IMG/VR virus record: IMGVR_UViG_3300035698_019858
Span: 1 to 44,844 of that record
DNA: 44,844 bases
Source of the DNA: a virus
Reading direction: 5' to 3' (one strand)
Under the pieces are notes generated by a model. The model saw only the letters and a list, made by a program, of their open reading frames with translations. It was not told the origin of the DNA and made no database searches. Numbering within the stretch: position 1 is the first letter of the stretch; each line of letters opens with the position of its first letter. Shown piece by piece: positions 1 through 44,844 of the stretch. A program made the translations under genes and the position numbers.

Positions 1-6
1 ACCCTC

Positions 7-2547
7 GTGGACCCCGACGCTGGCGACGAAGAATCTAAGTATTCATGGGACGAAGAGTTTCAACGACATATCATAGCTTTGTTGGTTTCCGACCGACAAT
101 TTCTCTTGCAGTCAATTGATTTGGTGAAGCCGACATACTTCACCAATAAAGCACATCAACGCATGTGCAGCATATCCTACGACTTCTTCAAGAAGTATAA
201 GATGATGCCCAAGAAGGAACTTCTTGTACAAGAGATGAAGGACAGTCTGAAGAATGACAAATCTCTCGCGTACTATCTTGGTGAAGTCAATGTAGTTTTT
301 GATTACTTCCAACCGGGACTTGATTCCAGAGAGTATCTACAAGACAAGATCACGTACTTCGCGAAGATACAAATCCTCAAGAGTGCTTTCCATAACTCTC
401 TGAGTGAGATCGATAAGAACCCAGAGAGCGAAGAGACGTGGAGTAAGATCTATGAGATGATGCGAGAGGCGATGACTACTCAAGAGAACTTTGAGCTTGG
501 CATCGACTACTTCAAGAGCTTCCGAGATCGTTACAATCAAGAGGCAGAGGAAGAGGACGCCAAGGATCGATTCCTTACTGGTCTTGATGAAATTGACAAA
601 TCAATCAAGGGTGGTGGTTACAGTCGTGGCGAAATTTTTTCGGTTGTGGCTGGGTCCGGTGTGGGCAAGTGTTTTTCAAAAAACACACCTGTTTTAATGT
701 TCGATGGGTCCACAAAAAACATTCAAGACATTTTTGTTGGCGATGTAGTGATGGGAGATGATTCTACACCACGTCATGTGTTAAATACTCATTTTGGTTT
801 TGATGAGATGTATGATGTTATTCCAGTGAAAGGCGATAAATATACAGTAAATTCTAGACATACTTTGGTTTTGAAAAGTTGCAGCAAGGCTGTTGCTTAC
901 AAAGATCGATGTGTCAATCCAAGGTATTGGGGAAGTGAATATCACATTGGCGACGGTGTGTTTGAGATTGAAGTTGGGGATTTTTTTAAGCAATCGTCAC
1001 GATTTCAGAGGAATCTCAAAGGTTTTCGAACTGGAGTTGATTTTTCATCACAGGAAGTGAGGATCGACCCTTATATTTTAGGTGTGTGGTTGGGGGATGG
1101 CAATTCAAGATATACAGAGGTGACGACAGCAGATGTAGAAATTGTCACTTCATTACAAAAATATGCGAAGGAATCCAATCTAGAATTTAAGCAAAAGAAA
1201 GAAAATGGAGATCACGGTCTGGCTAGTACATATTCAATCTCTACTGGGATAAAAGGGAGCAGGAAAAACAACTTTCTTAATTCGCTTAGAGGTTACAATT
1301 TATTGAACAACAAACACATTCCTGATGAGTACAAAATCAATAGTCGTGAAGCAAGACTTCAATTACTTGCTGGACTCATAGACACAGATGGAGCTAAGTC
1401 CAATAATTGTTTTGATTTTGTTAACAAGAACAAGCAGTTGGCGGAAGATGTGGTATTTATATCTCGTTCCTTGGGGTTTGCTGCTTACATGTCGCCATGT
1501 GAGAAAAGTTCTCAAAATGGCACAGTTGGCCAATATTGGAGGGTGACTATATCTGGAGACTTGAATTGTGTGCCTGTTAGAATCTCATACAAGCATTGTT
1601 TATCCAGAAAGCAAATTAAAAATCCATTAGTGACTGGAGTGAATATAGTTCCTGTCGGGCGAGGACAATATTTTGGGTTTGAAACCGATGGCAATCACAA
1701 GTTTTTGCTTGGCGATTTCACGGTTGTTCATAATTCTGTTATGTTGGCAAACATGGCATCCACCAACATCCTTCGCGGCAAGAAGGGCGTCTATATTTCT
1801 TGTGAGTTGGTGGACTACAAAGTCGCTGAAAGAATGGATGCTATCTTTACCGATTTGCCCATCCAAACTTTGAGCGATCACAAGGATGACATATTCCAAA
1901 AGTTGGAAAACTTTGAGAATGTCGACTATGAGAACACCTCTTTTGTGATCAAGCATTTCGCGGCTGGAGCACTTACTGTCAACAAGGTGCGGGCCTATTT
2001 ATCTCAGTTGCGTTTCCATGGTTTCGATCCTGACTTTGTGATTGTGGATTACGTCGGTGAGATGCAAGACATTCCCGGCATCTCCACTCATGAGTCTCGG
2101 GAAAGGATCGTAAGGGACTTGCGGGGTATGGCTGATGAGGAACATGTGTTCGTCGCCACCGCCATGCAGCCCAACAGAGACTCCAGAGAGACGCAGAAGA
2201 CGGAGATAGGACGTATCGAGGAAGAGCACTTGGCAGACTCCTTTGGCCAAATTAGACCGTTGGATGGTTGTATCTCGCTCAACCAGAATGACTCAGAGAA
2301 GAAACTTGGCTTAGGTCGTGCTTACGTCATTAAACAACGTGATGGTGAATCTAGATTTCAGGTTTACTTGAAATTTAATAAAGAATCGCTTAGGATTACT
2401 GGTATAGCCAGAGAGACTTACAGAGAGAAAATGCACGCTCACAAGGAATATGCTGCTAGCGAAGTGGCAGTGGACAAAATTAGTGATGGCGAGGGCTGGG
2501 TGGGACATGGTCCAGAGCTAGAGAATGAAGATGAATCCAAAGAATAG
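7..2547 (+). CDS. dnaB: Replicative DNA helicase (DnaB/gp41 type) interrupted by an intein
   Basis: Hexameric 5'-3' replicative helicase of the phage fork. The extein parts together are about 491 residues, the usual size for DnaB or T4 gp41. Residues 1-180 form the N-terminal domain. The RecA-like domain starts near residue 190 with GGGYSRGEIFSVVAGSGVGK, the first part of the Walker A loop. An intein of 355 residues (222-576) follows directly after the catalytic Lys, and the extein resumes with Ser (SVMLANMAS). Walker B is FVIVDYVGEMQ. The C-terminus is acidic. The chosen start is GTG at nt 7, but the frame is open to the first base, so the true start may lie upstream of the window. Family assignment is firm from the motifs; only the start is unsure. 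Confidence 0.93.
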   Translation: MDPDAGDEESKYSWDEEFQRHIIALLVSDRQFLLQSIDLVKPTYFTNKAHQRMCSISYDFFKKYKMMPKKELLVQEMKDSLKNDKSLAYYLGEVNVVFDYFQPGLDSREYLQDKITYFAKIQILKSAFHNSLSEIDKNPESEETWSKIYEMMREAMTTQENFELGIDYFKSFRDRYNQEAEEEDAKDRFLTGLDEIDKSIKGGGYSRGEIFSVVAGSGVGKCFSKNTPVLMFDGSTKNIQDIFVGDVVMGDDSTPRHVLNTHFGFDEMYDVIPVKGDKYTVNSRHTLVLKSCSKAVAYKDRCVNPRYWGSEYHIGDGVFEIEVGDFFKQSSRFQRNLKGFRTGVDFSSQEVRIDPYILGVWLGDGNSRYTEVTTADVEIVTSLQKYAKESNLEFKQKKENGDHGLASTYSISTGIKGSRKNNFLNSLRGYNLLNNKHIPDEYKINSREARLQLLAGLIDTDGAKSNNCFDFVNKNKQLAEDVVFISRSLGFAAYMSPCEKSSQNGTVGQYWRVTISGDLNCVPVRISYKHCLSRKQIKNPLVTGVNIVPVGRGQYFGFETDGNHKFLLGDFTVVHNSVMLANMASTNILRGKKGVYISCELVDYKVAERMDAIFTDLPIQTLSDHKDDIFQKLENFENVDYENTSFVIKHFAAGALTVNKVRAYLSQLRFHGFDPDFVIVDYVGEMQDIPGISTHESRERIVRDLRGMADEEHVFVATAMQPNRDSRETQKTEIGRIEEEHLADSFGQIRPLDGCISLNQNDSEKKLGLGRAYVIKQRDGESRFQVYLKFNKESLRITGIARETYREKMHAHKEYAASEVAVDKISDGEGWVGHGPELENEDESKE
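670..1734 (+). mobile_element. Intein with LAGLIDADG homing endonuclease domain, in helicase P-loop
   Basis: In-frame protein intron of 355 residues. It begins with Cys (CFSKNTPVLMFDG, block A) and ends with VVHN followed by extein Ser, the canonical His-Asn C-terminal splice junction. The internal endonuclease has two LAGLIDADG-type motifs, ILGVWLGDG and LLAGLIDTDG, so it is a full-length mobile intein and not a mini-intein. It splits the ATP-binding loop between GVGK and S, so unspliced helicase cannot bind ATP. Splice residues Cys1, the terminal His-Asn pair and Ser+1 are all intact, so splicing activity is expected. The insert looks more AT-rich than the surrounding extein DNA. Confidence 0.93.
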
Positions 2548-2617
2548 TAAAGGGCTCACGCTCTTATAACGATAATAACTGTAGAAATTACTTTTGCAGT
2601 TACGGGAGAATAACATA

Positions 2618-3235
2618 ATGTCGAAGGAAACACTTGAATTTGCAGGATTTTCAGTAACGCTGGATTCCGAAAATCTACGTTTCGATGAAGCCACACTTAC
2701 AAAGTACATTCAGACGGAGTCTGGTCACTATGATAACTTTGGAGCTTCTTTGGCCCGAGCCGAACGGAACTTACAGAACAGAGAAACCCTCCACGAGAAG
2801 CTCTACGCCGAAAGGTTTGTCGAAGCTAAAGAATCTGGTGGTAGTGATAAGTTGGCCGAAGCTAAAGCTAAAGCGGACGAAGATGTTGTCGATTCGAAAG
2901 AATCGGTTGCAGACGCCAAGTACGTCGTGAATCGTCTGAAGCAACATCTGCGTGCATGGGACAAGAACCATGACAACGCGCAGAGTCTTGGTCACATGCT
3001 ACGCAAGGAGTTGGACAAGCTCAATGCCGAGATCAATATGAGGGTACACAATATCGACCGCTCTGAGATTCCGGGTTTGGATAAGGCCATTGGCGAGACG
3101 GTTACATCTGAGTGGCCTGTTGAGCCAGACAAGGCCGAACCAGACAAGACGGAACCGGATAAGGTTGAACCGGAAGCCGTAGATGATGATTCTGCTGGCT
3201 TCGAGACGGATTTGGGAATCGGCAACTTGTATTAA
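2618..3235 (+). CDS. Hypothetical coiled-coil protein with PDK repeats
   Basis: Protein of 205 residues, not recognised. It starts at ATG behind a gggag ribosome site (an upstream in-frame TTG is less likely). Residues 40-150 are rich in Lys, Glu and Ala with heptad-like spacing, suggesting a long helical or coiled-coil segment. Near the C-terminus (about 165-190) the pattern PDK-x-EP occurs in tandem (PDKAE, PDKTE, PDKVE), a low-complexity linker, before an acidic tail. No membrane segment or signal peptide. It follows the helicase by 70 nt and is followed by a strong terminator, so it closes the helicase transcription unit. Confidence 0.8.
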   Translation: MSKETLEFAGFSVTLDSENLRFDEATLTKYIQTESGHYDNFGASLARAERNLQNRETLHEKLYAERFVEAKESGGSDKLAEAKAKADEDVVDSKESVADAKYVVNRLKQHLRAWDKNHDNAQSLGHMLRKELDKLNAEINMRVHNIDRSEIPGLDKAIGETVTSEWPVEPDKAEPDKTEPDKVEPEAVDDDSAGFETDLGIGNLY

Positions 3236-3320
3236 GGTTGCCAGCGATTTTTCTTACGTTCGTGTTGTTTGTTGTGGCTATCAGATACGGCATGACTTTA
3301 GCTAGACGTGTCGTCTTACA

Positions 3321-3356
3321 AAGGCATCCGATGCTTTTGCATCGGATGCCTTTTTT
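3321..3356 (+). terminator. Rho-independent terminator after the helicase unit
   Basis: Stem of 12-14 bp (GGCATCCGATGC / GCATCGGATGCC) with a TTTT loop, followed by six T. It separates the helicase unit from the ncRNA region. Confidence 0.93.
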
Positions 3357-3369
3357 ATTGTCATAACCA

Positions 3370-3375
3370 TATATA
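3370..3375 (+). promoter_or_regulatory. TATATA box before structured RNA
   Basis: TATATA lies 5 nt before A3381, where the first hairpin of the putative RNA begins. The same TATATA-N5 arrangement precedes several ATG starts in this window, which supports its use as a promoter. No -35 element is obvious. Confidence 0.45.
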
Positions 3376-3380
3376 AGTTA

Positions 3381-3571
3381 AAGCCGTCCGTCAGATGGCT
3401 GTGAGCTATCGTGGTTGAGGCTGACCGTGTCGATGTCGCATCCTAGCTCACAGTAAGGCAATGGTTTACACGGGTTTCTGATGATACCCCTAGAGGAGTC
3501 AAGAAACGTACCAACCTTACAGGCTAACAGCCAAAGGACTTGTTATTGTGTAGATAACAAGTCCTTTTTTG
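3381..3571 (+). ncRNA. Candidate structured noncoding RNA (~190 nt)
   Basis: No plausible reading frame, but a continuous chain of helices. Hairpin A is 3383-3388/3394-3399 with a 5-nt loop. A long helix B pairs 3399-3408 with 3444-3453 (CTGTGAGCTA/TAGCTCACAG) and encloses two small hairpins (3413-3426 and 3432-3442), forming a three-way junction. Arm C is interrupted: 3453-3458/3515-3520, 3463-3465/3510-3512, 3474-3479/3502-3507. Hairpin D is 3522-3525/3529-3532. A 12-bp terminator hairpin (3535-3546/3554-3565) with a T run ends it. A TATATA box sits just upstream and another terminator insulates it. I do not recognise the family (not tRNA, tmRNA or RNase P). Function unknown. Confidence 0.6.
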
Positions 3572-3596
3572 TTCGCAAAATTTGAGAGAAGGTACT

Positions 3597-3656
3597 ATGT
3601 TAGAGCAGATGGTTACTGCGGCTAACAAGGATATGGAAGTAGTGGCTGCCAGATAA
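3597..3656 (+). CDS. Possible 19-residue peptide
   Basis: ATG preceded by gagagaagg at good spacing, reading MLEQMVTAANKDMEVVAAR then TAA. Amphipathic, with no hydrophobic segment. The stop codon lies inside an ATAAATA box and a terminator follows 35 nt later. It has a real ribosome site in an otherwise gene-free gap, but is too short to be sure. Confidence 0.3.
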   Translation: MLEQMVTAANKDMEVVAAR

Positions 3657-3659
3657 ATA
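3653..3659 (+). promoter_or_regulatory. ATAAATA late-promoter-like box
   Basis: Matches ATAAATA, close to the T4 late promoter TATAAATA. The next gene starts about 120 nt downstream, beyond a terminator, so use here is doubtful. Confidence 0.25.
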
Positions 3660-3690
3660 GCGGTCATTCATCCTGACAACCTCCATCGAA

Positions 3691-3730
3691 GAAACCGTCT
3701 CAGGCGTATGTCTGGGACGGTTTTCTTTTT
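3691..3730 (+). terminator. Rho-independent terminator
   Basis: 12-bp stem with one G-U pair (3692-3703/3712-3723), 8-nt loop and a T-rich tail. It shows that the ATG at 3708, inside the loop, is not the start of the next gene. Confidence 0.8.
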
Positions 3731-3776
3731 ACATGCTTGCCATTTTCTCCATCATACGGTCCCCGATGAGCTTGAT

Positions 3777-4310
3777 ATGGAAAAGGAAATACAACAAAAA
3801 CTAGAAAAAGGCGTCATGTCTTCCAGAGTGCTACTTTCTGGCACAAAGGCATTTAACGAGTCAATTCGTTCTTCTTCTATTTATTCTGACAATAGACATT
3901 TTCCTTTTTATTACTATCTGGGACGGGAGGTATTTCCCGAGAAAGTTATGCAAATAGGGGCATCTCGCGGGTTTCCAGCCGCGTGCTTCCTTCAAGGATG
4001 TACTACTGTAAAGGAGTGGATCTGTGTTGGTGAAGAATCCAGTCTATCCACATACAACACGAGGCGTTATTGCAAAGGACGTGTACACAGCGAAGTGTGC
4101 GAAGTTGACTTGGCATTATTGACACAGGAATTTACTGAAGAAGAACATCGGTCGAATTTGGAGTTTCTTTGGGGCAATTTGAGATCTGAGGGATTATTAG
4201 TTGCTGACTATATATCTGCATCCAACGCCTTCATGGTGTTTTGTAGGGTGAAGAATAGAACGCCAATGATTTTTCAAACAAGGTATGGTGTTGGGATAAT
4301 TAAACGATAA
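3777..4310 (+). CDS. Putative SAM-dependent methyltransferase-like protein
   Basis: About 177 residues from the ATG giving MEKEIQQKLEKG. The frame opens further upstream but that part lies within a terminator. VMQIGASRGFPAACFL around residue 65 resembles the glycine-rich SAM-binding motif I, followed by an acidic residue in WICVGEE at the motif II position; LRSEGLLVADYI resembles the late strands of class I methyltransferases. The glycine motif is degenerate, so catalysis is uncertain and the target unknown. The ribosome site is weak (gatgag). A second protein of similar type begins at 8203. It could also be an inactive Rossmann-like protein. Confidence 0.5.
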   Translation: MEKEIQQKLEKGVMSSRVLLSGTKAFNESIRSSSIYSDNRHFPFYYYLGREVFPEKVMQIGASRGFPAACFLQGCTTVKEWICVGEESSLSTYNTRRYCKGRVHSEVCEVDLALLTQEFTEEEHRSNLEFLWGNLRSEGLLVADYISASNAFMVFCRVKNRTPMIFQTRYGVGIIKR

Positions 4311-4323
4311 CAGTGAGGTAAAC

Positions 4324-5193
4324 ATGGGCTACGAAGTGAAATATACGTATCACCCTCGCAAGGAAGATGGTCCCGGTTATGACACCGAAACCACAGAGGA
4401 AAGAACAGCCAAGGTTGGCAAGCCATTCGATGACTCGCCACTAGAGAAATGTGCAGCAGCCATCATGGCACAATTAGCCCGACGAGATGTTTGGGTAGTT
4501 GATGTAGAAGTCTGTGAGTTGATCAAAAAGCAAATCAGTTTCAAGGAATCAAAGGACGGCAAAGGTATTGTCCTAAAGAACAAGAGGTTCTCTCTGGGTA
4601 GTACCGCCGAGATGATCGAGGAGTTGGAAGAAGAAGTGGTGCCACCACCGCAGCAGCAAGTGGCGGCTCCTCAAGGCTTGCATCCCCATGAGATCGTGCA
4701 AGCTCTTCCCAGTCAGAATCCAGACAATTTGTATTCTAACCCCAATGCCACAATGGTAAGGAGGAGTGTTGATCCTAGAAGCATCGACCGTACCAAAACC
4801 CTCTACCAAGTCTACTTCGAGCCAGAAGCCCACATCGACGAAGCCCGAAGGCTCAAGCTCCGTTTTGAGGAAGATACTCGATATGCTGTTCATCAGGTCA
4901 TCCCGTCCCCCACGGGAAAGTTAGACAACCAGCAAATCGCAATCACAGACAATACTGGTCAAGTTGTAATTTTGGACGAAAAGTTCTTTGTTACGGCTGG
5001 CAGAGGTTTGGTGGGCGATGCACAGTTGAATTTCTCGGGAGGGAATCAAAAACGACGCAGACCCAAACTGGCTTATGAGGATCAAATGCTGAATTCTCCA
5101 CCTCCAGATCTTCCAGATGAATTTAGAGGTGCTCCCGTTGATGATGGAACAATCCCTGCTGATTTAATGGGAGTCCCTGACCTTCGGGGTTAA
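4324..5193 (+). CDS. Hypothetical phage protein, two-part with Pro/Gln linker
   Basis: Protein of 289 residues, not recognised, behind a gaggtaaac ribosome site of the kind used by several genes here. Residues 1-100 form a compact, charged region (MGYEVKYTYHPRKEDG start). A PPPQQQ-type linker at about 110-120 leads to a second region at about 155-240 with a beta-rich look (LYQVYFEPEAHIDEARRLKL). The C-terminus is Pro- and Asp-rich and probably disordered. No signal peptide or membrane segment. It is followed closely by the coiled-coil gene at 5220, so the two are likely co-transcribed. Confidence 0.8.
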   Translation: MGYEVKYTYHPRKEDGPGYDTETTEERTAKVGKPFDDSPLEKCAAAIMAQLARRDVWVVDVEVCELIKKQISFKESKDGKGIVLKNKRFSLGSTAEMIEELEEEVVPPPQQQVAAPQGLHPHEIVQALPSQNPDNLYSNPNATMVRRSVDPRSIDRTKTLYQVYFEPEAHIDEARRLKLRFEEDTRYAVHQVIPSPTGKLDNQQIAITDNTGQVVILDEKFFVTAGRGLVGDAQLNFSGGNQKRRRPKLAYEDQMLNSPPPDLPDEFRGAPVDDGTIPADLMGVPDLRG

Positions 5194-5219
5194 TTTTTGA
5201 ACGCAAAGAAAGGATTAAG

Positions 5220-5735
5220 ATGGCTACGAAATTACAGAAGAAGCAACAGAAGCAGAAACAAAAGGATCAAGAAAACCGCAAGAAGATTCTAGCGGCTCGC
5301 ACAAAGCTTCGAGCCAAGGCCAAAGAGGAGAAAGGCGAATTTCACCGCGACAAGAGAATCAAGCGATTACAGAAGGACATGGAAGGTTTGAATGTTTGGG
5401 AGGATGAAGTTTTGAAAGAGATGCCTGAAAAAGCGTTCGATCAACTGGAACATAATGCGAAGATATTGAAAGTCCTAGAAGAGGAGCACGAGAAGGAAAT
5501 GGCTGATAAACAGAAACTTAATGAAGATCTAGAGGCGAAGGGGCATATTGGGTTGAACGACAAGTTGGATGCTTTGCACCAGACGACAGTAGAAGAGCAG
5601 AGAAGGAAGTTTGGGCCTACTGGGTCTGCTGACTGCAAGATGACCATTGCTCCGGTGGTTCCTAAAGACACCGCAGAAGTAGAGGTTTTGAAGGCTCCCA
5701 AGCCTGAAGATACAGAAAATGAAGAAGATTGCTAA
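5220..5735 (+). CDS. Hypothetical coiled-coil protein
   Basis: Protein of 171 residues. The first 45 residues are strongly basic (many Lys/Gln), residues 45-130 are Glu/Lys-rich and likely a helical coiled coil, and the tail is acidic (EDTENEEDC). Basic start plus acidic end could suit nucleic-acid or protein scaffolding, but no family is recognised. The ribosome site aaagaaagga precedes ATG. It sits just before the promoter of the SSB gene, so it may belong to the replication group. Confidence 0.78.
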   Translation: MATKLQKKQQKQKQKDQENRKKILAARTKLRAKAKEEKGEFHRDKRIKRLQKDMEGLNVWEDEVLKEMPEKAFDQLEHNAKILKVLEEEHEKEMADKQKLNEDLEAKGHIGLNDKLDALHQTTVEEQRRKFGPTGSADCKMTIAPVVPKDTAEVEVLKAPKPEDTENEEDC

Positions 5736-5741
5736 AGTGTA

Positions 5742-5770
5742 TTGACGTATTCTCCGAAAGTGAGTATAAA
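5742..5770 (+). promoter_or_regulatory. Sigma70-type promoter for SSB gene
   Basis: TTGACG, 17-nt spacer, TATAAA: near-consensus -35 and -10. The predicted start lies about 65 nt upstream of the SSB ATG, leaving a leader with a hairpin. Confidence 0.7.
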
Positions 5771-5777
5771 GGCATTC

Positions 5778-5803
5778 GTTGTTACTGTGAGTTACAGAAC
5801 AAC
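5778..5803 (+). promoter_or_regulatory. Leader hairpin of SSB mRNA (possible autoregulatory site)
   Basis: GTTGTT-A-CTGT / ACAG-AACAAC with loop GAGTT: ten base pairs and one bulged A, right at the predicted mRNA 5' end. The rest of the leader (5804-5834) is AC-rich and looks unstructured. In T4, gp32 represses its own translation by binding a folded leader followed by single-stranded RNA; the layout here is similar. Confidence 0.4.
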
Positions 5804-5841
5804 ACTGAGTCACTTACAACACTTACTGAAGGAGTTTCGTT

Positions 5842-6837
5842 ATGGCTGCTGAATTTGGAAGTCTAAACATTGAAGATATGCAAGGCGAAGACAATCGCCT
5901 GAACAGTGATGGTCAGAACAACTTTCTTGACCAGTTCATCCCCATGCCCGAAGTGAAGCCCGGCCAGACCGGCACACTTTCCATTCGGGTTCTGCCTCCT
6001 GTGAAGGGCGGCAAGTTGTTCCAGTACAATCGAGTTCACTCGATTAACGACCGTAAGGTCCATTGCCCTCGACCGCTGATCAACGGCAAGTGGGATCGCA
6101 ACGTGCCGTGTCCGATCTGTGATTATTACAGTAGCTTGTGGAAGCAAGCCGACAAAGCCGAGAAGTCTGGTGATGTCGCGGGAGCGGAACAGCTCAAGGA
6201 CGAAGCCCGTCAGATTAAGCCCGTCGAGCGTTATTACTATAACGCGGTTGGCAGAAACCTCACGGTCGACGGAGTCGTCGTCAAGAATCTTGGTCCTCGC
6301 ATTCTCAGCGTTGGCAAGATTCTCCACAAGCTCGTTATTCGAGCCATCGTTGGCGATGAAGCTGATCCTGACTCCAAGCTCGGCAACATCACCGACTTGA
6401 AGGCTGGATACGATTTCATCATCCGCAAGGAAGTTACTCAGGGCGATGGATGGCCGAAGTATGATCGTTCGAGTTTTGCTCGAAGTCCGAGTCCCGCTGG
6501 CGAACCCGGCGAGGTCAAGGAATGGGCTGCGGGACTCAAGGATCTGACGAAGCTTCGTGCTCCGAAGGAACTGGAAGTGTTGGAGAAGGAACTTGCCATT
6601 CATCGTGGTTTGATCCCCGATGAAGCCGAGACCTTCAACGCTTCTAAATTCGACGCGAAGTGGGGTAAGCAGGCCGAAGACGATGTGGATGCAGTGGTTG
6701 CCAGCACAACCGCCACCACGACTGAGGTTCCCGCTGAGACCAGTGACCCTGTCACAACCGAGGCTGCGGCACCGGTCGAAGACGCTCCGATTGAGGATGA
6801 AGATTTCCTCAAAGAGCTTGAGAACATGGAAAGCTAA
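5842..6837 (+). CDS. Single-stranded DNA-binding protein, gp32-like
   Basis: Coats single-stranded DNA at the fork and in recombination. 331 residues, close to T4 gp32 (301). The N-terminal region contains a His/Cys metal site of gp32 type: H74-C75 (KVHCPRP) and C90-P-I-C93 (NVPCPIC), with the core fold around it. Residues 275-320 are a Thr/Ala/Pro/Glu-rich linker, and the protein ends in an acidic tail (EDEDFLKELENM), the usual partner-docking tail. ATG follows an aaggag site. It has its own sigma70-like promoter and a strong terminator behind it, so it forms a single-gene unit next to uvsX. Confidence 0.9.
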   Translation: MAAEFGSLNIEDMQGEDNRLNSDGQNNFLDQFIPMPEVKPGQTGTLSIRVLPPVKGGKLFQYNRVHSINDRKVHCPRPLINGKWDRNVPCPICDYYSSLWKQADKAEKSGDVAGAEQLKDEARQIKPVERYYYNAVGRNLTVDGVVVKNLGPRILSVGKILHKLVIRAIVGDEADPDSKLGNITDLKAGYDFIIRKEVTQGDGWPKYDRSSFARSPSPAGEPGEVKEWAAGLKDLTKLRAPKELEVLEKELAIHRGLIPDEAETFNASKFDAKWGKQAEDDVDAVVASTTATTTEVPAETSDPVTTEAAAPVEDAPIEDEDFLKELENMES

Positions 6838-6852
6838 AAGTTAGCTTTCGGC

Positions 6853-6887
6853 CAAGGGCGGTGGGGTTTCCTGCCGCCCTTGTTTTA
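6853..6887 (+). terminator. Rho-independent terminator after SSB gene
   Basis: CAAGGGCGG / CCGCCCTTG stem of 9 bp with a 12-nt loop, followed by a T-rich run. Confidence 0.85.
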
Positions 6888-6928
6888 TATGAATATACAG
6901 ATAATTTAACCGTTAAAGGAACTATTTC

Positions 6929-8146
6929 ATGGCAAAGAAGAAGCAATCTACTAATTCGATTGAGGACATCTATTCTCGATTGGCAGAAGAGACAGGTGGA
7001 GATGTCCTTGCTGACATCGAGCCCGTCAAGGGCTTTATCGATACAGCTAGTCTCGCATTCAACTATGCTTGTTCAGGTCGCTTCATTGGCGGCGGCGTCC
7101 CAAGAGGACGTATTGTTGAGATCTTCGGCCCCTCAAGCTCAGGCAAGTCCCTGTGGGCCTCTCACATCATCCACGGCTGTCAGCAGATCGGTGGATGGGT
7201 TGTGCTCTTGGATGTAGAGAATGCCGCTGACACTCATTTTATGTCGGAGATTCTTGGTGTTGACACCAAGAAATTGGTGAGACATGGACCCGAAAGAGTG
7301 GATACGTTGGAGAAGTGTTTCCACATGATGCATGAGGTTACTCGTCGCATTCGATCTTACGAGAAAGAGAATGGATTGGACCCACGACCGATTACGATTG
7401 TGTACGACTCCATTGCCAGTTCTCCATGCGCACGTGAACTCTCTGAGACAGATTTGCCCTTTGATTACAAAGAGGGTGACTGGAAGAAGATCGTTGGTCG
7501 CAAAGAACAGCCCGGTGAGCGAGCCAAGATTTGCAGTCGAGAATTGCGAAAGCTCAATCCCATGGTTGCCGAGAACGATGTGTGTCTCATTGTCCTCAAT
7601 CAAGTCCGAGAGAAGATCGGCGTGATGTATGGTAACCCAGAGACAACTGGTGGTGGCGGTAGAGCCCTTGAGTTCTATGCTTCACTCCGCGTGCGAATGC
7701 AGGCGAAGAAGAAGATCGAGAACAAGAAGTTGGAGACATTTGCTGGGATCGATCTAGCGATCAAGAATGTCAAGAACCGTACTTTCCGACCATTTGTGGA
7801 AGCGGACGACATCAAGCTGTACTTCAATAAGGGAGTCGATCCTCTGAGTGGTCTACTTCGCTGTCTGCTGCAAGATGAGAGAGTCAGGATGAAGTCGGCT
7901 GGCAACTACGAGGTGCTGCCTGATTACTTGCCTGAAGGCGTGACAGAGTACAAATTCAAGGCGAGCAAGGCCGCCAACATGGTCAAGAGAGAAGTTCTTC
8001 TGGCTTGCCCGAAGCTGGTGGACGTGGAGACTAGCGAAGAGGTTGAGAAGTATCTATCTGAGTTCAAGCTAGGGTTGGAAGCTTCTGCGAGTAATGACTA
8101 TGAAGAGTCAGAAGTGTCATTCGACATTGATGGCAACCCGGTTTAG
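6929..8146 (+). CDS. uvsX: UvsX/RecA-family recombinase
   Basis: ATP-dependent strand-exchange protein for recombination-dependent replication and repair. 405 residues. Walker A is GPSSSGKS at 67-74; Walker B is ITIVYDSIA near 155-163. The stretch CLIVLNQVREKIGV followed by TGGGGRALEFYASLRVRM matches the L1/L2 region and the following strand of RecA/UvsX proteins. N-terminal residues are basic (MAKKKQ), and the C-terminal ~80 residues are acidic. An aaaggaa site precedes ATG. It is bracketed by terminators on both sides, so it is its own unit, and it pairs functionally with the gp32-like SSB just upstream. Confidence 0.92.
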   Translation: MAKKKQSTNSIEDIYSRLAEETGGDVLADIEPVKGFIDTASLAFNYACSGRFIGGGVPRGRIVEIFGPSSSGKSLWASHIIHGCQQIGGWVVLLDVENAADTHFMSEILGVDTKKLVRHGPERVDTLEKCFHMMHEVTRRIRSYEKENGLDPRPITIVYDSIASSPCARELSETDLPFDYKEGDWKKIVGRKEQPGERAKICSRELRKLNPMVAENDVCLIVLNQVREKIGVMYGNPETTGGGGRALEFYASLRVRMQAKKKIENKKLETFAGIDLAIKNVKNRTFRPFVEADDIKLYFNKGVDPLSGLLRCLLQDERVRMKSAGNYEVLPDYLPEGVTEYKFKASKAANMVKREVLLACPKLVDVETSEEVEKYLSEFKLGLEASASNDYEESEVSFDIDGNPV

Positions 8147-8160
8147 TTCTTGGTTGATTC

Positions 8161-8192
8161 AAAAAGGCAACCATTTTTGGTTGCCTTTTTTT
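8161..8192 (+). terminator. Rho-independent terminator after uvsX
   Basis: 13-bp stem (AAAAAGGCAACCA / TGGTTGCCTTTTT) with a TTTT loop and T-run. A TATATA box begins at its last base. Confidence 0.92.
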
Positions 8193-8197
8193 ATATA
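8192..8197 (+). promoter_or_regulatory. TATATA box, 5 nt before ATG
   Basis: TATATA-cctat-ATG, directly behind the uvsX terminator. No Shine-Dalgarno sequence is present, so a leaderless mRNA is likely. Confidence 0.5.
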
Positions 8198-8202
8198 CCT
8201 AT

Positions 8203-8796
8203 ATGAATGCCAAGACTCTTGTTGACAAAATCAAGGTGATTAGTTTTTCTCGCGAAGACCAAAAGCAACATTCGTATAGGTTTGTGGACGACTATGGGAA
8301 ACACATCGATAGATGTCAAAAAATGTTTCACAAATTATGCATCCCCCAAGGGTCTTCTGTATTTGAAATAGGTCCGGGGTGTTGTTATTTCTTATATTTT
8401 TGCAGAGTCCATGGTTGTCACATAGATGCTATTGAAGGGTATTTTGAAAGAAAAGTATATCAGAAGGTTAGAAGAGAGATAGGCATGGAAAATGTTGTCA
8501 AGGAACAGAAAGTTATACCGTTTGAAAAAATAAATTTTCTCCAAAAATACGACTTGATTATTGGTATTTTGTTCGTTGTATTCAATAAGGAAAAATGGTC
8601 GTTTTTAGCTCACATGGATTTTCTCAGACAAGTTCACAACAATATGACTGAGGACGGAAGGTTGGTCTTGCAATTCAACAATAAAGATTGGCGTCTAGAT
8701 CCTTCACTCCCATATTGGGATTTTCAATCTCAGGCTGGACACAATCTTGTTTTGATGACAAGAGATGACATCAAGGGCATTATACCTGTGGTCTAA
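8203..8796 (+). CDS. Class I SAM-dependent methyltransferase
   Basis: Protein of 197 residues. SVFEIGPGCCYFLYFC near residue 55 is a good motif I for SAM binding, followed by HIDAIEG with an acidic residue for the ribose at motif II. KYDLIIGILFVVF resembles motif IV, and LRQVHNNMTEDGRLVLQF matches the post-motif region of small-molecule and general methyltransferases. The substrate cannot be told. There is no ribosome-binding site: ATG sits 5 nt behind a TATATA box. The 3' end overlaps the convergent gene by 4 nt. Confidence 0.75.
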   Translation: MNAKTLVDKIKVISFSREDQKQHSYRFVDDYGKHIDRCQKMFHKLCIPQGSSVFEIGPGCCYFLYFCRVHGCHIDAIEGYFERKVYQKVRREIGMENVVKEQKVIPFEKINFLQKYDLIIGILFVVFNKEKWSFLAHMDFLRQVHNNMTEDGRLVLQFNNKDWRLDPSLPYWDFQSQAGHNLVLMTRDDIKGIIPVV

Positions 8797-9272
8797 AAAC
8801 CGTATTTTTGCCACGACAAATAACAAGGACGAGTGAAATCACTCGTCCTTGTTATTTGTCCTTGTGCTGCATTTTGTGTCATAATAGACAGGCGAATAGC
8901 AGTTTGGGTTTGTTGAAAAGCGAATGTGTTCCATTCCTGATCAAAATAAGTTTGTTGTCGTTGATACAGCCACATGGAACTGTATGGCCATCCGTCGTCT
9001 TCTGCTCTTGGTAGATGACTACGACGGACTTCTTCTACTTGATTGGTTACAAGAAAGATGGTGTCCATGCTATAATGGTGAAGCCATCTTTCTTCTATGA
9101 TTTTGATTTCGCCATCGTTTTTCCATAAAAGGCAGGTGTCAGGTCTGCACAATACTGTGTGCTCACCTTCAGTAAACCAAAGCAGAATGCCACTGGGGAT
9201 ACGGACCAGCACATAGCAATCTTCACTGGGAGTTTCTCTACGCCGTAGCCAATTAAAGAGTCTTTGAATCAT
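8793..9272 (-). CDS. Hypothetical protein whose 3' end encodes a perfect hairpin
   Basis: Protein of 159 residues, unrecognised. It starts MIQRLFNWLRRRE, an amphipathic basic helix, then a beta-rich, Trp-rich region (about 18-120). The last ~22 residues are encoded across a perfect 21-bp inverted repeat, so the C-terminus may be a by-product of that hairpin. Its ATG overlaps the stop codon of the upstream gene (ATGA), implying translational coupling with the 9269-9736 gene. Confidence 0.7.
   Translation of the reverse strand: MIQRLFNWLRRRETPSEDCYVLVRIPSGILLWFTEGEHTVLCRPDTCLLWKNDGEIKIIEERWLHHYSMDTIFLVTNQVEEVRRSHLPRAEDDGWPYSSMWLYQRQQTYFDQEWNTFAFQQTQTAIRLSIMTQNAAQGQITRTSDFTRPCYLSWQKYGF
8815..8860. 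repeat. Perfect 21-bp inverted repeat between convergent genes
   Basis: GACAAATAACAAGGACGAGTG and its exact complement, separated by AAAT. There is no flanking T-run on either strand, so it is not a standard intrinsic terminator. It lies within the end of the minus-strand gene and just past the end of the plus-strand methyltransferase gene. Confidence 0.9.
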
Positions 9273-9736
9273 TTAGATATGCAGTATTTGCCTGCACCCC
9301 GTTTTTCGAAATTATGTCCTTCACGACCTAGAAGTTTTCGGATTGCCGCGAAGTGGCTGCATAGGCAGGCGTCTGTTACCTTGCAATCTTTGTACTTCTT
9401 TTTGAGTTCCTTGAGAGAAACTTCTTTGCCAATCAGGAGACGACGCCGGATGTATTTACGTATCTGTGCGGCTGTCTTGAGGATGGTATCTCTGTCCTTT
9501 TTGGGTTTGGGACAGACTTTTTCGAGTTTGGTGTAAGTGGGATAGGACTTGTAGTCTTGGTTGCAGATGGCTGTCACCAAGGCTTTTAATTCCAGAGTTT
9601 TTTGGTTTTCTACTTCCACTTTGTAAATTTCGGCCCCAAAGGTTTTTGCGAACTCGATGAGGGATGGAAGGCTTTTTTCATAGGCGAGAAATTCTCTGCC
9701 GTCCTTCGTTTTTAAGAGAAGGCATGTTTTATTCAT
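9269..9736 (-). CDS. Hypothetical basic protein, possible winged-helix C-terminus
   Basis: 155 residues from the ATG with an aagga site (MNKTCLLLKTKDGREFLAYE); the frame extends 18 codons upstream without a better start. Residues 1-60 are beta-rich. Residues 85-155 are very basic and helical (IRKYIRRRLLIGKEVSLKEL, then a helix before a GKYCI strand), a spacing that resembles a small winged-helix DNA-binding domain. This is an inference from pattern only. It is the first gene of a two-gene minus-strand unit, divergent from the amidoligase. Confidence 0.65.
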   Translation of the reverse strand: MNKTCLLLKTKDGREFLAYEKSLPSLIEFAKTFGAEIYKVEVENQKTLELKALVTAICNQDYKSYPTYTKLEKVCPKPKKDRDTILKTAAQIRKYIRRRLLIGKEVSLKELKKKYKDCKVTDACLCSHFAAIRKLLGREGHNFEKRGAGKYCISK

Positions 9737-9792
9737 GATGTTCCTTATTCTTCGGTTGACAGATAGGCATATTCTACTTAAAATCTTCAATT

Positions 9793-10821
9793 ATGGATAG
9801 CCCTATTGATTGCAGATTTTACAGAAGGTTCGGTATCGAACTTGAAGTCAATACACTTACGGGGATCATTCGGAGGCCAGACACGGACTCTGGCGAGATC
9901 CCGGTGGGTTCAGATTATGTATCCCAGATAGTCCACAAAACCACAGGAGAGTCTGTGGAATTGCAGGGTTGGGATCATGTCCACAACAACAAGCATTGGA
10001 TTATCAAACCTGACAATAGTTGTGGGATAGAGGTTAATTCGCCTATCTTGAAGGGGTGGGAGGGATTAAAGAAAATCCTCAAGGTGATTGAGGGATTGCG
10101 GGACGCTGGGATCAATTCTGACAGAAGGTGTTCTTTGCACCTACACGCCAACATTGCAGATTTGACTCCAACCCAATTGGCTTCTGTAATCGCCCATTAC
10201 ATCAAATGCGAGCATGTGTTGTTTGATGCGATACCAGCTTACAGAAAAAACAATCGATATTGCCAGTTGTTGGGCATGACCGATCTGTTCTCTCATGATT
10301 TTCCCATGGAGCCCATGGAGATCATTCATCGAATTTCTGCTGTAAAATACTACTCACTAAACGCTTACCATTTTATTCGGGGTGGTGGTTTCAGTGAGGA
10401 TAACCAGAGAAAGAAGACTCTTGAGTTTCGCATCGCGGAAGGGTTAGCTTGCACTGATCCGCTTTTGGCGAAGAATTGGATTCGGTTTTTCTTGCATTTC
10501 GTTGAAATGACAAAGAACCGTCCTCTGCCTCGCGAATATCGTAGCGGGGATTCTTGGTCATCTTTACTTTGGTTGAACCCAAACGAAGTTTTTTCTTTGT
10601 TGAAATTTGACCAAGATAATTTACTTACTCCCGGACTAAAGCAGGTGAGAGATTGGTTTGTGCAGAGAGTGGTCGACAATGGCTACAATACCGGTCTTGG
10701 TGGCATATGGTCCAACCAAGGGAGATCTGCTGCCAGAAAGGAGATTGAGATGTTTTCGAACAAGTTCAAGCCGCAAGAAATCGAGGGCGACCCTGTGTAT
10801 GGAAATAACTACATCTTGTAA
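9793..10821 (+). CDS. Putative amidoligase (COOH-NH2 ligase family)
   Basis: ATP-dependent ligase that would join a carboxyl group to an amine, a family with a glutamine-synthetase-like fold. 342 residues. FGIELEV near residue 15 is the signature first strand; IEVNSPIL, SLHLHANI with its paired His, and TLEFRIAEG follow in the expected order. The C-terminal 100 residues are more variable. The substrate is unknown; family members have been proposed to modify peptides or the cell wall. ATG lies 8 nt behind TAAAAT without a clear ribosome site. It is divergent from the small genes at 8.8-9.7 kb. Confidence 0.78.
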   Translation: MDSPIDCRFYRRFGIELEVNTLTGIIRRPDTDSGEIPVGSDYVSQIVHKTTGESVELQGWDHVHNNKHWIIKPDNSCGIEVNSPILKGWEGLKKILKVIEGLRDAGINSDRRCSLHLHANIADLTPTQLASVIAHYIKCEHVLFDAIPAYRKNNRYCQLLGMTDLFSHDFPMEPMEIIHRISAVKYYSLNAYHFIRGGGFSEDNQRKKTLEFRIAEGLACTDPLLAKNWIRFFLHFVEMTKNRPLPREYRSGDSWSSLLWLNPNEVFSLLKFDQDNLLTPGLKQVRDWFVQRVVDNGYNTGLGGIWSNQGRSAARKEIEMFSNKFKPQEIEGDPVYGNNYIL

Positions 10822-10825
10822 CTCC

Positions 10826-10831
10826 TATATA
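10826..10831 (+). promoter_or_regulatory. TATATA box, 5 nt before ATG
   Basis: TATATA-aagca-ATG in a 15-nt gap between two genes. No Shine-Dalgarno sequence; same geometry as at 8192. Confidence 0.5.
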
Positions 10832-10836
10832 AAGCA

Positions 10837-11280
10837 ATGAGCGAATCCCTAAAGACCAAAATCAAATCCATGAGATCCATGGCACGATCCATGATGCCGT
10901 GGACATTCCCCGAAGTTACTTTCGAGGAAGAACAGGAAATACTCCTCCTAAAACAACGCACGATGATCGTTGATGGATACGATGTGACCATATGTTACAG
11001 CGAAGCGGACTACGGGAAATATTTCTTGAATTCTCTCCAGATTCAGTCCTCGCAGGCACCATTTGTGCCATTTACGTTGATCTGTAAGATAGGCAAGATG
11101 TTTTTGGGTAATAAGAACCTGTCTTACATTGAGTTTTTTAGGGGAAATCGTAAGGTTTATTGCTGGACAGTCAAAGTTCAGAACGGAAAAATGTTGCCTC
11201 CGAGCAAAAAGACAAAGCAGGGCATGTATGAAGGGTTTCTATTCAATATCCTTCAACCGGGTTCTGTCGATTTGTTCTGA
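10837..11280 (+). CDS. Hypothetical protein
   Basis: 147 residues, not recognised. The first 25 residues are basic and Met/Ser-rich (MSESLKTKIKSMRSMARSMM); the rest alternates beta-like segments (TMIVDGYDVTICYSEADYGK, SYIEFFRGNRKVYCWTVKVQ), suggesting a small beta domain. No membrane segment. It has no ribosome site and follows a TATATA box, so it is probably made from its own leaderless mRNA although it sits only 15 nt after the amidoligase. Confidence 0.72.
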   Translation: MSESLKTKIKSMRSMARSMMPWTFPEVTFEEEQEILLLKQRTMIVDGYDVTICYSEADYGKYFLNSLQIQSSQAPFVPFTLICKIGKMFLGNKNLSYIEFFRGNRKVYCWTVKVQNGKMLPPSKKTKQGMYEGFLFNILQPGSVDLF

Positions 11281-11297
11281 ATTGGGTAGCCAGCAGG

Positions 11298-11304
11298 ATA
11301 AATA
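11298..11304 (+). promoter_or_regulatory. ATAAATA late-promoter-like box
   Basis: ggATAAATAct, 38 nt upstream of the next ATG, in a non-coding gap. Confidence 0.4.
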
Positions 11305-11342
11305 CTGTCGGCATAGCCCATTTCTTAAAAAGTGAGGTAACA

Positions 11343-11645
11343 ATGAACACGCCTAAAAAGCTTCAGAGTCTTCTTATCCGCCAATTACTTGCTCAGGGCA
11401 CTATTCAACTCCTACTTCCTGATGGAGTATCCCTTGAAATCGGCATAACACAAGAAGATCAATTTGGTGACACACATAAGGCAGATGACTATTGTTACGT
11501 TGTTGCCAAGCGAGACGGCAAATCAATCATGTTGGATTCCTACAATCTGGGATTGCAATATGATGATGAAGAAAATACAATCATCTGTGAGGATGAGACC
11601 GTTAATGATGACGGCCAGCTTTTTCATTCACTAGACGTTGTTTAA
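11343..11645 (+). CDS. Hypothetical acidic protein
   Basis: 100 residues, behind a gtgaggtaaca ribosome site. Predicted beta-rich: TIQLLLPDGVSLEIGI, YCYVVAKRDGKSIMLDSYNL. Acidic overall, soluble. It resembles no family I know. It has its own late-promoter-like box and overlaps the end of the convergent gene by 4 nt. Confidence 0.75.
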   Translation: MNTPKKLQSLLIRQLLAQGTIQLLLPDGVSLEIGITQEDQFGDTHKADDYCYVVAKRDGKSIMLDSYNLGLQYDDEENTIICEDETVNDDGQLFHSLDVV

Positions 11646-11983
11646 GGAGTTTCTGGCAGAAAGTGCGTACCGTAAGTTTCTTCAAGTTCAACTTCTCCAG
11701 TAAGTAGAAGGGTTAGAACGTGCGTTCCTATCACGACACCATTGTCTTTAGGTACTGTAAATTCAACCCACACTTCAAATTGGAGTGGTTGTTTGATTGT
11801 AAACTTTGTAACGGAGAGCTTGACCTGTTGAGACGGTGGTTCGCTTTGGCGAAGCACTCTATACTCCGCATCTCTAGCGTATTCCAGTACAACTCGCATC
11901 AACTGCGACTTATCAAGAAACTCGGACCATTTGGACTGGAGTATTGTCTCCAGCTTTTTAGTATCGATAACTCTGTTTGCCAT
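11642..11983 (-). CDS. Hypothetical protein
   Basis: 113 residues from ATG (MANRVIDTKKLETILQSKWS); an alternative ATG five codons upstream is equally possible, and neither has a clear ribosome site. The N-terminal half is helical and charged, the C-terminal half beta-rich (QLKVS-like strands, VWVEFTVP, THVLTLLL). Unrecognised. It lies head to head with the 11997 gene; the two start regions overlap or nearly touch. Confidence 0.6.
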   Translation of the reverse strand: MANRVIDTKKLETILQSKWSEFLDKSQLMRVVLEYARDAEYRVLRQSEPPSQQVKLSVTKFTIKQPLQFEVWVEFTVPKDNGVVIGTHVLTLLLTGEVELEETYGTHFLPETP

Positions 11984-11996
11984 TGAGGTAACAATC

Positions 11997-12278
11997 ATGA
12001 ATAGGGATTTGAAATCCGTAGTAAGAGAGTTTGCGGCTAACATTTCTGACGGAGAGTTGGAAATGTTAGCATCCAGACTCACCCATAGGATGTCCGATGA
12101 CATGTCATTGGCTTTGAACTTTATGAGCAAAAACAAAGGTATGGACATGATGCTTGGTGCTGCCAAGTCTTCTGATCAGTTCTATGACCTTTGTGACGAA
12201 ATCAACGAAGTGCTCCAACAGGAGTGCAAGAAGAAAGGATTAGTTCTCACCCGAGGGCCTGTCGCACGAGGCGCATGA
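11997..12278 (+). CDS. Hypothetical helical protein
   Basis: 93 residues, starting at an ATG with a gaggtaacaatc site (MNRDLKSVVREFAANISDGE). All-helical look, with many Met and Leu and a short Lys-rich end. No known family. A strong UUCG-loop terminator follows directly. Confidence 0.72.
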   Translation: MNRDLKSVVREFAANISDGELEMLASRLTHRMSDDMSLALNFMSKNKGMDMMLGAAKSSDQFYDLCDEINEVLQQECKKKGLVLTRGPVARGA

Positions 12279-12286
12279 CTCCATTC

Positions 12287-12320
12287 AACGGGCAGAGCTT
12301 CGGCTCTGCCCGTTTTTCTT
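12287..12320 (+). terminator. Rho-independent terminator with UUCG loop
   Basis: AACGGGCAGAGC / GCTCTGCCCGTT, 12-bp stem with TTCG tetraloop and T-run. Confidence 0.95.
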
Positions 12321-12396
12321 TAATTCAAGGACGGAATCAAACTGAAAGTTTTGCCGGGTGAAATGCAGTACATCAGTATGGATGTGGTAACACAAA

Positions 12397-12735
12397 ATGC
12401 CTGTACGGAATCGGACTAGACGACAAACAGTCAGAGAGAGAAGCCGACAAGCGGTGGCACGGCAGATTGTATACTCCGTGCCACCGGAGTCTCGGTATAC
12501 AGCCCAACTTGTTTGGAGTTACGAATACCATAACGTTTGGTCAGGAGGCGACACCAATTATTTTAATCTATCGAAGGCGATAGTGGAAGCTAGGCACCTG
12601 TGGGAGAGGAGTCGACGAAGTTGGGATTGGAATGGCTTAGAGTGTGTCGAAGTCAGAAACGGTCTCGGCAGAGTGATGTATCGTTACCCTGAACTAGATC
12701 TGTATGCCTTTGACTGGCGAAAAGAAGGATTTTGA
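12397..12735 (+). CDS. Small Arg/Trp-rich protein, first of a W-x(3)-GF-ending set
   Basis: 112 residues. The first 25 are strongly basic (MPVRNRTRRQTVRERSRQAV), then a beta/alpha region rich in Trp and Tyr. It ends FDWRKEGF, like the three small proteins after the helicase (WVNDGF, WINDGF, DWRDSGF), with which it also shares an aromatic strand, a helix with spaced Ala, and a strand ending near a Tyr/Arg. This suggests a small paralogous family. The ribosome site is weak. It overlaps or abuts the helicase gene start. Confidence 0.65.
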   Translation: MPVRNRTRRQTVRERSRQAVARQIVYSVPPESRYTAQLVWSYEYHNVWSGGDTNYFNLSKAIVEARHLWERSRRSWDWNGLECVEVRNGLGRVMYRYPELDLYAFDWRKEGF

Positions 12736-12754
12736 CAAACCACTGGAAAATACC

Positions 12755-14806
12755 ATGCCCGAAGTAATACAAATTGATCACACAGAAGACGTAGCCTCAA
12801 CTGACAAATATCCTCTTGCGAAATGGGATTTCGACGAGTTTAACCCGATTCAAACCAAGTTGCTTGAAGTTTACGAGGGTGATGCAAATATTGCAATCGC
12901 TGCCGCGACAAGTGCTGGAAAAACAGTTTGTGCAGAAATGTACATGGCATACGAAGTTCGTGAACGCAAGGGCAGGGCTGTCTATGTGGGTCCGCTCAAA
13001 GCTCTCGCCAAAGAGAAGGAAGATGACTGGAAGTCACCAGATCATCACTTCTCGGATCTCAACGTTTCTATTGTGACAGGCGATTACCGCTTGACCAAGA
13101 AGCGGATAGATGAGTTGGAGAAATCCAACATCATCATCATGACACCAGAGATGATGGCGTCGAGGTGTCGCAACAACGAGTCCGACAAAAGTGACTTCTT
13201 GAAGGATGTCGGGACTGTAGTGTTCGACGAGTCTCACTTGCTGACTGTTCCCGGTCGCGGTGATCACATCGAAGTGGCTCTGATGAAGATGGTAGAGATC
13301 AATCCTGACGTGAGGATCGTGCTCCTCAGTGCCACTATGCCCAACGTCGATGAGATTTGTGAATGGACAAGCCATTTGACTCAAAGAGATACACATTACT
13401 TGAAGTCGACTTATCGACCTTGTCCGCTTCACATCCATTTTGAGTCCTATTACGACGGAGACCGCAAGTACGATCAGCGAGAAGAACAGAAGATCAGTTC
13501 TGCATGTGCTATTCTAGAGGATCACCCAGATGACAAGTTCTTGATCTTTGTTCATACTAAGCGGACTGGACATCAGATGGTGAGTACCCTCAAAGGATAT
13601 GGAATTGAGGCAGAATTCCATAACGCAGATCTCAATCTCAAGCAACGACTGGATCTGGAGAGGAGGTTCCGTGGAAAAGGGCTGAGAGTCATTGTGGCGA
13701 CTTCTACGTTGGCTTGGGGTCTGAACATGCCTGCTCGCCGCGTGATCGTTATGGGCGTCCACAGAGGGCTTGATGAGGTTCAAAACTATGATATCTGGCA
13801 GGAGGTGGGTAGAGCCGGAAGACCTCGCTATGATCCTGTCGGAGATGCCTATATTTTGGTGCCTGAAAGTGAGAAGAGCTTTTGGATGGCGAAACTCCGC
13901 AAGAAATCACCGATCCGCTCGACATTGCTGGATTATGTAGGGAATGAGGAAAATCCCCACTACAAGACTTTAGCGTTCCATGTGGTATCTGAGATCCATT
14001 ATGGCAACATAAAGACCAAAGAGGGATTCAAGGCTTGGTTCCGGGAGAGTCTGGCTCATCATCAAGATGTGGGATTTAATGACACTGTCATTGACCGGAC
14101 AATCAATTTGTTGGTGCAGTACAGGGCGATTCGTATCGATGGAGAAGAATATCACTGCACACCTTTAGGGATGATTGCCTCTCTGTATTATTACTCTCCG
14201 TTTGACGTGAGTGATCTGAGGCGGAACTTCCACTTTGTTTTCGACAAGAAGCAAGACAACAACGATTATGCTTTGGCAATGGCGATGGGAAATGTGGATT
14301 CACATCGTTGGGGAGTGGTCAGTCGTCACGAACGCGAGCAGATGGGAAGTTTCGAATCCAAAGTAAAGAAGATGTTTGGCGAGAATTCCTTTACCATTTC
14401 TGCCATTAAGATTGGGTACGCCTACTACAATATGTTGAAGGGGAAGAAAGACCTTCCGGCGTTTGCAGCTTTGCAGGGAGCTTTGAGAGTTGATTTGGAT
14501 CGGACCATGCAAGTGATCTACTCCATCGACAGCATGAGTTCAAAGTGGGGTCGCAAGGATTGGTTTAAGACATTACGATTGCGATTGCTTTATGGTGTGG
14601 AACCTGAACTAGTACAATTGTGTCAGCTTCCTAATGTGGGACAGGTAAGGGCAAAGCGGCTGGTCGCCAAGAAAATTACAACAGTTGGCGACTTCACGTC
14701 TTTTGACGCAGCGGCGTTGGCGAAGGTGATGAAGTGCTCGAAGAAGTTGGCGGGGGAGTCGCTCGAAGCAGCGAGGTTGGTCGAGTTGAAAGACTCAATC
14801 AATTAA
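12755..14806 (+). CDS. Ski2-like DExH-box helicase
   Basis: ATP-driven 3'-5' nucleic-acid helicase of superfamily 2. 683 residues from the chosen ATG (17 more codons are open upstream). Walker A AATSAGKT at 50-57, DESH at 158-161, SATMPN at 192-197, and the motif VI region QEVGRAGRP near 385-395, an arrangement typical of the Ski2/Hel308/Brr2 group. A winged-helix region follows, and the C-terminus has a helix-hairpin-helix (LPNVGQVRAKRLVAKKI). T4 does not have this type in this position; the role may be DNA repair or RNA handling. The last 73 nt overlap the next small gene. Confidence 0.88.
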   Translation: MPEVIQIDHTEDVASTDKYPLAKWDFDEFNPIQTKLLEVYEGDANIAIAAATSAGKTVCAEMYMAYEVRERKGRAVYVGPLKALAKEKEDDWKSPDHHFSDLNVSIVTGDYRLTKKRIDELEKSNIIIMTPEMMASRCRNNESDKSDFLKDVGTVVFDESHLLTVPGRGDHIEVALMKMVEINPDVRIVLLSATMPNVDEICEWTSHLTQRDTHYLKSTYRPCPLHIHFESYYDGDRKYDQREEQKISSACAILEDHPDDKFLIFVHTKRTGHQMVSTLKGYGIEAEFHNADLNLKQRLDLERRFRGKGLRVIVATSTLAWGLNMPARRVIVMGVHRGLDEVQNYDIWQEVGRAGRPRYDPVGDAYILVPESEKSFWMAKLRKKSPIRSTLLDYVGNEENPHYKTLAFHVVSEIHYGNIKTKEGFKAWFRESLAHHQDVGFNDTVIDRTINLLVQYRAIRIDGEEYHCTPLGMIASLYYYSPFDVSDLRRNFHFVFDKKQDNNDYALAMAMGNVDSHRWGVVSRHEREQMGSFESKVKKMFGENSFTISAIKIGYAYYNMLKGKKDLPAFAALQGALRVDLDRTMQVIYSIDSMSSKWGRKDWFKTLRLRLLYGVEPELVQLCQLPNVGQVRAKRLVAKKITTVGDFTSFDAAALAKVMKCSKKLAGESLEAARLVELKDSIN

Positions 14807-15072
14807 GACATCGGTATCGTTTTCGTATTGAGAGAAAAACCGATGATGAATGGCGGTTAGTGGGTCATGCCACAGGCATCTACAACGCTCTTGCCAGAAT
14901 GGCTGTGTATGATCCTGAAGGAAGATTTGAGTACAGGGTTTTGGACACAGAACGTGGAGACGAGGTTCCCGCTCTTCAATTGGCAATAGCTGGATTGCAC
15001 AGAGAAAGAACAGAGCGGTACGCCAAACTTCTGGAGAAGGATAAGGTGGATTGGGTCAATGACGGATTCTAG
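14734..15072 (+). CDS. Small protein of the W-x(3)-GF-ending set
   Basis: Up to 112 residues. The only in-frame start near the overlap is GTG at 14734, with ggtgat upstream, giving a 73-nt overlap with the helicase; the true start may differ. The core reads RYRFRIERKTDDEWRLVG then a helix with FEYRVLDTERGDEV, a strand-helix-strand layout shared with the next genes. It ends DKVDWVNDGF. The DNA for this end carries the ribosome site and ATG of the next gene. Confidence 0.6.
   Translation: MLEEVGGGVARSSEVGRVERLNQLRHRYRFRIERKTDDEWRLVGHATGIYNALARMAVYDPEGRFEYRVLDTERGDEVPALQLAIAGLHRERTERYAKLLEKDKVDWVNDGF
15037..15072 (+). repeat. Gene-junction repeat, copy 1
   Basis: 36-nt element with 3 mismatches to copy 2. 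It contains aaggtgga (ribosome site), the ATG of the next gene, and the TAG stop of the previous one. Confidence 0.85.
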
Positions 15073-15298
15073 GATTAAACCTAACAGTATTATGGGGTAT
15101 GTTCAGGAAAAATTTTTGATTCTCCAAGAGATGCAAGATGATTGGTGGGTTTCTATGTCTAGCCATAACACACTCCAAGAGGCTATTCTAAATAGAGCTA
15201 AACATGACACATATCACTGGAAAATATACGACCAAGTAAATGGGTTGTTTTTGGAGGAAACCAAGGACAAGGTGGATTGGATCAATGACGGATTTTAG
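15059..15298 (+). CDS. Small protein of the W-x(3)-GF-ending set
   Basis: 79 residues, starting at the ATG nested in the previous gene's stop region (MTDSRIKPN). QEKFLILQEMQDDWWVSMSS, a helix, then YHWKIYDQVNGLFLEE repeats the strand-helix-strand layout of its neighbours. It ends DKVDWINDGF, nearly identical to the previous gene's end. No known domain; the tandem copies suggest duplication. Confidence 0.7.
   Translation: MTDSRIKPNSIMGYVQEKFLILQEMQDDWWVSMSSHNTLQEAILNRAKHDTYHWKIYDQVNGLFLEETKDKVDWINDGF
15263..15298 (+). repeat. Gene-junction repeat, copy 2
   Basis: Second copy of the 36-nt junction element, with ribosome site, nested ATG of the next gene and TAG stop. Confidence 0.85.
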
Positions 15299-15572
15299 AT
15301 ACGAACTCAAGATACAGACTCAATCCATGGGCTGGATCACCATGGCTACGTATCCAGCAGGTTTCTTTAATGCTGTCATTGAAGCATGTGATCGTTGTGT
15401 TATGGTGAACCAAATGCCATGCAAAGTGGTTGTTAAAAGGAGTCCAAAACATTTGGAAGAGATTGTCTACGAACGATTTTATAACCAAACAGAAGATCCA
15501 GATGAGAATTGGCGGGATGATGAACAGGACGAGGAAGAGTCTAGTCTTGACTGGAGAGACTCAGGTTTTTGA
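15285..15572 (+). CDS. Small acidic protein of the W-x(3)-GF-ending set
   Basis: 95 residues from the nested ATG (MTDFRYELKIQTQSMGWITM). The first 60 residues repeat the strand-helix-strand layout; the last 30 are Asp/Glu-rich, ending LDWRDSGF. Last of the three consecutive copies after the helicase. Its 3' end overlaps the convergent gene by 12 nt. Confidence 0.7.
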   Translation: MTDFRYELKIQTQSMGWITMATYPAGFFNAVIEACDRCVMVNQMPCKVVVKRSPKHLEEIVYERFYNQTEDPDENWRDDEQDEEESSLDWRDSGF

Positions 15573-15857
15573 TTTGTCTTCTCCAAAGAACCCTTCTGGA
15601 TATTCCATCTTTACGGTTCCGTCGCCAGTGGTTTTCTGACCTTCTGGGTTTTCGACCCAAAATTTTACTTCTTTAACATCTTCCACGAAACTCTCTCCAG
15701 TCCAGCCATCGATGGACTCGAAAAAGCAGGAATCTCCTGCGTCTACGGGGATATTGGTTCTTTCCCCTTCATTAAGCACGACGATCTTACAGATATTTGT
15801 TTGGGGATCGTAGAGCTTACAGTTGTCACAGACGTGTTCGATTTTCTTCTTAAACAT
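15561..15857 (-). CDS. Hypothetical four-cysteine protein (possible zinc site)
   Basis: 98 residues, start supported by a gagga site. C-x2-C at residues 10-13 (HVCDNCKLYD), another Cys at about 23 (NICKIV), and a fourth in AGDSCFFE could form a zinc or iron-sulphur site. The C-terminal half is acidic. Unrecognised. It is divergent from thioredoxin, with a promoter between them. Confidence 0.68.
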   Translation of the reverse strand: MFKKKIEHVCDNCKLYDPQTNICKIVVLNEGERTNIPVDAGDSCFFESIDGWTGESFVEDVKEVKFWVENPEGQKTTGDGTVKMEYPEGFFGEDKSKT

Positions 15858-15858
15858 A

Positions 15859-15887
15859 TTGAATTTTCCTCGCTAATCTATTATACT
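15859..15887 (+). promoter_or_regulatory. Sigma70-type promoter for thioredoxin group
   Basis: TTGAAT, 17-nt spacer, TATACT, about 47 nt before the thioredoxin ATG. Confidence 0.65.
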
Positions 15888-15934
15888 GTCACCTATCCTA
15901 TTAACACAAGAACACATGAAAATTGGAGATCACA

Positions 15935-16282
15935 ATGATTGAAGCCACCAAAGAGAGTTTTACAGGACTCGTAGTCGACGGCGTTGTAGTTGTGGACTTT
16001 TACGCTGATTGGTGTGGACCTTGTCGAGCTTTGGCTCCTGTCTTGGAGCAGATTCAAGGAGCAAGGGTGGTGAAGGTCAATGTGGACAAGGAGCAAGAAC
16101 TGGCGTTGAAATACAATGTGAGTTCCATTCCAAAACTTGTAGTGCTTAAGGACGGAGAGGTGATGTCTGAAATGACAGGCATACAACCCATCCAGACAAT
16201 TCAAGGAAAGATCGATGAAGCTCGCGTAGGCAAGTTGACTGCTTACGACGAACAGGGCAAGAAAATAGAGGAACAGGGATGA
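15935..16282 (+). CDS. trxA: Thioredoxin
   Basis: Dithiol-disulphide oxidoreductase. 115 residues, normal family length. VVDFYADWCGPC (active site WCGPC at residues 26-30) with the expected upstream Asp, and the cis-Pro loop SSIPKLVVLKDGE. ATG is preceded by ttggag. In phages thioredoxin can serve as reductant for nucleotide reduction or as a polymerase cofactor; no ribonucleotide reductase is in this window. It heads an operon-like run with the lipoprotein and zinc ribbon genes (ATGA or 1-nt overlaps). Confidence 0.93.
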   Translation: MIEATKESFTGLVVDGVVVVDFYADWCGPCRALAPVLEQIQGARVVKVNVDKEQELALKYNVSSIPKLVVLKDGEVMSEMTGIQPIQTIQGKIDEARVGKLTAYDEQGKKIEEQG

Positions 16283-16614
16283 GATTCGTTTATCAGATGT
16301 TTGGCTTGTTTGTTGTTGTTGTCGTGTTGGTCACCATATGTGTTCTGTTGGTGGGCTGTTCGCCGCCTATCACTAATGGTGAGGTTCAATCCAGACAGTT
16401 TATCCCCGAGCACAGAGAGTCAAATACGACCTACATGAAGGTTGGGCAAGTTAGTGTTCCAATCACAAACCACTACACTGTCCCTGACAAATGGTATGTG
16501 ATCATTGGCAAGGAAGACGAGGACGGAAAGTGGAAAACTCGGACATATCAAGTCGATCAGCAGACCTACGACGATAATGCAGATGGTGACTGGTTGGACT
16601 TTGGAGATGGTTAA
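16279..16614 (+). CDS. Putative lipoprotein
   Basis: 111 residues. MRFVYQMFGLF then a hydrophobic stretch (VVVVVLVTICVLLVGC) ending in a lipobox LVGC at about residues 24-27, so it is likely lipid-anchored and placed in the envelope. The mature part is soluble and acidic (DDNADGDWLDFGDG). Its ATG overlaps the thioredoxin stop. Possible roles are superinfection exclusion or a spanin-like function, but nothing specific is seen. Confidence 0.75.
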   Translation: MRFVYQMFGLFVVVVVLVTICVLLVGCSPPITNGEVQSRQFIPEHRESNTTYMKVGQVSVPITNHYTVPDKWYVIIGKEDEDGKWKTRTYQVDQQTYDDNADGDWLDFGDG

Positions 16615-16808
16615 TGCCGACTTACGAATACAAATGTGATGCTTGTGGTCACAAGTTTGAGGAGTTGCAGAGTATCAAGTCAGATCCTCTGACATTGTGT
16701 CCAATATGCGACAAGAAGACGCTTCGTCGCCTCTTTGGGACTCCCGCACTACATTTTCAAGGTGAAGGATGGACTCCAAAACATTACGGAGAAAATTCCA
16801 CGCCATGA
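16614..16808 (+). CDS. FmdB-type zinc ribbon protein
   Basis: 64 residues. MPTYEYKCDACGHKFEELQS with C-x2-C and a second C-x2-C (LCPICDKK) is the standard small zinc ribbon of the FmdB/CxxC regulatory family. The tail is Gly/Pro-rich. It starts at the last base of the lipoprotein stop. A second, longer ribbon of the same type is at 25421-25780. Confidence 0.85.
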   Translation: MPTYEYKCDACGHKFEELQSIKSDPLTLCPICDKKTLRRLFGTPALHFQGEGWTPKHYGENSTP

Positions 16809-16870
16809 AGAATCATTGGTTAAATAATTTCAGAGAAGCTCAGGAACTCTTGAAAGAGTCGGGGTTTTGA
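16805..16870 (+). CDS. Possible 21-residue peptide
   Basis: ATG overlaps the zinc-ribbon stop (ATGA), the arrangement used by real genes here. The peptide starts MKNHWLNNF and ends LLKESGF, an amphipathic helix. It may be a real microprotein or just a remnant ahead of the homing-nuclease insertion. Confidence 0.4.
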   Translation: MKNHWLNNFREAQELLKESGF

Positions 16871-16889
16871 GTTAACACATAAGGAGAAC

Positions 16890-16905
16890 AAGGAGAACAA
16901 GGATG
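16890..16905 (+). repeat. Direct repeat flanking homing-nuclease cassette, left copy
   Basis: aaggagaacaaggatg, identical to 18773-18788. It holds the ribosome site and ATG of the HNH gene. The left side has an extra partial copy (aaggagaac) just before it. Confidence 0.8.
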
Positions 16906-17748
16906 TGGATTGATTATAATGAATATATGCAAAGTCCTAAGTGGCGAACAAAATGTGAGCAAATTCAGGATCGGTGCGAAAATGTTTGTGAAGATTGTGG
17001 TCTAAAAAATATGCAGCATGTTCACCATTTGCATTACGAAAATTTCGGGGATGAATTGCTTGAAGATTTACAAGGTCTTTGTTTGGATTGTCATCAAAAA
17101 AGGCATCCGAATCGTAAGCTCAAGAGAGAGTGGTTTAGAATCCAAGCACTCTCTAAACAGTTGAATGTGACGGTATCTTTTTTCAAGAAAGCGATGAAGA
17201 AAGAGGGGTTGATGGAAAGAATAGTAATTTCCAGAAACTTTACAGATGCAGGTTGGGGGAAATACAACAAAGCAGATGTCCCAACAATACAGGCACACGC
17301 CGCAGGGATGGTTAAACGACAGCCGAAGGTAAAGTCTAAAGGACAGCGTGGTCCTTGGGTGTGGGATCTGGATTTAGTGGCAAAGGTGTTTGAATCTTAT
17401 CCAATTCCAGAGAAAAAGGATTGTCAATTACCCGAGTTTATGAAAAAGCCAACCAAAACAGAAGAATACAATTCTGTTTTGGAGTGTTATGGGGTGAAGA
17501 CTTTTTATGAAAACCGTTGGAATGTTGTAAAAGGGCAGGAAGTTGTTGCGACTTTTCAAATATACAGAAAAGCCGGGTATGGTTGGGTTGAGATACCGGG
17601 AGTAGTTTCTCCTCGTCCATCTTATCCCGGCCAGCGTTCTATCGAAGTAAATGATTTCCTTGGAGTTGTTGAGCTACTTAAAGAACATGGAGTTTTGAAG
17701 GAAGGGGAACAAGGATGGGAACAGGATGTTGGTGATTCAACACGTTGA
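16903..17748 (+). CDS. HNH homing endonuclease
   Basis: 281 residues. The HNH core lies in residues 28-68: CEDCG, HVHHLHY, then LCLDCHQKRH, with the Cys pairs binding structural zinc. Residues 85-110 look like a DNA-binding helix. The C-terminal 150 residues are unassigned and probably recognise DNA. It starts within a strong ribosome site and lies with a LAGLIDADG gene between the zinc ribbon and the dNMP kinase, flanked by a direct repeat of the kinase start region, so it is a mobile cassette. Confidence 0.85.
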   Translation: MWIDYNEYMQSPKWRTKCEQIQDRCENVCEDCGLKNMQHVHHLHYENFGDELLEDLQGLCLDCHQKRHPNRKLKREWFRIQALSKQLNVTVSFFKKAMKKEGLMERIVISRNFTDAGWGKYNKADVPTIQAHAAGMVKRQPKVKSKGQRGPWVWDLDLVAKVFESYPIPEKKDCQLPEFMKKPTKTEEYNSVLECYGVKTFYENRWNVVKGQEVVATFQIYRKAGYGWVEIPGVVSPRPSYPGQRSIEVNDFLGVVELLKEHGVLKEGEQGWEQDVGDSTR

Positions 17749-17835
17749 TTACGAAACCATACGTTCACGAGAATATCAGTCAATGGACAATGTATCCAAA
17801 ATAGGAATTATTGGGCAAACTCGCATGGAGATTAC

Positions 17836-17841
17836 TATATA
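17836..17841 (+). promoter_or_regulatory. TATATA box, 5 nt before ATG
   Basis: TATATA-attac-ATG with no Shine-Dalgarno sequence. Same geometry as at 8192 and 10826. Confidence 0.5.
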
Positions 17842-17846
17842 ATTAC

Positions 17847-18770
17847 ATGGGGAAAATCATAAACGATGCAGTCAAACAGAATGTGATAAAGATGTACGAA
17901 GATGGAGTGCTTCTTTTGGACATTGCGGAACAAAATAACATATGTGTTCAAACGATAGACAATATCGTTAATGCCGCTGGAATTAAGAGGCATCGCAGAC
18001 AACAAACGAGAAAATATGATTATGATCAAATTGTTTCTTTATACCAAGAAGGTAAAACCGTCAGAGAAATAGCGAAGATGGTTGAAGGTAATCACCGGAG
18101 AATTTCTCAAATAGTTAAAAATGCAGGAGCGAGTCGTCCTAAAACAATAAGAAAATCTATTTTGGTTGCTCGTGCCAAAATATGTCCGGTGCTTGCTGAC
18201 AGTTTTGTTTCTTATTTGGATGGATTGTTGATTTCAGATGGTTCTTTCACTAGACCAAGTAAAAATACTCCTACTTCAAGTTACACACACGATTCTGTAA
18301 CGTTGGAGTGGTTGGAAAAGATACAGGAGGAGTTTACGCTACAAGGCATAGAAAGTTCTGTGGCACCTATAAGAAACAGGAAACCACAACACCAGTTAAG
18401 ATCATATAGATATGATAAATTGTATGATCAATATATTCGATGGTATCCAAATTTTGGAGAGAAGAGAGTTCCGAAGGACATTGATGTTTCGAACAGATCA
18501 TTATTGAAAAATTGGATATATGGCGATGGAACTAAGGTTTCAACCACATTGAGGTTATGTACAGATTCGTTTATACTGGAGGATACAGAGTTTTTGATTG
18601 ACTCCATGGAGAAGTTGGGATTCAAATTCCAAAAGGTATTTATGGGTTTGTCAAAATTAGGTCGAGAGAAGTTCAGGATTTCTGTTTGTAAATCCGGTGG
18701 ATTGCTTGAATTTCTTGAATACGTTGGAGAACCAGAGGTGGTTGAGTTGTCTTACAAATGGAATTTTTGA
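17847..18770 (+). CDS. LAGLIDADG homing endonuclease with N-terminal helix-turn-helix repeats
   Basis: 307 residues from the ATG 5 nt behind TATATA. Residues 8-50 and 52-95 look like two HTH units (VIKMYEDGVLLLDIAEQNN and IVSLYQEGKTVREIAKMVEG). The endonuclease has two LAGLIDADG motifs: YLDGLLISDGS and LKNWIYGDGT. The DNA is AT-rich compared with neighbours. It follows the HNH gene, and only 15 nt separate its stop from the dNMP kinase start. Confidence 0.88.
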   Translation: MGKIINDAVKQNVIKMYEDGVLLLDIAEQNNICVQTIDNIVNAAGIKRHRRQQTRKYDYDQIVSLYQEGKTVREIAKMVEGNHRRISQIVKNAGASRPKTIRKSILVARAKICPVLADSFVSYLDGLLISDGSFTRPSKNTPTSSYTHDSVTLEWLEKIQEEFTLQGIESSVAPIRNRKPQHQLRSYRYDKLYDQYIRWYPNFGEKRVPKDIDVSNRSLLKNWIYGDGTKVSTTLRLCTDSFILEDTEFLIDSMEKLGFKFQKVFMGLSKLGREKFRISVCKSGGLLEFLEYVGEPEVVELSYKWNF

Positions 18771-18772
18771 TC

Positions 18773-18788
18773 AAGGAGAACAAGGATG
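18773..18788 (+). repeat. Direct repeat flanking homing-nuclease cassette, right copy
   Basis: aaggagaacaaggatg, holding the ribosome site and ATG of the dNMP kinase; identical to 16890-16905. Confidence 0.8.
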
Positions 18789-19481
18789 TTCATAATCGGA
18801 GTTGCTGGTCAGGCACAATTTGGCAAAGATGTGTTAGCAGATCATTTAGCCAAGAGACTTAATGAGAGAATTGGGCAAAACCCAGCTTTCAGTCCACGTT
18901 GGAAGAGGGCCGCTTTTGGAGATAACGTCAAGAAAGTCTACCAAGATACATTTGACAGAACGCGATCATTCATTGAGGAATGGAAAGTTAAACCAGAGCC
19001 ACCTCCCGGATTTGACATGACGGTGAGGAAATCTCTCCAATTCATTGGTGATGGATTCCGTACTATCTGCCCAACTATCTGGCTTGACCTTGTATTCCGT
19101 AAAGAGACAGACCCCATCATTATCTCTGATGTCCGATACATCAATGAGTTCCTTCGAGTCAATAGCGAAGGTGGGCTGAACATCCTTGTGGGCCGTACCG
19201 AAAAGATCAACGAAGACCCCAATGGGTCAGAAGCGCAGATCCGTCCCTATATTAAGTGGTGCTTGGAACGCTTTGACTGTTGTGATGCCGATGTCGTTGT
19301 GTTAAAGGACAAGAACCTCAATGTGGCTCCAACGCACACGAATAAATTTGATTTGTTCGTGAAAAACGATGGCACTATTGAAGAGCTTTACAAAGTCATC
19401 GATGAGATCGTCGTGCCCTTCGTGGAACAGTTTGTGTTCCAATTCAATGAACCAGCAATCCTAGCAGAGATATTGGAGTAA
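18786..19481 (+). CDS. Deoxynucleoside monophosphate kinase
   Basis: Phosphorylates dNMPs for phage DNA synthesis, like T4 gene 1 product. 231 residues. FIIGVAGQAQFGKD at the N-terminus is the P-loop in its phage dNMP-kinase form. KSLQFIGDGFRTICPTIWLD and IIISDVRYINEF match the lid and the DVR signature of the family. It works with ThyA and DHFR at 27.8-31 kb in dTTP supply. The gene lies directly behind a homing-nuclease cassette that duplicates its start region. Confidence 0.82.
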   Translation: MFIIGVAGQAQFGKDVLADHLAKRLNERIGQNPAFSPRWKRAAFGDNVKKVYQDTFDRTRSFIEEWKVKPEPPPGFDMTVRKSLQFIGDGFRTICPTIWLDLVFRKETDPIIISDVRYINEFLRVNSEGGLNILVGRTEKINEDPNGSEAQIRPYIKWCLERFDCCDADVVVLKDKNLNVAPTHTNKFDLFVKNDGTIEELYKVIDEIVVPFVEQFVFQFNEPAILAEILE

Positions 19482-19483
19482 AG

Positions 19484-20080
19484 ATGCCTTACATCGTAAT
19501 GAAAGAACGACCCAAGTTTAAGCCATTCGTGCTGTCCATGGTCACATTGGTCACTGGCGGCACAGAAGCCGTTTATACCCAAGGTGAATACTTTGGATTC
19601 TACGTCAATCGTGTGGTCAGGCACTTTCTGAATGATCCCACTTACAAACAGCAGTCTTTCAATTCGAACTTCTTCAATGAGCAAAAGAAGGTGGCTTTGA
19701 TCGCAAATGCCGATCACGTTGCTGCTTTGCTCAATCGTTCAGATCCCATTTCGGCTGCTGGGGATCTCAATTACTCGATCACTGCCCCTTATTGGGGAAT
19801 TCTCGGTGATGCCGAGGAAGTGACAGATGCGCGTTACGGAATGAGGGCGTACCTCAACGGAACTCTCATAAAGATTCTTGAGAGTATCGAGACGGTGAAC
19901 TCTGGGAACCAACGCGATGCCACGTTGGCCTTCCGTCGTCATCTCATCATCAAGGGAGTTCTGGATGATGTCATGAAGGAAACCTATCGCCGCAAGACGG
20001 CGTGGTACGAAGATGAGAAGAAGATGGAGAACAGAGACATTTGGCAAGCGGGCCAACTTGTTATGCCCGAGGAGGCTTAG
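19484..20080 (+). CDS. Conserved-looking hypothetical protein
   Basis: 198 residues starting MPYIVMKERPKFKPF, 2 nt after the dNMP kinase. N-terminal half alternates short helices; the C-terminal half has a dense charged helical region (GVLDDVMKETYRRKTAWYED). The DARYGMRAYLNG segment looks like a fold core. I do not recognise a family. Its close linkage with the dNMP kinase and cupin suggests one transcription unit. The last base of its stop is the first base of the cupin GTG start. Confidence 0.75.
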   Translation: MPYIVMKERPKFKPFVLSMVTLVTGGTEAVYTQGEYFGFYVNRVVRHFLNDPTYKQQSFNSNFFNEQKKVALIANADHVAALLNRSDPISAAGDLNYSITAPYWGILGDAEEVTDARYGMRAYLNGTLIKILESIETVNSGNQRDATLAFRRHLIIKGVLDDVMKETYRRKTAWYEDEKKMENRDIWQAGQLVMPEEA

Positions 20081-20604
20081 TGAGCTTTGAAAGTTTTGTA
20101 GAGGAACATTATCCGGCTCTTTTGAGAGAGGGTGCGGAAGTCACAGTCAATTTAGATTGGCTGAGAGGGTTTTGGCTGGCGTCACAAAGTCATGGTGACA
20201 CCGGAGAAACTGGGCTGGTTAAACCGAGAGACATGAATTATGTCTCCAAGAGATGGGGATGGGAATTGTGGATCGCAAACAATGAGAAGTATTGCGGTAA
20301 ATTGTTGTTCGTGAAACAAGGTAAGTGCCTGAGCTTTCATCACCATGATTTGAAGGACGAAGTTCTGTATGTTCATTCGGGGTCTTTGTGGTTTACTCAC
20401 GGAGAACTAAACCGTCATGATTGGGTGGAGATGCCTGTTGGACATGCCTTCCATGTGAAGCCCGGTGTGAAGCATCAGATGCAGGCGAAAGAAGACACAT
20501 TGATCATCGAGTTCTCCACACAACATTTTGACGAGGACAGCTTTCGCACCACGACAGATCTGGTTGTAGATCATGAAGTGGATGAGAGTGAGTGGATGCG
20601 ATAG
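20080..20604 (+). CDS. Cupin-domain protein
   Basis: 174 residues from GTG, which has a strong aggagg site and shares one base with the previous stop. KLLFVKQGKCLSFHHHDLKD has the His cluster of cupin motif 1; motif 2 is PGVKHQMQAKEDTLIIEFS. The barrel resembles type II mannose-6-phosphate isomerase or dioxygenase-like cupins, with likely metal binding. A sugar-related role would fit the HldE and glycosyltransferase genes elsewhere, but that is a guess. Confidence 0.75.
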   Translation: MSFESFVEEHYPALLREGAEVTVNLDWLRGFWLASQSHGDTGETGLVKPRDMNYVSKRWGWELWIANNEKYCGKLLFVKQGKCLSFHHHDLKDEVLYVHSGSLWFTHGELNRHDWVEMPVGHAFHVKPGVKHQMQAKEDTLIIEFSTQHFDEDSFRTTTDLVVDHEVDESEWMR

Positions 20605-20612
20605 GAGAACAT

Positions 20613-20993
20613 ATGTTAGCTGTGATACAAACATGTCAGTTCTATGACGAAATACATTCTGTTACTTGTTCCAAGACTTGTGCTACAGAAGCAGAAGCTA
20701 ATGGTGCTATTCAGCAAATGAAAGACAATCGTGATGAGGCTTGGAGTAAGAGGATGGATTACGTCGAAGAGTTTGTCGATGCCATTGATCCTCCAGAACC
20801 GACCACATACAACGAGTGGCAAGAATACCTGAAACAGTTTAGTCCTTTCGGAGATCGTTATGTTTTTCCTAAAGATTTCAAGAAGGAGCTAAAAGGGTAT
20901 TTACGGACGCACAACAATGACACAATTATTGGCTACGATCCGCCACCTGTTGAATGGAGTCATGCTGAGTGGTATGTGGTGGAGTTGCCATGA
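20613..20993 (+). CDS. Hypothetical protein
   Basis: 126 residues starting MLAVIQTCQFYDE behind aggagaac. The first 50 residues fit a strand-helix layout like the small proteins at 12-15 kb (helix with spaced Ala: EAEANGAIQQ). The middle is acidic, the end aromatic (VEWSHAEWYVVELP). Not recognised. The stop overlaps the next ATG (ATGA). Confidence 0.7.
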   Translation: MLAVIQTCQFYDEIHSVTCSKTCATEAEANGAIQQMKDNRDEAWSKRMDYVEEFVDAIDPPEPTTYNEWQEYLKQFSPFGDRYVFPKDFKKELKGYLRTHNNDTIIGYDPPPVEWSHAEWYVVELP

Positions 20994-21183
20994 GAGAACT
21001 AGTTTGGTTCCTATCGGCACTTCCATGTGCGATTCTGGCATTTTTGTTTGGTGTTATACCTGTGCCTTTGGGGCCTTTGGGGTTCTTATTTTGATCGCAG
21101 GCGGTTTTTACTTTGGCTATTGTCTTTATTCTGACGGCATGGCTGTGATTGAAAGCAATGAAGATTCGGATGATTCACTTTGA
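20990..21183 (+). CDS. Small two-helix membrane protein, probably via -1 frameshift
   Basis: Frame 1, from an ATGA overlap, encodes 34 residues with one hydrophobic helix (MRELVWFLSALPCAILAFLF) and stops at 21092-21094. The -1 frame continues with a second hydrophobic helix (VLILIAGGFYFGYCLYS) and an acidic tail to 21183. Two T-TTG-GGG heptamers in frame (21067-21073 and 21076-21082) are X-XXY-YYZ slippery sites. A shift at the second gives a 64-residue protein with two membrane helices. Alternatives: only the 34-residue form is made, a separate gene starts at 21025, or the sequence has an error. Confidence 0.5.
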
Positions 21184-21204
21184 CAATTTTTCAAGGATTA
21201 TGAT

Positions 21205-21519
21205 ATGCCGGGATGGAAAGGATTAGAAGAGGAGCTTGAGGGGGTTGCTGCGGAATCGTATTTCCTGAATCCCAGTATGATCAAGTTCCTCCTTGTGGAA
21301 AATCTTGCCCTCAAGACATTTCTTCTTGAGAAGGGAATCTTGAATCCAGAAGAGTATCGAGAACATCAGCAAAAAGCTGCCGAGATTCTCGATGTTAAAA
21401 CCAAGGAAGATCTCAAGGTTCATCTCAAGCAAGTAGCAGAGAAACTTCGTGACACCGAATTGTCCAACAATGAGATAAGTCATCCGCTGATACCTGACGA
21501 TTTAGCGGATGAGCTTTAG
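21205..21519 (+). CDS. Hypothetical helical protein
   Basis: 104 residues starting MPGWKGLEEELEGVAAESYF behind aaggat. Charged, helical, with Lys/Glu-rich C-terminal part (KTKEDLKVHLKQVAEKL). No membrane segment. Unrecognised. Its end overlaps that of the convergent gene by 4 nt. Confidence 0.7.
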   Translation: MPGWKGLEEELEGVAAESYFLNPSMIKFLLVENLALKTFLLEKGILNPEEYREHQQKAAEILDVKTKEDLKVHLKQVAEKLRDTELSNNEISHPLIPDDLADEL

Positions 21520-22124
21520 CTAGTCCTTGAGATCATCGAATTCATGACCTTCAGTTCGGAACATCCGAGGTGTTTCTGAACTTGCCATGTAAACTTCCAT
21601 GGTTCTGGAACTTCATAAATGCGTCCATCTTGAGATAGCATGTTGCTTAGTTCTGAGGAATTCACTGGGATGTCTTGTGGCATTCCCTTCTCAGTTTGAC
21701 CATTGCTGTATGTGACAAGATCATAGTGCATGGTGGCTTTGAGTGGATAGGTAATGAGATAGTCTTGTGCATGACTCATCGCATATTCTTTAGGGTCGAA
21801 TGAGTTGCGTTGCAGACTATGAGTGAACCACAGTATTCCTTCCATAGCTTTTTGTCCGCTCAACATCATCCATCCGTCTCCTTGCTGAATCAGATCTCTT
21901 TTAAGGTCTGACTCTGAACATCCTCTCCAACAAGTGATGGCGATGGGTTCCGACTGTCGTTGTCTGGAAACAATCTGGCCTCGTTGTTGTTTGTCACGCA
22001 TCAACTCTTCTAGGTTGGCAAGATCCTTCTCATATTCTAGACGACCTTCCTCAGAGGACATGTCATACATGTGAGGGTTGAGTCGGGGCATTGTAGCGGT
22101 TTCCATGAAGTCGCGGAATTTCAT
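21516..22124 (-). CDS. Putative head-associated protein with CTS-like N-terminus
   Basis: 202 residues. Begins MKFRDFMETATM, resembling the capsid-targeting peptide of T4 internal proteins (MKTYQEFIAEA). The rest contains ITCWRGC, GILWFTHS and LKATMHYDLVTYS; the Arg-Gly, then Ser/Thr-rich motif order is faintly like an ADP-ribosyltransferase (R-S-E class), but no clear ExE is visible, so this is weak. It is the last gene of a minus-strand group with the nuclease at 22126. Confidence 0.65.
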   Translation of the reverse strand: MKFRDFMETATMPRLNPHMYDMSSEEGRLEYEKDLANLEELMRDKQQRGQIVSRQRQSEPIAITCWRGCSESDLKRDLIQQGDGWMMLSGQKAMEGILWFTHSLQRNSFDPKEYAMSHAQDYLITYPLKATMHYDLVTYSNGQTEKGMPQDIPVNSSELSNMLSQDGRIYEVPEPWKFTWQVQKHLGCSELKVMNSMISRTS

Positions 22125-22125
22125 A

Positions 22126-22806
22126 TTACCCCAGTAAGGTCTGTTGACGTTGAACTTTGGTTTTTAGTTTTCCGAGTCCGACTTCAGTTTGCACAATGAA
22201 TTCCCACCCCATGTTCAGGGCATGATCGTTCATAGAAGCCCACTTGGCTTTGTTCTGATCGAAGTCTGTTTGATTGGCTGGTTTCACTTCCCAGATCTCG
22301 ACGCTGCTATCGACGAAGTTAACTCGTATGTCAGGGATGTAAGTGTGCCACTTGCCTGCCCAGAAGTATGGAACCTTGATTGTCTCGTATGTAAAGGACG
22401 CGACATCATGATCTGTTTCCAAGAGGTTCAAAAACTTTTCTTCTAGACCAGATCTGTATTTGATTTCACTATGGTTCTTTTCAGAGATGAACGTTCCGGT
22501 ACGGCATTTGGGTCTACGTGTCTTGCCCTTGCCACCTGTTTTGAAGTCATGCCACACTGTGACACGAGAAGCTATCCCAGAAGGAAAAGGTCGTTGTCGA
22601 TGTTTGGCCTTCCAGTGCGATTTCATATCTCGCACTGGAGCTTTACAGGCGGGGCAAGACAGAAACTCTCTGCCTTCTTCGTGTTCGGAGATGATGTGTT
22701 CTTTGTATTCTCCGTAGTCGGGATAATTTTTACCGCATACAAAACATTGCCACTTTCGCGCAACCCCTTTCTGTGTTTGGTCGGCGTCTTCGAATGTTTT
22801 TGCCAT
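22126..22806 (-). CDS. Zinc-finger plus TnsA-like PD-(D/E)XK nuclease
   Basis: 226 residues. Two C2H2-like fingers come first: C-F-V-C ... H-x4-H (about 21-42) and C-P-A-C ... H-x4-H (about 50-68). The C-terminal part has the order of a TnsA-like nuclease: GLEEKFLNLLE, then YIPDIRV, then EIWEVKPA (catalytic E, D, E-x-K). Phage TnsA-like nucleases have been tied to head completion and to DNA processing; placement among head-like genes fits the first. The fused fingers are unusual. It overlaps the upstream gene by one base (TAATG). Confidence 0.8.
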   Translation of the reverse strand: MAKTFEDADQTQKGVARKWQCFVCGKNYPDYGEYKEHIISEHEEGREFLSCPACKAPVRDMKSHWKAKHRQRPFPSGIASRVTVWHDFKTGGKGKTRRPKCRTGTFISEKNHSEIKYRSGLEEKFLNLLETDHDVASFTYETIKVPYFWAGKWHTYIPDIRVNFVDSSVEIWEVKPANQTDFDQNKAKWASMNDHALNMGWEFIVQTEVGLGKLKTKVQRQQTLLG

Positions 22807-23189
22807 TAGCTGTCTCTACAATCTGTAATGTTTTGGACAAACTGGATGGTTTCTCGGAGTTTCTTGTCAAGCTCAAGCACGAGGATTTCAACAACCTCGT
22901 AGAGTTCCTTGACCATGCTGTCGCGGTCAGTTGCGGTAATAGGTCCGTCTTGTATGGTAAGATACGCCACAGCATCTTTTTTGATGTCAAGGGTGTATTT
23001 GTAACTGACGTTGCCAATTTGTGTCTTGGTTACGTAGAAATCCCAGACGGTTGTTCCTTCTTCATTGGTGGCTTGGAACTGTGTTCCACCGAGATGGCTC
23101 CAAATGACGCCAGCCGCTTTGGTCTTTTCCATGATTTCACGGACGGTGGCTTCTTGCAGCAATCCTTCGAGTTCTAGTAGATTGGGCAT
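22806..23189 (-). CDS. Hypothetical protein
   Basis: 127 residues with an aggtaa site before ATG. Helical first 30 residues (MPNLLELEGLLQEATVREIM), then a beta-rich middle (YKYTLDIKKDAVAYLTIQ) and a C-terminal helix. No family recognised. Member of the minus-strand group 23645 to 21516. Confidence 0.72.
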   Translation of the reverse strand: MPNLLELEGLLQEATVREIMEKTKAAGVIWSHLGGTQFQATNEEGTTVWDFYVTKTQIGNVSYKYTLDIKKDAVAYLTIQDGPITATDRDSMVKELYEVVEILVLELDKKLRETIQFVQNITDCRDS

Positions 23190-23198
23190 ATTTACCTC

Positions 23199-23645
23199 TT
23201 ATTTCTCGTCTGCACGTACAAAATTAGGAGCGTCATCAGGACTTTTCTGGAACAACTGGGAAAGGTCGAAAATACGAGTCTTGTTATCAGGCATTTTGTC
23301 GCCTGCCTTTTCGGCTTCTTTTTTCAAAGCTTTCACTGCGTCTTCTCTGTCGATGACTTCAATTTGTTTGAGGTCTTCTTTGCAGAAAACATGTTGTCCG
23401 GGTTCCCCTCGGATCTTTTTATTCAAATTATCCGCAGAAAATGACGCTTCATCGCCCCATTCATTCGGGGCATCATCGTCTGGGTTTTTGATTTTGGCGA
23501 AAACTACTCGACTGTCCTCGGTGGCCCCGAAGATGTCTTTATCTTTCTTGAAGAAGAGAATGTGGCCACTGTTATCAATTAACGCATCTACCTTGCTTTG
23601 GGCATCCTCGTCCATTACGAGCCATTTTCTGAATTGTGTTCTCAA
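23199..23645 (-). CDS. Putative head-associated protein, TTG start
   Basis: 148 residues if started at TTG behind aggcggt (MRTQFRKWLVMDEDAQSKVD); an ATG ten codons later is possible. The first residues fit the F-R-x-W-L form of the CTS-like motif seen in other genes here. The rest is charged, with no recognisable domain. An ATAAATA box lies 31 nt upstream of the TTG on the same strand. Confidence 0.6.
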   Translation of the reverse strand: MRTQFRKWLVMDEDAQSKVDALIDNSGHILFFKKDKDIFGATEDSRVVFAKIKNPDDDAPNEWGDEASFSADNLNKKIRGEPGQHVFCKEDLKQIEVIDREDAVKALKKEAEKAGDKMPDNKTRIFDLSQLFQKSPDDAPNFVRADEK

Positions 23646-23676
23646 CTTACCGCCTCTTTTTTCTGGGGAACACAGG

Positions 23677-23683
23677 TATTTAT
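23677..23683 (-). promoter_or_regulatory. ATAAATA late-promoter-like box
   Basis: ATAAATA on the minus strand, 31 nt upstream of the TTG start, overlapping the end of the homing endonuclease gene. Confidence 0.4.
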
Positions 23684-24426
23684 TGCATGTGCCGTAATTT
23701 GTATCGCATAACTGATGGAATTTGTAGATCCAAAAACATTTGTTCCCATATAGGGAAGAGTTTGTCTCGGTTGGATTTTCTCAAGGAAATTCTGTTGGTT
23801 TTCACGCTTAGACTTAGGTTGAGATTTTCATTTATGGAGTTTATTGATTGAGCCAGTTCAATTCTGTCGAAACAACTATTCCAAATATTGGCTTGCCCTT
23901 TGTGTATCCCGCCATCATCCAGATACCAAACAAGTAGCCCCAATTCGTTGATTGTAGATATTAACTTAGGCAATTTGGTCTTTTTGGAATCTGTGTACAT
24001 CTGCGTTCTGAGAGTTGAGAAAAATTCGTGAGTAGGGGTGCTCATGGATCGATTATTTTTGGTAATCGATGGCTTGAATGGTGACAACATATGATGCTTC
24101 CATTTTAGGTAATCACCTTGTTTTTTCCCATGTGTTTCTCCAAAAGAGCAATTTATCAGTCTTTTGTTTTTGATTACGTATCCATCCCCGAGTAGGCTTC
24201 CGATGAAGATTTGCTGTTCAATGTCATTGAGTGTATCAAAACTAATATCTGATAGTTTTCTTGAACCAATCCGACCAATTTTCTTTATTCCCATCTTCCT
24301 TCTCATAGATTGGATGCTACCCTTGGTGTGTCTTGGAAGCAGAAGACTCAACTGGTTGTCGCCGACCTTTGCTGCTTTTTTGATCAATAATTCAATTTCT
24401 TCTTCTAACCATTTGTTATATTTCAT
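23680..24426 (-). CDS. LAGLIDADG homing endonuclease
   Basis: 248 residues. An N-terminal helical part (MKYNKWLEEEIELLIKKAAK) resembles a DNA-binding HTH. Two motifs follow: FIGSLLGDGYV and LLVWYLDDGGI, the form used by LAGLIDADG_2-type free-standing enzymes. ATG has a gagaggtaaca ribosome site. It sits alone between head-like genes on opposite strands, with no sign of splicing of a host gene, so it is a free-standing homing gene. Confidence 0.85.
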   Translation of the reverse strand: MKYNKWLEEEIELLIKKAAKVGDNQLSLLLPRHTKGSIQSMRRKMGIKKIGRIGSRKLSDISFDTLNDIEQQIFIGSLLGDGYVIKNKRLINCSFGETHGKKQGDYLKWKHHMLSPFKPSITKNNRSMSTPTHEFFSTLRTQMYTDSKKTKLPKLISTINELGLLVWYLDDGGIHKGQANIWNSCFDRIELAQSINSINENLNLSLSVKTNRISLRKSNRDKLFPIWEQMFLDLQIPSVMRYKLRHMQ

Positions 24427-24477
24427 TGTTACCTCTCATAACTATGTAGTAATCCAATTAAGGAAATTACTTGTACC

Positions 24478-25053
24478 ATGACTACTTTTCGTAAGTTCCT
24501 GAGAGACCATGATTTCAACTTCTCCCTTCAGGAGCAAGAAGCTGCACCACCATCTGGAATGCCATCTCCACCTGCGGACCCAGAATCGGACGCTAGCGAT
24601 GGATATGAGAATGTTCCTAATTCCATGGCCAGAGAGTTTAATGTGCCAGAGGAGGCTTTGAGAGCCGCTTTGGAGACAGGATCTTTGACATTGCAGCAGT
24701 TGCCACAGGGGATTGAAGGTACATGGGGGTTTTATGTAAGACCCCCGATTGACGTTTCTGTGGAAGAGTCAGCGGAAGGTCAGTGGCAGGTTAAGTTCCC
24801 ACTTCAGATGTTGCACTCTATGAATCCTCAGATTTTCTACAATCAAGACGAAGAGGGTCGGGTGTATCAATATCAGGGTCCAGTGGAAGACAAAACGATT
24901 ACGATGTCCACAGGACAACTCATGCAATCTTGGCAAGGTAAAGCTTTTGCGGGAGCAGGAGCGGGCGGCGGAATGGGCGGAATGCCTCCGATGGGAGGCA
25001 TGGGCGCACCACCGATGGGCGGTGCTCCTCCAATGATGGGAGGTGGGATGTGA
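24478..25053 (+). CDS. Putative head-associated protein with CTS-like N-terminus and Gly/Met/Pro tail
   Basis: 191 residues. Begins MTTFRKFLRDHDFNF, matching the CTS-like pattern. A Pro/Ala-rich segment (QEQEAAPPSGMPSPP) follows. Residues 45-150 form a soluble domain; the last 40 residues are Gly/Met/Pro repeats (GGMGGMPPMGG). No enzyme motif. The GTGA overlap couples it to the next gene, which also has a CTS-like start. Confidence 0.68.
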   Translation: MTTFRKFLRDHDFNFSLQEQEAAPPSGMPSPPADPESDASDGYENVPNSMAREFNVPEEALRAALETGSLTLQQLPQGIEGTWGFYVRPPIDVSVEESAEGQWQVKFPLQMLHSMNPQIFYNQDEEGRVYQYQGPVEDKTITMSTGQLMQSWQGKAFAGAGAGGGMGGMPPMGGMGAPPMGGAPPMMGGGM

Positions 25054-25424
25054 AGTTCAAAGATTTCATCGAGATGACCTCGACTGCAAATGTTGCTGGC
25101 TTCAAGAGAATGAGTCTTCCTATGGCTCGTCGAACTTGGCCACCGTCAATGGCTGTGATGATCGATCAAGATCCTCCCGGTAAAAAGAAGAAACCTTACA
25201 AGGTTCCTCAAGTTGAAGAGGGTGTCAAGGATTGGGCTAAGAAATATAAGGTGGACACTAAGGCCCTGAAAGATGGTGTAGATGTCGAGGCTGAGCATGA
25301 CGGAAAGATGGGCAAGGACACCGACGTTGTCGGACCTAAAGAAGACAAAGCCAAGATAGCCACTGCCCATCTACGAGAAGACCCCAAGTATTACAAGAAG
25401 CTCAAAAAGATCGAGAAAGATTAA
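25050..25424 (+). CDS. Putative head-associated protein with CTS-like N-terminus, basic
   Basis: 124 residues from GTG, overlapping the previous stop (GTGA) behind gggaggt. Begins MKFKDFIEMTSTANVAGF, the closest match here to the T4 internal-protein targeting peptide. The rest is rich in Lys (KYKVDTKALKDGVDVEAEHD) and highly charged, like DNA-bound internal proteins. No domain known. Confidence 0.68.
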   Translation: MKFKDFIEMTSTANVAGFKRMSLPMARRTWPPSMAVMIDQDPPGKKKKPYKVPQVEEGVKDWAKKYKVDTKALKDGVDVEAEHDGKMGKDTDVVGPKEDKAKIATAHLREDPKYYKKLKKIEKD

Positions 25425-25780
25425 CTCAATCCCTTTCTAGTTTCTGCATCATTGACACCTTCTCCATATTGTTCTATGTCATTGCCTGATCCATAGGGAT
25501 TGGTGCCCATCTGCGACATGGCTTCTGCTATTTCCCGTTCTTGCTTCACCTTGGGAATATTGTGTTTGAATCGGTAGTCATGTCCACCTGATTCACTGTT
25601 CCATCGGTCTGTGCCAACGGGGTTAGTAAAAGCATAATTACAGGCTGAAATCAACTTGACTTTCTTTTTGGAACCACACTCAGGACATTCTACCTCTTCA
25701 TACATTTCTGTTTCGTCGTATCTGACGACTTCGTCATAGATTTTATTACATTCGTGGCATAGAAATTCATAGAGAGGCAT
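25421..25780 (-). CDS. FmdB-type zinc ribbon protein
   Basis: 119 residues. MPLYEFLCHECNKIYDEVVR with C-x2-C, then VECPECGSKKKV with the second C-x2-C, the FmdB ribbon. The C-terminal half (residues 55-119) is polar and unassigned, longer than in the 64-residue paralogue at 16614. Strong aaggaga site. The upstream homing endonuclease overlaps its first 14 nt. Confidence 0.82.
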   Translation of the reverse strand: MPLYEFLCHECNKIYDEVVRYDETEMYEEVECPECGSKKKVKLISACNYAFTNPVGTDRWNSESGGHDYRFKHNIPKVKQEREIAEAMSQMGTNPYGSGNDIEQYGEGVNDAETRKGLS

Positions 25781-26507
25781 AGCAGATCTCCTTTTTTCTT
25801 TCTAAGAAAATAGTGGCGTCATTATACATCCAATCAGCAATTTTCTTCGCTTTTATGTTTCCGCAAATCTGCAATTGCCGAGTAATTTTGTTGTTTCCTG
25901 TTGGGTGTAACTTGTTGTTCGTCTTGAGGTATTTTTGGAGTTTAGTAAGGAATACTTCTGTTCCGACGAACGAAACTCTTAGCTGTGGTGTTTTTCGTTG
26001 AGCCCTCCATCCAGCAGACCCATCACCATCAAAATATCCACGCACAAAGTGTTTTGTCAGCAATCGGTTGAGATATGGAAACTTCAAAGTGTTTGATTTA
26101 CGTGGAGTGCAACCGAGTTGAATCAGATCTTGGCACATTTTCTGGGAATAGTGTTGGCTTTGGGTGCCACTTTTCATTCTGTGTATTTTAAGGCATGAGT
26201 TTATGGCATTGTGCCATTTTTTTAAGTGCTCTCCATCTTTGTTCGCTATTTTGATTACAACTTTTGGATTATGTGTCATCGAAACGCATCCATCAGCCAT
26301 AATGAAGCCAAGCCAATAAGCTTTTGATTCGCAATCTATTGTTTCAAAGAAGTTTTCGTTAAATTGTATTTGTTTTTTGCTTATGCCCCAATCTTTCATC
26401 CGGTGTTGTAGCGTAACGCGGCTGATGTTCAATGATTTGGATATATCGGTGATCGTTTTTCCCAACCGGATCTCTTTTGTAATAAATTGTTGATCTACAT
26501 GTTTCAT
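25767..26507 (-). CDS. LAGLIDADG homing endonuclease
   Basis: 246 residues from the ATG 5 nt behind a TATATA box; the frame extends 45 codons upstream into the previous gene, which is not used. HTH-like N-terminus (LGKTITDISKSLNISRVTLQ). Motifs AYWLGFIMADGC and FVRGYFDGDGSAGW carry the catalytic Asp residues. AT-rich. It lies between two minus-strand genes, overlapping the FmdB gene, with an AAAAGGAGAT ribosome-site copy on each side. Confidence 0.88.
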   Translation of the reverse strand: MKHVDQQFITKEIRLGKTITDISKSLNISRVTLQHRMKDWGISKKQIQFNENFFETIDCESKAYWLGFIMADGCVSMTHNPKVVIKIANKDGEHLKKWHNAINSCLKIHRMKSGTQSQHYSQKMCQDLIQLGCTPRKSNTLKFPYLNRLLTKHFVRGYFDGDGSAGWRAQRKTPQLRVSFVGTEVFLTKLQKYLKTNNKLHPTGNNKITRQLQICGNIKAKKIADWMYNDATIFLERKKEICYASL

Positions 26508-26512
26508 AATGA

Positions 26513-26518
26513 TATATA
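26513..26518 (-). promoter_or_regulatory. TATATA box, 5 nt before ATG
   Basis: Minus strand TATATA-tcatt-ATG. No Shine-Dalgarno sequence. An ATAAATA box (26528-26534) lies a few bases further upstream. Confidence 0.5.
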
Positions 26519-26527
26519 GATACCCTA

Positions 26528-26534
26528 TATTTAT
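26528..26534 (-). promoter_or_regulatory. ATAAATA late-promoter-like box
   Basis: Minus-strand ATAAATA, 20 nt before the LAGLIDADG gene start. It competes with the TATATA box, so which is used is unclear. Confidence 0.3.
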
Positions 26535-26560
26535 TTTGGATGTAAAAAGCCAATCTCCTT

Positions 26561-26854
26561 TTATTCCTCTGTCATTTCGATGAGATCTTGATAGATTTTC
26601 TTGATTTCTTTCATTTTGGTAGCTGTACTGCGAAAACTCCAAAAGAAGGACTGTTTCGCAATCTCAATCGCCTTGGACAACAAGTGATGGCTCAACTCTG
26701 ATTGTGCAATTTCCATGTTCATCATTGATATGAGGTCATCGGAGTCCACATAGGCAATGGCGTCTCCTTCTGTTTCTTCGTATTCGTCCTCGAAAGTATC
26801 ATCTTCGAAGCTGAACTGTTCATCGTCTTCGTTATTATAGAATCTTTCGACCAT
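26561..26854 (-). CDS. Hypothetical acidic/helical protein
   Basis: 97 residues from ATG with a gtgagg site (MVERFYNNEDDEQFSFEDD). The first 45 residues are very acidic; the rest is helical (LSHHLLSKAIEIAKQSFFWS, then a Lys-rich helix). This acidic-plus-helix form is common in small phage proteins of unknown role. It follows the 27543 gene by 8 nt, so the two are one unit. Confidence 0.7.
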   Translation of the reverse strand: MVERFYNNEDDEQFSFEDDTFEDEYEETEGDAIAYVDSDDLISMMNMEIAQSELSHHLLSKAIEIAKQSFFWSFRSTATKMKEIKKIYQDLIEMTEE

Positions 26855-26862
26855 ATTGGACC

Positions 26863-27543
26863 TCACGCTGTTGCGCTGTAAAGGTTGCACGTTTTCTTCC
26901 ATAATTCCACTATTCGATTCTCGTTGACCGTCATCGCTGTCGAAGCGAGTCCAGCCGCACTTGAGAATGGGCATCCCTTCAGTGTATCTATCCATTTTCC
27001 GCATCCTTTGCGGTATGTTACTAGTGGGTTCAATTCTTTTGTTTCGTTCGCTTCTGGACACAGTCCTCCTATTTCGGCCTCGTTCTCTGTATAGCTGTGC
27101 AAAAAGTTGTTTTCAAAAAAGTGGTCGTTCATCATAGTTTGAACAGAAATCTTGTTTGGTTTGATAAACCAAACATCTTCATCTATCCATACTTTTTTGT
27201 TGTTAAAGATGGTTAATACTTTTGGGTTCAAAACATCCACAGCCATCGTGAGGTCTGGAACGACTAGCAATCCTTCGCCTGTGTAGTGAAGTTGAGACAC
27301 GGAGTCCATTTGGTTAGCAACTGGGTCATCTCCGAGTCGATTGTGGTGGAAGAACGGTATTCTTAGGCGTTTTGTCCATTGAAAAAACTGGAAAGGTGTC
27401 TGATCATTCCGGTGACAGGCGATAGAGACGTTGGCTTCCGGTAGGTTCTTAAAGAAAGAATACCATGTTCCAAATGTCTGCCAATCTCGTCCTGTTTCTG
27501 TAATAATTAGGACATTCAGGTTGTTTCCGAACTGGTTGATCAT
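26863..27543 (-). CDS. Hypothetical protein, Rossmann-like N-terminus
   Basis: 226 residues. NLNVLIITETGRDWQTFGTW at the start looks like a beta strand and turn of a nucleotide- or sugar-binding fold, followed by NVSIACHRND and GLLVVPDLTMAVDVLNPKVL, which also look like alternating strands and helices. It might be a glycosyltransferase-like fold, but no DxD or other key motif is seen. ATG lies 5 nt behind TATGAT, without a ribosome site. Divergent from thyA. Confidence 0.65.
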   Translation of the reverse strand: MINQFGNNLNVLIITETGRDWQTFGTWYSFFKNLPEANVSIACHRNDQTPFQFFQWTKRLRIPFFHHNRLGDDPVANQMDSVSQLHYTGEGLLVVPDLTMAVDVLNPKVLTIFNNKKVWIDEDVWFIKPNKISVQTMMNDHFFENNFLHSYTENEAEIGGLCPEANETKELNPLVTYRKGCGKWIDTLKGCPFSSAAGLASTAMTVNENRIVELWKKTCNLYSATA

Positions 27544-27548
27544 GCAAT

Positions 27549-27554
27549 ATCATA
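27549..27554 (-). promoter_or_regulatory. TATGAT box, 5 nt before ATG
   Basis: Minus-strand TATGAT-attgc-ATG. Same spacing as the TATATA set; no ribosome site. Confidence 0.45.
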
Positions 27555-27565
27555 GTGATTTACTA

Positions 27566-27594
27566 TTGACAATGAGCGGTATGTCTTTTATCTT
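27566..27594 (+). promoter_or_regulatory. Sigma70-type promoter for thyA
   Basis: TTGACA (consensus), 17-nt spacer, TATCTT; a TATACT lies slightly further on. It leaves a leader of about 190 nt before thyA. Confidence 0.7.
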
Positions 27595-27600
27595 ATACTC

Positions 27601-27753
27601 TGCCAACTTGCGTTGGCTTACATAAACTCAGTGAAACACTGGCGGTCAGGGGACGCCGACTGTCTGTAATTGGCATTTTCACCTATGATAACGCAACATT
27701 TTATGAGACCAATATGGCGATGAGTCCCCAATTTTTTCCTTTAAGGTGAGCCA
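27601..27753 (+). promoter_or_regulatory. Structured 5' leader of thyA
   Basis: Contains a perfect GCCAAC-ttgc-GTTGGC hairpin (27602-27617), a GGCG/CGCC hairpin (27641-27657) and a possible ggggac/gtcccc long-range pair. No match to a known riboswitch is recognised. It could be an RNA regulator of thyA or simply a long leader. Confidence 0.3.
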
Positions 27754-27786
27754 ATGAGTGAGATAGCCATCATTCTCAAGGAGTGA
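27754..27786 (+). CDS. Possible 10-residue leader peptide
   Basis: ATG behind aaggtga reading MSEIAIILKE and stop, 3 nt before the thyA ATG; its stop region overlaps the thyA ribosome site, so its translation could affect thyA initiation. Very short, so uncertain. Confidence 0.25.
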   Translation: MSEIAIILKE

Positions 27787-27789
27787 GAC

Positions 27790-28683
27790 ATGTACTTGAT
27801 GCAACCTTACGACGATGCTCTTCAAGAGATTCTCGATCATGGCGTTGAGAAAAGCAGTGTACGGACAGGAGTAAAGACCTTGTCCGTTTTTGGGATGAAC
27901 AAGCGATACAAGCTTGACACTGAAGAGTTTCCCATAGGTAATCGACGTAAGATGTGGCCCATGTCGGTTTTCTCGGAGTTACTTTGGTTTATAGAAGGTA
28001 GTACCAGTAACAAGAGACTCAGGGAACTCGGTTGTAAATTTTGGACTCCGTGGGTGGATCGCAAGTGGGAGGCGGCTCGCCATTATGTGGAGGATGTCTT
28101 TGGTCCTGTTTATGGATTCAATCTGAGATATTTTGGCGGTAACTACAATAAAGGGATTCACGAAAAAGAACCACGGGATCGCTACACAGTTCAAGGCTAT
28201 GGCTTCGGAGGGTTCGACCAACTCGCCTATGTGATGGAACGAATCAAGATAGACCCGAGTTGCCGTCGCATTCTGTGGAGCCTTTGGAATCCAAGAGAAC
28301 TGGACAACATGCGGCTTCCCCCGTGTCACCTTCTTTACCAGATTCTCATCGACGACGAACGCCGCATGACAGGAATCATGTATCAGCGTTCCTGTGACTT
28401 CCCTGTGGGCGTTCCCGCGAACATTCAGTTCTACAGTGCGTTGACCTGTATGATCGCTCAGCAGACGGACTGTACGCCTCATGAGTTAGTTCACATGACG
28501 GCTGACTCTCACATCTATGAGGATCAGATTGACGCCGTCAAGGAGTATCTGTCGTTGCCTATACTGGATTCTCCTAAGTTGGAGATCAAAAAAGCAGATG
28601 ACATCTATTCGTACAAACCCAGTGATTTCGTGCTCACAGACTTCAATTGTGGGCCGAAGATCGATATACCGGTGGCAGTATGA
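27790..28683 (+). CDS. thyA: Thymidylate synthase (ThyA type)
   Basis: Makes dTMP from dUMP with methylenetetrahydrofolate. 297 residues, standard length. Catalytic Cys179 lies in LPPCHLLYQ; QRSCDFPVGVPANIQFYS (about 199-216) carries the phosphate-binding Arg and the dUMP-binding Asn. HMTADSHIYEDQI matches the end of the family signature. Strong aaggag site. DHFR is encoded 1.8 kb downstream and the dNMP kinase upstream, a full phage dTTP supply set. It has its own promoter and a long leader. Its stop overlaps the next ATG. Confidence 0.95.
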   Translation: MYLMQPYDDALQEILDHGVEKSSVRTGVKTLSVFGMNKRYKLDTEEFPIGNRRKMWPMSVFSELLWFIEGSTSNKRLRELGCKFWTPWVDRKWEAARHYVEDVFGPVYGFNLRYFGGNYNKGIHEKEPRDRYTVQGYGFGGFDQLAYVMERIKIDPSCRRILWSLWNPRELDNMRLPPCHLLYQILIDDERRMTGIMYQRSCDFPVGVPANIQFYSALTCMIAQQTDCTPHELVHMTADSHIYEDQIDAVKEYLSLPILDSPKLEIKKADDIYSYKPSDFVLTDFNCGPKIDIPVAV

Positions 28684-28871
28684 GATACAAACTTCAAAAC
28701 AGATATCAGGATAGTGGTTGGGAAGAACTCGGTGAGCAGTTCAGTAATTTGAATGACGCAAATAGACGAGCCCATGATTTATCCAAAGATGCCATCTGTT
28801 ATGGAATGGTTCGTGTGGTTGATGTCACCAACGGCATAGTAGAAGCAGAGTATCCAGCAGGTGGTCCATGA
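28680..28871 (+). CDS. Small protein related to the 12-15 kb set
   Basis: 63 residues, ATGA overlap with thyA. MRYKLQNRYQDSGWEELGEQ, a helix with spaced Ala, then VRVVDVTNGIVEAEY repeats the strand-helix-strand layout of the small proteins at 12-15 kb, but lacks the GF end. Relationship is likely by layout only. Confidence 0.65.
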   Translation: MRYKLQNRYQDSGWEELGEQFSNLNDANRRAHDLSKDAICYGMVRVVDVTNGIVEAEYPAGGP

Positions 28872-29059
28872 ATTGGCTTTCATGGGAATACATGCACAGT
28901 AAGCTCGACATGATAATGTCGTTGAAGTGCAGTGATGGGAGAATAACAGAGGAAGAGTACGAATCCTACTCTGATCGCATTCAATCGTTTGATATGGACG
29001 AGATGACGGAAGAGTATGATTTTGTGCTTCACAGAAAAAGAAAGAAAGGTGTGTCGTGA
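28868..29059 (+). CDS. Hypothetical small acidic protein
   Basis: 63 residues starting MNWLSWEYMHSKLDMIMSLK, with ATGA overlap. EEEYESYSDRIQSFDMDEMT is acidic; the end is basic (LHRKRKKGVS). Helical overall. Unknown. Confidence 0.65.
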   Translation: MNWLSWEYMHSKLDMIMSLKCSDGRITEEEYESYSDRIQSFDMDEMTEEYDFVLHRKRKKGVS

Positions 29060-29511
29060 CAATTTTTAAGATTGCTTTGATGGTAGCCATTGCCGCGTCG
29101 AGTTGCGTAAAGCCAACTTCGTTGTGGGAGAACAGTAAAACAAGGTGTATTCAAAATGTTCCGTTTGTTCCCGTGCATGAGCAAAACAATACATACAATG
29201 AATTCACATGGGTGTTTGTGACTTCCGATGGCGAGGAAATACCAGCTTATATCGAAGGGTCGCAACACGATCAAGACTCGATCAAAAGAGAGTGGTCCGA
29301 ACTAGAAGGCATAACACGTTCTGGTCAGCCTTGGAAAGATGGATATGTGGCTGTCTATGTTTCGGTTGAGTTTGAAAAAGACTGCAAGTTAGACAGATGT
29401 GTGATTACTGGTCCTCATGATTACAAGGTTGAAATAGATCTTGATAAATTTTGGAAAGTTTCACACGAGTTCAAAACTGGTGAAAAATATGGAATGGGAT
29501 TTTATCTATGA
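29056..29511 (+). CDS. Putative secreted or lipoprotein
   Basis: 151 residues from GTG in a GTGA overlap. MTIFKIALMVAIAASSC is a short signal-like stretch; ASSC could act as a lipobox, though -3 is Ala, not Leu. The mature part has several Cys (CIQNV, EKDCKLDRC) and is beta-rich. A periplasmic location is likely; function unknown. Confidence 0.6.
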   Translation: MTIFKIALMVAIAASSCVKPTSLWENSKTRCIQNVPFVPVHEQNNTYNEFTWVFVTSDGEEIPAYIEGSQHDQDSIKREWSELEGITRSGQPWKDGYVAVYVSVEFEKDCKLDRCVITGPHDYKVEIDLDKFWKVSHEFKTGEKYGMGFYL

Positions 29512-29807
29512 AATTTTTAGTCGAAATCAACTTGGACGGACATGATACGGAAGAAGAGCATCAAGAAGCTTGTCGAATCCTTCTGGAAGATTTAAGTTCT
29601 TCAGGTGCTTGTGTGTCATTTACGGAAGATAGAGGTGATCTCTGGCTAGAATACGACGTAAAGGTAGAGTCCGAGCTATTCAACTACACAGTGTGTGGTT
29701 TGTGTGGCAACCATGGTACAATCAACATGTCGGGACTCAAGACTCCGAAGGGCGATGATGTTCCGGCGATTCAGATGCCTTGCATATGTCCCAATGGCAG
29801 GAGATAA
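29508..29807 (+). CDS. Hypothetical protein with zinc-ribbon-like C-terminus
   Basis: 99 residues, ATGA overlap. Residues 1-60 form a strand-helix-strand unit. CGLCGNHGTI and CICPNGRR near the end give two C-x-(x)-C pairs of the kind seen in small zinc ribbons. Unknown role. Confidence 0.65.
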   Translation: MKFLVEINLDGHDTEEEHQEACRILLEDLSSSGACVSFTEDRGDLWLEYDVKVESELFNYTVCGLCGNHGTINMSGLKTPKGDDVPAIQMPCICPNGRR

Positions 29808-29808
29808 A

Positions 29809-30051
29809 ATGGAAATCCTTGAAAACGGCTATACAGTTAACGAAGTCAGGCTGATTCGCGAATTTGGTTACGGAGATTTGGTTGAGCACATTGACGTGCC
29901 GCATTCTCTTTACCGAATGTGCGTGGAAAAGGCTTTTTGTGAGAACATGCAGGGTCCGCATGTTGAAGCGTTGCGAAGGGTCTATAACGTTTTAGTGGCT
30001 TGCAAAATGTATCGTCATACGGAAGAGTTCGAAGAACTTTGCAAGTTTTAG
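29809..30051 (+). CDS. Hypothetical helical protein
   Basis: 80 residues from the ATG with a ggagataaa site (MEILENGYTVNEVRLIREFG). All-helical, with clustered Cys and Met in the second half (YRMCVEKAFCENM). Not recognised. Part of the run of small genes behind thyA. Confidence 0.65.
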   Translation: MEILENGYTVNEVRLIREFGYGDLVEHIDVPHSLYRMCVEKAFCENMQGPHVEALRRVYNVLVACKMYRHTEEFEELCKF

Positions 30052-30063
30052 AAAGGAAGTGTT

Positions 30064-30240
30064 ATGCCTAGAGGATTTTGGATGCATTGTGGGTTGTGGG
30101 TATCTGTTTGTGTATTCGGCGCTGTCTCGTTGGGTATTACAGGTAATTTAATTGGTGCATCGATGTTCGCATTGATGGCTTTGATTTGGATTCCTAGTCG
30201 AATTTGGGCTCACAGACGGTGGAATCAGAACGTCGATTGA
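30064..30240 (+). CDS. Small membrane protein
   Basis: 58 residues behind gaaaggaag. MPRGFWMHCGLWVSVCVFGA and GASMFALMALIWIPSRIW make two hydrophobic helices with a short loop (LGITGNLI) and a basic C-terminus (AHRRWNQNVD). A positive inside end fits an inner-membrane protein. Possibly holin-like by size and form, without other evidence. Confidence 0.6.
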   Translation: MPRGFWMHCGLWVSVCVFGAVSLGITGNLIGASMFALMALIWIPSRIWAHRRWNQNVD

Positions 30241-30409
30241 ACAAGAAAGATAGCCCAAAGAAAGACGCCGATATAAGGTAGAAAATGGAAGTTGTAATCC
30301 AGTAGGAACTGGTTAAGTCGAAGATCGTTTTGAAGAAGATGTCGTAGCCAAATGGCAGGAAGAAAGTCGCTGCCATTAGGCAGAATGTGGATAGGCGGCG
30401 GTTGCTCAT
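30194..30409 (-). CDS. Small two-helix membrane protein
   Basis: 71 residues starting MSNRRLSTFCLMAATFFLPF. Two long hydrophobic helices (to FKTIF, then YWITTSIFYLISASFFGLSF) with Arg-rich edges (NRR at both ends) suggest a real membrane protein. An overlapping frame starts upstream at 30467. The 3' end overlaps the convergent gene. See the frame question in findings. Confidence 0.45.
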   Translation of the reverse strand: MSNRRLSTFCLMAATFFLPFGYDIFFKTIFDLTSSYWITTSIFYLISASFFGLSFLFNRRSDSTVCEPKFD

Positions 30410-30467
30410 GGTCGTCCTCATTGGGAGTTACAGGTTCTTTCTGAGGTTCTTGTTCTGGTGTTTCCAT
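30225..30467 (-). CDS. Overlapping reading frame with acidic start
   Basis: 80 residues from ATG behind aagaga, 33 nt after an ATAAATA box, so the start looks real. METPEQEPQKEPVTPNEDDH is acidic and Pro-rich; the rest has one hydrophobic stretch (PYIGVFLWAIFLV). It may be the true N-terminus of the 30409 frame through a frameshift, or a separate protein. Confidence 0.35.
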   Translation of the reverse strand: METPEQEPQKEPVTPNEDDHEQPPPIHILPNGSDFLPAIWLRHLLQNDLRLNQFLLDYNFHFLPYIGVFLWAIFLVQSTF

Positions 30468-30500
30468 TTGCGTCTCTTAGAGATGCTATCTCATTCATGG

Positions 30501-30507
30501 TATTTAT
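30501..30507 (-). promoter_or_regulatory. ATAAATA late-promoter-like box
   Basis: Minus-strand ATAAATA, 33 nt before the 30467 ATG. The same bases on the plus strand give TATTTA 6 nt before the DHFR ATG. Confidence 0.4.
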
Positions 30508-30512
30508 GAGTT

Positions 30513-31007
30513 ATGATCAACATTATCGTTGCATATGATGAAGAAAGAGCCATTGGCAAGGACGGGAAGATACCTTGGCATCTACCGGAAGATATGAAAC
30601 ATTTTAAGCAAGTGACTTTTCGTTATCCAGTAATCATGGGCCGAAAAACTTGGGATTCTCTTCCGCCTCGATTTAAGCCTCTACCGCTCCGCATGAACAT
30701 CGTAGTGTCCAGAGAACATCATGAGCCTCTTTTGTTCCGAGATCCCAGTCAACCACAGTGGGTCAATAGTGTTGAGGAATCCATTGAATTGGCTGAGGAG
30801 GTTTTTGGTAGAGAATATGATTGCTTCATAATTGGCGGTGGTCAAATCTACCAATATGCCCTTGATAAAGGTCTCGTCGACCGGGTTGTCGCTTCAGAGA
30901 TACCCGGAACACATAGTGGAGACACTTTCTTTCCTGAACTTACTGGTTGGACCAAGCGATTTAAGCAATCTTTTTCTGAATTCAAGGTTGTGGAATACTT
31001 TCATTAA
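30513..31007 (+). CDS. folA: Dihydrofolate reductase
   Basis: Reduces dihydrofolate made by ThyA back to tetrahydrofolate. 164 residues, normal. MINIIVAYDEERAIGKDGKI then PWHLPEDMKHFK is the substrate pocket, with Asp in place of Glu/Asp; PVIMGRKTWDSLP and FIIGGGQIYQYAL are the NADPH sites. No ribosome site is visible before ATG, and TATTTA sits 6 nt before it, so it may be leaderless. Confidence 0.95.
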   Translation: MINIIVAYDEERAIGKDGKIPWHLPEDMKHFKQVTFRYPVIMGRKTWDSLPPRFKPLPLRMNIVVSREHHEPLLFRDPSQPQWVNSVEESIELAEEVFGREYDCFIIGGGQIYQYALDKGLVDRVVASEIPGTHSGDTFFPELTGWTKRFKQSFSEFKVVEYFH

Positions 31008-31012
31008 CTATG

Positions 31013-31019
31013 ATAAATA
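31013..31019 (+). promoter_or_regulatory. ATAAATA late-promoter-like box
   Basis: tgATAAATAg, 16 nt before the next ATG; very close to the start, and an overlapping ribosome site (gtggaggtg) follows. Confidence 0.35.
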
Positions 31020-31035
31020 GTCGTGGAGGTGTGCC

Positions 31036-31308
31036 ATGGCAGAAGATCCCAAAAAGGATGTTGATCAAAAGGAGGTTGGGGCACAATTCATAGGGCCTGA
31101 AACCTCAATAATGATTTTCGGATTTTTGTGGTACGTTGTAGTTACCATGTTCCAGTCGGTCTGTGGTTGGTTAGGAATTCAACTATTTAAGAGGATGTGG
31201 GACAGAATCCGTTGTTTATGGAAGAAGGATGGAGATGACGAAGAAACTTCTAGCGAGATTTCTGAGGAGGAATCGGCAGCAGCGTCTAGTCGTACACTGT
31301 CTGGGTGA
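31036..31308 (+). CDS. Small single-pass membrane protein
   Basis: 90 residues behind gtggaggtg. Residues 1-20 are soluble and charged (MAEDPKKDVDQKE). IMIFGFLWYVVVTMFQSVCG is a membrane helix, followed by a basic stretch (KRMWDRIRCLWKK) and a Glu/Ser-rich tail. It overlaps the start of hldE by about 80 nt in another frame. Function unknown. Confidence 0.65.
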   Translation: MAEDPKKDVDQKEVGAQFIGPETSIMIFGFLWYVVVTMFQSVCGWLGIQLFKRMWDRIRCLWKKDGDDEETSSEISEEESAAASSRTLSG

Positions 31309-32608
31309 TGCGATGGTGGACGAGTATTTCAGTGTTAAGGTGAATCGGATCAGCCCAGAGTTTCCGATGCCCATTATGTGGTCTTCGAAAGCAGCACCCA
31401 CAAAACGACCCGGAGGTGCTGCTAATGTTGCATATCAATTCAAACACTTCAACGTCGACACATCCCTGTTTTGTTTTTGGGACTCTTACGCGGTGAAGGT
31501 ATTTGAAGATCATGGTCTTTCTGTAGATTGTGCTTGGGGATCTCAATGTTGCCTTCCCATCAAACGTCGATTTCTAGACGGCGTCACGCAAATCATCCGC
31601 CATGACATCGAGAACGATTTGTGTGGGTACACCATACCGCAAGTCAATGATAATATAGAGAAATTCCGCCCTATCATTGTGGACAAGAAGAAGCCGGATA
31701 TCGCCATATTCTCAGATTACGATAAGGGATTTTTTGCCGCAAACAATCTTTTGGATATGTATGATGGCGTTACAACAATTGTAGATCCTAAGAGAGGTCC
31801 GTTGGAAAAGTGGGAAGGATGTACAATCTTTAAGCCCAATTCCAAAGAAGCGGTTGATCTCAGCGGATACACCAACTGGAGAGATCAAGTTCATTTCTTC
31901 CAAGACAAATTGGGATGTGAGGCTGTTGTGATCACTTTTGGTGGGGAGAAGGTGGCGGGGATATGGGCAAATGAACTTTTTGAATACCGACCTAACCGTC
32001 CAGTACACGTTGAGAGTGTTATCGGGGCTGGTGATTGTTTCGCTGCTATGTTTGCTTTGGCTGTTGGTTACGGCTTTACTATTTCCGAGTCAGCGGAGAT
32101 TGCTTGGAATGCTGGATCGGTTTATGTCCAGCGTAATATGAATAGTCCTATCATCCCCGGCGAAGTCTCATTGAACGGAGTCGTGGAGCCAGAAGATCTT
32201 GCTAGCAGGGATTTCAAGTTATCTTTTGCCAATGGCTGTTTCGATCTTCTGCATGATGGGCATTTACAAACTTTAGAATTCGCCAAGAGTAAAGCCAAGA
32301 GGTTGGTGGTGGCCCTCAATAGTGACGCTAGCATCAAGAGGTTGAAGGGGGAGGATCGTCCCATAAAACCGTTGGAACAACGTATGGCGGTGATGGCGGC
32401 TTTAGAGATGGTCGATTTCGTCGTTTCATTTGATGAAGATACACCGCTTGAGGTCATTAAGAAGATCAAGCCTGATGTATTGGTCAAGGGCGCGGATTGG
32501 GACAGTGGAGCCATCGTGGGCGAGGGTGTTGTCCCTGAAATTTACCGTGCTCCAGTAATTGACGGATTGAGCACTACGGGCTTTCTTCAACATGGTGCCC
32601 ATCAATAG
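31235..32608 (+). CDS. hldE: Bifunctional heptose kinase / adenylyltransferase (HldE-like)
   Basis: Makes ADP-heptose from heptose 7-phosphate: a kinase and an adenylyltransferase (the phosphatase step is separate). About 457 residues, similar to bacterial HldE (477). The N-terminal PfkB-type kinase has GGAANVAYQF and GAGDCFAAMFALAVG. The C-terminal nucleotidyltransferase has FANGCFDLLHDGHLQTL, with the HxGH site as HDGH. ATG at 31235 has gatggag upstream; 31229 is an alternative. In bacteria it feeds LPS core. A phage copy near a GT9-like gene suggests capsule, LPS or ADP-heptose signalling. Confidence 0.88.
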   Translation: MTKKLLARFLRRNRQQRLVVHCLGDAMVDEYFSVKVNRISPEFPMPIMWSSKAAPTKRPGGAANVAYQFKHFNVDTSLFCFWDSYAVKVFEDHGLSVDCAWGSQCCLPIKRRFLDGVTQIIRHDIENDLCGYTIPQVNDNIEKFRPIIVDKKKPDIAIFSDYDKGFFAANNLLDMYDGVTTIVDPKRGPLEKWEGCTIFKPNSKEAVDLSGYTNWRDQVHFFQDKLGCEAVVITFGGEKVAGIWANELFEYRPNRPVHVESVIGAGDCFAAMFALAVGYGFTISESAEIAWNAGSVYVQRNMNSPIIPGEVSLNGVVEPEDLASRDFKLSFANGCFDLLHDGHLQTLEFAKSKAKRLVVALNSDASIKRLKGEDRPIKPLEQRMAVMAALEMVDFVVSFDEDTPLEVIKKIKPDVLVKGADWDSGAIVGEGVVPEIYRAPVIDGLSTTGFLQHGAHQ

Positions 32609-32699
32609 GGCAGCCATCGGGTCCACATCCGTTATCTTTTTGTTCACATCCGCATACTATAAGGGTGAGTCCCAGAAGGACCAATGCAAAGTATTTCAT
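32574..32699 (-). CDS. Tiny putative lipoprotein, antisense to hldE 3' end
   Basis: 41 residues. MKYFALVLLGLTLIVCGC is a signal peptide with a lipobox-like VCGC/LIVC, followed by a short Cys-, Asp- and Gly-rich peptide. ATG overlaps the stop of the HNH gene (ATGA) behind ggagaag, so it is likely real. It overlaps the end of hldE on the opposite strand by 35 nt. Confidence 0.6.
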   Translation of the reverse strand: MKYFALVLLGLTLIVCGCEQKDNGCGPDGCPIDGHHVEESP

Positions 32700-32974
32700 A
32701 ACCATTTTTCTTCTCCATTTTCAAAATAGTTCAACAAGTATCTACCAGCAGTAGAGAAGAATTTGCCTACTATTTGTATTTGGTCATCGTGAATTTTGGC
32801 ATGACAATTTGCGCACACCACGATGACGTTTTTTTCGGTGTATTTACCACCCTTTTCTCCGGGTATTATTCGGTGACAATGCAAGACGGCATGATTATCG
32901 TCTTTACATAAGCAGCAAATGCGTTCGGTTTGTTTCTTGATTTTCTTATCTATGAGTTTCTTTTTTCTAGTCAT
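32696..32974 (-). CDS. HNH endonuclease
   Basis: 92 residues from ATG (ATGA overlap with the upstream gene). Basic start (MTRKKKLIDKKIKKQTERIC), then the HNH core: CCLCKDDNHAVLHCHRIIPG and VVCANCHAKIHD, with zinc Cys pairs and catalytic His. A compact, bare HNH domain. Co-transcribed with the larger HNH gene. Confidence 0.82.
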   Translation of the reverse strand: MTRKKKLIDKKIKKQTERICCLCKDDNHAVLHCHRIIPGEKGGKYTEKNVIVVCANCHAKIHDDQIQIVGKFFSTAGRYLLNYFENGEEKWL

Positions 32975-33660
32975 TGGATCATTTCTAAAAATTGATTTTC
33001 GAAAATTTCTTCTTTTGAATAAGTGGTTTTGTGACATTTTTCACATAAGGTTATGCCATTATTGGTGTCATGTGCTAGATCGGGGTGATCGTTTAGCTTT
33101 TTTATGTGGTGGGCGTTTAATACCACAGGGTGGCCTTTTTTAGACACATCTCCGCACAATTGACAAGCCCAGCCGTCTCTGGCAAAAACAGATTTTCTCC
33201 AATCTTTCATCTCTTGAGTTTCTCTAAAACTCTTATCTGGATTTTTCACTTTGGATCTGTCAGGTTTCCAGTTTGAATTGTTTTCTTTTTGCATATTGTT
33301 CAGGCGACATTCTTTGGTGCAGTAATGTGTTTTGAATTTGAGGGTGTGTTTGGCACGTGTGAATTTGCTGCCACATCCATGACATTGAATGTCTATTTTC
33401 CCGAATTCGGTGTGCCCTTTTGCTTTATCAAAGCAGCTTCTACTGCAATATTTTCTGTTGCGTTTTTTGTTGGTCTTAAATTCCTTATTGCAAAAATCAC
33501 AAATCACAGTTTTCTCAACAGTTTTTCTAAAGACACGCCAACAATTTCTGGAGCAGAAATTCTTTTTGACTTTAGCAATGTCGCTTGGTTTTTTCTCAAA
33601 GAAACATCCACAATTTTCGCACACAACAAGCATTCTGGTTTTCGGTCTTCCTCTTTTCAT
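32971..33660 (-). CDS. HNH endonuclease with multiple zinc fingers
   Basis: 229 residues. Three Cys-rich fingers precede the nuclease: CENCGCFF...CSRNC, CDFCNKEF...CSRSC, CHGCGSKF...CTKEC. The HNH core is at the end (CQLCGDVSKKGH, NAHHIKKLN, TLCEKCHK). The fingers probably recognise the target DNA. ATG lies 5 nt behind TAGATA with no ribosome site. Confidence 0.87.
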   Translation of the reverse strand: MKRGRPKTRMLVVCENCGCFFEKKPSDIAKVKKNFCSRNCWRVFRKTVEKTVICDFCNKEFKTNKKRNRKYCSRSCFDKAKGHTEFGKIDIQCHGCGSKFTRAKHTLKFKTHYCTKECRLNNMQKENNSNWKPDRSKVKNPDKSFRETQEMKDWRKSVFARDGWACQLCGDVSKKGHPVVLNAHHIKKLNDHPDLAHDTNNGITLCEKCHKTTYSKEEIFENQFLEMIQ

Positions 33661-33665
33661 ACAAT

Positions 33666-33671
33666 TATCTA
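33666..33671 (-). promoter_or_regulatory. TAGATA box, 5 nt before ATG
   Basis: Minus-strand TAGATA-attgt-ATG. Same spacing as the TATATA set. Confidence 0.45.
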
Positions 33672-33699
33672 GTAAGGCATAGTCGTTTTCTCCGCAAAA

Positions 33700-33706
33700 A
33701 TAAATA
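33700..33706 (+). promoter_or_regulatory. ATAAATA late-promoter-like box
   Basis: aaATAAATAaaa, 28 nt before the ATG of a putative head protein. Confidence 0.45.
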
Positions 33707-33734
33707 AAATACAGGAAACATCATAGATACTCCC

Positions 33735-34088
33735 ATGAAATCATTCAAGTCATGGCTAGAAGGAAATATGGGATCGGCGGGTATTGACCAAAGCCCGACC
33801 GACACTGCGACACAAGCAAGTTCTATGATAGGTGATTTTTTCGCAAATGCCCCTAAAGGCCCTGAATTTCTTGGAGATATTACTTCGGCTGGAAACGACG
33901 CTGCTCAGCTTCAAAACATAGTTCCAAATGTCGCTGCCCAAACGATACAATTCGCTGGACAAGATGCCAGACGGTCTCAAATTGGCCCTTTGGATATCAT
34001 GAGGCAAATGGGGCCAAGAGTTTCTCCTAAGCCTTCTCCATATTTCCGGCAATTTTCTCGAATGTTAAAGAAGATGAACAAGAAATGA
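33735..34088 (+). CDS. Putative head-associated protein with CTS-like N-terminus
   Basis: 117 residues, aggaaa site. Begins MKSFKSWLEGNMGSAGID, a good match to the CTS-like pattern. Ala/Gln/Ser-rich middle, basic end (RQFSRMLKKMNKK). No enzyme motif. An ATAAATA box precedes it, consistent with late expression, and it is coupled by ATGA to the next CTS-like gene. Confidence 0.7.
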   Translation: MKSFKSWLEGNMGSAGIDQSPTDTATQASSMIGDFFANAPKGPEFLGDITSAGNDAAQLQNIVPNVAAQTIQFAGQDARRSQIGPLDIMRQMGPRVSPKPSPYFRQFSRMLKKMNKK

Positions 34089-34414
34089 CATTCAAGGAAT
34101 TCCTACAACTCGAATTCGAATCGGGAGTATCGGTCAGCCAGATGAATCCGGGAACTCTTGGAGCCCGTGCTATGAACAAAGAGCTTAAAGCACAAATGCC
34201 CACAAAGATGCAGAGACAGACCGGTCAGACTTCTGTAGGCAGAGCAATGAGTCATATGCTGGGAACTGGACCTTCTTTACCCGCTCCAGAGAAGGGTCAG
34301 ACGTTACAATCTAATTTGAAACGCAAACCTAGAACATTCAATACAGAACCCAAATTCAAGCAAGTTAAAGCACCTTTGGGCATCATGAATCAACAACAAG
34401 CGTCTTCTGTATAA
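34085..34414 (+). CDS. Putative head-associated protein with CTS-like N-terminus
   Basis: 109 residues, ATGA overlap with the previous gene. Begins MTFKEFLQLEFESGVSV. The rest is basic, Gly/Pro/Gln-rich and probably disordered (KAQMPTKMQRQTGQT, LKRKPRTFNTEPKFKQVK), as in internal head proteins. No domain known. Confidence 0.7.
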   Translation: MTFKEFLQLEFESGVSVSQMNPGTLGARAMNKELKAQMPTKMQRQTGQTSVGRAMSHMLGTGPSLPAPEKGQTLQSNLKRKPRTFNTEPKFKQVKAPLGIMNQQQASSV

Positions 34415-34433
34415 AGAAAATACAGAATAAGAC

Positions 34434-34462
34434 TTGTATTGATTTCCAATCTTCTGTATATT
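34434..34462 (+). promoter_or_regulatory. Sigma70-type promoter for prkA
   Basis: TTGTAT, 17-nt spacer, TATATT, about 80 nt before the prkA ATG. Confidence 0.5.
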
Positions 34463-34541
34463 GCCAATGTGCCAGTTGGTGGAGAGCATCCATCACACAA
34501 GCATAGTCACTAAAACTCTCTATCAAACAAGGGGTTGATTG

Positions 34542-36602
34542 ATGGAAAATACCACTCTATCTCGTTTCGCAAAGATGTATGATCGAAATGAATTCCTCAC
34601 CTTGAATGAGGAGATGACTTTCGAAGAGTACCTCGAAAAGATGCAAGCTCAGCCTACATTGGCGAGGAATTCCTTTCAGTACATTTACGACATGATCATG
34701 TCACATGGTTGTGAAACTTTCGAACGGTACCGCAGAACGTATACTCGGTACAATTTCTTCAGCAACTCGGATATTCCAATTTTTGGATTGGAAGAGACTC
34801 TCCAGTCGCTTGTCGATTTCATCCACGGGGCCGCAGGTAGCTACGGCACAGAACGTCGCGTGCTTCTTCTCCATGGTCCAGTGGGTTCGTCCAAGTCAAC
34901 TATTTGCCGAAGGCTCAAGAGAGGGCTGGAGGAATACAGTTGCAGCGACAAAGGCGCTTGGTATACCTACAAGTGGGTCAACCTGCCCTTTGAAGATGGA
35001 TCGGACCCGATCTATACGGATGGCGAATGCATGTCGCCCATGAACGAGAATCCTCTCAAGTTGATGGCTGGCAAGATGCGATCCGAGTTCCTCAAGGAAC
35101 TCAACAAGACGTACTCTGCCAATGGCGGACCATACAATCTGCTCTGCGAAGGCGATCTCAACCCCCGTTGCAAGCTCTTCATGAGAGAATTACTGCAACG
35201 CAATGAGGGTGACTGGAAGAAGGTTGTGGAGAATCACATCCGCGTGGTTCGCAAAACCCACTCCGAGATCGACCGATGTGGAATTGGCACTTTTCAACCG
35301 AAAGACGAGAAGAACCAAGACAGCACGGAACTTACCGGTGATATGAACTTCGCCAAGATTGGTCACTTCGGTAGCGACAGTGACCCCCGTGCCTTCAATT
35401 TTGATGGTGAATTTGAGGTCGCCAACCGTGGCGTGTGTGAATTCATCGAGATGTTGAAGTTGGCGAACGAATTTCTTTATGATCTGCTTGGTGTCAGCCA
35501 AGAGCATCAGATCAAGCCGAAGAAGTTCAGCCAGATCGTAGTGGATGAACTCATCATCGCCCACACCAACAACCCCGAGTACGAGAAGCTGAAGAACAAC
35601 CAGTTCATGGAAGCTCTTCGCGACCGTACCATCAAGGTGGATGTGCCTTATTTGCTCCGCTGGTCGGACGAAGTCAAGGTGCTTGAGCAGGACTACGGAC
35701 CTGAGCAACTCAAGCAGCATATCATGCCGCATACGTTGGAGACGGCGGCGTTCTTTGCAGTTCTCACTCGTCTCGAAGGGGACGGCGACGATAAGCTCGA
35801 TCTTCGCGACAAGGCCAAACTCTATGATGGCCGAAGCTTGCCCGGTTGGACTGAGGATTCTGTCAAGGAGCTTCAGGACAAGTTCCCCGAGGAAGGCATG
35901 AAGACGGGCGTATCGGCTCGATACGTTCAAGACAAGATATCCAACTGTCTGGCTCGAAACAAGGAATATGTCAATGTTTTCCATGTTCTCAGCGAGATCA
36001 AGTCAGGTTTGGGAGTTTCTTCGCTAATTACCAATGTGGAAGACGTGAAGAAATATGAATACTGTGTCGAACTCGCGATCAAGGAGTTGGACGAAGTTCT
36101 TAAGAATGAGGTCCAAAGAGCATTGGTTGCTGACGAAAAGGCCATCGAACGTCTTTGCCTCAAGTACATCGACAACGTTATCAGCTATGTCAATGACGAG
36201 AAGATGGAGAATCCCATCACTCACGAGTTGATGGAGCCGGATGAAAGGTTGATGCGGTCCATCGAAGAGAAGAACGGCATCCCCGAACAGGGCTGTGATG
36301 ACTTCCGACGCTCTCTGGCTGCCTTCATCGGCACTTTGGCCAGTCGTGGCAAGCAGTTCAAGTGGGACTCCAATCCAGAGCTTAAGCGGGCTCTGGAAGC
36401 CAAGGTCTTCGAGGACGTGAAGGACACTATCAAGTTGAGTGCCCTCACCAAAGAAGCCGCAGAGCTTGATCCTGACCTTCAGGAAAAGATCGACGCCATC
36501 AAGACCCGACTCATTAAGCAGTACGGGTACAACCAGAAGTCCGCTAGCGATGTGCTGGACTATGTCAGTTCAATCTTCGCTAGGGGCGATACCTCTAACT
36601 GA
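34542..36602 (+). CDS. prkA: PrkA-family serine protein kinase (YeaG-like)
   Basis: AAA+-type serine kinase known in bacteria for stress, nutrient and sporulation responses, acting with YeaH and SpoVR. 686 residues, close to E. coli YeaG (644). Walker A GPVGSSKST at 112-120. The AAA+ body includes GPYNLLCEGDLNPRCK and FSQIVVDELIIAHTNNPEY. Residues 530-686 form the PrkA C-terminal domain (kinase-like region), with a helical tail. Ribosome site aagggg. It is followed by a terminator, then the methylase gene, so it is transcribed apart from yeaH and spoVR. All three partners are in the same phage region. Confidence 0.9.
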   Translation: MENTTLSRFAKMYDRNEFLTLNEEMTFEEYLEKMQAQPTLARNSFQYIYDMIMSHGCETFERYRRTYTRYNFFSNSDIPIFGLEETLQSLVDFIHGAAGSYGTERRVLLLHGPVGSSKSTICRRLKRGLEEYSCSDKGAWYTYKWVNLPFEDGSDPIYTDGECMSPMNENPLKLMAGKMRSEFLKELNKTYSANGGPYNLLCEGDLNPRCKLFMRELLQRNEGDWKKVVENHIRVVRKTHSEIDRCGIGTFQPKDEKNQDSTELTGDMNFAKIGHFGSDSDPRAFNFDGEFEVANRGVCEFIEMLKLANEFLYDLLGVSQEHQIKPKKFSQIVVDELIIAHTNNPEYEKLKNNQFMEALRDRTIKVDVPYLLRWSDEVKVLEQDYGPEQLKQHIMPHTLETAAFFAVLTRLEGDGDDKLDLRDKAKLYDGRSLPGWTEDSVKELQDKFPEEGMKTGVSARYVQDKISNCLARNKEYVNVFHVLSEIKSGLGVSSLITNVEDVKKYEYCVELAIKELDEVLKNEVQRALVADEKAIERLCLKYIDNVISYVNDEKMENPITHELMEPDERLMRSIEEKNGIPEQGCDDFRRSLAAFIGTLASRGKQFKWDSNPELKRALEAKVFEDVKDTIKLSALTKEAAELDPDLQEKIDAIKTRLIKQYGYNQKSASDVLDYVSSIFARGDTSN

Positions 36603-36625
36603 TTGATGGGGGTGTGACCGACACC

Positions 36626-36660
36626 AAGGGCGACGGCGTGTTCGCCGTCGCCCTTTTTTC
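36626..36660 (+). terminator. Rho-independent terminator after prkA
   Basis: 13-bp stem AAGGGCGACGGCG / CGCCGTCGCCCTT, TGTT loop, T-run. Confidence 0.95.
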
Positions 36661-36683
36661 TTATACACATTTGGAGTTTGGGA

Positions 36684-37598
36684 ATGGCATCTTTTTTTCG
36701 GTATCCGGGCGGTAAATCTAAGTTGCTGAAAAGCATATGCGCACATCTCAAGGTGTATGCTGGCAATTTAGATCTGGAGTATCGTGAGCCTTTCTATGGT
36801 GGCGGGAGTGTTGGTTTAGGGTTCATTGAAGACAATCCTAACTGGAATAAGATTTGGATCAATGACAAGGATATTGGAGTAGCTTGTCTGTGGACTTCAT
36901 TGATCAAGCATCCAAAAGATTTGAAGGAAATGGTTAGGGATTTTGAACCATCTATTGAGGCGTTTGATGAATTCAAAGAGTTCTTAACTGTTGAATTACA
37001 ACAAGAGCCAAAACAGAGACAAAAGGTGGTTACGGCTGGTTTCAAGAAGCTTGCGATTCATCAAATATCTTATTCGGGTTTGGGCACCAAATCTGGTGGA
37101 CCGTTAGGTGGACGAGAACAAAAATCAAAATACAAAATAGATTGCAGATGGTCGCCAGAGTACATTTGCAAGAAGATCGACAAGTTGAATAAAATGTTCT
37201 CTTCTTTGGAAATCAGGGAGGAGTGTTGTACGAATCATGATTTTGAGGAGTTGATCAAAACAAATGGCGAAGCTTTTCTCTATGTGGACCCACCATACTA
37301 TGACAAAGGCAAAGTTCTTTATCAATATGGGTTTACTCCAGAAGATCACGAGAGGTTGTCTGAAGCCCTTAAAACCACGCTTCATTCATGGATACTTTCA
37401 TATGACGATTGCCCTGAAATACAAGACTTGTATAGTTGGGCAGAAAGAATACCTGTTTCAGTGAACTATAGTATTACAGCTACTAAGGACAAGGAGTCAG
37501 GGAAGCGTAATTCTCGCAAAAAAACGGAGCTTATAATTTGCCCTAAGAAACACATGGAGGCGTTTAATGCAAGCAAGGAATTATCGGACACCGGATAA
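36684..37598 (+). CDS. D12-class N6-adenine DNA methylase
   Basis: Transfers methyl to adenine N6 in DNA. 304 residues. FRYPGGKSKLL (SAM site, class D12 order), EPFYGGGSVGLGF, then VDPPYYDKGKVLYQYG (catalytic DPPY). Similar in form to Dam/T4 Dam and DpnM types. The target site cannot be read. Ribosome site ttggag. The 3' end overlaps the first of two tandem paralogues by 32 nt, making a coupled three-gene set that separates prkA from yeaH. Likely self-protection against host or own nuclease. Confidence 0.88.
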   Translation: MASFFRYPGGKSKLLKSICAHLKVYAGNLDLEYREPFYGGGSVGLGFIEDNPNWNKIWINDKDIGVACLWTSLIKHPKDLKEMVRDFEPSIEAFDEFKEFLTVELQQEPKQRQKVVTAGFKKLAIHQISYSGLGTKSGGPLGGREQKSKYKIDCRWSPEYICKKIDKLNKMFSSLEIREECCTNHDFEELIKTNGEAFLYVDPPYYDKGKVLYQYGFTPEDHERLSEALKTTLHSWILSYDDCPEIQDLYSWAERIPVSVNYSITATKDKESGKRNSRKKTELIICPKKHMEAFNASKELSDTG

Positions 37599-38253
37599 CT
37601 CAGAAGAGTTCGCGAAGGATCTCACAAGAAGGATATGCATATTCGACCAGCGTGATCAACCACACCTAAATGTAGATGACGTGGATATGATTAAAGAGAG
37701 TTCCAGTACGCACGCTGATCAAATGAAAAGTAGTGTTTATCATTATAAAAGCAACAGAAACGCAACTAAGGCAAGAGAAGACATTTACAACGGGAAGTGT
37801 GGAGAGTATATGGGGTCTGCTTTCATGGAGAGGAATGGCTTTCCGAAGGTTGATCCCGATGTCGAGATTTATGCCACAAAGAATAAGACATTTTCGCCAG
37901 ACTTGCCTTTCAGTAAGGTAAACAAAGCACTTCCAGATTGTGGAGTAAAAACTTGCGAAAGCACTTTGGATTTCATGGAGAAGAACACTGGTGAACGACA
38001 AAAGACATGGACCTTTCAACTAAACGACATAGACAAGAGAAATGGCAGAGATACTCTTTTCGAGAAAACTGGATCATCGGAGCCAATCTTGTTTGTGTAT
38101 GTTGATGAAACATTGTGTTCTGCCGAGGTGGTGGCGTCTGCTCCTTGGTCCAAGGTGCATCCGTTGCTTAAAGATCCAGTCAACCCAAGGCTGAAAGGGC
38201 TTAAGAAGTGTCTTTATATGGACGATTTGGTGAAGGTGAATAATCAACAATGA
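37567..38253 (+). CDS. Putative nuclease-like protein, paralogue A
   Basis: 228 residues, translationally coupled to the methylase (tggagg site inside it). Related to the next gene by shared blocks: LTRRICIFDQRDQ, GKCGEYMGSAFM, SPDLPFSKVN, PDCGVKTCES, KTWTFQ, RDTLFEKTGSSEPIL and VVASAPWSKVHPLL. The order Glu (GEY), Asp (PDLPF), D-x-G-V-K and a following Gln (WTFQ) resembles a degenerate PD-(D/E)XK nuclease core. Not proven: the acidic residue directly before x-K is Gly. With a methylase next door, a restriction-modification-like role is the leading guess. Confidence 0.62.
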   Translation: MQARNYRTPDNSEEFAKDLTRRICIFDQRDQPHLNVDDVDMIKESSSTHADQMKSSVYHYKSNRNATKAREDIYNGKCGEYMGSAFMERNGFPKVDPDVEIYATKNKTFSPDLPFSKVNKALPDCGVKTCESTLDFMEKNTGERQKTWTFQLNDIDKRNGRDTLFEKTGSSEPILFVYVDETLCSAEVVASAPWSKVHPLLKDPVNPRLKGLKKCLYMDDLVKVNNQQ

Positions 38254-38933
38254 AATATTATCAGTTATCAAAAAACCCTCTTGATTTAGCTTATGACATG
38301 ACTAGTAGGGTTTGCATGTTTGATCCCAAAGATCAATTGGTTCTGTCTCCAAAGATGGATGCTATGATCAGAAAAAGATCAAATCAATTTTCTGATGCTG
38401 TGGACAAAAAGGTTCATGATAATCAGAGGGATGCCGGAAAGAGTGATCCAGACAACTTTTGGGGGAAGGTTGGAGAATATATCTGTTCTTTCTTCATGTA
38501 TAAAAAGGCAGGGTTCCCTTCTGTTATGCCGGATACCGAGATCTATTCTGATTATCAAAAGAAGATGTATGAACACGATCTTCCTTTTGGACAGGTGGAT
38601 TCGAGATATCCAGATTGTGGAGTTAAGACATGTACTTCAGGAACTATTGAAATGATTGGGGAAATGAGTTGGACCTTTCAGTTTTGTAATAAAAATGGAA
38701 GGGGAGGAAGAGACAAGCTCTTTGATAAACCTCAATCCCCGGAACCAATATTATTAGCTTGTGTCGATCCGGGTCTTACAAAAGATACCCGTGTGGTTGC
38801 TTCTGTTCCTTGGAATCAAATGTTCCCGTTGCTTGGCGAGATGCGTTTTCCAAGATACAAAAAGACAAAGAGGGCTCTTTACTTTAACGACTTGGTTGAA
38901 CTCAATGACCTTTACACAGTTACAGTAATTTGA
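38250..38933 (+). CDS. Putative nuclease-like protein, paralogue B
   Basis: 227 residues, ATGA overlap with paralogue A. Shared blocks: MTSRVCMFDPKDQ, GKVGEYICSFFM, HDLPFGQVDSRYPDCGVKTC, MSWTFQFCNKNGRGGRDKL, PEPILLACVDPG, VVASVPWNQMFPLL. All candidate catalytic residues of the partner are kept here, so neither copy is an obvious dead half. Two unequal subunits, as in heterodimeric restriction enzymes, are possible. It ends 46 nt before yeaH. Confidence 0.62.
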   Translation: MKYYQLSKNPLDLAYDMTSRVCMFDPKDQLVLSPKMDAMIRKRSNQFSDAVDKKVHDNQRDAGKSDPDNFWGKVGEYICSFFMYKKAGFPSVMPDTEIYSDYQKKMYEHDLPFGQVDSRYPDCGVKTCTSGTIEMIGEMSWTFQFCNKNGRGGRDKLFDKPQSPEPILLACVDPGLTKDTRVVASVPWNQMFPLLGEMRFPRYKKTKRALYFNDLVELNDLYTVTVI

Positions 38934-38979
38934 TAAGATCGTTTTGGTCACAAACACGATTCATTAAGTGAGCATAGAC

Positions 38980-40227
38980 ATGCCTAAGCGAATTCAAGAA
39001 GATCACAAGAAATTCAGAGACGTTGTGTCAGGTCGTACACGCAGAGAACTGAAGCGTCTTATCAAATCAGGTGCTATCGTCCGGCAACGACCAAAAGGCG
39101 GCAAGATGACCATCTCGATTCCAGAAATCGAGATTCCCCGCTTCGTGTTTGGTGACACAGGAGAAGGAATTGGCAGGGGTCCGGGAAAGGAAGGTGATAT
39201 CGTTGGCCGCGATCCCCAGCCGGGAAAAGGAAATCAAGCCGGGTCCGCGCCGGGCGAAGGCATCAATATTCAGATCGACATGGAAGATGTTCTCAAATTC
39301 ATGGAGGAAGAACTCCAACTTCCCAACATGAAACCAAAACCCAATGAAACTTTCGAAGAAGTCAGAATTAAGTACAATGACATCTCGAAAACGGGTCCAG
39401 AATCTCTTCGTCATACTCGTCGAACTATGCTTGAAGCACTCAAGCGATTGGCAATGACAGGTGACTTGGAAAATCTGCATATGGTGCCAAGTTCTAAGGT
39501 GCCAATCAGACTGATCACTCCCATCAACTCGGATCGTCGTTATCGACAGTACCGAGAGATCAAAGTCCCTACCTCGAACGCTGTCATTTTCTTCGCACGA
39601 GACTGTTCGGGTTCGATGGACGATTTCCGTTGTGACATTGTCAGTGACATGGCATGGTGGATCGATTGTTGGATTCGAAAGTTCTACAAACGAGTGGATC
39701 GTTGCTATTTCGTCCACGACACTCGTGCCCAAGAGGTTAATGAAGAGCAATTCTACACCTACCGCTACGGTGGCGGCACGATGTGTTCTTCGGCCTTCAG
39801 AGCGATTGCCGATCAGCTTGAGAATCGGTATCCACCCGAAGCTTACAACATCTATGTTTTCTACTTCTCAGATGGAGACAACTGGGGAGATGACAACAGC
39901 AAGATGGTGAAGATCATGAAGGAGGAATTGGGTCCGCACGTGGTCAACATGATCGGCATCTCCCAGATTTGTTCTTGGCGATACCAAGACAGTGTGAAAC
40001 AGTATGTTGATCAGTGTCTTGCTGATGGGGAGTTGGATAACACCTTTATCCGCACGGCCTATGTAGGGCCAGAAGAGAAGAGTGGCGATGACAACTTTGG
40101 GTTTGGTCATTGGGGTTATGCTCCTGATCTGACAGAAGATGATCGCAACGAACAAATCATTGAAGCCGTTAAGCGATTGCTTTCTGTCGAAAGAGATCGG
40201 TACAAAAGAGCAATTGAGGCGGCGTAA
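38980..40227 (+). CDS. yeaH: YeaH/YhbH-family (DUF444) VWA protein
   Basis: Partner of PrkA in bacteria. 415 residues, close to E. coli YeaH (427). The N-terminal part is basic (KKFRDVVSGRTRRELKRL), then a Gly-rich linker (GEGIGRGPGKEGDIVGRDPQ). The C-terminal VWA domain has a complete MIDAS start, ARDCSGSMDD (D208, S210, S212), followed by FVHDTRAQEV and YGGGTMCSSAFRAI (the MIDAS Thr). ATG at 38980 has gtgag at good spacing; GTG at 38968 is an alternative. Confidence 0.9.
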   Translation: MPKRIQEDHKKFRDVVSGRTRRELKRLIKSGAIVRQRPKGGKMTISIPEIEIPRFVFGDTGEGIGRGPGKEGDIVGRDPQPGKGNQAGSAPGEGINIQIDMEDVLKFMEEELQLPNMKPKPNETFEEVRIKYNDISKTGPESLRHTRRTMLEALKRLAMTGDLENLHMVPSSKVPIRLITPINSDRRYRQYREIKVPTSNAVIFFARDCSGSMDDFRCDIVSDMAWWIDCWIRKFYKRVDRCYFVHDTRAQEVNEEQFYTYRYGGGTMCSSAFRAIADQLENRYPPEAYNIYVFYFSDGDNWGDDNSKMVKIMKEELGPHVVNMIGISQICSWRYQDSVKQYVDQCLADGELDNTFIRTAYVGPEEKSGDDNFGFGHWGYAPDLTEDDRNEQIIEAVKRLLSVERDRYKRAIEAA

Positions 40228-40237
40228 GGAGACGGCG

Positions 40238-41263
40238 ATGCCCACAGATCCACAGGCACTTTATGATGAGTGTTTGGCTGTCTGCCATAACTACGCGAAG
40301 ACAGGGCAGACTATCAAAGCCATGGAAATGCTGAAGGTTCTTAGGAAACTTGATCCAGATAACCCGCTGACTGAATTGTTTGTGGTGGAGACAACTTTGT
40401 TTGGAGGGAGTTATCATCACGATAACCCCCGAGATCCGGTTATTTCCTTTCATGTCAAGGAAGGCGGCGAGGGGTTCTTCGGTCACGATTGGCGCGGCGA
40501 AGATCTCGATGGCAAATCCATTGAGATCTTCGCGGATCAAGGAGCAGGGGATGTAATCATTCTTCTGAGATACCTTCAGGAGATGAAGCGTCGATGGGAT
40601 TGTCGTATAGCCCTGAATTGTTATGGGCACTATCAGATATTGAAAGACAGTCTTTCTGATTTTGATTTCATCGAACGGATCGCGTACAAGCATATCATAT
40701 GTGATTATTGCACAAATCTGTATAGTGTACCCGCGATCCTGAACGGGATGGACGTGTGCTATCCGGCTCATTTTGCAGAACTTCTAGAGAAACCTGTTCC
40801 AGAACAACCTGTGTTTAGGAGCAAGATGATTACTGCCCCATCTTCTGTAAAGAAAATTGGAGTTGTTTGGGAAAGTAACCCCGCGAATTCTTTGCACCAC
40901 AAAAAATCATTAGACCCTGATCTTTTGCGATCATTGAAAGGGAACATGGAGTTGGTGTCCCTACTGCCGGGAAAGGCAGGGTTGGATTTCATTGACGAAA
41001 GAAGAAACATAGAAAGTTTACAGGATACAGTAAAACTCATATCCACATTGGACGCGGTGTTTTCTGTAGATACTGTGACGCTACATCTGGCAGGTAGCAT
41101 GGGAAAAACAACTTTTGGATTATTGGCGTTTGATGCGGATCATCGGTGGGGTTCTGGAGACACAACCCTTTGGTATCCGAGCGTGAGACTGTTTCGTCAA
41201 TCTACAGAAGGTTCTTGGCAAGAGCCTTTAGACGATCTTGCCAAAGCATTAGAAGAAGTGTAG
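40238..41263 (+). CDS. TPR plus GT9-like glycosyltransferase
   Basis: 341 residues, aaggag site 10 nt after yeaH. The first 60 residues form a TPR-like helical hairpin (AKTGQTIKAMEMLKVLRKLD). The rest resembles the tail of heptosyltransferase-like (GT9/GT-B) proteins: KKIGVVWESNPANSLHHKKS, then STLDAVFSVDTVTLHLAGSM, and WYPSVRLFRQSTEGSWQEPL. The sugar donor would be a nucleotide sugar, possibly ADP-heptose given hldE at 31.2 kb. It sits between yeaH and spoVR in the same orientation. Confidence 0.72.
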   Translation: MPTDPQALYDECLAVCHNYAKTGQTIKAMEMLKVLRKLDPDNPLTELFVVETTLFGGSYHHDNPRDPVISFHVKEGGEGFFGHDWRGEDLDGKSIEIFADQGAGDVIILLRYLQEMKRRWDCRIALNCYGHYQILKDSLSDFDFIERIAYKHIICDYCTNLYSVPAILNGMDVCYPAHFAELLEKPVPEQPVFRSKMITAPSSVKKIGVVWESNPANSLHHKKSLDPDLLRSLKGNMELVSLLPGKAGLDFIDERRNIESLQDTVKLISTLDAVFSVDTVTLHLAGSMGKTTFGLLAFDADHRWGSGDTTLWYPSVRLFRQSTEGSWQEPLDDLAKALEEV

Positions 41264-41335
41264 AATACGAACCAGCCCCGTTAGCCTTTTAATGCCATTG
41301 CAGGGGCTTGGTACTTGCAACATTGGAGCTTAATC

Positions 41336-42937
41336 ATGACGAAATCTAGAATGCTCAGTGGAACTTCCCTGCTACAGGGAGATAACACGGTTCCCGGTGT
41401 GCCTGTACATAAAGAACTAGTCGAGCTTCTTCCTGAAATTGAGCGACAATGTCGCAGGATGGGGTTGGATTACTATCCTATCGTGGTTGAGTTCGTTCGT
41501 TATGATGAGATGGCAGAGCTTGCCAGTTACGGTGGCTTTCCTGTTCGGTATCCCCATTGGAAATGGGGAATGGAATACGAGCAGATGGCTCGTGGCTATG
41601 AGTTCAATCAGTTTCGCATCAGTGAAATGGTGATCAACACCAATCCGTGTTACATCTACTGCATGGACTCCAACACGCTGGTCGACAATGTGGATGTGGT
41701 TTGCCATGCCATTGGACACAATGATTTCTTTAAGAACAATATCTTCTTCGGACCCACTGATGGTAATATGATGAATAAGTTGGCCAACCATGGCACACGT
41801 ATTCGTCGCTATATGGCTCGCTGGGGATACGAAGTGGTCACCGAGTTCATTGATCATGTGCTCCGTGTGGAGACTCTCATCGATCCCCAGAAGGCTTGGA
41901 GACCGAAGGTAATCCAGAAGGTCAATGTTCGTGATGAACGTGAATACCGATATCCTCGTCGCATCCATTCCGAAAACGAATACATGGATGAGTGGGTGAA
42001 TCCCAAAAGGTATATTGAGGAAGAGAACGATAAGATCGAGAAGAAAGAGGCTCGGGACTTCCTTGATATGTTCGGCAAGAATGACAGAGATGTCATGGGA
42101 TTCTTGAAAGATCATGCTCCCATGAAACCATGGCAGCAGGATATTATTTCCATGCTCTATGAAGAGAGTATGTATTTTCATCCACAACGTCAAACCAAGA
42201 TGCTCAATGAAGGTTGGGCTTCCTTTGTCGACTACCATCTTCTGTGCAGAGAGGGCATGGCTGCTCTTGGACAAGAAGGGGATGACTGTGGCATCTGGGA
42301 ATACGCCAAGCATAAGATGCTTGTCCTTGGTGGCAAGTACAGCATGAATCCCTACAAGCTCGGATTCGAATTGTTCACTGACATCGAAGAACGATGGAAC
42401 AAAGGGAAGTTCGGAACTGAATGGGAAGATTGCCAAGACATGAAGAAGAAGGCCGAATGGGACACCAAGGCTGGATTGGGCAACGAAAAGATCTTCGAAG
42501 TTCGCCAATACTACAACGACTTTACTGCTATCCAAGAATTCTTCACACAGGAATTCTGTGAAGAGAAGGAGTTCTACGAGTACCGCAAGTTCCCGAATGG
42601 CGAGTGGAAGATAGTAGATCGCGATTTCAAGTCCATTAAAAAGAAGTTGCTCAGCCGATATCTCAACGGCGGATTGCCCGATATCCGACTGACCGACCCG
42701 AACCACCTTGGCAAGGGATGGTTCTTCCTGCAACACAAGTGGGATGGTCGGCCTTTGTATGACAAGTATGCCCGAGAGGTGATGCCTTCGCTGTTCAAGA
42801 TCTGGAAGAACAACATTGTGTTGGCGACCCAGAACATGGACGGGCAAGAATTCACGTACATCTGTGATGGCACTGATCCCGACAAGGACGTACATGTCAT
42901 GAGTCGTGAAGAATATGAGTTGGAGTTTGTAAAATGA
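41336..42937 (+). CDS. spoVR: SpoVR-family protein (YcgB-like)
   Basis: Third partner of the PrkA-YeaH-SpoVR set. 533 residues, close to E. coli YcgB (510). MLNEGWASFVDYHLL is the strongly conserved signature. VVCHAIGHNDFFKNNIFF, KPWQQDIISMLYEESMYFHP and NPYKLGFELFTDIEERWNKG match family blocks. A biochemical activity has not been settled in the family. attggag site before ATG. It overlaps the next small gene (ATGA). Confidence 0.92.
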   Translation: MTKSRMLSGTSLLQGDNTVPGVPVHKELVELLPEIERQCRRMGLDYYPIVVEFVRYDEMAELASYGGFPVRYPHWKWGMEYEQMARGYEFNQFRISEMVINTNPCYIYCMDSNTLVDNVDVVCHAIGHNDFFKNNIFFGPTDGNMMNKLANHGTRIRRYMARWGYEVVTEFIDHVLRVETLIDPQKAWRPKVIQKVNVRDEREYRYPRRIHSENEYMDEWVNPKRYIEEENDKIEKKEARDFLDMFGKNDRDVMGFLKDHAPMKPWQQDIISMLYEESMYFHPQRQTKMLNEGWASFVDYHLLCREGMAALGQEGDDCGIWEYAKHKMLVLGGKYSMNPYKLGFELFTDIEERWNKGKFGTEWEDCQDMKKKAEWDTKAGLGNEKIFEVRQYYNDFTAIQEFFTQEFCEEKEFYEYRKFPNGEWKIVDRDFKSIKKKLLSRYLNGGLPDIRLTDPNHLGKGWFFLQHKWDGRPLYDKYAREVMPSLFKIWKNNIVLATQNMDGQEFTYICDGTDPDKDVHVMSREEYELEFVK

Positions 42938-43122
42938 AGGAATGGTTTGTCGAGATATTAGATCACGAAGACAATTGGATCAAGCTTGATGACGATGTCT
43001 TTGATTCTTTTTCGGAGGCCGAACTTCATGCTCGCGACAGTGGCTTGAGTGACAAAACCCATTACTATCGCATCAACTGCGAGTGGAATGACAGTTTGTC
43101 GTGTTATGGACCTTGTCATTGA
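42934..43122 (+). CDS. Small protein, strand-helix-strand
   Basis: 62 residues, ATGA overlap with spoVR. MKEWFVEILDHEDNWIKLDD, a helix with spaced Ala (SEAELHARDSG), then HYYRINCEWNDS. The layout matches the small proteins at 12-15 kb and 28.7 kb. Unknown role, likely co-translated with SpoVR. Confidence 0.65.
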   Translation: MKEWFVEILDHEDNWIKLDDDVFDSFSEAELHARDSGLSDKTHYYRINCEWNDSLSCYGPCH

Positions 43123-43176
43123 AAATGGAATCTCGTTCACTCTTTTATAGGGTGAACTAAACCCTTGAGGTACGTT

Positions 43177-43587
43177 ATGAAAATGAGTGAAAAAAGGCGA
43201 TTTGCCAAGAAGACGCCAAAGCAATTGGCAAGGAAGCGTAGAAAGAAATCCAAACAGGATCAAATTCGTCAAGAACGTGAAACTGCCATGGTAGTGTACC
43301 TTCTTGACAAAGGGTGGAGTCGTAAAGGCCCTGATGGGGAAGTCTGGACAGCAGATCATTGGAAGCCTCAGAATCACATGGGCGGGTATGACCGTCGATA
43401 TATGATGTCAGCCGAACAATATCCTGATGTGATTCATGCTGTATACCACGTGCGACCTCCTAAGAACTGGCAGTCCGATAAAGCATCTATGACTCTAACT
43501 CAGGCATACAACAATCAAATGCGATTGGATGCCATGGGATTTGAGCGTGCGAAGTCTATCGATGATGACTTGGCTGATTTGCTTTAA
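43177..43587 (+). CDS. Hypothetical basic protein
   Basis: 136 residues from the ATG with ttgagg (MKMSEKRRFAKKTPKQLARK). The first 45 residues are very basic, possibly nucleic-acid binding. The rest has several aromatic residues (WTADHWKPQNHMGGYDRRYM). No recognised domain. It converges with the minus-strand head-like gene (4-nt overlap). Confidence 0.72.
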   Translation: MKMSEKRRFAKKTPKQLARKRRKKSKQDQIRQERETAMVVYLLDKGWSRKGPDGEVWTADHWKPQNHMGGYDRRYMMSAEQYPDVIHAVYHVRPPKNWQSDKASMTLTQAYNNQMRLDAMGFERAKSIDDDLADLL

Positions 43588-44039
43588 TTCTGCCCAAACC
43601 CCTGATCGTTTCCTCCACCATCGGCAGGAACCATATTCGGGTGTTGTTGCATCATATCGGTGTAGTCTCGATCTTCAGCGTCCCCAAGGGCATCATCTTG
43701 ATGTCCGGGGTCGTTGTCGCTCATCTTGATCTCGTCCCACGCCGACTTCAACTGATCCCACATTTGTTTGAATTGGTTGAGTTTGGGAGTTTCTGAGTCA
43801 TCGCCATCCGGCAAGTTGTTGTCTAAGTGCTCAATTTCTGAGTCAATGGCGAGCATAGCATCTTGCTCTCTTTTGGACTTAGTCTCTATTTCCTGAGCGT
43901 CAACTTGAGGCTGAAGACCAGTCTGTCGGACTTGATCTGAAGCCGGTGTGTTGCTGCCGCGTACAGGTGGCATCATCTCGGGCATCTGCGATCCCATGCT
44001 GCCACCTTCCATGTCCTCTACCCAGTTCTTAAAGCTCAT
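43584..44039 (-). CDS. Putative head-associated protein with CTS-like N-terminus
   Basis: 151 residues from the ATG (MSFKNWVEDMEGGSMGSQMP), the CTS-like pattern. Met/Pro/Gln-rich, then a charged helix (FKQMWDQLKSAWDEIKMSD) and a polar tail. Probably largely disordered. A TAAATA-type box (44101-44106, minus strand) is about 60 nt upstream. It lies beside the ClpP-like protease gene. Confidence 0.68.
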   Translation of the reverse strand: MSFKNWVEDMEGGSMGSQMPEMMPPVRGSNTPASDQVRQTGLQPQVDAQEIETKSKREQDAMLAIDSEIEHLDNNLPDGDDSETPKLNQFKQMWDQLKSAWDEIKMSDNDPGHQDDALGDAEDRDYTDMMQQHPNMVPADGGGNDQGFGQN

Positions 44040-44169
44040 GATATTAAATTCCCAGTAGTTCTGTTGTTGCAAGTATAAAGCCCATGCAATGGCATCAGAA
44101 TATTTACGGTTCTAGACATGGATTTTCTCTAATAGATATAGGAGGCCCCAGACTTTCGGAGACAAATAC

Positions 44170-44844
44170 ATGCCAAGACAGTCAAAAGATCAAGTTCTGT
44201 ATGATGCCCACAATCACGGAGTCAACTTAAATCTACGTGATATCTATCTGCATTCTTATTATCAGAAGGACGAATTTGAAGAACCGGGCGTGGATTACAG
44301 ACAAGCCGTCACGTTTATTAAGAACCTTCATGTGTTGGATAATCACCCTCATAAATCAATTTTAGTGCATCTCCATAGTATCGGAGGAGACTGGGACAAC
44401 GGTATGGCGATCTTCAATGCTATTCAATTCGCCCAGTCATACATCACTATGTTGTCTTATTCTCAGGCATCTTCAATGAGTGGGATTATCTTTCAGGCAG
44501 CCGAGTTTCGCTGTATGATGCCGGATTGTCACTTCTTAATGCACCACGGTGCTAGTGCATGGGGTTCTGGACATCCGTTCGCTAATAAGACTGCCGCCGA
44601 CTTTGAGATGAAGGCATGTAAGAGGATGCTGGAGATATTTGCTGGTAGGTCTTGGGATACAGGTGTATTTTTCACTCGCAAGAAATCTTCTACTGCACAG
44701 ACAGCTTACAACTTTTTTGACAAAAAACTTAAAGAAACTGTCGATTGGTTCCTTTCTGCTGAAGAGGCATTGTTCTACGGTCTTACAGATGCTATACTCG
44801 GATGTAAAGAATACCCGGATTTGCCTGCTCTAAGGAATGGGTAG
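44170..44844 (+). CDS. ClpP-family serine protease
   Basis: 224 residues, ending at the window edge with its stop. Strands of the ClpP fold include SILVHLHSIGGDWDNGMAIF. Nucleophile Ser102 in YSQASSMSGII; base His125 in CHFLMHHGAS; the acidic partner is likely the Asp in ETVDWFLSAEEALFYGLTD, which matches the ClpP end motif well. Ribosome site ggag at a distance, cggagacaaatac. ClpP-like proteases serve as head maturation proteases in some phages, and nearby CTS-like proteins would be natural substrates. Alternatively it acts on host proteins with ClpX/A. Confidence 0.85.
   Translation: MPRQSKDQVLYDAHNHGVNLNLRDIYLHSYYQKDEFEEPGVDYRQAVTFIKNLHVLDNHPHKSILVHLHSIGGDWDNGMAIFNAIQFAQSYITMLSYSQASSMSGIIFQAAEFRCMMPDCHFLMHHGASAWGSGHPFANKTAADFEMKACKRMLEIFAGRSWDTGVFFTRKKSSTAQTAYNFFDKKLKETVDWFLSAEEALFYGLTDAILGCKEYPDLPALRNG

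Follow-up and report, generated by a model that had tools for sequence, protein, structure and literature searches.

A conserved PrkA–YeaH–SpoVR locus in a lineage of huge phages

Introduction

PrkA, YeaH (DUF444) and SpoVR are widespread proteins tied to starvation, stress and sporulation, and their function has been an open question for decades. A viral DNA record, IMGVR_UViG_3300035698_019858, carries genes for all three, which raises the question of whether they form a unit in phages, where they came from and what they would do there. We refer to the whole stretch analysed, 44,844 nt long, as the window. A first-pass annotation had proposed that the phage uses the three genes to reprogramme host dormancy or protein phosphorylation.

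The window and its phage relatives

The 44.8-kb window is a piece of a larger huge-phage genome. It carries phage-type genes for an intein-bearing DnaB-type helicase, a gp32-like SSB, RecA, thymidylate synthase and DHFR, and its relatives include the 595-kb phage LR756511 and terminase-bearing IMG/VR contigs of up to 527 kb; a search of deposited phages found no close DNA relatives of the window. A PrkA–YeaH–SpoVR locus of the window's type was found inside terminase-bearing phage contigs of 298–595 kb, and the initial view that the trio stands among phage genes is thus upheld. When contigs were sought through their terminase, all those of at least 298 kb carried PrkA and SpoVR, save one of 323 kb, and a 527-kb contig bearing both genes was recovered solely in this way. 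The 323-kb contig and its 251-kb twin lack recA as well as the trio. Five contigs with recA reach far enough past it for the trio locus to be seen, and in each of them this locus lies ~18–35 kb beyond recA.

The three proteins

All three genes are full-length, as first described, with no frame break and with Pfam scores far above the cut-offs. The PrkA gene (34542..36602, plus strand; ATG at 34542) encodes a 686-aa protein of the 'long' type, composed of an AAA+ ATPase domain and a PrkA C-terminal domain. Both domains (PF08298, 257 bits, E=2.9e-76; PF06798, 232 bits, E=1.4e-68) exceed their cut-offs of 25, and the structure 9xip is a solved relative (E=1.9e-200). Against the NCBIfam PrkA equivalog of the YeaG type, NF011999, the protein scores 197 bits, below the curated cut-off of 576. 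Judged by these profiles, it is a member of the PrkA family and not a YeaG equivalog.

The description of this PrkA as motif-intact applies to its Walker A motif, GPVGSSKST, whose lysine (K119, equivalent to E. coli K116) is retained in all copies, but not to the position of E. coli YeaG R232, which is occupied by Ala272 (residues 119 and 272 are counted from the TTG-started ORF at 34539). R232 is required for the function of E. coli YeaG (PMC4664914). The equivalent Arg is present in 80/80 bacterial versus 25 of ~85 viral copies of the long type. This residue does not define the family, so membership is unaffected by Ala272; with ~70% of the viral clade lacking Arg here, the activity of its PrkA may therefore be altered. 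The equivalent of E. coli K426, a residue of the proposed kinase domain, is Asp465, and because Asp also occupies this position in nearly all bacterial long-type copies, K426 is not a general PrkA feature. The proposed role in protein phosphorylation is doubtful, given this Asp and the dispute over PrkA kinase activity (PMC13001217; PMC4664914).

Directly 3′ of PrkA lies a strong intrinsic-terminator-like hairpin (36626..36655, plus strand; 13 pairs, 10 of them G-C, followed by a T run; core −24.5 kcal/mol), which may separate PrkA transcription from that of the downstream genes. Comparable hairpins follow PrkA in 11 of 78 relatives. A promoter scan yielded no more sites than in shuffled sequence.

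YeaH (38968..40227, plus strand) is a 419-aa von Willebrand A protein that scores 218 bits against PF04285 (cut-off 27; E=3.7e-64). Its MIDAS motif is complete, as had been noted from the sequence: D212-x-S214-x-S216, T271 and D302 are all present, and these residues are kept in viral and bacterial copies alike.

SpoVR (41336..42937, plus strand; ATG at 41336, stop at 42937) is an intein-free copy of 533 aa, with 352 bits against PF04293 (cut-off 27; E=6.4e-105) and 25.2 bits against the SpoVR_C domain PF24755 (cut-off 27.6). In addition to the previously recognized NEGWASF (298–304), it contains HAIGH (131–135; both numbered from the TTG-started ORF at 41315). An AlphaFold2 model (pLDDT 79, pTM 0.74) places the invariant residues H131, H135, E284 and E299 on helices following a small sheet, and a search of a viral structure library with this model gave one significant match, to which no name is attached. 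A sequence search for solved structures of YeaH and SpoVR found none, and the trio had no match in a defence-system library.

In some relatives, SpoVR has been invaded by inteins at two sites (a and b), one of which lies within the signature, between NEGWA and S. These inteins are in frame, begin with Cys and end with His-Asn before Ser, Thr or Cys, and contain splicing and LAGLIDADG domains. Against the Intein_splicing profile (cut-off 35.8), site-b examples score 44.8 and 51.2 bits, and a site-a example (31.5) and a mini-intein (21.0) fall below the cut-off. Frame-shifted pseudogenes or introns were rejected as explanations of the split SpoVR matches, since the inteins lie in open ORFs of 862–1378 aa.

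Conservation and evolution of the locus

PrkA, YeaH and SpoVR follow one another in this order on one strand in 80/80 distinct viral loci that have all three, and in 49 of the 50 such bacterial loci. The synteny comparison, which the first-pass annotation had put forward as a check, thus bears out the grouping. The three genes are usually adjacent in relatives, with median gaps of 252 and 36 nt; in the window they are broken up by insertions.

What had been read as three methylases between PrkA and YeaH includes only one, a D12-class (Dam-type) adenine methyltransferase (36678..37598, plus strand; PF02086, E=3.8e-22; phrog_56, E=4.5e-43). The other two ORFs, paralog A (37567..38253, plus strand; 228 aa) and paralog B (38250..38933, plus strand; 227 aa), are 43% identical to each other and match nothing in Pfam, PHROGs, NCBIfam or PADLOC, and a single three-gene methylase system was accordingly rejected. 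Relatives of paralog A were found neither in IMG/VR nor in the phage collection, and those of paralog B were absent from the phage collection. A PD-(D/E)xK nuclease assignment for the paralogs, suggested by a loose resemblance of helices and strands, is not claimed, as the two-sequence AlphaFold2 model was unusable (pLDDT 32). The glycosyltransferase reported between YeaH and SpoVR (40238..41263, plus strand) does have a match to the GT9 family, albeit a weak one (PF01075, 15.8 bits, below the cut-off of 22). The Dam-type gene and the two paralogs occur at this position in no other locus compared, and the GT9-like gene is confined to the nearest relatives (loci L004–L009), so the suggestion that these genes share the function of the trio is not supported by synteny. 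Going by gene order across loci, they are local insertions outside the conserved unit, which is PrkA–YeaH–SpoVR alone.

Two genes flank this unit repeatedly. An HldE-like bifunctional heptose kinase/adenylyltransferase gene (31229..32608, plus strand; phrog_7878, E=1.1e-29; PF01467, PF00294) precedes PrkA in most viral loci and is a conserved neighbor of the trio. A ClpP-like protease gene (44170..44844, plus strand; PF00574, E=6.8e-18), whose ORF stops at the window end, is found downstream of SpoVR in about half of them; its product also matches head-maturation-protease PHROGs at about 1e-13.

For each gene of the trio, we collected ~85 distinct viral ORFs, all open except one on a short contig. 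In the trees of PrkA, YeaH and SpoVR, a single split separates the viral copies from the 80 nearest bacteria (support 0.965, 0.79 and 0.978, respectively), so the phage copies form a clade of their own, the outcome for which the first-pass annotation had proposed a tree as a test. Mirror-tree correlations among the three proteins are 0.93, 0.92 and 0.89, values reached in 0 of 500 permutations, and median dN/dS is 0.031 for PrkA, 0.043 for YeaH and 0.025 for SpoVR (range 0.025–0.043). The trio is under strong purifying selection and evolves jointly. Positions invariant in bacteria are altered in many viral copies: 35 in PrkA, 21 in YeaH and 15 in SpoVR.

Possible roles during infection

Dozens of related giant viruses carry the intact trio in the same order, and other phages acquired it separately; it is therefore very likely to be functional during infection. 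The most likely role appears to be control of host metabolism in a long infection. This would be consistent with studies of E. coli YeaG/YeaH as a 'metabolic brake' (PMC10954441, PMC4664914), from which we infer a role for the window's trio across PrkA types, the two PrkAs being 26% identical. We suggest that, long ago, the huge-phage lineage took over all three genes together, as a unit, from bacteria and has since retained them as a fixed locus. PrkA would act as an ATP-driven AAA+ ring, YeaH as its VWA/MIDAS partner recruiting a client, and SpoVR as a metal-binding effector or as the client, a mechanism proposed by analogy. By remodeling host proteins, the trio would cause the infected cell to enter or remain in a restrained, stress-adapted metabolic state, which would suit a phage whose genome is very large and whose cycle is slow, or one infecting starved hosts. 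That a working machine of this origin restrains host metabolism is, in our estimate, evenly balanced between true and false. More tentatively, and with doubt prevailing, the trio could serve very large phages in general as a machine that controls host quiescence or the host proteome. It would then have been captured whole at least three times, be fixed as a core locus in the window's lineage and be biochemically altered there through the loss of the Arg that E. coli YeaG needs, with SpoVR as a conserved metal-dependent effector whose signature motif serves as a homing site for inteins common to phages and bacteria.

The trio might instead serve the phage itself, PrkA being an unfoldase- or protease-like machine that acts in the maturation of virions or in quality control of phage proteins, alongside a metallopeptidase-like SpoVR and the ClpP-like neighbor. 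The resemblance of this neighbor to head maturation proteases speaks for such a role, but many viral loci lack it, and the trio is also found in bacteria without virion genes. The invariant His and Glu residues of SpoVR are in a zincin-like arrangement, and weak sub-threshold fold matches of the model include SprT-like proteins and other metalloproteases; however, a fold search of the PDB gave no match at E≤0.001, no metalloprotease match is significant, and the HxxGH motif is devoid of the catalytic Glu of HExxH. ATP-dependent protease activity has been reported for B. subtilis PrkA (cited in PMC13001217), whereas the B. anthracis protein, once purified, showed none (PMC13001217). We consider this role unlikely.

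Less likely again is interference, with the phage copies mixing into or titrating the host PrkA–YeaH–SpoVR and thereby disabling host metabolic shutdown. The loss of the functionally important Arg from most of the viral clade, with Walker A kept, fits such a scheme, as do the changes at further bacteria-invariant positions. A poison subunit, however, would require only one protein, and here strong purifying selection maintains all three, along with their motifs and gene order; YeaG-type phage copies retain K116, R232 and K426 in 79–80 of 80 loci, and with a best identity to bacteria of 54%, mixed rings with host PrkA are less probable. Passenger host DNA or misassembly, with a bacterial fragment or prophage flank mistaken for phage, has a precedent in Enterobacter phage LAU1, whose YeaG and YeaH, 98% and 93% identical to those of E. 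coli and located at the extreme end, we accept as host contamination, but has a negligible chance of accounting for the window's trio, for which it is refuted by the phage replication and nucleotide genes, the internal position of the locus in terminase-bearing contigs and the separate viral clade.

To return to a machine that restrains the host, repeated capture of the whole trio and its retention under strong constraint argue that the three proteins form a single machine from which a replicating virus benefits. The phage trio offers a new handle on these proteins, through phage genetics and through natural variants without a residue thought essential. If the proposal is true, some of the largest phages would have a locus for control of host physiology among their core features.

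Comparison with known systems

All three families, in the same order, occur in the bacterial long-PrkA-type prkA–yeaH(DUF444)–spoVR cluster of Myxococcota, Chloroflexota, Planctomycetota and Bdellovibrionota, whose PrkA is up to 54% identical to that of the window; the viral copies differ in forming a separate clade and in having mostly lost R272. E. coli yeaG–yeaH and ycgB represent the same three families, and the Walker A Lys is shared, but ycgB is located apart from yeaGH, and YeaG belongs to a different PrkA type whose R232 and K426 are not kept in the window. The Ralstonia jumbo phage RsoM2USA is an earlier report of the SpoVR–PrkA pair, with annotated SpoVR (ORF28) and PrkA (ORF30); SpoVR was annotated there as a cell-cycle protein, the pair was not discussed as a module, and we liken it to the present locus by annotation alone (PMC8504454). 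Thermus phages, including phiYS40, TMA, YS40_Isch and MN1, encode a 'serine kinase', 'SpoVR' and DUF444 proteins near each other. These phages are smaller, and their trio is 24–34% identical to the window's, has the order YeaH–SpoVR–PrkA and forms a separate branch.

The same trio is carried by the huge phages LR745206, LR756504 and LR756502 (634–642 kb) and by YeaG-type IMG/VR contigs, in which it is complete and in the same order in 65 of 80 loci. The PrkA of the 634–642-kb phages is 62–65% identical to E. coli YeaG and 24–27% to the window PrkA; on this sequence evidence, their trio is a separate capture. The same kind of comparison indicates that the whole trio has been captured repeatedly, with independent acquisitions in two or more further kinds of large phage. 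Pairs of a MoxR-type AAA+ protein and a VWA protein, such as RavA–ViaA, NorQ–NorD and magnesium chelatase I/D, combine an AAA+ ring with a MIDAS partner and act on a third protein. They illustrate a possible mode of working for the trio and not a membership, PrkA belonging to another AAA family.

Conservation of the PrkA–YeaH–SpoVR trio

The PrkA (34542–36602), YeaH/DUF444 (38968–40227) and SpoVR (41336–42937) genes of the window, all on the plus strand, are complete, with scores far above the Pfam cut-offs, and the motifs cited for their products in the first-pass annotation are present. Close relatives were found on IMG/VR viral contigs, at least 133 for PrkA and at least 94 for SpoVR. In 80 of 85 distinct viral PrkA loci, all three genes lie within the fetched stretch; the other five stretches stop just past PrkA, or inside or just past YeaH. 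Strand and order never differ: the synteny comparison suggested in that annotation gave the same arrangement in 80/80 three-gene viral loci. For each gene, about 85 distinct viral copies have intact reading frames; a single possible break was seen, on a contig of 5 kb. The median dN/dS of close viral pairs is 0.031 for PrkA (21 pairs), 0.043 for YeaH (10) and 0.025 for SpoVR (8). We are highly confident that selection maintains the trio as a functional unit in these phages.

Terminase was used as a search key, so that contigs were not picked by the trio. The test covered 18 terminase contigs: those of 527, 458, 381, 341 and 298 kb carry PrkA and SpoVR, and the rest lack both. In all five positive contigs the trio lies beyond recA, at a distance of ~18–35 kb. 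Two trio-negative contigs with recA stop 12–23 kb past it, and no recA was found in the other trio-negative contigs examined. Neither recA nor the trio is present in the 323-kb IMGVR_UViG_3300023174_000040 or its twin with an identical terminase, the 251-kb IMGVR_UViG_3300027963_000035, possibly through secondary loss or because part of the genome is missing. Given its presence in large terminase contigs, with the 323-kb contig and its twin as the exception, the trio seems to belong to the core genome of the window's phage lineage, with one possible absence, in a test limited by fragmentary contigs.

Origin of the viral genes

Query-anchored FastTree trees were built from 75–76 viral sequences, after removal of near-duplicates, and the 80 nearest bacterial loci (Myxococcota, Chloroflexota, Planctomycetota, Bdellovibrionota, Calditrichota and others). 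As the first-pass annotation had proposed testing, the viral copies form one split from the bacterial loci in all three trees (support 0.965 for PrkA, 0.79 for YeaH and 0.978 for SpoVR). The order PrkA–YeaH–SpoVR is shared by viral loci and 49/50 three-gene bacterial loci, and pairwise distances among the three proteins are correlated (0.89–0.93). The viral split, together with bacteria of the same gene order, suggests that an intact cluster was captured once and then inherited vertically.

Other phage trios are captures independent of this lineage. PrkA of three phages of 634–642 kb is 62–65% identical to E. coli YeaG but just 24–27% to the window protein. A scan for this YeaG-type PrkA yielded 153 viral stretches, with the full trio in order at 65 of the 80 best loci and a terminase on several trio-bearing contigs. 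A third, likewise independent version, in Thermus phages, has the order YeaH–SpoVR–PrkA. In Enterobacter phage LAU1, the 'YeaG' and 'YeaH' genes at the end of the record share 98% and 93% identity with E. coli and are probably host DNA, not phage genes. The sole prior mentions found in the literature searched are annotation-level, for RsoM2USA (PMC8504454); PrkA and sporulation proteins do not come up in the main text of the huge-phage paper (PMC7162821).

Genomic context

The window, a linear record of 44,844 bases and an entire IMG/VR virus entry in which neither end repeats nor tRNA were found, is a fragment of a larger genome. Apart from the trio, it has the gene content of a large lytic phage, including a DnaB-type helicase split by an intein with a homing endonuclease (1–2547; PF05203, PF05204), gp32-like SSB, RecA, a DEAD-box helicase, thymidylate synthase, DHFR, a ClpP-like protease and several LAGLIDADG and HNH endonucleases. 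Homing endonuclease genes crowd ~10 kb at 16903–27543, a stretch that also holds a TnsA-like endonuclease with a zinc finger (22126–22806, minus strand). A putative amidoligase (PF12224; 9793–10821) lies inside the replication region. Across the right-hand 25 kb, no DNA-level similarity to deposited phages was found. At the protein level, the 595-kb uncultured phage record LR756511 is the top phage-collection match for PrkA (62% identity), SpoVR (59%) and YeaH (52%).

A strong terminator-like hairpin separates PrkA from the 'methylase trio' of the first-pass annotation (36678–38933), which contains only one Dam-type methylase (36678–37598), also matching PADLOC PD-Lambda-5_B (E=6.2e-58). The other two genes (37567–38253 and 38250–38933) overlap each other and encode paralogs with 43% mutual identity, for which no relatives were found in the phage collection or, for the first, in IMG/VR. 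The three could form a small restriction-like or protection system; none of the other loci compared has them in this position.

The recurrent neighbours of the trio are HldE upstream (ADP-heptose synthesis; 31229–32608), kept in most relatives, and ClpP downstream (44170–44844), found in about half of the loci. The GT9-like gene (40238–41263) occupies this spot only in the closest loci. HldE and the GT9-like protein possibly constitute a phage ADP-heptose glycosylation pathway.

SpoVR inteins and predicted structure

The window SpoVR has no intein. In its relatives, inteins are inserted at two fixed positions, one following residue 108 (in 10 distinct viral copies) and the other, site b, within NEGWA|S (11 viral and 6 bacterial copies). 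Both are occupied in five viral copies. Carriers include the viral loci L090, L076, L043, L050, L070, L144, L148, L150–L152 and L157 and the bacterial loci L167–L169, L172, L202 and L229. LAGLIDADG and splicing domains were detected, and at site b the identity between phage and bacterial inteins reaches 41–44%. The 636-kb phage LR756504 carries a mini-intein of ~129 aa after NEG, nearly at site b (L165:16201–18300). No report connecting SpoVR with inteins was found in the literature searched. Since inteins usually occupy functionally essential motifs, we infer an active-site role for NEGWAS.

Invariant SpoVR residues include H81, W82, H131, H135, E284 and E299 (H131 and H135 counted from the TTG at 41315). 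In the AF2 model (47 sequences; pLDDT 79, pTM 0.74), a helix following a small sheet carries H131 and H135, and a long helix further on carries E284 and E299. Because of this placement of the His and Glu pairs, we hypothesize that the four residues could form a metal site. In fold searches with the model, nothing in the PDB matched significantly, and the SprT-like matches among viral models were weak.

Function of the trio and comparison with YeaG

In B. anthracis, PrkA loss harms sporulation and osmotic-stress survival, and neither kinase nor protease activity was detected for the purified protein (PMC13001217). The best reading of the trio, held with moderate confidence and by analogy, is an AAA+/VWA/effector machine that would control host state. 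A virion or quality-control role is a less likely alternative, and interference with the host's own PrkA–YeaH–SpoVR system is slightly less probable still.

Complementation fails for the K116, R232 and K426 variants of E. coli YeaG (PMC4664914). K116 is conserved in all copies. The R232 position is Arg in 80/80 bacterial but only 25 of ~85 viral copies of the window's lineage, with Ala in the window PrkA (residue 272, counted from the TTG at 34539); YeaG-type phage PrkA keeps R232 in 79/80. K426 is not conserved in long-type PrkA, the window's type, bacterial copies included. With R232 mostly lost in the viral lineage and K426 not conserved in the long type, the PrkA mechanism in the window's lineage may differ from that of YeaG.
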